Part shown: positions 1 to 33,480 of the stretch, in pieces
How the letters are laid out: every line of letters begins with the position of its first letter
Position numbering within the stretch: the stretch's first letter is position 1
Origin: Methanosarcina spelaei
GTDB taxonomy: Archaea; Halobacteriota; Methanosarcinia; Methanosarcinales; Methanosarcinaceae
NCBI RefSeq assembly: GCF_002287235.1
Contig: NZ_LMVP01000346.1
Coordinates: 1 to 33,480 of the forward strand
Length of the DNA stretch: 33,480 bases
Reading direction: 5' to 3'
Position numbers and translations under genes: made by a program
Notes under the pieces: generated by a model
The model's input: the letters and a program-made list of their open reading frames with translations, nothing else
Told to the model about the DNA's origin: nothing
Database searches by the model: none

Positions 1-481
1 ATCATTCTCTGCGTCCTCAATTTCAGGAAAAGCCCCATTAAATGTTGCCTTTACTGACAAGAGCACAGGAACACCTTCTGGCTGGATATGGGACTTTGGG
101 GACGGATCACAGTCATTTGTCCAGAGTCCAATGCATAAGTATTCAAAAGCAGGGAAATATACCGTTAGCTTAACAGTAAAGAATGACAAGGGCAGTAGTA
201 CGGTAACAAAAACAAACCATATAACAGTGATAGATAAACCTGTTGCTGCATTTTCTGCATCCCCAACTTCAGGAAAAGCACCGTTAAATGTTGCCTTTAC
301 TGACAAAAGCACCGGATCACCAGCTTCATGGCAGTGGAGTTTTGGAGACGGATCGCAGTCATTTGTCCAGAACCCGGTGCATAAGTATACAAAAGCAGGA
401 AACTATACTGTCAGTTTAACAATAAAGAATGCTAAAGGCAGTAACATTAAAACTATGTCTGAGTGTGTCGTAGTGTCCTAA
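1..481 (+). CDS. PKD-repeat surface protein, C-terminal part (5' truncated by window edge)
   Basis: The open frame enters from the left edge (first full codon at base 2) and ends at TAA 479-481, so only the C-terminus is visible. It holds two consecutive PKD (immunoglobulin-like beta-sandwich) repeats of about 80 residues, each with the hallmark WxFGDGS core (WDFGDGSQS, then WSFGDGSQS) and the closing HKYxKAGxYTVSLT strand. PKD domains are common in large extracellular and S-layer-associated proteins of Methanosarcina, where they act as spacers or adhesion modules, so secretion is inferred. The chain stops right after the last PKD domain with no visible membrane anchor. The two repeats are nearly identical at the DNA level, which indicates recent duplication. 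The N-terminal function is outside the window. Confidence 0.9.
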   Translation, partial: SFSASSISGKAPLNVAFTDKSTGTPSGWIWDFGDGSQSFVQSPMHKYSKAGKYTVSLTVKNDKGSSTVTKTNHITVIDKPVAAFSASPTSGKAPLNVAFTDKSTGSPASWQWSFGDGSQSFVQNPVHKYTKAGNYTVSLTIKNAKGSNIKTMSECVVVS

Positions 482-512
482 ATAATGAATGCCTTAAATT
501 GAAAAACAATAC

Positions 513-627
513 AGAACTTACGCGGTTGAACTGAAAAATCAATAGCATCAAACCATCAACTGTCTAAATCCTTAAGATATTCACAGCATCGGTTGGCTTG
601 ATTTTGTACTTCAAGTGCGTAAGTCCT
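513..627. mobile_element. MITE-like element, copy 1 (~115 bp, terminal inverted repeats)
   Basis: The left end AGAACTTACGCGGTTGAAC and the right end TTCAAGTGCGTAAGTCCT are imperfect inverted complements of each other. The interior has no coding capacity. A related element of almost the same length lies at 7838-7953, with the same ends and a recognisable interior (AATCAATAGCATCA against AGTCAACAGCATCA). Short length, inverted ends and two dispersed copies fit a non-autonomous miniature transposable element. No clean target-site duplication is visible. Confidence 0.6.
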
Positions 628-644
628 ATAATAAAACGGAGACT

Positions 645-930
645 TTTTTATTTTCGGTCTTGCGGAAATATTTTTGCACCACAGCCTGAAGTTCCGCGCT
701 AACTGACCGTCAGTTTTGAACCTTCACCTCAGGTTCAATCGTTTTTCCTGTGGTATTGTCAATGATTACCAACCTGCCTGAAGGGCAGTTGCATGCTTCT
801 TCTTTGCATGTATCGAGCTTCCGGGTTTTCGAGTTTCTGGACAAGGTTTCATATTTTCCCTGCCCGTATGCAGAATCACCATCATTTTCAATATCTTCAA
901 AAAAAGATTGTGAAGATTTTTCATCTTCAT
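645..930 (-). pseudogene. Remnant of a CDGSH-type iron-sulfur protein gene
   Basis: Reading the minus strand down to a TGA at 710-712 gives a stretch containing ENDGDSAYGQGKYETLS and then EEACNCPSGRLVIIDNTTGK. I recognise both as pieces of the methanogen proteins that combine CDGSH zinc-finger-like [2Fe-2S] motifs with a CxCPSGRL segment. In the intact family these segments are separated by a CDGSH motif (CRCGxSKNxPFCDGSH) and about 70 further residues; here they are almost fused, so an internal deletion has removed the first cluster site. Past the stop, a degenerate trace of the last CDGSH motif may continue to about 645. No start codon or ribosome binding site is evident. It is a decayed gene; the family assignment is from memory. 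Confidence 0.55.
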
Positions 931-950
931 GGCAAGAAGAAAATAATAAA

Positions 951-1070
951 CTTATGGATTAGCTAACTTATGGATTAGCTAACTTATGGATTAGCTAACT
1001 TATGGATTAGCTAACTTATGGATTAGCTAACTTATGGATTAGCTAATTATGGATTAGCTAATTATGGATT
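951..1070. repeat. Tandem 16-bp repeat (CTTATGGATTAGCTAA)
   Basis: There are six exact 16-bp units from 951 to 1046, a 15-bp unit lacking the first C (1047-1061), and a partial unit ending at 1070. The array sits just downstream of the PPOX-family gene, which reads away from 1499 towards 1086, so it lies in that gene's 3' region. Each unit contains the palindrome TTAGCTAA. There is no spacer diversity, so it is not a CRISPR array. Confidence 0.95.
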
Positions 1071-1085
1071 AAGCTTTAAGCGGGA

Positions 1086-1499
1086 TCAAAGTAGTTTTTT
1101 TCCTGGATCGGTTCCAGCCCCTGGTTTGCACTCATAAACATCAGTAATTTTCAGAACTGCAAGGGCTTTTGCAGGGAACCTGTCTCCTTTGCTCTTGACC
1201 ATTTTATACATTTTCTCATAATCCGCCCCATCGGTCTTGATTTCAATATCTCCTTTTATCTGGTAGCAGCCTTTGATTTCCGGACCCCATACATAGATTG
1301 CTCCCCTGGGGTTTTCATCAAGATTGTTGCGAGTTTTATTAAAATAATTGTCTGCAATCCAGATTGTTTCTCCATCTTCCTGTAGATCGCACATGCCTAT
1401 TGGTATTACGTTTGGTTCCCCATCTTTAGATGCGGTTGCAAACGGAAAAATTTTCATCTTTGCAAAGTCTTCCTTCATTTCATCAGTTAATTTCACCAT
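1086..1499 (-). CDS. Pyridoxamine 5'-phosphate oxidase family protein (FMN-binding split barrel)
   Basis: This is a 137-residue single-domain protein of the PPOX-like split-barrel fold. The N-terminal segment FPFATASKDGEPNVIPIGM is the typical first hairpin of the family, and the tract NYFNKTRNNLDENPRGAIYVW matches the region that lines the flavin phosphate site. Members of this small archaeal/bacterial group bind FMN or F420 as dimers, and most lack a proven substrate, so the reaction is unknown; it is probably not a true PdxH despite pdxST nearby. The start is supported by GAGGT about 9 nt upstream (minus strand; ACCTC at 1507-1511). It is a cytosolic protein with no signal peptide and appears monocistronic. 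Confidence 0.85.
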   Translation of the reverse strand: MVKLTDEMKEDFAKMKIFPFATASKDGEPNVIPIGMCDLQEDGETIWIADNYFNKTRNNLDENPRGAIYVWGPEIKGCYQIKGDIEIKTDGADYEKMYKMVKSKGDRFPAKALAVLKITDVYECKPGAGTDPGKKLL

Positions 1500-1673
1500 T
1501 TATTTTACCTCAGATCAAATTCTAATTGAATCTTGTTTATTAGTATGTTACAATGGATATATAACTTTAAATGGCTAGATAAATAGAAAAACTCGTGATC
1601 TCTATTTTTGTTTTGTCTTAGAGGCGAAAACTAACAGAAAAATTGAAATTCACGGATATGTTTGAAAGTCAGG

Positions 1674-2501
1674 TCAAATAAATAGTTCACCCTTTGCCCA
1701 AAGTTCATCAAATTTTGTCTTGAATCGCTTTGCATATGATTCATCATATATCCGTGTCATACCGAGGTTTCTACTCATATTGAACTGGTCTTCAATATCG
1801 AGCAGGGTTATCTTGGAATCAATGACTGCAAAATTATATTCGGTTTCTAAAATTCTTACTTCCATCAGGTCCTTCAAGTAGCGTTTAAATGATAGGTCTT
1901 CTATTGAATCGATAAGCTCTTTTAATGATGGCAGTAATTGCGATCCCGGATCTAAAATTTTAACTTTTATGCCACGCTGTACTAAACTCAAATAAGCTTT
2001 GCTAAAGGTGGACATTGAGGCATCATATAGCTCGGATCCTCCAGGTTTATACTTAATATGGATTACAACACATATTTCATGCTCGATTTTCTCAAAAAAT
2101 GAAGTCACCATATCATTTAGTTCATTATTACGAAACCTGTCAGGCCAGAAGACAGTTTCAACATTTTGTGGGGGATTGTCGTTGTAAAATTCCCTTTCGA
2201 TTTCATCAAATGTTTCTTTGAGCATTTTGAGCTCGTTGAGCGTTTCTTCCTCTTTTCTTTTGTACATGAGTTTAAATGCGCTTTTAGGATCAACCGCCCG
2301 GTATCTCTGTGGCCGTGACATTTGAATTTCGACAAGCTCATAGTTTTTGAGGGCTTTAAGAACCTCATAGATCTTTCCTATAGGAACTTTAGATGCATGT
2401 GATAATTTGCTTGCTTCCATAGAATCTTGTTTTAAAAGTGTCAGGTAAACTGAACTCTCATACCTGTTCAATCCAATTTTTGCAAGTAATTTTTCATTCA
2501 T
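1674..2501 (-). CDS. TrmB-type winged-helix transcriptional regulator
   Basis: The N-terminal ~75 residues form a winged helix of TrmB type: an opening helix around GLNRYESSVYLTLLK, then the recognition region ASKLSHASKVPIGKIYEVLKA and a wing ending RPQRYRAVDP. A short coiled-coil segment rich in Glu and Lys follows (residues ~80-110), and then a ~160-residue C-terminal domain of the kind that in TrmB-like proteins senses a ligand. Characterised members bind sugars, but many methanogen paralogues have unknown effectors. The length of 275 aa is usual. The ribosome binding site is weak (GTGAAAAG). The gene is transcribed away from the SAM methyltransferase at 2726, so it may regulate that gene or itself; this is inferred from arrangement only. 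Confidence 0.85.
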   Translation of the reverse strand: MNEKLLAKIGLNRYESSVYLTLLKQDSMEASKLSHASKVPIGKIYEVLKALKNYELVEIQMSRPQRYRAVDPKSAFKLMYKRKEEETLNELKMLKETFDEIEREFYNDNPPQNVETVFWPDRFRNNELNDMVTSFFEKIEHEICVVIHIKYKPGGSELYDASMSTFSKAYLSLVQRGIKVKILDPGSQLLPSLKELIDSIEDLSFKRYLKDLMEVRILETEYNFAVIDSKITLLDIEDQFNMSRNLGMTRIYDESYAKRFKTKFDELWAKGELFI

Positions 2502-2529
2502 CTTTTCACTGCTTTTCAGTTTATTGTAG

Positions 2530-2754
2530 AGTAAAACGATTATCTTTCCGAATGATATTAAGACTACTGTTCAAGCATATGAAAGTGAAGTTGTTAAGTC
2601 AAAGGCTATAATGACTGAACACACTAATTCAGATAAAAATGATATGTTACAAAGGTTACATTGAACCTATAGAAGAATTCTAAGTAACAAACTCCATGAA
2701 ATAATATGGGATAGATTAGCTAAAAGTGGTCAAGATGATGTTTACAAAAAGTAA
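2530..2754 (+). pseudogene. Broken small ORF (~75 codons) of unknown function
   Basis: One frame stays protein-like from AGT at 2530 to TAA at 2752-2754 except for one in-frame TGA at 2662-2664. It reads SKTIIFPNDIKTTVQAYE, later TEHTNSDKNDMLQRLH, stop, then TYRRILSNKLHEIIWDRLAK. The charged, helical, coherent sequence on both sides of the stop suggests a real former gene with a GAA-to-TGA change. The first codon is preceded by TAG, where an ATG would be expected, so the start seems lost too. I do not recognise the family. Its 3' end overlaps the 5' end of the methyltransferase gene in another frame. Confidence 0.45.
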
Positions 2755-3448
2755 CAAATATGATTTTGATTTTGTTAAAGAAAACATGATGGGACCAAAC
2801 TCAATGAAGATTCTTGAGGAAATGTCCGAATCTTTGAAGCTTGAGAAAGGCATGAGAATACTTGATCTTGGCTGTGGGAGAGGGCTGACTTCAATATTCC
2901 TGGCAAAAGAATATGATGTTACAGTTTTTGCAACTGATCTCTGGATTAGTGCAACAGATAACTATGAGAGAATTAAGTCAATGGGACTGGAAGATAAAAT
3001 AATACCAATACACGCAGAAGCCCACGATTTGCCGTTTGCAAATGAATTTTTTGATGTTGCTATTAGTGTAGACGCCTATCACTACTTTGGAATCGAAGCA
3101 GATTATTTAACTAAACATTTTGCTCCACTTGTAAAAAAAGGAGGGCAAATAGCAGTTGCAGTTCCAGGCCTGAAAAAAGAATTTACAAATAGTATTCCAG
3201 CGGAATTGGTACCATATTGGTGTGATGATATGAGTTTAACTCTGCACTCATGTGACTGGTGGTATAATATATGGAAAACTTCCGATCTGGTAACTATTCC
3301 GGAGTTTAAAGAGTTAAATTGTTTTGAAGAAGCGTGGAAAGACTGGCTTATATGTGACAACGACTTTGCTCGTAGGGATATAGGAATGATGGAAGCTGAA
3401 GGTGGAAACTACTTTAATCTGGTTTCAATCATAGCTACAAAGTTATGA
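2726..3448 (+). CDS. Class I SAM-dependent methyltransferase
   Basis: This is a Rossmann-fold methyltransferase of about 240 residues. Motif I, ILDLGCGRG, lies at residues ~45-53 and binds S-adenosylmethionine. It is followed by an acidic end of strand 2 (FATDLW) and a motif around HDLPFANEFFDVAISVDAYHYFG that matches the post-motif II/III region of the UbiE/Methyltransf_11 group. The C-terminal third (CDDMSLTLHSCDWWYNIWKT) is probably the substrate cap. The substrate cannot be told from sequence. The frame opens with GTG at 2726; ATG codons at 2735 and 2738 are equally possible, as no strong ribosome binding site decides it. The gene diverges from the TrmB-type regulator. Confidence 0.85.
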   Translation: MVKMMFTKSNKYDFDFVKENMMGPNSMKILEEMSESLKLEKGMRILDLGCGRGLTSIFLAKEYDVTVFATDLWISATDNYERIKSMGLEDKIIPIHAEAHDLPFANEFFDVAISVDAYHYFGIEADYLTKHFAPLVKKGGQIAVAVPGLKKEFTNSIPAELVPYWCDDMSLTLHSCDWWYNIWKTSDLVTIPEFKELNCFEEAWKDWLICDNDFARRDIGMMEAEGGNYFNLVSIIATKL

Positions 3449-3706
3449 TTTAAAATCTGATGAGGAACTCACAACCTTGGCCTAATAATTTTATATTTTA
3501 AAATCTTGTATCTATATTTACAAGATATGAGATAAAATTATAGCGGAAACTTTGCTAAATGAATAAGCCAAAGCAAGAAAGCATTTCCGGGATATGAGAG
3601 ATCAAAGGAATATTATCATATCCTGGAGTATAATGTTAGCAACAATAATCAGATTAAATTAAGTTTTGGGATAGGCTCATCAAATTATTGTCTTTTTTCT
3701 ATAATT

Positions 3707-4309
3707 TTATACATTTTTAAGTATCTTGTCCAGGAAATACTGGTGAATCCTCAAATCCTCAGTTAACTCCGGATGGAATGCAAGAGCCAGTACATTTCCC
3801 TGTTCTGCAGCGATAATCAGGTCATCAAGCCTGGAAAGTACGCGAACTCCAGGCCCACAGCTCACGATTCCGGGAGCTCTTATAAACACGCCGGTAAAAG
3901 GAGAATCAAGGATCTCGACCTCAAGTTCGGCTTCAAAAGAATCCCTCTGCCTTCCAAAAGCATTTCTGTTGACCCTCGTATCCATAATTCCAAGCAGTTC
4001 CTGGCTGGTTTTCTCAACCTGCTCGTCGCCTTCCTTTGCAAGCACAATCAAACCTGCACAGGTCCCAAGGATCGGAACTCCTCTTCCAGCCGCATCTTTT
4101 ATTTCCTCTGCAATTCCCTCGCGGGCAAGCAGCCTGCAAAGTGTGGTACTCTCCCCGCCAGGGATCACAATTCCGCTGCACTCCGGAATAACACCCTTAT
4201 GCTTTACTGCAACTACCTCTGCACTTATTCCTCTTTCCTTAAGTGCTCTTTTTAAAGCATCAACATGCTCAGAAACCGCTCCTTGAATAGCGATTACACC
4301 TATCTTCAT
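3707..4309 (-). CDS. pdxT: PdxT, glutaminase subunit of pyridoxal 5'-phosphate synthase
   Basis: PdxT hydrolyses glutamine and channels ammonia to PdxS, which makes PLP directly from ribose 5-phosphate, glyceraldehyde 3-phosphate and ammonia (the DXP-independent route). The class I amidotransferase triad is visible: Cys84 in LGTCAGL, and His179 and Glu181 in FHPEL. The oxyanion loop PGGEST (50-55) is also present. With the start at 4309 the protein has 200 residues, normal for the family and beginning MKIGVIAIQG. An upstream in-frame ATG at 4333 would add eight residues but has no ribosome binding site, whereas GGTG lies ~6 nt before 4309. It lies 311 bp downstream of pdxS on the same strand, probably co-transcribed. 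Confidence 0.96.
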   Translation of the reverse strand: MKIGVIAIQGAVSEHVDALKRALKERGISAEVVAVKHKGVIPECSGIVIPGGESTTLCRLLAREGIAEEIKDAAGRGVPILGTCAGLIVLAKEGDEQVEKTSQELLGIMDTRVNRNAFGRQRDSFEAELEVEILDSPFTGVFIRAPGIVSCGPGVRVLSRLDDLIIAAEQGNVLALAFHPELTEDLRIHQYFLDKILKNV

Positions 4310-4555
4310 AAAAACACCATTTTCCAGAATCAATTTAAATTAATTTATTATCTGTTAATCCAAAAATAAAAAATTGAATTGATTTATTCTTACATCCCGT
4401 AAGAAAGAACCCATTTTTAAAAATTAATATTTAGCTTCCCTGAACGAAGTTAAACGCCGATCACTATAAACTTTTTGCCTAAGTGAGTTAAAAAGCCTAC
4501 TGTTTAGAAAATATTCCGCTTGAGGGAGCGTAGCGACCGAAACGGAGGCGTGCTG

Positions 4556-4619
4556 TTGCGATTATATCGCAACTCCCAGAAAATCGGAGATTTTCTGTGA
4601 TCCCGAAGCGCAATTCGGG
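4556..4619. repeat. Three consecutive hairpins between pdxS and pdxT (REP-like block)
   Basis: Three perfect inverted repeats lie end to end: TTGCGAT/ATCGCAA at 4556-4572, CAGAAAATC/GATTTTCTG at 4577-4597, and CCCGAA/TTCGGG at 4602-4619. They begin directly after the pdxS stop codon (transcription runs towards lower coordinates). The block is preceded by GAGGGAGCGTAGCGACCG-type sequence (from ~4522). Similar sequence, including CCCGAAGCGGAACTCGGG, occurs next to the 3' end of top6A at 29088-29161. The repeats may trim or stabilise the pdxS message, attenuate pdxT, or simply be dispersed palindromic repeats. Confidence 0.75.
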
Positions 4620-4620
4620 G

Positions 4621-5517
4621 TTACCAACCGCGTTCCTGAAGAGCTTCTTGTGCAGGTATCATATCTGCGCTAATGCCTTTCATACCGGCACCCACGCCTT
4701 TTGAGATTTCTGCGAGTTTTGCAGGGTTGTCAAAGTTGTTTACAGCTTCGACGACAGCTTTTGCCATTTTCTCAGGATTTTCGGCTTTGAAAATGCCTGA
4801 ACCTACAAATACTCCATCTGCCCCAAGGCGCATCATAAGTGCCGCATCAGCAGGGGTCGCAACTCCGCCGGCTGCAAAGTTTACCACAGGCAGACGCTGC
4901 ATTTTTGAGGTTTCGACTACAAGTTCAATCGGAGCTTCGATTTCTCTGGAAACCATAATCAGCTCTTCTTTAGTTTTCCCTGCAAGAGCACGGATTTCCC
5001 CCTGAATCTGCTTCATGTGCTTGACTGCCTGGCTTACATCTCCGGTTCCTGCTTCTCCTTTTGTCCTGATCATGGCTGCCCCTTCGTTAATTCTCCTGAG
5101 GGCTTCTCCGAGGTTTCTGGCTCCACAGACAAAAGGCACGGTAAACTGTGTTTTGTCTATATGGAAATAGGGATCAGCAGGGGTCAGGACTTCGGATTCA
5201 TCCACCATGTCAACGCCAAGGGCTTCCAGGATTTCGGCTTCGACAAAGTGTCCTATCCTTGCTTTTGCCATAACAGGAATAGTAACCGTATCAATAATCT
5301 GCTGGACAATCTCAGGGTCGGCCATCCGGGCAACCCCACCTGCTTTCCTTATATCTGCGGGAACAGCCTGGAGGGCCATAACAGCAACTGCTCCGGCTTC
5401 TTCTGCGATTCTGGCCTGCTCAGGAGTTGTAACATCCATGATCACACCCCCTTTCTGCATTCTTGCAAAGCCCCTCTTGATAAGTTCAGTCCCGTGTCGT
5501 AATTTTTCAAAGTCCAT
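4621..5517 (-). CDS. pdxS: PdxS, synthase subunit of pyridoxal 5'-phosphate synthase
   Basis: This is the (beta/alpha)8-barrel subunit that assembles PLP from pentose phosphate, triose phosphate and ammonia delivered by PdxT; the family forms dodecamers. Counting from MDFEKLRHG, the catalytic residues are Asp28 (in GVIMDVTT), Lys85 (in [10 protein letters not shown]), which forms the substrate imine, and Lys153 (in RTKGEAGTG), matching the Bacillus numbering D24/K81/K149 plus four. The phosphate loop [13 protein letters not shown] is also present. An ATG at 5526 is three codons further upstream but overlaps the GAGG; the ATG at 5517 has GAGG at a proper ~9-nt spacing and is preferred. The protein is 298 aa, full length. 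Confidence 0.97.
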
Positions 5518-6402
5518 GAATGTCATCCTCTCTATCTTGATATAATTATAAAATCTATGCCGTGGGAAACCCTTCCCATGCTGAAATAGCCCTGGGTCTT
5601 TTCCACTGATTGCAACCGACAGGTTGCGGTTTTCAGTTAGTTATTTCTTCAGTCAATTGTGAATATGCTCAATAGTCAAAAGCATTATTTAAGTTATTCC
5701 TTATTAATAAACACAAGGTAAATCATTTACAATGACTTAATATTTTTTTCCCTTTAACAATAATCTTTCTTACGCCTGTAAGGTTTATTCTGCTTTTATT
5801 CTGCTTTTTCGGACAATAAATTACAGAGACTTACTGCGATTTATTAGTTTGCATCTATATGCTTGTCTGAGTTAATTAACACACTATTTCTGTCTTCATA
5901 TAATATATATGATCTCCTTCAGGTTCTTATATATAGTTTTTCAAGGATATAAATGAAAAAAGACTTTAAAAATCCTCAAAATAAGTCCTGAACAAAACCT
6001 ATCTGATTTCGTTTAATTCTAAAGGTTTCAGCCAAGTTTTGACAGACACTACATGAGAACATAGTTATAAAGTGTATCGGGACTATTTAATAGAGAAGGT
6101 TTTTTCCAAGGGACAGCTTCTGGATTTCAGAGTTTACTGATTTCTATAATTAGAGATTTAAATTGGGCAAGCAGCATCTGAGGGAACTTTCTTATATGCT
6201 TTCTTGTTCGCTTTCATCTCTCTTACTATATTCTTGCCTTGTTCGCTTTCATCTCTCTTACTATATTCTTGCTTATGCTTAAGATAGACCCGTGGTATGA
6301 GTTCCTTAATGGATCCGAGAATTCATTGGTATGCTTAATGTGGCTATAGTTTTTAAAAAGGCTAATAAATCCGGTTCTTGAAGATTTTTAATAAATTCAC
6401 TG
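5518..6402. other. Long intergenic region upstream of pdxS
   Basis: About 0.9 kb without a credible gene separates pdxS from the PAP2 gene, which reads in the same direction. The part near 5518-5560 must hold the pdxS promoter and leader. The rest is AT-rich with several TATA-like runs (for example around 5897-5935). The only distinct structures are the 35-bp direct duplication at 6203-6272 and the tandem array beginning at ~6403. No tRNA or recognisable RNA gene is seen. Confidence 0.6.
6203..6272. repeat. Exact 35-bp tandem duplication
   Basis: A 35-bp unit beginning CTTGTTCGCTTTCATCTCTC and ending ATATTCTTGC occurs twice, at 6203-6237 and 6238-6272, with no differences. It lies between pdxS and the PAP2 gene. 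The exact identity suggests a recent slippage or recombination event. Confidence 0.95.
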
Positions 6403-6545
6403 TTTTTTAAATAACTTCTACTCCATTCCTTTTTTAAAATAACCTTTACTCTATCCCATTTTTCAAATAACTTCTACTCTATTTCGTTTTTTTAAAATAA
6501 CCTTTAATCCATCCCATTTTTTTAAATAACCTCTACTCCATTTCG
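6403..6545. repeat. Higher-order tandem repeat overlapping the 3' end of the PAP2 gene
   Basis: Five T-rich units of 27-30 bp run from 6403 to 6545, with boundaries near 6430, 6459, 6487 and 6517. They alternate between two types: one with AATAACTTCTACTC (or AATAACCTCTACTC), and one with AATAACCTTTA. The basic period is therefore ~29 bp and the higher-order period ~58 bp. The last unit contains the final codons and stop of the PAP2 gene (stop at 6533-6535). Confidence 0.85.
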
Positions 6546-7654
6546 TGCTCGGACTGTTTAAGAGTTCCTTTTCGACCGCTTAAAAATTCCCTTTCTCTTC
6601 TATACAGGTTGAGTTTTGTGCAGACAACAACAGACACCCAGATTGTAGAAGCAGGTATGAAAGCTTTTAAGAACTCAATAAATGTAAGGCTGAAATAGGC
6701 TACAGTCTCTATGTTATCGAATCCCACATCAAGAACAAAGCTGGAGATTCCGAATAGTAGAAGTCCAATAAATATCCTCAAAATTTTCTGTCCAGAACTT
6801 CCCGCATCATCAGGGAGTCCTTTTCGTATAATCAAAACATATGCCGCATTCGTACCAAGGAAAAAACCCGCTACTTCTGCACTTATCATAGATGAAGCTA
6901 TAAGAACAAGAGGGATAACAAACAGGAATAAATATATAATAAGGTTCTTGATTCTGAATGCAAGTTCAAAATTCTCTTTCTTGAAAAAGTCATCTTTCAG
7001 GGAGCTCTTGAGAAAGAGGGTAAAAGCCGTCAGGAAAAGTAAACCTATAATAGCTCCTCCCAGAATATCTCCCAGGAAATGTCTTCCCAGGTACATCCTC
7101 GATAAGGCTACAAGCAATACCATAAAAGGAGCCATCGTTTTGATTTTTTCGCTGTTGAAAATTGTGGAGCTTCCTCCCCAGAGTGCGGTCGTAATTGCAA
7201 CATGCCCTGAAGGAAAACCGAAAGGTGAAGGAGAAAGTGCTTCTTGAAGGCGGAAGGTTTCAAGAACTTTTCTATCAGGAAGTTCAAATATCCCATCAGG
7301 TCCACTTCCATTGAAAGGGGACGTGCTTCTCACTCCGTGTTCAAGGTTAAGTACTCTATTGTCTACGTAGTCCGGCCTTGGAAAGGCGATTACTGTCTTA
7401 ATGATTTCGGTAGTCAGTCCTGTCCAGATTAAAAGCTGGAACAGAAGAAAACCTTTTCGGAAATTGATCCCAAAAGTTATGATAATTATTATGGTAACTA
7501 AAAAAGCCGACGATCCCATTGAAGTTATCAGAATCATGAGGGATGTCAACCAATCGTTTCCAAGGGATTGCAGATAGAGTATAGGTTCGGTCTGAAACAA
7601 TAGCTTTGACTCCTTATTAAATATTTGCCTGCAGATGTACTCGGTTTTATCCAT
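6533..7654 (-). CDS. PAP2-superfamily membrane phosphatase
   Basis: This integral membrane enzyme has all three PAP2 phosphatase motifs: Lys86-x6-Arg93-Pro94 (KTVIAFPRP), Pro-Ser-Gly-His at 148-151, and Ser185-Arg186-x5-His192-x3-Asp196 (SRMYLGRHFLGD). His192 is the expected nucleophile and His151 the general acid. The family removes phosphate from lipid phosphates or polyprenyl diphosphates; in an archaeon, recycling of the dolichyl/polyprenyl carrier or isoprenoid lipid turnover is plausible but not shown. Six helices for the core are followed by an additional C-terminal membrane region (residues ~230-350), making 373 residues, longer than the minimal ~200-residue family core. No clear ribosome binding site is seen before the ATG at 7654. 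Confidence 0.9.
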   Translation of the reverse strand: MDKTEYICRQIFNKESKLLFQTEPILYLQSLGNDWLTSLMILITSMGSSAFLVTIIIIITFGINFRKGFLLFQLLIWTGLTTEIIKTVIAFPRPDYVDNRVLNLEHGVRSTSPFNGSGPDGIFELPDRKVLETFRLQEALSPSPFGFPSGHVAITTALWGGSSTIFNSEKIKTMAPFMVLLVALSRMYLGRHFLGDILGGAIIGLLFLTAFTLFLKSSLKDDFFKKENFELAFRIKNLIIYLFLFVIPLVLIASSMISAEVAGFFLGTNAAYVLIIRKGLPDDAGSSGQKILRIFIGLLLFGISSFVLDVGFDNIETVAYFSLTFIEFLKAFIPASTIWVSVVVCTKLNLYRREREFLSGRKGTLKQSEHEME

Positions 7655-7837
7655 TGAGTTTCTGGTTTAACTGGATATCTCGAATCAGTAAAAAATTTAG
7701 TTCTATTTCACATTATTGAGTTTATGATGATATATTCTGGAAAACTATTTAAATTTGCATTGTTTTGTATCTTTGTTTAGCGAGAATTCTCTTAGGGTCG
7801 GATAATTATTTTTTAATTACGGAGTAAAATTACTTAT

Positions 7838-7953
7838 AGGACTGCGCAGTTGAACTTAAAAGTCAACAGCATCAGACCGTTAACTATTCAATATCTAACT
7901 TAAATCCACATTTTTTGCCGTAGTTGATTTTGTTCCTCAAGTGTGTAAGTCCT
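7838..7953. mobile_element. MITE-like element, copy 2 (~116 bp)
   Basis: This is the second copy of the element at 513-627. The left end is AGGACTGCGCAGTTGAAC and the right end CTCAAGTGTGTAAGTCCT, again inverted complements with a few mismatches, and the interior aligns with copy 1 over most of its length. It is non-coding and lies upstream of the PAP2 gene, between it and the corrinoid protein gene. The remaining intergenic sequence here (7655-8104) shows nothing else I can name. Confidence 0.6.
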
Positions 7954-8104
7954 ACTTTAGTCAATTACTATTCCATCTCTATGGACTCTTTTTGATCTCT
8001 ATTTATTCGTTTTACAGAAATTGTTTTCCAGAGTTAAGAATTCCAAAAATGAAAGCGAGATAAATTTCGAGTATAAAATATAAAAAACAGGAAGTAAAGT
8101 ATAA

Positions 8105-8932
8105 TTAATAAAGTTCTTTGCGGACTTCTTCCCAGCTCTTTCCTTCACAGACCTTCTTTGCGATTTTTACTGCATCAAGTGGTGTTCTTCCATATATCGA
8201 ATTGCTAAAGGTATTAACGAAGCGCCTGTCTACGGCAGCACCTCCACAGGCCACAGGGACACACTCGGATTCCAGAGCATTTGCAAGGGCTTTGAGGCCT
8301 TCTCTAGTTGTGCTCATAAGGGTTGTTCCGGTGACAAGATCAGCATTTGTTACTTTTACGGCTTTAACAGCTGCTTCGACCGTTATGTCACTTCCAAGAT
8401 CAACTACTTCGAAGCCATTTGCTCTGAGAATAGCAGCTACGATATTCTTGCCTATGTCATGCAGATCCCCTTCAATTACAAGGGATACTACCTTCCCTTG
8501 GAAGTGGATATCTCTTATCTTTCCTTGGCAGAGTTTCACTCCTTCTATAAGGGCTTCATTTGCTAGCAGGATTTCAGGCAGATAGCTTCTTCCAATGTCG
8601 TAAAGCTCACAGACAGTTTGAATTCCGGGCATAAGGGCATTTGAGACCAGGTCTGTTGGATCTTTTCCTTTTTCAAGCAAGGCAGCTGTAAGTTTTATTG
8701 TTTCATCACTATTTCCCTCGATTACAGCTTTTGTCACAGCTGCATATTCGGGATCTTTCGGCCCGCTCTGCTTCTTAACCTGGTTGGCAGGTCTCACTCC
8801 TTTACTCCTATCTCCAAGATCTACCCCAAGGCCTATCATAATCCCCTCATCGATGAATTTTTTGAATTTTGCAGGCTCTTTTTCTTTCATCTCGAAGATT
8901 TTCTGAACTGCAATGTCGATGTGCCTGATCAT
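8105..8932 (-). CDS. Corrinoid (cobalamin-binding) methyltransferase subunit, MtaC/MtbC-like
   Basis: A methyl carrier protein: the cobalt of its corrinoid accepts a methyl group from a substrate-specific methyltransferase and passes it to a coenzyme M methyltransferase. Numbered from the ATG at 8932 (275 aa), a helical cap domain (residues ~60-140, with [21 protein letters not shown]) precedes a Rossmann-like B12 domain. The B12 domain has the DxHxxG signature Asp156-Leu-His158-Asp-Ile-Gly161, with His158 as lower axial ligand, and the loops [11 protein letters not shown] and TGTTLMSTT. About 55 N-terminal residues precede the cap. A longer frame exists up to 9133, but its extra residues are the out-of-frame shadow of the upstream gene. 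The chosen start overlaps that gene's stop as ATGA (8929-8932), which implies translational coupling. Confidence 0.93.
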
Positions 8933-10041
8933 TCTTTCATCCCACCCAAGACATTTTCTTTCATATTCTTTCCAATACCGATCCCAATCTGCCTGATAAG
9001 GTCTTCCACGTCGTCGTATCTCGGGATTGGGGTTTCTTTGCAGGCCCTGACATATGCTCTGATGTTTTCGAGTGGGGTTCCAGATGAAACACCACATGCA
9101 GTCCCGATAATATCGGTTCCCTGCAAGATGCATTCCCGGGTTCTGTTATAAACCTGTTCTGGAGTGCCGTTAGGCATCAGGTCTATGACATCCAGGCTTC
9201 CAAGAATGGACATCTCGTTGCCCATTACTTGACGGCAATACCAGACTGGAACAGTATCAAAGGAGAAGCAGTCAATTCCGCTCTGCTTTATGTAAGGCAG
9301 GAGTTTACTTGCATCTCCGCAGATGTGCAATATCTGAGGACAGCTGATTTCCTTTGCTATTCTTTTGTGAGCAGGAAGTACAAATTCTCTGTACGTTTCT
9401 GCAGAGATCAGATTGCTGGAAGCCGATGGGTCGGCGAGGAAGATGATATGTGCCCCATAAGCAGCCTGCAATTTCCCGTAAGCTACCACGAAATCAGTTG
9501 CTGCTTCAATGAAAGAATGGGCCTTTTCAGGGTCGGTCTTTGTCCATCTAGCCATATTTTCTACGCCTGCTATGTGACCTGCTACCGTAAAAGGAGCGGT
9601 AAGGCCGGGGATGATAGGAAGCATGCCGTCGTAACGCTTCCTTAATTCGTCGATTGCTCCAAGGACTACAGGAATTCTTCCGTTTTCTTCCAGGTTGTCG
9701 GACCAGGTTATGTCAGCAGGATCCGTATAAGCAGGGCTGGTTACGGGGGGTCTTTCCGTTTTATCCCAGTCAAGCTTGCACCCCATAGTTTCTGCTTCGA
9801 GAGAAATATCAAACTGAGGACGTGCAGCCTCAACACCGCATACTTCATAGGGAGCAGCTGCAAGATCTGCCATCATCTTGCTGTCAAAGTGGGCTTTTGG
9901 CCACGAAGCATTGCATATCTGCATCAATTCCGTTGTGGTCTGAGCGAGGGGGTTTGCAGGGGGTACGTAGTCAACTCTGCCTCCTAGCACTGCTGCCAGG
10001 ACTCTTCGGGTTGGAGTCATTTCACTTACCAAGCTATACAT
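8929..10041 (-). CDS. Methylcobamide:coenzyme M methyltransferase, MtaA/MtbA family
   Basis: This is a member of the uroporphyrinogen decarboxylase-like barrel family that moves a methyl group from a corrinoid protein to coenzyme M. The zinc ligands fall at His239, Cys241 (LHICGD) and Cys316 ([11 protein letters not shown]), the same spacing and numbering as in MtaA/MtbA, so thiol activation is expected to be intact. The length of 370 aa is slightly above the usual ~340. The start is uncertain: GGAG directly abuts the ATG at 10041, so the TTG at codon 4 (10032) or the ATG at codon 8 (10020, MTPTRR) may be used; the family usually begins close to TPTRR. It is the first gene of a two-gene operon with the corrinoid protein. 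No substrate-specific MtaB/MtmB/MtbB/MttB partner is in the window. Confidence 0.92.
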
Positions 10042-10061
10042 CTCCTTTTTAATTTACATCA

Positions 10062-10085
10062 AATATATATTTTAAAATATATATT
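10062..10085. promoter_or_regulatory. 24-bp perfect palindrome in the leader of the methyltransferase operon
   Basis: The sequence AATATATATTTT followed by its exact reverse complement AAAATATATATT spans 10062-10085, 21 to 44 nt upstream of the methyltransferase start. The AT-only composition means it may include the TATA element, but a perfect 12+12 dyad there could equally be an operator or a hairpin at the start of the message. Confidence 0.55.
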
Positions 10086-10233
10086 ATTATGTTTGACTTT
10101 ACAGTCGGATCACCAAAGAATTCGTTTTATGGACATTACTAACAAGGTAAAAGAAATAGTGATCTATTGCCAGCTAAAAGTTTAAATGCCTGTTTTCACG
10201 ATCCTTTTTGCGAGTTTTTTCCGAGTCCCTAAT

Positions 10234-10524
10234 AATATATCCTACTTTCGGCAGGTCGACATAAGGAATTTGAATATTTTTCTTGATATCGTTTTTCAAC
10301 ATTTGATAAATACATATTAGAGTTAAAGCTGGTTAACGTGTGGCTCAACTCCAACGACACATATAAACACTGAATCATTTTTCCATCAAAGTTTAGCATG
10401 AAAGATTATGTTTGGATCATATGTAAACCTAATAACTACTTACAACAAGGGAGCAGTAGTTCAAAATCGCCATCAATAAAATTATAGAAAATGAAATGTC
10501 GACCTGCCGAATATAGGATATATA
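10234..10524. mobile_element. Miniature inverted-repeat element (~290 bp, 29-bp ends)
   Basis: The left end (10234-10262) contains CGGCAGGTCGACAT and the right end (10496-10524) contains ATGTCGACCTGCCG. The full 29-bp ends are inverted complements with about 3 mismatches. The ~230 bp between them has no convincing reading frame and no transposase motif that I can see. Size and structure fit a non-autonomous element mobilised in trans. It sits upstream of the methyltransferase operon and of the pseudogene at 10881, in an intergenic region of 0.8 kb (10042-10880) that otherwise shows only AT-rich sequence. Confidence 0.7.
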
Positions 10525-10880
10525 AGAAAACCATTCTTTTTTATGTAAGAGCCTGCAGCTTTTACATTGTCTATTAATATGGACGTTTGAATACTTAAAC
10601 TGAATACAGTTAGCACAATAAAGAAAAACTTATCTGGAATATATACCGGAAACTTCCTGACTTCCCTTTTAAGAAAAATTTAATCCCTCTATTTTATATC
10701 CATTGACATATAATTTTTATAATATATTCAGGAATTATCTTTTTCGGTCAGGTATGTCAGATATATCAGGTTAGTACAGAGACGAGTTTTTCTGAGACAT
10801 CCGAAACTTCTCGTACTCTGAGAAAAAGATATTCAAGCTACGCTATATTTCCTGATATATATAATTTTTAGGGAGTATGC

Positions 10881-11753
10881 AATGAGCAAATTAGCCTTCT
10901 TTTCACTTACAGTGAGTCTACTTGGCAATTCATGCAGTACAGCTAGCTGTCTCTCATCCTGATTCTGAAGCTCCGGAAGCTGCAGGAAGTACTTGTAGCG
11001 AAACCGAAAACCCGCGTTTAGCTTCATCACAGGATACCGGTCTTGTAAACTCAAATTATTCAGCCTTGATCCAGGCTAAAACAGTTAATATTACAAGCGA
11101 CTACCAAGTTTACCCGGCTTATACTGCGTCTCCGGCCACAGAAGGAAATTATCCGGCTATAGTGCTTATCCACTCCTTTAAAGGGTTCGCCCGGGTATCG
11201 AACTATGGTGAATAAGATGGCAGACGATGGATATGTTGTGATTGCTCCTTTCTGGCAGATACATGATACCTCTCCGTCGGATGCAGAGGTGGAAGCTCTT
11301 ATTAGAAACAGTATAACTTACCTTGAAACGAGGAATGATGTTGATATTGAAAGGATCGGCCTTACCGGCTTTTGTGCCGGTGGCAGGTATACCATGCTTT
11401 CCCTGCCCCAGATTAAGGAGTTTGAATCCGGAGTCGCCTGTTATGGTTTCCCTTATACGGGATGATATGAAATCCAGCCAGACAGGCCGGCCAGTCTGAT
11501 AGACCAGCTTGATGCGCTCATGCTGATGATACACGGAACTCGGGACCAGTATAGCAATATAACTGACATTTACAAATATTCAGGCGAACTGGATACAGTC
11601 AATAAATATTTCGAGCTTTAGGTTTACCAGGTTGAGGTTCACGGTTTCATGATTAAAAAAGAAGAAGAACTTTTTGGAAGTTTTACTGCGAAGAATGCAT
11701 ATGACGGGATTATAAGCTTCTTTGACAGGACATTGAAGAATCCGATTCTGTAA
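10881..11753 (+). pseudogene. Dienelactone hydrolase-family gene, decayed
   Basis: Piecing frames together gives a secreted alpha/beta hydrolase of the dienelactone hydrolase type. It has an ATG at 10881 behind AGGGAG, a hydrophobic leader (MSKLAFFSLTVSLL), then PAIVLIHSFKG (oxyanion strand), DDGYVVIAPFW, the nucleophile elbow GLTGFCAGGRYTM (Cys in the Gly-x-Cys-x-Gly-Gly elbow), LMLMIHGTRDQYSN (acid region) and VEVHGF (catalytic His). Four lesions interrupt it: a frameshift near 10920 within the leader, a frameshift near 11190 (HSFKG to PGYRTM), TGA at 11463-11465, and TAG at ~11620 (FEL-stop-VYQ). It ends at TAA 11751-11753. The multiple independent lesions argue for loss rather than recoding. 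Confidence 0.85.
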
Positions 11754-11917
11754 AACATTAAATTCTCAATCCGGGAACTTGAGAGGATATATCTTTTCAT
11801 TTATTCATTTGATTTTTAAGAAGATACAGGTTTTCTTAAGAATTTGTGCTCATTTCTCCTGCTGTCCAGGGACTTGTTTCTAAAATTTCGCTTTTACTTA
11901 CGGTATTTCTCTATATT

Positions 11918-11994
11918 TATACTTTCTATACTTTCTATACTTTCTATACTTTTTTTATACTTTTTTATACTTTTTTATACTTTTTTTATACTTT
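11918..11994. repeat. TATACTTT microsatellite
   Basis: Imperfect 10-11-bp units of TATACTTTC and TATACTTTTTT are repeated about seven times, on the T-rich strand. This explains the short frames of Phe, Leu, Tyr and Ser that can be read here. It lies downstream of the dienelactone hydrolase pseudogene, within a gene-free stretch (11754-12430). Confidence 0.9.
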
Positions 11995-12062
11995 CCTTTT
12001 CTACACTTCTCTTCTCTTCTCTTATTCATAGTGGCAGAAGAATACGTTAAAAAAATTGAGAA

Positions 12063-12154
12063 TTTAGTGATAAAAATAAGGTAACACCATCTATATTTTA
12101 TAATTTTATAATTTTTTAAATTTTTTAATTAGATGATGATGTTACAGCGCAACA
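12063..12154. repeat. Short inverted-repeat sequence, copy A
   Basis: TTTAGTGATAAAAATAAG, then GTAACACCATC, an AT-only middle, GATGATGTTAC and CAGCGCAACAA. The GTAACAYCA/TGATGTTAC pair forms an inverted repeat. The same flanks and ends recur at 13253-13327, just before the IS630-type transposase remnant, so both may be ends or derivatives of that insertion sequence. Confidence 0.6.
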
Positions 12155-12370
12155 ATGGGGTCCTGTTGCAAAAGTTTTTGTCTCGCACTTTGAAACTATA
12201 ACTAATACCTTTATGTACTATTTTTCCGAGTGATGAGAATTATTAACTTTCCTAATTGAGAGTTTCACTGGTTTTGTAGAATAACCATATCTTTACAACA
12301 GAACCATACTGGATCTCACCATTCATGTGCAGTTTCAAGTTAGCTTTGAATTTTGAACAGATTTTTAAAT

Positions 12371-12430
12371 ATTTCAGTAAACCCCTTAAACCCCTTTTTT
12401 ATTTCAGTAAACCCCTTAAACCCCTTGTTT
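12371..12430. repeat. 30-bp direct repeat, two copies
   Basis: ATTTCAGTAAACCCCTTAAA followed by CCCCTT and a short T-rich tail is repeated at 12371-12400 and 12401-12430, differing at one position in the tail. It abuts the stop codon of the small secreted protein gene, so it lies in that gene's 3' untranslated region. Confidence 0.9.
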
Positions 12431-12787
12431 TTATCTATATTTAGTTGTTTTTGGTAGTTGCTTTATAATTGGTATTTGCTTTATAATTGGTACTGAAATG
12501 TTCCTGGAACTAAGGAACGTAGCAATGTCTGCAGGATCAAAAGATGGGTCAGAACCATTTGTTTGACTCCCTGTTGTATTTCCTGGAGTTGTGTTGTCAG
12601 TAGAACCGTTTATTGAGCTCCACGTTATATTACTCCATGTTATACTTTCAGTTGTTTTGTTCTCAATTGGTGTATCCCATTTCCAGTTTGTGGAGTTAAA
12701 TGCAGCAAACGAAGTCTGTATTGATGCCACAAAAAACAGAACCCCAACAACTAGAGATGTTACTCTTATTCCTTTATATTTACTCAT
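12431..12787 (-). CDS. Small secreted Asn/Thr/Ser-rich protein, function unknown
   Basis: The 118-residue product starts MSKYKGIRV, followed by a hydrophobic signal segment (TSLVVGVLFFVASIQTSFA) with a likely cleavage after SFA. The mature part has at least eight N-x-S/T sequons (NST, NKT, NIT, NGS, NTT twice, NGS, NIS), typical of archaeal cell-surface glycoproteins. The C-terminus carries the duplicated motif VPIIKQIPIIKQ, which comes from a 16-bp tandem duplication in the DNA. GGGAG 8 nt before the ATG at 12787 decides the start; an in-frame ATG at 12802 has no ribosome binding site. I do not recognise a family. The gene is flanked by pseudogenes and repeats, so it could be a relic, though its frame and signals are intact. 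Confidence 0.6.
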   Translation of the reverse strand: MSKYKGIRVTSLVVGVLFFVASIQTSFAAFNSTNWKWDTPIENKTTESITWSNITWSSINGSTDNTTPGNTTGSQTNGSDPSFDPADIATFLSSRNISVPIIKQIPIIKQLPKTTKYR

Positions 12788-13252
12788 ACTTTGAACTCCC
12801 ATATGGTTGGATCATAGTCTAAATCACTTGATTTAGAAGCTAGATGCCTTTCCATTATATTAATAGTCCCACATAATATTATGTTGGCTAATTTGAATAT
12901 TATAGATCAAACTATATAACAAAAACAGAAACATGAGTTCTAATAATAAAATCTCTCTTATTGTAATTAAGTAAGATATAAATTAATTAACTATTATGAA
13001 AATTATTATATATAATAATTAAATAGTCTTAATTGTTAATAGATAGACAAAAAGGACCTCTAATGGGCTAACATGTTTTAAAAACTTATCAAATTAGTTC
13101 TGTTGTAAAAATATCAGAATAAATATGTAACTATATTGATGATGAACAAAGGCCAAATATCAGAGGAAAGCATATATATAATAGGACTTTTCTGGTTGAA
13201 GCATTTTCTACATTTAATATTAAAACACTTTCTTCAAGACTAATTTCCAAAG
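12788..13252. other. AT-rich intergenic region without a gene
   Basis: This very AT-rich sequence, with many TAATTA and TATATA runs, holds the promoter of the small secreted protein gene at its left side. I see no coding frame, RNA gene or strong repeat in it. Confidence 0.6.
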
Positions 13253-13327
13253 CTTAGTGATAAAAATAAGTGTAACATCAAACATAGACCTACATTTACA
13301 ATTTTTAGTGATGTTACGGCACAACAA
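13253..13327. repeat. Short inverted-repeat sequence, copy B
   Basis: CTTAGTGATAAAAATAAG, then TGTAACATCA, ~30 bp of middle sequence, TGATGTTAC and GGCACAACAA. It matches copy A (12063-12154) at both ends. It directly precedes the transposase pseudogene, which suggests that the repeat belongs to the end of that insertion sequence. Confidence 0.6.
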
Positions 13328-13329
13328 CT

Positions 13330-14010
13330 GTATGATTACACTGGTAAAGTCCATCTAGAGTTTGATCACAAAGCAGTCAGTGTCTTAGCTACATATATAG
13401 AGAAGCTAATGAACTAAGTAAGAAATCTAAAAAAGAAAAAACAGGATCAGTAACTATTTCCTACAATGAAGACCAGGTGTTCAAGCAATTGGAAATGTTT
13501 ACCCATATCTAATGCAGGTAGAAGGGCATCACACTACAATACCAAGAAATTCTATATGTAACAAACATAATTATAATGTAATAAATATGAAATTTTTTCG
13601 CTGTTAGCTGAAACTATTTGTTCTCCGGAAAAACCAATTACAGAGTTTTGAAAAATATAAAAGCTGGGAATTCATTCAATTCCTTAACCTGAGTTAATTT
13701 ACCCAAGAGAAAAATCAAAGTTCTGATGATAACTACAAAATTCATACTTCAAGGGAAACTCGAGAATACCTGGAAATTGTTCCTGACAAATTTGAATTTG
13801 TGTTCACACCCAAACATACTTCGTGGATAAATATAATTGAAAGTTTTTTTCAGCAAAATGACAAGAAGCTTATTGAGAGGAATAAGTTGAACCAATAAAA
13901 GAATTAGAGGAAATAATGAGTCAATATATAAACTAAATGAACGAAAAGCCGGTCATTTTTAGGAAATATAAAACTCAAGAAAGGGGCGACGTGCCTGGAA
14001 GAATTATAAT
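13330..14010 (+). pseudogene. IS630-type transposase remnant (DDE domain)
   Basis: The clearest part, around 13725-13850, reads DDNYKIHTSRETREYL, then VPDKFEFVFTPKHTSWINII and ESFF. This is the second half of an IS630-family DDE catalytic domain, with the second Asp (DDN) and the Glu (IIES). An extra T in the T-run at ~13845-13850 shifts the frame, after which SKMTRSLLRGIS and, after further shifts, MNEKPVIFRKYKT complete the family's C-terminus. Upstream, ISYNEDQVFKQ at ~13460 corresponds to the first catalytic Asp region, with Asp changed to Asn. The N-terminal DNA-binding domain is missing. Multiple frameshifts and stops mean it is dead. Confidence 0.85.
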
Positions 14011-14107
14011 CTAAAAGAAAGAGGAATTAATTAGGAGTCAATGCACTAAATTATGAATTGTTATGGAATTGTGTCGTTCCCTTCCAATAAAAATAACTTT
14101 GTTAATG

Positions 14108-14268
14108 ACTAAATGAAATTTCACTAACTGAATGAAATTTCACTAACTGAATGAAATTTCACTAACTGAATGAAATTTCACTGATTTCATCAACTGAATG
14201 AAATTTCACTGATTTCATCAACTGAATGAAATTCCACTGATTTCACCAACTGAATGAAATTTCACTGA
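14108..14268. repeat. Tandem repeat with palindromic core (TGAATGAAATTTCACT)
   Basis: There are seven copies of AACTGAATGAAATTTCACT (19 bp). From the fourth copy onwards a 9-bp GATTTCATC segment is inserted between units, lengthening the period to 28 bp. Each unit contains the palindrome TGAAATTTCA. The array lies just beyond the 3' end of the superoxide dismutase gene and next to the IS630 remnant. There are no unique spacers, so it is not CRISPR. Confidence 0.93.
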
Positions 14269-14395
14269 TCAAACGAAATTTTATCTATTAAACAAAATTT
14301 TCGAATTAAATTGAATATTCCGACCACTTTTCAAATCAAAAAGTAATCGGAAAATTTTATCTTAACGGAATAATATGTAAAAAATAACTTTTTGG

Positions 14396-15007
14396 TTATT
14401 TCCTCATTTTCTTAAAGTATTTGTCGATTTCTTCCCAGTCGACTATATTCCAGAAGGCTTCTATGAATTTTGCCCTGTCATTGCGATAATCAATGTAATA
14501 AGCGTGCTCCCAGGTATCAAGATCCATTATAATCGGATAACCAGGGACCAGATTTACATTATGCTTTTCTATCTGCATGATCATGAGCCTTTCAGTATCT
14601 TTACAATAGGTTAATGCCGCCCATCCTGATCCTTCCACGCTTGATGCTACCTGGGAAAATTCCTTTTTAAACCTGTCAAAGCCTCCGAAATCTTCTTTGA
14701 TTACTTCAGACAATTCCCCTACAGGCTCTTTGCTTGAGTTGCTTTCGGGAGTCATCTCCCACCAGAAATAATCGTGAAGGACATGGCCAGCCAGATTAAA
14801 AGACAGGGCCTTTGCAGTTGCCTTATAATCAAAGTCAGTCCCTTCTTTTCTTGCCTTATCCATCATTTCTATAGCTGCATTTGCGTTAGTCACATAAGCC
14901 TGGTGGTGCTTATCATGATGTAACTTAAGCTGTTCTTCGGAAATATAAGGTGCCAGGTCTCCATATCCATATTTCAAAGGTGGTAATTTGTACAATCCTT
15001 TAGTCAT
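14396..15007 (-). CDS. sod: Superoxide dismutase (Fe/Mn family)
   Basis: It converts superoxide to oxygen and hydrogen peroxide in the cytosol, part of the oxygen defence of an anaerobe. Numbered from MTKGLYKLPP, the four metal ligands are His30 (LKLHHDKHH), His78 (HVLHDYFWW), Asp164 and His168 (DLDTWEHAYY). The structural core GSGWAAL and the dimer signature DTWEHAYYIDY are intact. Archaeal members of this type usually carry iron, but sequence alone does not fix the metal. The chosen ATG at 15007 has GAGTGG upstream; the frame could also begin with GTG three codons earlier (15016). The length of 203 aa is normal. It is monocistronic, and the tandem array at 14108-14268 follows it. Confidence 0.95.
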   Translation of the reverse strand: MTKGLYKLPPLKYGYGDLAPYISEEQLKLHHDKHHQAYVTNANAAIEMMDKARKEGTDFDYKATAKALSFNLAGHVLHDYFWWEMTPESNSSKEPVGELSEVIKEDFGGFDRFKKEFSQVASSVEGSGWAALTYCKDTERLMIMQIEKHNVNLVPGYPIIMDLDTWEHAYYIDYRNDRAKFIEAFWNIVDWEEIDKYFKKMRK

Positions 15008-15533
15008 GTTATCCACTCTTTTTATCGAATTTTTTTAGTTATTTGTTTTGCAAAATCTGTTACGGAATCCGGATTAAATATGAGTCTATGCTTTCCAGTC
15101 AAAAGATCCCATTAAAAACGGTTCCACAACAAATCCTGCCCCTCTAAGCGATTTTCCCCTCAGTTATGTTACAGGAATCTGTTTCAAATTACTTACTCTA
15201 TCGTAACAATTTTATTCCTGAACATTTCTCGCTGTAAAGCACTCTGCTCTGTAAAGCACTCTGCTTTGAGTCTCTTCAAACACATATCGAATCGCATCTG
15301 GCAATTCAAAGTGTAAAATATAATTATCATCAAACCTATTTAAAGGTAAAAGATACAAACTATAGATATTTTTGAAGAAATGTATTCAGGATCTCCAAGA
15401 AAAATTTAACTTCTTAAAATTAGAATAATAAGTAGCAATTAAAATAAAAGTACAGTAGAGGCACTAGCGAAGTTAAAAACTAAATAAAGATTAATTCTGA
15501 TTGAAGAAAAAAACTGGTTGAGGAAGAAAACAA
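15008..15533. other. Divergent intergenic region between sod and the YdjM-type gene
   Basis: About 0.5 kb holding the promoters of two divergent genes. A 17-bp unit CTGTAAAGCACTCTGCT is duplicated in tandem at 15232-15248 and 15249-15265, followed by a degenerate third start. No gene or RNA is visible. Confidence 0.6.
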
Positions 15534-16595
15534 ATGGTAAATTCACTTTCCCACCTGGGAGTCGGCCTTCTGATTGCCCTTACTCTCGGCTTTAAAGGAA
15601 AAAAGCGAAATGCTCTCGGGTTTCTGGCAATCCTTCCTGACCTGGATTTTGTTCCATACGTTATATTTGCCCTTCTTGGGGGCAGCGTAAGCCACGAAAC
15701 TCGAAACCAGCTTTTCTACCTTTTCGGTCACAGGGAGTTCATGCACTCAATCCTTTTCATTCTGCTTGTCACGCTTTTTATCTGGTTTAAAACAAAAGAC
15801 CGCTTATTTACAGCTGCCGGCTTTGCAGCTATATTTTCCCATGTTTATCTTGATTACGCGACAAGCTGGAAAATGCGTCCCCTCTACCCATTGAGCACCG
15901 GAACATCCACTCTCGGAGCCATTTACTTCTTCGACCCGCTGGCAAATATTCTTCCTCTTCTGCCCGTTTTCGTTTTGCTTGCGGCCTACATGAAAGGTCG
16001 CGGAAAATGGAATGGGAAGTTCAATAACTTCTGTGCCTTTGTTACGAAAAACCGGAGTAAACTCTATCCCGCGCTTTTAATCGTGCTTGTGGTCTGGCTT
16101 GCGGTCCTGCCGGTGACAAAACTATTTCTTGTGAATTATATTTCAAGCGCGGAAGGCGCAAAAATCAGCTATGAGGACACCTATCCCTCGTCCATCGGGA
16201 AATTTCTTGCCGCTTATTCTTATAATTCCACACATTACAGGATTATGGAAGTGAGCTACTGGTCAGGGATCGAAAAAAGCGATTATATCGAGAAAATCAA
16301 CGTGACCGGCGAGGTTCCCAATGACTCCGCGTATATTGAAAAAGCCGGAAAACTCTACAGCACAGCCGTTCCTCAGGAAATTGATTATCCTGTTTACAGT
16401 GTTTCGGAAGGAAATGGTTCGGTAACTGTTACGCTGAGCGATGCAAGAGATCAGTATGTTAAATACTGGGCTTATTTCAAAACGGTTTACAGGTTCGTTT
16501 TTGATAAAGAGAGTGGGGAGTATGTGGCTTATGCGAGTGAACAGGAGGGAAGGGAGAAGAAGTTGGAGGAGAATTGGTTTAGGAGGATATCATAA
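15534..16595 (+). CDS. YdjM/DUF457-type membrane-bound metal-dependent hydrolase-like protein
   Basis: The N-terminal ~170 residues match the YdjM (DUF457, 'LexA-binding inner membrane-associated hydrolase') family. It has the opening SLSHLGVGLLIA with a conserved His, the ILPDLDFVPY acidic motif, the GHREFMHSILF histidine motif and SHVYLDYATSW, interleaved with four to five membrane helices. These His/Asp positions suggest a metal site at the membrane face, but no substrate is established for the family. A further helix (residues ~180-205) leads to a ~150-residue C-terminal domain that should lie outside the membrane (many NxS/T and aromatic residues) and is not part of the minimal family. 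GAGG lies ~10 nt upstream of the ATG. It converges on the defence-like gene at 16678. Confidence 0.8.
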   Translation: MVNSLSHLGVGLLIALTLGFKGKKRNALGFLAILPDLDFVPYVIFALLGGSVSHETRNQLFYLFGHREFMHSILFILLVTLFIWFKTKDRLFTAAGFAAIFSHVYLDYATSWKMRPLYPLSTGTSTLGAIYFFDPLANILPLLPVFVLLAAYMKGRGKWNGKFNNFCAFVTKNRSKLYPALLIVLVVWLAVLPVTKLFLVNYISSAEGAKISYEDTYPSSIGKFLAAYSYNSTHYRIMEVSYWSGIEKSDYIEKINVTGEVPNDSAYIEKAGKLYSTAVPQEIDYPVYSVSEGNGSVTVTLSDARDQYVKYWAYFKTVYRFVFDKESGEYVAYASEQEGREKKLEENWFRRIS

Positions 16596-16677
16596 AGTGA
16601 TTTCTTTAAATTCAATGAAATGGAACATGATTCTTATGGGCTTAGTGCTATAACTAGTGGCTTTTAAATCTTATATT

Positions 16678-19632
16678 TTATTTTTCAGACAATTTTTTGT
16701 AGTTCCAAAACCATGGTAGATCTTTTGCGGTAAACTTTGGACATTTTTCTATAGATGATACTGCGCCCAATTTCTGCGCTTTTCTCCAAAATTCTTGAAC
16801 AACATGATCAAATTTATTAATCATTTCTGGATAATATTCTAATATTCCAATTAACATATAGTTAATATTTTTACTGTAACATATTCTACTATCAGAATAT
16901 ACACCAGGAGGTAGTATGTTTATCAGTTGATTAAATATACTAGATAGTGAAGTACTTAAAACTCCTAAGGCTTTTAAACATATTTCATTTTTTGGTTTTC
17001 GACCTTCCAATAAATTAAATATCAGTGGATGTCGAGCATTGAAAATTACCTCTTCAGTATCAAAAGCATATGGAATATGGACGAAAAAAGGTGTTCCATT
17101 GTTGCCATTATTAACCATTCCATATGTTAAAAACATACCTTGAATCCAGAAGACTCCTTTTTCTTCAGAATTGTTTGAGTTGATTTCGATCACAACACCT
17201 GGAATTGATGTTATTAATATGTGTTTGGGATTACCTAGTATTCCTTCAAAAAAATCTTTTTTGACAAGATTTTCATCTCCGTCAAATAATAAAAGTGGGC
17301 ATTCTATAGTGGCTTCGTTCTTAAATTCTTCAAATATTCTTTTGTCAGATATTTTGTCTGGCCAATCATTGACACCTGTTATTCCAATAAATGGTAATGT
17401 CTCTAAATCATGTACAAATTTATAGGTCTTTTTACCATTAGCGGATAAAAATGGAAGAGGAACATTTTCAAGAAATATTTTCTTAATCTGTTGATTAATT
17501 GGCCTCGGGTTAATTGAGTATTTGTTTCTCCCAGGATTTAAAATTTCTAGTTTTAGTATTTCATCAACATATTTTAGGTACTTTTCTACTGAATTTGAAT
17601 TTCTATATGTTTTTAAGTGTTTATCAAGCTCTTCTATATATTTTAAGTTAATTAAATTTGCGATTCTTGAGTATTTTTTATCTTTAACTACCATCTGTCT
17701 ACTAGGGCTGAGGGTTAACTTCTCTTGGCCTGATAGATTAATTGATACGTCTAAATTGTCAGATATCCAATCGGGAAAGAGACCTTCAGAAGGTATTGAA
17801 AATCCCCTTTGTGCAATGATTCTGCAATTATCGTTAGAATAATACCTGCCCGAAACAACATTTATCCGACCCTCTATACCTTCCAAATTATCATTTTCTC
17901 CAAAAAGTATTTCAAAATACTTTTTTGCCTTCTTTCCTGTTGAAGGAATTTCCCCAGGTAATAGTGGTCTATATGTTTGTGTTCTTTCGATAGTATGAAC
18001 TTTAATAGAATATTCAATGAACGGGGCTATTTCCGAGATTTTCTCCATTAATGTCTCAGCAGAAAATGGATGATTGGGTTTTAAGTATAGAGTTATTTTT
18101 GTTCCATACTTCGAACGCTTAGATTGCTTTTTTATAAAATAATCATAAGCCGTTGGAATCTCAAAATATATTGGTTTAGATGGATTAAGTTCGTCTTCAA
18201 ACGTTTTCCTTCTGCTCTCAACAGTAAATTTATTGGCAACCATAAAAACTGATAAAATACCTATTCCAAATTCACTTATAGGATCCACGTTTACATTTTT
18301 TTGTCGAAAATCTAAACTCTGGTAGTAACTTCTGCCCACTTTCATGAAGTAATTCTCAAATATTTTTTCATCCATACCAATGCCATTATCTTCAACAATT
18401 AGTTCATCCTTTATTAAAGAAACTTCTATAGAGGGGTTGTATCCATTTCCTTCTCTTTTTTCCAGAGATTCTCTATAACGTACAGCATCTACAGAGTTCT
18501 GCAAAAGCTCTCGAAGTGCTACAATTGGATCTCCATAGAGTCCTTCTCCCATCAGTAAATCAAGGACTCTACAGTAATCAAGTTCAAAATGGAAATCACA
18601 ATATTCATAACCAATAGAATGAATCTCTGCATCAACAGGCTCAGAAAGTTTAAGTGTATACTTTTCCTCAAAATTGTCTCTGTAACTTGAAACTAACTGA
18701 TAACTATCTTCTATTTCCTTATCGATTTCTTTTATGAACTTTCTAAGTGTTCGTTCCTGTTCTGGATGTTTACAATCAGCTACAATTTTTATCTTTTCAG
18801 GTGTAATCGGAAATCCGGTTATACAGAGATGTTTATTCCACTCTTTGATGCTAATTTCATCTTTTGGATTTAGGTAGTAGAATAAATGTTTCGGAGTTCT
18901 TTCGGGATCGATATCCAATTTATCAGCTAGTCGAAATATTACAGCTAAATACTGAACGTTAACTGGTTTATCTAGTACAAAAGTATTATTTGGCCAAGAT
19001 TGAGTATTATACAAATCTTTCACTGGGAGCTCATGACTGTCACATACCGCCATTACCCAGTTACAGTATGGAATGCCTTTCCATGAAATTTCAGAGTCCA
19101 ATTCATATTCTTCGATTATTTTGTGTGCATGTTGAACATGATTTTTTCGAAGAAAATCAGTAAACGCTTTGTTTTCCATATTAAGCGCGACTTCATAATC
19201 ACTATTGTTTTTCGCTTCCTCGAACTTTTCGTATAATTCTTCGTTTGAGGTTAAATGTTTTTTAAATTCACTAGTTTTAACTATTTGCTTCCGATCATCA
19301 GAAGATGCGATCATTCCTATATCATGAAGATAGGCAGCGTAAATAAGTATGGAAATTTCAATAGAATTTAATTGTTTGAGAGTCTCACAAGGAATTATTT
19401 TTTCTATATTTTCAATTACATGAACACTATGATTAGCATTATGCAATGTGAACTCAGGCATATTTTCCGGAATTCTTTCTAGTAAAGGAGCAGCCTTGCG
19501 AACAACTGAAATTATATTTTGTGAAATTTCATGATCTACTAATGAAGTCTTTTCTATTTCTTCATTCTCTTTTTCAAAAAGTTTCTTAAACAGACCTGTT
19601 TGTTGTAATCTCAGAATCGCATCTTCAGACAT
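16678..19632 (-). CDS. HD domain fused to Hsp90-like GHKL ATPase (putative defence protein)
   Basis: This 984-residue cytosolic protein has an N-terminal HD-type phosphohydrolase domain: HNANHSVHV with His68, the HD doublet His103-Asp104 in YLHDIGM, and the distal RLADKLDID at ~234-241. It is followed from ~355 by a GHKL/Hsp90-type ATPase with the N-box ALRELLQNSVDAVRY (Glu375, Asn379), DNGIGM (415-420) and EFGIG (454-458). The remaining ~500 residues look like the Hsp90 middle-domain fold plus a tail I cannot assign. HD domains in such fusions usually hydrolyse nucleotides or nucleic-acid phosphoesters. GGAG lies 8 nt upstream. The gene is AT-rich compared with its neighbours and shares its leader sequence (19651-19797) with the ATPase/DUF4435 operon. 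I infer an antiviral or abortive-infection role; none is proven. Confidence 0.8.
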   Translation of the reverse strand: MSEDAILRLQQTGLFKKLFEKENEEIEKTSLVDHEISQNIISVVRKAAPLLERIPENMPEFTLHNANHSVHVIENIEKIIPCETLKQLNSIEISILIYAAYLHDIGMIASSDDRKQIVKTSEFKKHLTSNEELYEKFEEAKNNSDYEVALNMENKAFTDFLRKNHVQHAHKIIEEYELDSEISWKGIPYCNWVMAVCDSHELPVKDLYNTQSWPNNTFVLDKPVNVQYLAVIFRLADKLDIDPERTPKHLFYYLNPKDEISIKEWNKHLCITGFPITPEKIKIVADCKHPEQERTLRKFIKEIDKEIEDSYQLVSSYRDNFEEKYTLKLSEPVDAEIHSIGYEYCDFHFELDYCRVLDLLMGEGLYGDPIVALRELLQNSVDAVRYRESLEKREGNGYNPSIEVSLIKDELIVEDNGIGMDEKIFENYFMKVGRSYYQSLDFRQKNVNVDPISEFGIGILSVFMVANKFTVESRRKTFEDELNPSKPIYFEIPTAYDYFIKKQSKRSKYGTKITLYLKPNHPFSAETLMEKISEIAPFIEYSIKVHTIERTQTYRPLLPGEIPSTGKKAKKYFEILFGENDNLEGIEGRINVVSGRYYSNDNCRIIAQRGFSIPSEGLFPDWISDNLDVSINLSGQEKLTLSPSRQMVVKDKKYSRIANLINLKYIEELDKHLKTYRNSNSVEKYLKYVDEILKLEILNPGRNKYSINPRPINQQIKKIFLENVPLPFLSANGKKTYKFVHDLETLPFIGITGVNDWPDKISDKRIFEEFKNEATIECPLLLFDGDENLVKKDFFEGILGNPKHILITSIPGVVIEINSNNSEEKGVFWIQGMFLTYGMVNNGNNGTPFFVHIPYAFDTEEVIFNARHPLIFNLLEGRKPKNEICLKALGVLSTSLSSIFNQLINILPPGVYSDSRICYSKNINYMLIGILEYYPEMINKFDHVVQEFWRKAQKLGAVSSIEKCPKFTAKDLPWFWNYKKLSEK

Positions 19633-19650
19633 TTATTTGCTCCTTTACTA

Positions 19651-19797
19651 CTTGCAAACCCTTTTAACGTATGACCTGATTAATTTTTTGTTTTTATTTT
19701 TTGTGTATTCGTTAAATACTTTCACTTCTTTTCGGTCTTAGCCGCCTGCTTCGCAGTCGTATGGTACCCCGTTTTAAGATTCATTGGAACTCAAAAC
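19651..19797. repeat. Shared leader repeat, copy 1 (upstream of the HD-GHKL gene)
   Basis: About 145 bp starting CTTGCAAACCCTTTTAA and containing TTCGGTCTTAGCCGCCTGCT, a CTGCTTCGCAG hairpin, TATGGTACC and CGTTTTAAG aligns along its whole length with 22266-22408. It lies 19 nt upstream of the start codon of the 984-residue gene, in promoter/leader position. The remaining 170 bp to the next gene (up to 19970) show nothing further. Confidence 0.8.
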
Positions 19798-19970
19798 GGC
19801 GTTGTGTAAGAGTCTGTCTAAAATTAGTTCCCATAACTTCTTTACCTTTGCCAGTCTCATTCGGTAGCATTCTCCAGGCACAACAAGGACGTAACAAATA
19901 GAAGATAGTATTCGATATTTCTCATAAGAAAAAGAATCTTGATGTTAAAAATAAGTTGTAAATCTGAAAT

Positions 19971-20843
19971 TCATAAGTTCGGATTTAAGGTAATTTGATC
20001 ATTTTCTGTTTCCCATCTTTTTATTGAATCATATAACTCTGTATTAACAAAATCTGAGGAATTATAAGCTTCTATTAATTTCGATTCAATGATATCATGA
20101 AGTTGTTGTTGATTTAATTTTTTGCAATCGCAAATGCCGAATATATATTGAAGCCCCAAAATTAATATTTTAATCATATCATGACCTCTACAGACCTGCC
20201 ATTTGTCATGTGCTATATCAAAGGCTTCGTTCAGTTTGTTTTTTAGAGTTTGTGCATCGTACCGGAAATTTCCGTTTTTGCCCAGTATTTCAAAAATGAA
20301 GTTGTTCAAATTAAATTCTAAGTTCTCATTGTCAACAAATTTTTTAAAATCTAATTCATTGAAACTTAGAGGAAATCCTTTTTGAGATATCCATAACAGA
20401 TATCCGATCCAAACCGAACTTTCTAATAAGGTTTCTCTTAAATCTTTACTGTTTTTTTCAAAAAAAGCTTTCAACCTTTCTTCATTTGCATACTCACTCA
20501 TGGCATAATCAAGAGCTTTTGTCTTTATCATCATGGTTTCAATATCGTGAGTATCTGTGACCAAAATGTCAGAATTCAAACTTTGGCCATCAAGCCGATA
20601 AAAATCAGAATCTACAATACCAAAAACTTTTAAAGCCGGGTTTCTTTCTTTAATCATTGGAATTGCTTTAATTACTTTTTGTTTTCCTGTAGCATCTTTT
20701 ATATGGCAATGTTTAGTGTCCACAAACTTATCGAAAAGGACCTTATCTGTTCTCCCTTCAACCAAAACAACTGCTCCTTTGCGATATTTTTTATTCATAC
20801 AAATTTCATTTGCAATTGCTTCGGCTTTTATTTTATCTCTCAC
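19971..20843 (-). CDS. DUF4435 TOPRIM-like nuclease, AriB-like (PARIS effector candidate)
   Basis: This is a 290-residue protein with the DUF4435 pattern, a TOPRIM-like metal-dependent nuclease fold. It has Glu29 in VVLVEGRTDKVLF, the Asp-x-Asp pair Asp78/Asp80 in FGIVDSDF, and TDTHDIETMM (Asp100, Glu102), with the family's C-terminal GHDMIKIL at 220-227. In the PARIS system AriB is a DUF4435 protein released by its ATPase partner AriA to act as toxic nuclease on host tRNA after a phage anti-restriction protein is sensed; the position of the first Glu is close to that of E. coli AriB. Translation starts with GTG at 20843, overlapping the ATPase stop by 4 nt (GTGA), so the pair is translationally coupled. 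Other DUF4435 defence pairs cannot be excluded. Confidence 0.8.
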   Translation of the reverse strand: MRDKIKAEAIANEICMNKKYRKGAVVLVEGRTDKVLFDKFVDTKHCHIKDATGKQKVIKAIPMIKERNPALKVFGIVDSDFYRLDGQSLNSDILVTDTHDIETMMIKTKALDYAMSEYANEERLKAFFEKNSKDLRETLLESSVWIGYLLWISQKGFPLSFNELDFKKFVDNENLEFNLNNFIFEILGKNGNFRYDAQTLKNKLNEAFDIAHDKWQVCRGHDMIKILILGLQYIFGICDCKKLNQQQLHDIIESKLIEAYNSSDFVNTELYDSIKRWETENDQITLNPNL

Positions 20844-22225
20844 TGACCTTCACCTTCTTCAAGGTCAACTGTTAAATCCCAACGATCATCAATAATTTGA
20901 GGTGAATGTGTCGCAACAATAATGTTTAGTTTATTAAGTTCTGCAATTCTCAGTAAATTCTTGATTATTTCTTCTTGCCACATTATGTGCAATGAGATTT
21001 CAGGCTCGTCTATTAGAATTATTGAATTCTCTTCGGTTTTGAACAGCAATTCGTAGTTTATTATAACTTCGTGTTGCTCACCAGAAGATAATTTTTCAGG
21101 GGTCAAAACTTTACCATTCTTGAATTTAAAAACGAAACCTTTGCTTTTTTTAACTTCAATTGACTTATTTGAAAATTGTTTATTAATTATTTCTTTAAAT
21201 AAGCTCATTTTTCTTGCCAAATCATCAAACACAGATAATTTTGCTTCGGTATCTTCAATATAAAGTGTAAGGACTCTTCTTCTTTCACTTGTCATATTTT
21301 CTTGAGGTAATTCATTGGATTCTCTGGACTCTAAAATACCTAATTCCATAAGATTTTTATTTTTGGTCTCTATTTCTTGAATCCTTTCGTAAATTGCTTT
21401 CTCATCGAGTATCTCAACAGCATCCGAACCTGCATTTTGAATTAATCTGTGGGGAAACGTACTATCGAGCTTCTGAGATATACTTGCATATTCCGAATTT
21501 TTATTTTCTATTCTTTTTACAAGATCCGTAGAATATTCGAGAACTACTTGAACCGGTACAACTTTTTTCCTGTTTGGATCATGTTCTTGATAATCTGTTT
21601 GAGAATCGTATTTCATCAGTCTTTGAGATTCTATCAAATGGACTTTTATTTCCTTCAACTCATCTTTTAATTTATAATAATCAGGCAAATTGGAATAAGA
21701 AGGAGGAAAGCGATATCCATAAATTTTAATTAAATCTGAAATCTCCAGTATGTCTCCTGTTTTCAAATCTTTCCATTTATTAAACTCAACTCTTTCGATT
21801 TGCATATTTATTTCTATAAATTTCAAAATATTCCCAAATTCAAAATCATCTTTTGAGTATTTATCCGGAGTTAGATTATATTCCTCAGTTTTTCCACCTG
21901 ATTTAGTTACATTACATTTCACAAGCTCATATGGAATCTCATCATTGCTGCAAAGAATTAGTTGTTTTATAATTTCAATGCTGGAGATTTCTTCAATGTC
22001 CTCTAATGACTCTTTATTTTCAAATTCGATTTTAAATACATTAAATGGTATTTTTCTAATATATTCAATGTCAACATCTATTGTTGCTTTAATAAGTTTA
22101 AAAATAGTTGTTTTCCCATAACCATTTGGGGCAATTATTATAGTTACTCTTTCATCCGTATTTAGAGGAATATTATAATTATATACATCAAATAAGCCTT
22201 CTATCGAAATCTGTTTTAATCTCAT
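20840..22225 (-). CDS. ABC-type ATPase, AriA-like (PARIS sensor candidate)
   Basis: This is a 461-residue ATPase of the AAA_15/OLD-like ABC class. Walker A is APNGYGKTT at 32-40, then comes a long helical insert (~150-370, with coiled-coil stretches around residues 210-300). The signature LSSGEQHEV is at ~379-386, Walker B IILIDEPEISLH at ~402-413 and the H-loop IVATHSPQII at ~436-445. Such ATPases dimerise head-to-tail and act as sensor or switch for a linked nuclease. The immediately coupled partner is a DUF4435 TOPRIM-like protein, which is the AriA-AriB (PARIS) architecture. GAGGT 8 nt upstream supports the ATG at 22225. The leader repeats the sequence found upstream of the 984-residue HD-GHKL gene. 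AT-rich and probably acquired. Confidence 0.85.
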   Translation of the reverse strand: MRLKQISIEGLFDVYNYNIPLNTDERVTIIIAPNGYGKTTIFKLIKATIDVDIEYIRKIPFNVFKIEFENKESLEDIEEISSIEIIKQLILCSNDEIPYELVKCNVTKSGGKTEEYNLTPDKYSKDDFEFGNILKFIEINMQIERVEFNKWKDLKTGDILEISDLIKIYGYRFPPSYSNLPDYYKLKDELKEIKVHLIESQRLMKYDSQTDYQEHDPNRKKVVPVQVVLEYSTDLVKRIENKNSEYASISQKLDSTFPHRLIQNAGSDAVEILDEKAIYERIQEIETKNKNLMELGILESRESNELPQENMTSERRRVLTLYIEDTEAKLSVFDDLARKMSLFKEIINKQFSNKSIEVKKSKGFVFKFKNGKVLTPEKLSSGEQHEVIINYELLFKTEENSIILIDEPEISLHIMWQEEIIKNLLRIAELNKLNIIVATHSPQIIDDRWDLTVDLEEGEGQ

Positions 22226-22265
22226 GATTTACCTCAATAAGTGTTGACATAAAATAAATTGTTAC

Positions 22266-22408
22266 TTGCTAATCCTTTTTAATCATTACCTTATTAGTTT
22301 TTTGTTTTAATTTATGAATGTTAATTTAATGCTTTCACTTTTTTCGGTTTTCGCCGCCTGCTTTGCAGTCTTATGGTACCTCGTTTTAAGGTCCATCGAA
22401 ACTCAAAT
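22266..22408. repeat. Shared leader repeat, copy 2 (upstream of the AriA-like gene)
   Basis: This matches copy 1 (19651-19797) from CTTGCTAATCC through GCCGCCTGCTTTGCAGTC, TATGGTACC, CGTTTTAAG and GAAACTCAAA, at roughly 80% by eye. It lies 40 nt upstream of the ATPase start. Downstream bases to ~22460 also resemble a third, weaker copy near 23192-23260. Confidence 0.8.
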
Positions 22409-22584
22409 CTACCCTGAATTCAGAAATTTTTCAAATTATGATTAAGGCGTGGTTCACTCAAAAAATCAATTCAAAAATCCGCAAAAAACAGGTTGAGGAA
22501 CAGTAACTGACTGAAATTTAGCGTAAAATAGAATGAACAGCTATGAAAAAAAAAGTGAAAGGTAAATGGCAAAACAAAGCCATT

Positions 22585-22902
22585 TTATTGATTTACTATA
22601 ACAAATCTTTGTTGCATAACTGTAGGTTCCAGTATCTCCGGAGGGTGAGAGAATCTCACGCTATGGAAAATAATCTTGCCTTCACCTTTCTTGACTGCAA
22701 GAAACTTGAACTTGCTAATTCCTCCACTTCCTGGTTTAATAGGTTCATCGGGTACATACGTTGATTCTACAAAGTAAACACAGTGTGGCATCTCTGACAG
22801 TAAGCAGTTGTAGCCGGTCGAAGCAGGATTTGACGGTATTGATATTTCAAATATATCTCCAACTTTTGCATTAATTGGCGGTAATATCTTTAATTCTTGC
22901 AT
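22585..22902 (-). CDS. Chagasin-family (I42) cysteine protease inhibitor
   Basis: This is a 105-residue protein with the three loops that chagasin-type inhibitors insert into papain-like proteases: the NPxTGY-type loop as NPASTGYNC (25-33), the GxGG loop as PGSGGISKF (57-65), and the RxW-type loop region as SVRFSHPPEI (81-90), where Trp is replaced. The beta-sandwich core (KVGDIFEISI at the start, KGEGKIIFHS near the end) is intact. No signal peptide is visible, so it would be cytosolic unless the start is mis-set; GGGGGT ~9 nt before the ATG supports the start used. Many archaeal relatives are secreted, so a cytosolic target would be unusual. It lies just upstream of the defence-like genes but has its own promoter region. 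Confidence 0.85.
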   Translation of the reverse strand: MQELKILPPINAKVGDIFEISIPSNPASTGYNCLLSEMPHCVYFVESTYVPDEPIKPGSGGISKFKFLAVKKGEGKIIFHSVRFSHPPEILEPTVMQQRFVIVNQ

Positions 22903-23444
22903 TATTTTATACCCCCTTTATGTTAACTCGTTCACCATTGTTCGGGAAATTATTATTTATATAGACACTTTGGACAATTTATCAAGGTGATTGAGTTATA
23001 AGTTATAATGTTGGTCCATGTATATACAACTTCCTAATGTTCTTTATTATCAATTATCTGTTATATTATTGTGCAGATTAATGTTTGACATCTCTAGTGA
23101 GAAAATCGCTAAAAAAGCGGTATAAGCCAATTACGGAGATAATTGATCTCGAATCATCCATAACAGTTACTCTTTATTCTTTCTATGAGTTCACTGCTGT
23201 ATAGCACTTGTTTTTAAGAAGAATCAAAACTCAAATTGACCCTGAATAGTGAAAATTCTAAAAACTACACCTTCCGGTACTCAATCTTTTAAAAAAACCT
23301 ATTCAAAAAGCTGCACTCTGAAAAATAAGTCCACCCGTCCGACTTCCTCCAAAAAAAGCCCGCCACCGGAAACCAATCCCAAAAAATCTTTATTCCGGCA
23401 GCAGTTTGAGTGAAGAACTATTTTTCTTCACCCGCGTATGTTAT
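22903..23444. other. Intergenic region with a degenerate third copy of the leader repeat
   Basis: The region lies between the gyrA 3' end and the chagasin-type gene. Bases ~23192-23260 (ACTGCTGTATAGCA, GTTTTTAAG, AAAACTCAAATTGACCCTGA) resemble the right half of the repeat at 22357-22436, including the position of the small hairpin. The rest is AT-rich and holds the chagasin promoter. No gene or RNA seen. Confidence 0.5.
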
Positions 23445-26309
23445 TCAATCTTCTTCAATATCTTTTTCGTCTTCGTCCTCTTCTTCTGCTTCATCATCTT
23501 CTTTTGCTTCATCATCTTCTAATTCTTCGGTTTCTTCGTCTTCGTCGATAATTTCAAAGTCTTCTGATTCGGCAAACTCATCGAGTTCCTCACCTTCGTC
23601 CTCTGAAACCTCGGCTCCTTCTCCGGCTCCAATTGTTTCTACGGCTTCTTTACCTTCGAAGGCTGTAAGTTTCAGGTTCTGTTCAGCTTTTCCGTTTTCG
23701 ATCCTGGCTATACCTGCAACTATGTCGCCAGGTTTCATATTCATGATTCTTACACCCTGAGTGTTTCTGCCCTGGATCGAGATATCTTTCGCAGGGATGC
23801 GGATAATAATACCATCGGCACTGGTGAAGATAAGTTCATCGTCATCGGCTACGGATCTGACTCTTGAGACAGGGCCGTTCCTCTCGTTGGTAATGATTGT
23901 TATCACGCCTTTTCCGCCACGGCGGTGCGCAGGGTACTGAGAGTACTCTGTTCTCTTGCCAAAGCCGTTTTCGGTAACGGTCAGGAGGGTTGTGGTCTCG
24001 TCAACAATGTCCATACTGACAACTTCATCATCCGGGCCGTCAAGGGTCATACCACGGACACCCCTTGCGGTTCTGCCCATGTGGCGGACGTCTTTCTCAG
24101 GGAAGCGGATAGCTTTGCCTTTCTTTGAAACCATCAGGACTTCTTTTTTGCCGTCTGTAAGGAGAACTCTTACAAGCTCGTCATCCTTATCCAGGGTGAC
24201 TGCAATTATGCCTGCTTTCCTCGGATTTTTGAATTCCGAGAGAGGAGTCTTTTTGATCGTTCCTGCCCTTGTTGCCATAAGCAGGTAGTGGTTTTCGTCA
24301 AATTCCTTGACCGGGATCATGGCATTAATTGTTTCGCCTTCCTGAAGCTCCAGAAGGTTTACTATGGCTTTACCTCTGGATTGCCGGGAGCCTTCAGGGA
24401 TCTCATAGACTTTTTCCCAGTAGAGCCTGCCAAGGTTTGTGAAGAAAAGGATATAGTTATGGGTTGAGGAAATGAAGAGATTTTCCACGAAGTCTTCCTC
24501 CTTCATCTCCATACCGATTATACCCCTGCCTCCACGGCGCTGCATGGTGTAAGTCGTGAGCGGGATGCGTTTTATGTAGCCTCCATTAGTAATCGTGACA
24601 ACAACTTCCTCTTCGTGAATCAGATCCTCTTCTCTGACATCAGAAGCCGCCTGCACGATTTTTGTCCTGCGGGCATCCCCATATTTTTCCTTGAGCTCCA
24701 GAAGTTCATTCCTGATTATCTCGTACTTGAGCTCATCGCTCTCAAGGATCTTATTAAGTTCCTCGATCAGCTTTACAAGGCCTTCCAGCTCTTCAAGAAT
24801 CTTCTGGGTTTCAAGCCCTGTCAGGCGCTGCAGGCGCATGTCAAGGATAGCCTTAGACTGGAGCTCGTCAAGGGCAAAATTCTCCATCAATCCTTGCTTG
24901 GCTTCATCAGCATTTGCTGAGCCCTTTATCAGAGCGACTACCTCGTCTATTTTATCCAGGGCAATCCTGAGCCCTTCAAGGATATGGGCTCTATCCTCGC
25001 TCTTCTTGAGGTCATAAAGCGTCCGCTTCTGGATAATTTCCATCCTGTATTCCAGGTAGATCTCAAGAAGCTCCTTCAGGTTGAGCTCTTTTGTTTTTCC
25101 GTTCACAAGGGCCAGGTTGATTATCCCAAAGCTTGTCTCCATTTGCGTGTGCTTGTAGAGCTGGTTTAAAATAACTTTAGGGTTCGTGCCCCGGGAAAGC
25201 TCGATAACAACCCTGATTCCATCCCTGTCTGACTCGTCCCGAAGATCGGAAATTCCGACAATTATCTTTTCCCTGGCGAGCTGGGCAATGTTTTCAATCA
25301 TTCGGGCTTTATTCACCTGATAGGGAAGTTCTGTTACGATAATCTGCTGCCTGTCCTTCTTTAACTCCTGGATTTCGGCAACTGCCCGGATCTTTACAGG
25401 GCCCCTTCCGGTCATATACGCAGACTTTATGCCTGCTGTCCCAAGGATATGGGCGCCTGTCGGAAAATCAGGACCCTTGATTACAGTCATGAGTTCCGGA
25501 ACTGTCGTCTCCGGATTTTCGATAAGCATGAGGGTCCCGTCAATTACCTCGCCTATGTTATGGGGGGCCATGTTTGTTGCCATTCCCACTGCAATACCTT
25601 GGGACCCGTTGATCAGAAGGTTCGGAAGTTTTGCAGGGAGGACTTCGGGCTCTTCCATTGACCCGTCATAATTTGGCATGAAGGGAACAGTTTCCTTCTC
25701 GATGTCTGCCAGCATCTCCTCTGAGATTCTGTCCATGCGGACTTCGGTGTAACGCATGGCAGCAGCCGAATCTCCATCAATCGACCCGAAATTTCCCTGT
25801 CCGTCAATTAAAGGATAACGAAGTGAGAAAGTCTGGACCATACGCACAATACTGTCATAAACGGCAGTGTCTCCGTGCGGATGGTATTTACCAAGCACAT
25901 CTCCCACAACACGGGCTGACTTCTTGTAGGCCTTGTCATGCGTAATCCCTGCTTCTTTCATTGCAAAAAGGATTCTACGGTGAACCGGTTTTAAGCCGTC
26001 CCGGGCATCTGGAAGTGCCCTTCCGACGATTACGCTCATTGCATAGTTGATGTAAGAGCGTTTCATCTCATTTTCGATAAGGACGGTAGTAACCCCACTC
26101 CTTTCTGGCTCCGGACCTTCATCCTCCGGCTCATCTGAAGCAGGATCAGACACGCTTAATTCCAGTTTTTTGCCCGGTTCTTCGTGTGTAAAGGCGGCTG
26201 AACCGTCCCCATTTTCCGGTTCTCCATCGTTCTCTTCGGGGATAAGGGTAGCCTGATAAGATTTTTTCAATTCATCTTCTGATTTATTCTCGTCTTCGTA
26301 TTTTGCCAT
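23445..26309 (-). CDS. gyrA: DNA gyrase subunit A
   Basis: The breakage-reunion subunit of gyrase introduces negative supercoils with GyrB. The active tyrosine is Tyr187 in AMRYTEVRM. The quinolone-region helix reads [12 protein letters not shown], with Thr148 and Asp152 at the E. coli Ser83/Asp87 positions. The GyrA-box QRRGGRG, the hallmark that separates gyrase from Topo IV, is present in [13 protein letters not shown], followed by a six-bladed pinwheel domain. Unusual are ~65-70 extra N-terminal residues, highly acidic ([21 protein letters not shown]), before the conserved start of the catalytic core, and a ~60-residue Glu/Asp tail. GAGGTGG upstream supports the start. It follows gyrB by 11 bp in one operon. 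Gyrase in Methanosarcinales is known to be of bacterial origin. Confidence 0.97.
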
Positions 26310-26320
26310 TTTTAGCCACC

Positions 26321-28840
<2,520 letters not shown>

Positions 28841-28859
28841 AAACTTAACTAACAACTTT

Positions 28860-29162
28860 TGCTCAAAACTGTTGACCCGAAACCGTTGCGCCGGTTTATC
28901 ACGCCTATAGGGTTTGGGGATAAGGTTCCCAAATCCAAACCTTGCAAGAGGTTTTCGCTTAAGCTTTTTTTGAAAAAGCTTGCGAGCAAGCATTTTTAGA
29001 AAAAAGTTGGGACCACGCCCACTGGGTGACCCGAGAAGAAATTTGGGTAGATAAGCCCTCTGAACGAGTTGAAAATCAGTTTCTCTAGCCCATAATTCAG
29101 CCCTCTTGAGCGAAGCGTAGCGCAGCGAAAAGGGCACCGTGCTCCCGAAGCGGAACTCGGGC
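28860..29162. repeat. Palindrome-rich (REP-like) block downstream of top6A
   Basis: Higher-G+C intergenic DNA dense in hairpins: AAGCTTTTT/AAAAAGCTT at 28961-28981, GCTTGC/GCAAGC at 28978-28991 overlapping it, and CCCGA/TCGGG at 29144-29161. The stretch GAGCGAAGCGTAGCGCAGCG around 29108 and CCCGAAGCGGAACTCGGG resemble the block between pdxS and pdxT (4522-4619), which marks a dispersed repeat family. The 109-codon minus-strand frame through it is a by-product of the palindromes. It may act as the 3' end of the top6 transcript. Confidence 0.65.
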
Positions 29163-29180
29163 AATTCAGGTGTTTTTCTT

Positions 29181-30290
29181 TCAAAGCATTCCCATGTCTT
29201 TCAGCCGGTTCGGAAGATAAACCTCGGTTACGAAATCAAGGCCTTTGCCTGCAAAAGCCTGCTGTTCGGCCTTTTTCCCTATATCGAGCTGGAGCTGGAT
29301 TTGTTCTTTCCAGTAGTCGGATTCAAAACGCGGGTCGGAAAGTTCGCTTCGAAGTGCGTTTATATCCTGTTCAGTAAGCTTGTCGGTTGAGAGTTCGTAT
29401 TCGACTATATCCGAGGGCTGGAGACCAAGGAATTTGGCTGCTGGGGTTGCCATAAATTCCGAAAGATGAGCACTTTTTATAGCTCCGTAGGCAACTGAGG
29501 CATAGATCCTGTAAGACCACGGGTCACCGTCCGTAAAAACAGCTACAGGGATACCTAATTCCTCGTTCATACGTTTGATAATCCTTCGGGTTGACCGGGC
29601 AGGCTGGCCTTTCAGGTGAACAAGGATTGCATTGTAGGCTTCATCAAATCCGTTTTCCATCAAACGTGCGTACATACCACCGGTTTCTATGGCAATAATC
29701 ATGCTCGCATCATGGGCTTTGAATTCTATATTTTCCACATTAAAGGGGATCTGGTATCCTCCTTCCCCGACGTCCTTCTGGCAGTGGATATTTCGTTCCC
29801 CGCGCTTTGTCTGCTCTGTAATTTCAAGAGGACCGAACATCGTAGCTCCGTCTTCTTCAGGGCGCATATGGAAATACTCTCTCTGAAGGGCTGTAAGGAG
29901 TTCAAGGTCTTCTATCAGGCGGTCGCTTTCAGCCTGTTCTTTGAATTTTGCAGCTTCCCAACCTTCCGAGATATAGTAAAGTTCTCGAAGCGTTGAGCCG
30001 CGGTTATGGGCCAGATGCTCTTTTATAAGGAAGTCTGTCGCGTAAGTGGTCTTAAGGAGCTGAAATGCCCCTTATACGGTTTATGCGCTCCAATCGCTTT
30101 CTCTGTCCCCGTAGACCCAGACATCGCTCTCATCGGAATATTCTATGTTTGCCTTTGTCCGGCTTGGAAGACTTACACTTGGAACAACCTCATTTTCGAA
30201 CTGGTTGTAAATCTTCTCTGCAAGCTCAAGCAGCTTTTCCCTTGCAAGAGCATCTCCTTGGATTGTTTTGCTATTTGTTTCTCTGGCCAT
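29181..30290 (-). pseudogene. top6A: DNA topoisomerase VI subunit A, interrupted by two in-frame TAA codons
   Basis: Topo VI subunit A (Spo11 homologue) cleaves DNA as an A2B2 enzyme with Top6B. From ATG 30290 (GGGGG RBS) the frame is 369 codons, a standard family length, with no indel. Codon 70 (30081-30083) and codon 73 (30072-30074) are both TAA, where relatives, as I remember them, have Lys in SAKTxKGAFQLL. Beyond the stops everything is conserved: the winged-helix domain with the catalytic Tyr105 region [10 protein letters not shown], then the TOPRIM domain with [12 protein letters not shown] and [10 protein letters not shown]. No ATG, GTG or TTG occurs in frame between the second stop and the catalytic Tyr; the first ATG is codon 142 (29867). 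A restarted product would lack the nucleophile. TAA is not the pyrrolysine codon. Decay, readthrough or sequence error are the options. Confidence 0.88.
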
Positions 30291-30291
30291 T

Positions 30292-32157
30292 TTATGCCCC
30301 CTTAAAGGCTTTTGCCCCGGTTACAAGCTCTTCTTCAAGCCCTTCCACAACAAGGTCAGGAAACTTTCCGAGTTCTTTGTCAGTTGCAGATTCTATCCTG
30401 TAACTGAGCACCTTTGAAGACCCGACTGCTGCGGAGATATCCCATACATAGTCGTAATCATTGCCCAGAGTCACAACTTTTGGTTCGGGCTTTGCTCCGA
30501 GGATTGTCCAGGGCAGCATCTCATGGACCCTGAAAGCATGTGCAGAGGTTCCAAAGTTCTTGACCTTTATTACAACATCTGCAGTTCCATCCTCGTTCCT
30601 CTTCACTTTTCTGTGTACGAGCAGGTTTCCCATAATCTTTGCAACAACAGGATTAATGTCAGGGACATCTTTTTCCAGGATATTCGCAACTTTTACAGCC
30701 ATCTTAGGGAGTACTTTTGTAATGATGATCTCTTTTTCTCTTCGCTTCTTGAGGTTGCTCTGCTTGCTCAGATAGTGCTTGAGCTTTCTTGCAACGTCTT
30801 TGATAGCAAGGTCAATCTCTTCCTTGATTACAGGAATGTCAGCAATAGCATCTTTTGATTCCGAAGTGAAAGGTACGTTAATGGAAGCAACGTGAATCAG
30901 GAGAATGGCCGGCCCTACAGGAACTCCCCCTCCCGGCTGGTTTAAACCGTATTGTTTCCATTTAATGTCCTCTACGGCATGCGTGGTCACACAGCCTCCC
31001 TGCTGGTAAAGCAAAGGCACACGGTTAGCAAAACGCATTATACTGATCTTTTCTTCTTTCGGAAGGTTTCCTCCGTAAGCGAGCCCCACTTCCACTACAA
31101 AAGGATTTCCGGAATATACTGCGGGTTTTCGGGTGCTTGTGGCAATAAAATCCACGTTCGTTTCTTTTTCAAGTCCCCTGTAGATCAGTTCTTCCCCTAT
31201 TGGGGAAAGGCAGTCTGTAGGAGGAGACATGATCTTTACTTTCTCAAAAGCCTCAATCAGTTTTCTTGCCTCATGGCGGCCAAGGGCATGAGGATCGATC
31301 TCAGGGTCAAGCCCTGAAGCTTTGCAGATTTCCTCGGCAGTTAACAGGCCTATTTTACAAAAAGAGTAGCGGAGAAATGGAGCAAGTTTCTGGCGCTCAG
31401 TGTAATGGAGCATTTTCATTAGAGTGCCAAGCTCTATACCTTCAGGATGAGGCAGGATTTCTTCGGCTGGCTTTGGCATTTTATCCGTGGCTCTTTCAAA
31501 AACCTCTTCATTGCCGTCAGGATCTATAAGGGTAACTCTTGCATGGGGATTCACAATTGCAGTTGCTTTGAGATACTCGTAAATTGACTGCCTTCTCCCT
31601 TTTACATAAGAAGCCTTCATTTCCAGCTCGATCTGAGTCCCGTGCGGACGGAACCAGTCCTTAATTTCATCTTTCAGGATATCAGGCTCATTCGTGCTGG
31701 TATTGATCATAAGCTCGTAATAATGAGCAGGTTGACCGGTGCCGGTTTTGGAGAGAATTTTCGTCTGCCTGCCCGCAGTCATCTGGGAGTATAGCACAGC
31801 TGCGGAAATCCCTATTCCCTGCTGTCCCCTGCTTTGCTTGAGGGCATGGAACCTTGAACCATAGAGAAGCTTTGCAAAAACCTTAGGAATTTGCTCTTTT
31901 ATAATTCCTGGCCCGTTGTCTTCTATAATAACAGTTACGTAGTCCTGTCCTGTTCTTTCAATCTGGACAAGAATATCGGGTAGAATTCCAGTTTCTTCGC
32001 AGGCGTCCAGGGCATTGTCAACAGCTTCTTTTACGGTTGTAATGAGGCTTCGGGGAGCCGAGTCAAAACCCAATATCTGCCTGTTTTTTTCAAAAAATTC
32101 TGCAACGCTTATTGACTTTTGATTTTTGGCAAGTTCTTCTGCAATAGGGATTTCCAT
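30292..32157 (-). CDS. top6B: DNA topoisomerase VI subunit B
   Basis: The ATPase subunit of topoisomerase VI, 621 residues, full length for Methanosarcina. The GHKL ATPase domain has [14 protein letters not shown] (Glu44, Asn48), IIEDNGPGI and [18 protein letters not shown] helix-two-turn-helix region ([21 protein letters not shown]) and the transducer domain with the switch lysine loop ([11 protein letters not shown] region) follow, then a C-terminal Ig-like extension ([14 protein letters not shown]) that the M. mazei enzyme also has. GAGGT lies 8-9 nt before the ATG. Its stop is separated from the top6A start by one base, so the two form an operon. The B gene shows no lesion even though its partner gene is interrupted. 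Confidence 0.97.
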
Positions 32158-32681
32158 GAAAATTTACCTCAGATTGAAAAATCAATGTAAGTTTATACTG
32201 CTTTAAATATTCTTTTACACTATATCTAAAGCAGGAATTTTGCCTTAAAAGTAATGCAATTGTTATTTTTACTGTTTTAGCATTTTGCTATTCTAAAGCC
32301 TTGCGATTTTAGTATTTTACTTTTCCAATGTTTGCGATTTTAGTGTTTAATGTTATCTAATGCTAATTGTTTTAGTATCAAGAAATTCAAAGTTTTGATT
32401 CATCTGTTTTGCAAAATTCCGATTCTCAAAGAGGCAATGTGCCTATTTCTCTATAAAACCACAAATCTCAAAAATGTATTGGATCAAAATTCCATATCCG
32501 AAGATCTATTTTTTCCATATTACACAAAAACGTGACTTCAAATTTACAGCAAATTTGAGACACTGCCTTCAAAGAGCATTGACATATCATATTTTCCAGC
32601 TTCTCGATTTATTGTTATAGGAATAGGAATGAAGGCAGACTGCAATTATGCACCACTACTCCGTTAGCTACATAGCTCTCA
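32158..32681. other. Intergenic region upstream of top6B
   Basis: About 0.5 kb, AT-rich, holding the top6B promoter near 32160-32230. The phrase TTGCGATTTTAGTRTTT occurs twice (~32302 and ~32333) as a short direct repeat. A 61-codon plus-strand frame (32350-32535) has no ribosome binding site or family character. No RNA gene seen. Confidence 0.55.
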
Positions 32682-33092
32682 TTAATTTATCTGCATAAGG
32701 TTCTGCGTTTTAACTTCCCTTTTTTTCATGTAAAGAATGATCAAAAGTATTGTAATGTAACCTCCAGTTGTAATCACAGTCTTATTAATTTCTATGTTCA
32801 ACAAGGTTGCAATTATTATTACAATAAGCCATAGGAAAAAACCCAGTAGGTTACTTTTAAGACCTCTTATGTCTTCAGTTCTCTTTTTTTCGTCAATTAC
32901 TTTCCTTGAGACTATATAATGCCCAAGTATTATGAAGAAAACGATAAGACCAGTATTAACCCAAACAACTATTTGATTGGAAAAATGTAACACATCGATT
33001 ATCTGAAAAGACAATCTTAACAAAATAAAATTAAGTACGGCGCCTAACACTAATCCAAAAATCTCTTCAGGTTTGAGTTTTTGTACTTTCAC
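32682..33092 (-). CDS. Small four-helix membrane protein, function unknown
   Basis: This 136-residue protein starts with GTG (33092) preceded by GTGAT at ~6 nt. After a charged N-terminus (MKVQKLKPEE) it shows four hydrophobic helices: ~residues 12-32 (GLVLGAVLNFILLRLSF), ~40-62 (VVWVNTGLIVFFIILGHYIV), ~86-104 (LGFFLWLIVIIIATLLNI) and ~108-127 (TVITTGGYITILLIILYM). A polar, Lys/Arg/Glu-rich loop lies between helices 2 and 3 (SRKVIDEKKRTEDIRG). The tail is short and basic. I do not recognise the family. It appears monocistronic and shares direction with the topoisomerase genes, but is separated by 0.5 kb. Confidence 0.7.
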   Translation of the reverse strand: MKVQKLKPEEIFGLVLGAVLNFILLRLSFQIIDVLHFSNQIVVWVNTGLIVFFIILGHYIVSRKVIDEKKRTEDIRGLKSNLLGFFLWLIVIIIATLLNIEINKTVITTGGYITILLIILYMKKREVKTQNLMQIN

Positions 33093-33480
33093 AAAATATC
33101 ACATTTTAAATTAAATTTTCATAGTGATCATCTTACCTCAAATTAATTAAGAATTACATACATCTTAGATTTAAAGAGCGAGAGAAAATAATTCAAAATG
33201 TAAAAAGGCAAACTTATATAAATTCCGTCCTAGTATCGCATTATTGATGTACATTTATGACACAATTCCATAATCTAGTGATTTCTCTTATTGTTCTTTC
33301 CTCAAACCTACAATTTTCTCTGCTGACTACCTCAAAAAGCTGCAATAATCTTGAAAAACAAATTCTTTGGCATTTTTGCCAAAGAATCAGTTTATTCATT
33401 AGATATTTTTTTTGATTATTTTATCTAAAATCAATACGCTCCGCTACTTTCTAAAGTGAAACTTTTATCAAAATAGCTTA
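33093..33480. other. AT-rich intergenic region at the right edge
   Basis: The region carries the promoter of the small membrane protein gene (TATA-like TTATATAAATT near 33213) and the hairpin at 33362-33387. No coding frame of note enters from the right edge. Confidence 0.5.
33362..33387. terminator. Strong hairpin, possible terminator
   Basis: ATTCTTTGGCA, loop TTTT, TGCCAAAGAAT: an 11-bp perfect stem. A T-rich stretch with a run of eight or more T follows from about 33409. It could end a transcript coming from either side; archaeal termination depends mainly on the T run, so the role of the stem is uncertain. Confidence 0.5.

What the first reader, a model, noticed from the sequence alone, without database searches (positions are those of the whole stretch)
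16678..19632. HD phosphohydrolase fused to an Hsp90-type ATPase in one 984-residue chain
Both active sites look intact (His68, His103-Asp104; Glu375/Asn379, DNGIGM, EFGIG). The combination couples an ATP-driven conformational clamp to a probable phosphoesterase, a logic typical of conflict systems. The ~300 C-terminal residues cannot be assigned and may hold the sensing part.
Basis: partly seen in the sequence, partly recalled or inferred. Interest (0 to 1): 0.6.

Follow-up and report, generated by a model that had tools for sequence, protein, structure and literature searches.

The report
HD enzyme fused to Hsp90 clamp
A methanogenic archaeon carries one long protein that joins a metal-dependent phosphate-cutting enzyme to an Hsp90-like ATP-driven clamp; it belongs to a widespread, still untested family of predicted antiviral proteins, so the gene is real and interesting but its kind has been described before.

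Summary
Residues 58-308 are Pfam HD-CE (E=2.4e-51), with a complete set of putative metal ligands (H68, H103-D104, H165, H200, D237) plus an invariant H64. Residues 346-557 are an Hsp90 N-terminal ATPase domain. The C-terminal part called unassignable is mostly Hsp90 middle domain: profile-profile comparison aligns residues 348-692 with HtpG (E=1e-29), placing R645 on HtpG Arg336 (catalytic arginine), and Foldseek on residues 526-984 returns Hsp90 middle/middle-C structures. The last ~130 residues resemble an Hsp90 C domain only loosely.
The architecture is common (386 related stretches in reference genomes; best 79 loci span many phyla), patchy within Methanosarcina (8 of 31 genomes), and has no obligatory partner gene. 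The adjacent PARIS pair is a separate cassette in the same variable gyrA-ydjM site.
Best reading: a single-gene, ATP-gated conflict effector in which client binding and clamp closure switch on a phosphohydrolase, probably nucleotide-directed. Gating, substrate and antiviral role are inferred. From memory, Nicastro et al. (NAR 2023) described HD-CE effectors and HSP90-coupled systems; that paper was not readable here. Novelty: new member of a known kind.

The parts
16678..19632 (-). whole ORF, 984 aa, ATG start with a GGAG ribosome site just upstream; HD-CE + Hsp90-like clamp
   Evidence: start region and ribosome site conserved in nine Methanosarcinaceae copies
18709..19461 (-). HD-CE domain (residues 58-308) with H64, H68, H103-D104, H165, H200, D237, R162, R245, H268 conserved
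   Evidence: Pfam PF24391 E=2.4e-51; conservation; weak profile similarity to class I cyclic-nucleotide phosphodiesterases
17962..18597 (-). Hsp90 N-terminal GHKL ATPase domain (residues 346-557): E375/N379, DNGIGM, EFGIG, GT510-511
17083..17961 (-). Hsp90 middle domain (about residues 558-850); R645 (codon 17698-17700) aligns with HtpG Arg336, the catalytic arginine
   Evidence: hhalign to HtpG over residues 348-692, E=1e-29; Foldseek, Hsp90 middle domain; boundaries approximate
16681..17082 (-). C-terminal part (about residues 851-984), ends in a DLPWFWN motif shared by most of the long subfamily; possibly equivalent to the Hsp90 C-terminal dimerisation domain
   Evidence: alignment A4; only loose structural similarity to Hsp90 middle-C structures
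19649..19800 (-). leader repeat copy 1, directly upstream of the gene
   Evidence: only two copies in this genome, both at this site

Best explanation
A single-gene, ATP-gated conflict (probably antiviral) effector. The Hsp90-like part (N + middle, perhaps a C domain) forms a dimeric clamp that recognises a trigger, such as a viral or stress-altered protein, as an Hsp90 client. ATP-driven clamp closure then repositions the two N-terminal HD-CE domains and switches on a metal-dependent phosphohydrolase of phosphodiesterase type, which destroys a nucleotide or nucleotide derivative and stops growth of the infected cell. Shown by sequence and model: domain order, intact catalytic residues in both ATPase and HD parts, Hsp90 middle domain with catalytic Arg, absence of an obligatory partner gene, patchy distribution. 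Inferred: dimerisation, gating, substrate, trigger and antiviral role.
For: HD-CE match far above cut-off; ligand set nearly invariant in 95 aligned rows. Hsp90 N + M by profile, E=1e-29, R645 on HtpG Arg336; AlphaFold model pLDDT 88 with Hsp90/TRAP1/HtpG as best PDB matches; C-terminal model matches Hsp90 middle domain. Ten of ten scanned relatives carry HD-CE + HATPase. No shared neighbour family in more than 7 of 92 loci. Patchy in Methanosarcina, in a variable chromosomal site, next to PARIS. Relatives sit beside restriction, Shedu, integrase and conjugation genes and on viral contigs. Precedent: VcSduA, a GHKL ATPase fused to a nuclease, gives phage defence in V. cholerae (PMC12137116). 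Precedent for HD-domain nucleotide depletion as defence: Clover (PMC12265719).
Against: No functional test of any member was found. Substrate unknown; the closest solved relatives of the HD part are phosphodiesterases, at weak significance (E about 0.001), so a signalling role is possible. Defence-gene enrichment near relatives was not tested against a control set. Dimerisation through the C-terminal part is not demonstrated.
Confidence: 0.6

Rival explanations
1. A GHKL clamp acting on nucleic acid (MORC/MutL-like) rather than on protein clients, with the HD domain acting as a nuclease (Cas3-HD-like), i.e. a restriction-type system.
For: GHKL ATPases in defence are known to work with nucleases (VcSduA); weak REase_II PADLOC and restriction-enzyme NCBIfam hits to the ATPase part; SMC/OLD-type ATPase genes directly upstream in about 11 relatives.
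Against: The ATPase and middle domains match Hsp90/HtpG far better than MORC or gyrase; the HD profile points to cyclic-nucleotide phosphodiesterases, not Cas3 HD.
Confidence: 0.17
2. A regulatory protein: an Hsp90-like stress chaperone whose HD domain degrades a signalling nucleotide, with no role in conflict.
For: Phosphodiesterase-like H-x3-H...HD motif; at a conserved chromosomal position in most Methanosarcina copies; no HSP90 family match elsewhere in this genome.
Against: Patchy presence (8 of 31 genus genomes); a tree mixing archaea, Acidobacteriota, Bacillota and Bacteroidota in one clade; variable neighbourhoods.
Confidence: 0.15
3. A third component of the adjacent PARIS (AriA-AriB) system.
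For: Same strand, 338 bp downstream of AriB in the window and 336 bp in a 96% identical copy.
Against: The other seven Methanosarcinaceae copies lack AriA/AriB in the stretches fetched around them; one genome (L145) has AriA-AriB at the same site without it; PARIS sits between two copies of a repeat, like an inserted cassette.
Confidence: 0.03

Closest known systems
HD-CE effectors and HSP90-coupled conflict systems (Nicastro et al., NAR 2023, gkad879; Pfam PF24391)
   Same: HD-CE domain by Pfam; HSP90-type ATPase in the same chain; predicted nucleotide-targeting immune effector (the paper's content is recalled from memory; only its citation was verified).
   Different: Paper not readable here, so I cannot say whether this archaeal long subfamily, with an Hsp90 middle domain and catalytic Arg, was described.
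HtpG / Hsp90 / TRAP1
   Same: N-terminal GHKL ATPase with all motifs, and middle domain with catalytic arginine.
   Different: Fused N-terminal HD-CE domain; below the HtpG-type equivalog cut-offs (94 vs 455 and 80 vs 371 bits); C-terminal domain divergent.
VcSduA (Shedu with N-terminal GHKL ATPase, PMC12137116)
   Same: GHKL ATPase joined to a catalytic effector in one chain; experimentally anti-phage.
   Different: Effector is a PD-(D/E)xK nuclease at the C-terminus, not an N-terminal HD domain.
Clover CloA (HD dNTPase, PMC12265719)
   Same: HD-domain nucleotide-depleting defence effector.
   Different: Regulated by nucleotide signals and a partner NTase, not by an Hsp90 clamp; not compared with HD-CE by sequence here.
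Class I cyclic-nucleotide phosphodiesterases
   Same: H-x3-H...HD arrangement; best, weak, PDB profile match of the HD part.
   Different: Extra conserved H165/H200, no detectable similarity over the rest of the domain; substrate untested.

Membership tests
HD-CE (PF24391) | score above the curated cut-off over the whole domain | tested here: met
   175.4 bits vs 27, profile positions 1-262 of 263
HD-CE (PF24391) | conserved His/Asp metal-ligand set (active rather than inactive form) | tested here: met
   H68, H103, D104, H165, H200, D237 all present and conserved in 91-93 of 95 rows
HD-CE (PF24391) | nucleotide hydrolysis | not testable with these tools
   needs biochemistry
Hsp90 | N-terminal GHKL ATPase with Bergerat-fold motifs | tested here: met
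Hsp90 | middle domain with catalytic arginine | tested here: met
   hhalign aligns R645 with HtpG R336; Foldseek; but no Pfam HSP90 (PF00183) match at E<0.1
Hsp90 | C-terminal dimerisation domain | tested here: inconclusive
   only loose match to Hsp90 middle-C structures; profile alignment ends at residue 692
Hsp90 | ATP-driven clamp closure on clients | not testable with these tools
   needs biochemistry
HtpG equivalog | NCBIfam equivalog score | tested here: not met
   94 bits vs 455, and 80 vs 371
PARIS | AriA AAA ATPase and AriB DUF4435 as the system's components | tested here: not met
   they are separate neighbouring genes; HD-Hsp90 occurs without them and they occur without it
HSP90-coupled nucleotide-targeting effector class (Nicastro et al. 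2023) | nucleotide-targeting effector domain coupled to an HSP90-related module | tested here: met
   architecture as above; class definition recalled from memory, paper not held
HSP90-coupled nucleotide-targeting effector class (Nicastro et al. 2023) | immune function | not testable with these tools
   no experiment on any member found

The most novel reading that the evidence does not exclude
A self-contained archaeal immune sensor in which a near-complete Hsp90 clamp, in a genome with no other HSP90 match, recognises a viral protein as its client and, on closing, allosterically activates a covalently attached phosphodiesterase-type HD enzyme. Hsp90 client recognition would then itself be the pathogen sensor.
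Probability: 0.3. Interest if true: 0.75.

Novelty: new member of a known kind. Interest (0 to 1): 0.4.

Why it matters
If the mechanism holds, Hsp90, usually a general chaperone, would be used as an immune sensor-switch, comparable to STAND ATPases. This archaeal genome shows no other HSP90 match, so a viral client could be recognised without a background of ordinary Hsp90 work. The family is widespread and appears to be single-gene, hence easy to test.

Tried and rejected
Three-gene PARIS + HD-Hsp90 system: rejected by presence-absence. Conserved partner gene: none in 92 loci, apart from recurrent but diverse upstream SMC/OLD/AAA_13 ATPases in about 11 short-type loci. Viral scan with the single protein found nothing; the alignment scan found nine loci, three of them clear. 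Profile of the C-terminal part alone against PDB sequences: nothing meaningful; hhalign of that part alone was weak (probability 9, E=0.0035); resolved only with the full-family profile and with structure. Literature search for 'HD-CE' returned unrelated papers; the NAR 2023 paper is not held. Rfam and tRNA scans of the window were empty. A control for defence-gene enrichment near relatives was not run.

Full report
What is there. The ORF at 16678-19632 is on the minus strand and encodes 984 aa. Pfam assigns residues 58-308 to HD-CE (E=2.4e-51) and residues 371-476 to HATPase_c_3; NCBIfam HtpG-type models cover residues 349-557. The genome is an assembly of 5.09 Mb in 559 contigs; the nearest copies carry the name Methanosarcina in public records.

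Active sites. In an alignment of 95 rows, H64 and H68 are conserved in 92 and 91 rows, H103 and D104 in 92, H165, H200 and D237 in 93, R162 and R245 in 93; most exceptions are gaps. On the ATPase side E375 and N379 are in 95 of 95, D415, G417 and G419 in 95, G456 and G458 in 94. Caveat: most loci were found with patterns around AYLHDIGM and RELLQNSVD, so conservation of those stretches is partly built in; H64, H68, H165, H200, D237, R245, DNGIGM and EFGIG were not in the patterns. By profile, the HD part is closest, though weakly (E about 0.001), to class I cyclic-nucleotide phosphodiesterases through the shared H-x3-H...HD segment. By analogy with those enzymes (established knowledge), H64 would be the catalytic acid and H68/H103/D104/D237 metal ligands; this is inference.

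The 'unassignable' C-terminus. AlphaFold2 with a 67-sequence alignment gives pLDDT 88. Foldseek of the whole model returns Hsp90/TRAP1/HtpG (best E=2.3e-17). A separate model of residues 526-984 returns Hsp90 again, including isolated middle domains (1usv, E=4e-4; 1hk7) and middle-C structures. Profile-profile comparison with four HtpG proteins gives E=1e-29 over residues 348-692, with R645 in LTLSPSR aligned to R336 in LPLNISR of HtpG; the family profile also aligns with Hsc82/Hsp82 across N and middle domains. R336 of HtpG is the catalytic arginine by established knowledge. The last ~130 residues, ending in DLPWFWN in most of the long subfamily, are only loosely comparable to the Hsp90 C domain; I leave that inconclusive.

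Family. A genome scan gave 386 related stretches; the best 79 loci span archaea, Acidobacteriota, Bacillota, Bacteroidota, Pseudomonadota and others; ten representatives all show HD-CE + HATPase. The tree puts the window copy in a long (~1000 aa) clade with Acidobacteriota, Paenibacillus, Bacteroidota and Melainabacteria (SH-aLRT 99, quick tree), while most others form a short (~810 aa) clade: horizontal transfer between domains is the simplest reading. Within the genus, 8 of 31 genomes have a near-full-length copy.

Neighbours. No neighbour family recurs in more than 7 of 92 loci, so the gene appears to work alone. Neighbours of relatives include OLD/SMC/AAA_15 ATPases, integrases, recombinases, conjugation and restriction genes. 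About eleven short-type loci have an SMC/OLD/AAA_13 ATPase gene abutting upstream. In the window AriA (PADLOC E=8e-28) and AriB (E=7e-25) lie upstream, but the presence-absence pattern separates them.

The site. gyrA-(chagasin-like I42)-[variable cargo]-ydjM-sod recurs across Methanosarcina with different cargo: HD-Hsp90, PARIS, AAA_14/DUF4143 ATPase, TPR or pentapeptide proteins. A ~150-nt leader repeat lies directly upstream of most HD-Hsp90 copies and upstream of AriA; it occurs only twice in this genome, both here, and flanks the PARIS pair as direct repeats. The DUF4143 cargo is likewise flanked in L143 and L035. This suggests cassette exchange by recombination at the repeat; inference.

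Mechanism. Hsp90 is an ATP-driven dimeric clamp (established knowledge); fusing an effector to it gives a plausible switch. I think the protein is an ATP-gated conflict effector (confidence 0.6). Steps shown: domains, catalytic residues, middle-domain arginine, solitary genetics. Steps inferred: dimer, gating, substrate, trigger, defence. Rivals are a nucleic-acid clamp with nuclease activity, a signalling phosphodiesterase, and a PARIS accessory (nearly excluded).

Known or new. HD-CE is a named Pfam family, and from memory Nicastro et al. (NAR 2023) named HD-CE and described systems using HSP90-related modules with nucleotide-targeting effectors. Its citation is confirmed in held papers but its text was not readable. 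I therefore rate this a new member of a known kind, with added anatomy: an Hsp90 N-middle clamp with its catalytic Arg, in an archaeal genome without another HSP90 match.

Noticed in passing
window 19971-22225, minus strand: A PARIS-like pair: AriA-type AAA_15 ATPase (461 aa) overlapping AriB-type DUF4435 TOPRIM protein (290 aa). Present without HD-Hsp90 at the same site in L145.
   Followed up: partly
window 19649-19800 and 22263-22407, minus strand: Two copies (80% identical) of a ~150-nt leader repeat flank the PARIS pair as direct repeats; no other copy found in the genome, but copies at the gyrA-ydjM site in most Methanosarcina genomes. It contains an inverted repeat (CCGTTTT...AAAACGG).
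   Followed up: partly
window 14396-26309 and loci L029-L036, L140-L157: gyrA to ydjM/sod is a variable cargo site in Methanosarcina (HD-Hsp90, PARIS, AAA_14/DUF4143 ATPase, TPR, pentapeptide proteins).
   Followed up: partly
L104 (Clostridium uliginosum) 9893-21389: Three different HD-CE + HATPase genes in a row (809, 874 and 1298 aa), from distant branches of the family.
   Followed up: no
L045 (Aliarcobacter butzleri plasmid) 9902-12723: The HD-Hsp90 protein is split into two adjacent ORFs (404 and 520 aa), near a Shedu gene.
   Followed up: no
L075, L082, L087, L091, L094, L095, L098, L105, L107, L117, L119: SMC/OLD/AAA_13-type ATPase genes directly abut the short-type HD-Hsp90 gene upstream; different ATPase families on several branches, suggesting repeated pairing.
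   Followed up: partly
L032/L024 (G103): One Methanosarcina copy appears frameshifted near residue 880, splitting off the last ~100 residues.
   Followed up: no
L129, L130, L131: HD-Hsp90 relatives on IMG/VR viral contigs; the L130 protein looks the same as the one on a Domibacillus contig (L124: same length, score and alignment), so it may be prophage-borne.
   Followed up: no

Follow-up and report, generated by a model that had tools for sequence, protein, structure and literature searches.

The two in-frame TAA codons that interrupt the gene for subunit A of topoisomerase VI (Topo VI) in a 33,480-nucleotide stretch of the Methanosarcina spelaei genome (hereafter the window; contig NZ_LMVP01000346.1) are half of a cluster of four A-to-T substitutions within 20 bases. 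From comparison with related sequences we consider them probably, though by no means certainly, part of a local read or assembly error in an otherwise normal, functional top6A gene, and we prefer this reading to a very recent mutation. One local burst of wrong bases would have entered the reads or the draft assembly rather than the cell and would have written four substitutions of one type into three neighbouring runs of A, the underlying gene itself being normal and functional. The features concerned are as follows.

29181-30290, minus strand: the top6A frame (Topo VI subunit A), 369 codons plus a stop, interrupted at codons 70 and 73; matches PF04406, PF20768 and PF21180, and M. mazei 2q2e with E 2.5e-231.
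30074-30093, minus strand: the cluster of four A-to-T (coding strand) substitutions, spanning 20 bases, at 30093, 30092, 30083 and 30074, in three successive A-runs.
30081-30083, minus strand: codon 70, TAA here and AAA in the nearest relative; all 105 loci have Lys at this position.
30072-30074, minus strand: codon 73, TAA here and AAA in the nearest relative; of 105 loci, 97 have Lys and 8 have Arg at this position.
29181-29867, minus strand: the top6A frame after the stops, read from codon 142, the first ordinary start; 228 aa, without the catalytic Tyr106.
30292-32157, minus strand: top6B, intact, 621 aa.
26321-28222, minus strand: gyrB, intact, 633 aa.
23445-26309, minus strand: gyrA, intact, 954 aa.

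A sequence-only reading of this DNA had placed two TAA codons in top6A, at positions 70 and 73 of its 369-codon frame, and both are found there on the minus strand, the sole stops inside the frame in the sequence as given. No single unbroken frame thus spans all of the Top6A domains. The rest of the gene is intact, as that reading had also held. All three Pfam families, TP6A_N, Topo_VI_alpha and TOP6A-Spo11_Toprim, match; the winged-helix domain that carries the catalytic tyrosine scores above its cut-off (PF04406), and the TOPRIM domain (PF21180, E 4.4e-59) retains its acidic residues E202, D254, D256 and E342. Subunit A of M. mazei Topo VI (2q2e) has the same length and aligns in the same register over residues 3-369, with R102 and the catalytic tyrosine also kept; the gene in the window differs from it in carrying E66D, R67W and the stops at codons 70 and 73. 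The tyrosine, which the sequence-only reading had numbered 105, is residue 106 by the 2q2e alignment and in the M. mazei numbering of PMC13040014, where R102 and the TOPRIM residues are also named.

Tyr106 lies downstream of the stops, and the first ATG, GTG or TTG beyond codon 73 is codon 142, past the tyrosine (ATA at codon 89 and CTG at codon 93 were not counted as starts), so that the sequence-only reading was right to find no start between the stops and the nucleophile. In the sequence as written, translation would end after 69 residues and a restart at codon 142 would yield only a 228-residue piece that lacks Tyr106, so that no Topo VI activity is predicted. A genome-wide search (5,088,600 bases in 559 contigs) gave one place for top6A and no second copy; the single place in so fragmented an assembly is among the points in favour of an error. 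The stop site is interior to its contig, 3.4 kb from the contig end, a position that counts against one.

The sequence-only reading had described two changed codons. Both stops stand, but that description was incomplete, since the nearest genome compared (G004; one contig, 4.56 Mb, 96% DNA identity across top6A) adds two further substitutions of the same type within the same 20 bases. Relative to G004, GAA AGG has become GAT TGG at 30093 and 30092 (E66D and R67W), and two AAA codons have become TAA through the changes at 30083 (K70stop) and 30074 (K73stop). When G014, a second relative, is used for polarisation, all four changes fall on the window's own branch, and all four are nonsynonymous. 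Beyond the cluster there is no other difference from G004 between 30049 and 30240. Residue conservation was examined in 107 loci, a set that combines two collections and so includes some genomes twice; two loci do not cover the region, and in the remaining 105 R67 and K70 are invariant and position 66 is variable. Three of the four changes therefore strike R67 or K70, which are invariant, or K73, where only Lys and Arg occur. At the frequency of A-to-T change observed in 108.8 kb of coding sequence from orthologous frames, that whole set would be expected to hold about 0.0005 clusters of four such changes in 20 bases, or about 0.011 if A/T changes in either direction are counted. To judge by these comparisons, the two stops look like half of one event rather than independent changes, and the cluster looks exceptional within conserved coding sequence; we do not extend the latter claim to spacers.

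A burst of identical transversions with nothing else changed around it is the kind of pattern that argues for an error, and the pattern of selection on the gene points the same way. Outside the cluster the top6A branch leading to the window carries 13 synonymous and no nonsynonymous changes, compared with 24 and 4 on the sister branch (two further sites could not be polarised), so that the wholly nonsynonymous cluster stands apart from the rest of its own branch. The partner gene top6B, described in the sequence-only reading as intact and one base upstream, does end at 30292, one base before top6A begins, and encodes 621 aa without interruption; its branch carries 32 synonymous and 6 nonsynonymous changes against 40 and 7 on the sister branch (8 sites unpolarised), and thus evolves as its sister does. 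The excess of nonsynonymous changes or of indels expected of a pseudogene after inactivation is absent from top6B and, outside the cluster, from top6A. By these counts both Topo VI subunits have been under purifying selection, top6A until very recently.

These counts bear most heavily on the proposal, raised in the sequence-only reading, that the lineage has lost Topo VI and that gyrase has taken over decatenation. The stops themselves and the intact gyrase genes are what such a long-established pseudogene would explain. The absence of nonsynonymous change in top6A outside the cluster, the constraint on top6B, equal to that in the sister lineage, and the lack of any further stop in the top6A frame all contradict an established takeover, and on this selection pattern we ruled it out as scarcely credible.

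Functional recoding, in which both UAA codons are read through, probably as Lys, to yield full-length Top6A, would account for a downstream frame that is intact and constrained. That constraint, however, is equally explained by recency or by error, and R67W would persist in the recoded protein, at a residue that is the same in all 105 loci. No relative examined has the stops, so they are not a conserved feature, and TAA is the commonest terminator counted, ending 48 of 85 ORFs that retain their stop relative to G004; domain 1 of eRF1 was found three times in open frames. RNA structure around the stops is ordinary: for 141 nt, z is 0.19 and 104 of 200 shuffled sequences fold as well or better. 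No suppressor tRNA was seen among the 150 of 339 tRNA candidates that were scored, a scan that gave no TTA anticodon in 39 tRNA entries from 50 loci and in which tRNA-Trp and tRNA-Tyr were also uncalled. A literature search on UAA readthrough with Methanosarcina found nothing of use. Taking together the substitution at an invariant site, the stop-free relatives, the ordinary RNA structure and the prevalence of TAA as a terminator, we rejected readthrough as extremely improbable.

The shortlist that the sequence-only reading had drawn up, a recent event or a sequence error, survives as the two leading readings. The remainder of the assembly bears on both. We tried 826 G004 frames of at least 100 codons, from 1.25 Mb, against 1.02 Mb of the M. 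spelaei genome, and at cut-offs of at least 88% DNA identity and 80% coverage obtained 113 orthologous ORFs (the 108.8 kb used above). With the 12 gapped ORFs set aside, 101 remained, top6A included, and among these there is no in-frame stop other than the two in top6A. A net frameshift occurs in 2 of the 113 (contig C4, 10212-11194, and contig C135, 37641-37981, both relative to G004). A to T accounts for 100 of 4,122 substitutions in the 113 ORFs, in a genome of 38.9% GC (986 kb counted), and the only other triplet of same-type transversions within 20 bases is an A-to-C triplet in a gene of 89% identity. The 113 ORFs recovered from the 826 tried thus gave no sign of an assembly-wide wave of error in genes. 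This cleanness of the sampled coding sequence tells against an error in top6A, and the same 101 ungapped ORFs favour a real mutation.

Close A/T changes also occur elsewhere in the window, which again weakens the case for an error. Compared over its whole length with G004, the window gives 19 overlapping triplets in which three A/T changes fall within 30 bases. The 17 triplets outside top6A lie mainly where there is no long ORF, and their directions are mixed in 16; the remaining one (23019, 23044 and 23047) consists solely of A-to-T changes on the plus strand. Separately, positions 1-573 of the contig give five overlapping alignments (79-92% identity) to a single 1.2-kb stretch at the syntenic place in G004, and probably belong to a repeat array that the end of the contig truncates.

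Draft-assembly errors that create apparent premature stops are a known general class, although four adjacent substitutions are an unusual form for a short-read consensus error to take, and this too counts against the error reading. What top6A shares with false stops of this class is an isolated break, present in just one draft genome, in a gene that is conserved and under constraint; it differs in that its substitutions are clustered in 20 bases, in place of indels, and in that the sampled remainder of the assembly has no other in-frame stop. Premature stops made by error have been described for long reads (PMC12007338). The published M. spelaei draft has a coverage of 137x (PMC5563889), which makes a consensus error less credible, provided that it is the same assembly.

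The distribution of the stops among relatives favours an error. In the genus, 28 of 30 genomes have a top6A match, and stops occur only in M. spelaei, the 27 other matching genomes having none. In the order, 168 of 185 genomes have a match (114 of 117 among those with completeness of 90% or more and contamination of 5% or less), and no in-frame stop is found in the 149 other genomes among the matches listed (150 of the 168). The sequence-only reading had held that an intact frame in related strains would speak against its proposal; the frame is intact in every relative among the matches listed, but all of these are other species, the comparison being of one genome per species. Three genomes of the order with completeness of 91-95% (G101, G114 and G172), all drafts, gave no top6A match. 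Topo VI is nearly ubiquitous in Archaea and its functions are predicted to be essential (PMC9348778), and it is in this strictly selected enzyme that the burst, and nothing else, appears.

The main rival to an error is a real, very recent multinucleotide mutation, in which one mutagenic event in the strain or culture that was sequenced hit four adenines of the coding strand. We regard it as a serious possibility, if the less probable of the two. Under this reading Top6A would end after 69 residues, leaving gyrase, among the type II topoisomerases found, as the sole one still working. It takes the sequence as it stands, and it fits changes that are side-by-side substitutions and not an indel. 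A single event also accounts for a same-type cluster better than four independent ones would, given the expected number per 108.8 kb. The predicted essentiality of Topo VI weighs against it, and because neither top6A nor top6B shows decay elsewhere, the mutation would have to be extremely recent.

Multinucleotide mutation and short-range template switching are described as introducing several substitutions into a few bases in one event (PMC7954356, PMC12619124), and in this the top6A cluster is alike. It is unlike them in that no template was found for it in the genome or, above chance level, in the window, and in that all four changes share a type and a strand. A genome-wide search allowing 3 mismatches places the changed 25-mer at this site alone, a result that led us to reject a templated origin and that, by arguing against gene conversion, favours an error. 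Within the window, a 10-base match to the changed sequence at 30943 on the opposite strand spans two of the four changed positions, and a pair of 9-base matches takes in the others; since about 0.7 such 10-base matches would be expected by chance (a hand estimate), we give the match at 30943 no weight, and the window holds no templated source beyond chance.

The intact gyrA and gyrB in the same window speak for a recent mutation. PF00521 has one place in the genome, that of gyrase; if Topo VI were inactive, gyrase alone would be left of the type II topoisomerases that were sought. A cell of this kind is conceivable because gyrase replaced Topo VI in Thermoplasma (PMC9348778), a precedent that lends the mutation some support, as does the lack of a top6A match in 3 of the 117 near-complete genomes of the order, all three misses being drafts. 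Genetic data on archaeal topoisomerases are few (PMC8185306). Among titles and the starts of abstracts, we found no report of a Topo VI deletion in Methanosarcina and none of a Topo VI pseudogene or premature stop in archaea, the one paper that surfaced on the latter topic being on Daphnia. That M. spelaei is a natural Topo VI null outside the Thermoplasmatales, produced by a single burst of four A-to-T changes, caught before further decay and living with gyrase as its sole type II topoisomerase, is a tentative proposition that we think less likely than not.

The window holds other genes of note beside the topoisomerase loci. An AAA ATPase of 461 aa and, after it in a frame overlapping by 4 bases, a DUF4435 protein of 290 aa are encoded at 19971-22225 (minus strand). 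PADLOC gives AriA as the best match for the ATPase, to which PtuA models also match, and AriB for the DUF4435 protein; the two look like an anti-phage pair in a Methanosarcina, which we take to be PARIS-type. Adjoining the pair is a gene (16678-19632, minus strand) for a 984-aa protein with HD-CE and GHKL ATPase domains (Pfam), residues 61-278 of which match positions 699-910 of the PADLOC RT_UG24 model. At 8105-10041, also on the minus strand, two overlapping frames encode a protein of the URO-D family (370 aa) and one that binds B12 (342 aa counted from the first ATG, with the actual start perhaps further in), and look like a methyltransferase/corrinoid pair.

If the stops are an error, as we consider probable, comparison with a single near relative is enough to show that what looked like two suspect stops is a cluster of four identical changes, and such a comparison would take away the greater part of the argument for readthrough or for a long-standing loss of Topo VI. 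If instead they are real, M. spelaei would be a viable gyrase-bearing archaeon without Topo VI, in which the division of labour between the two enzymes would be directly testable.
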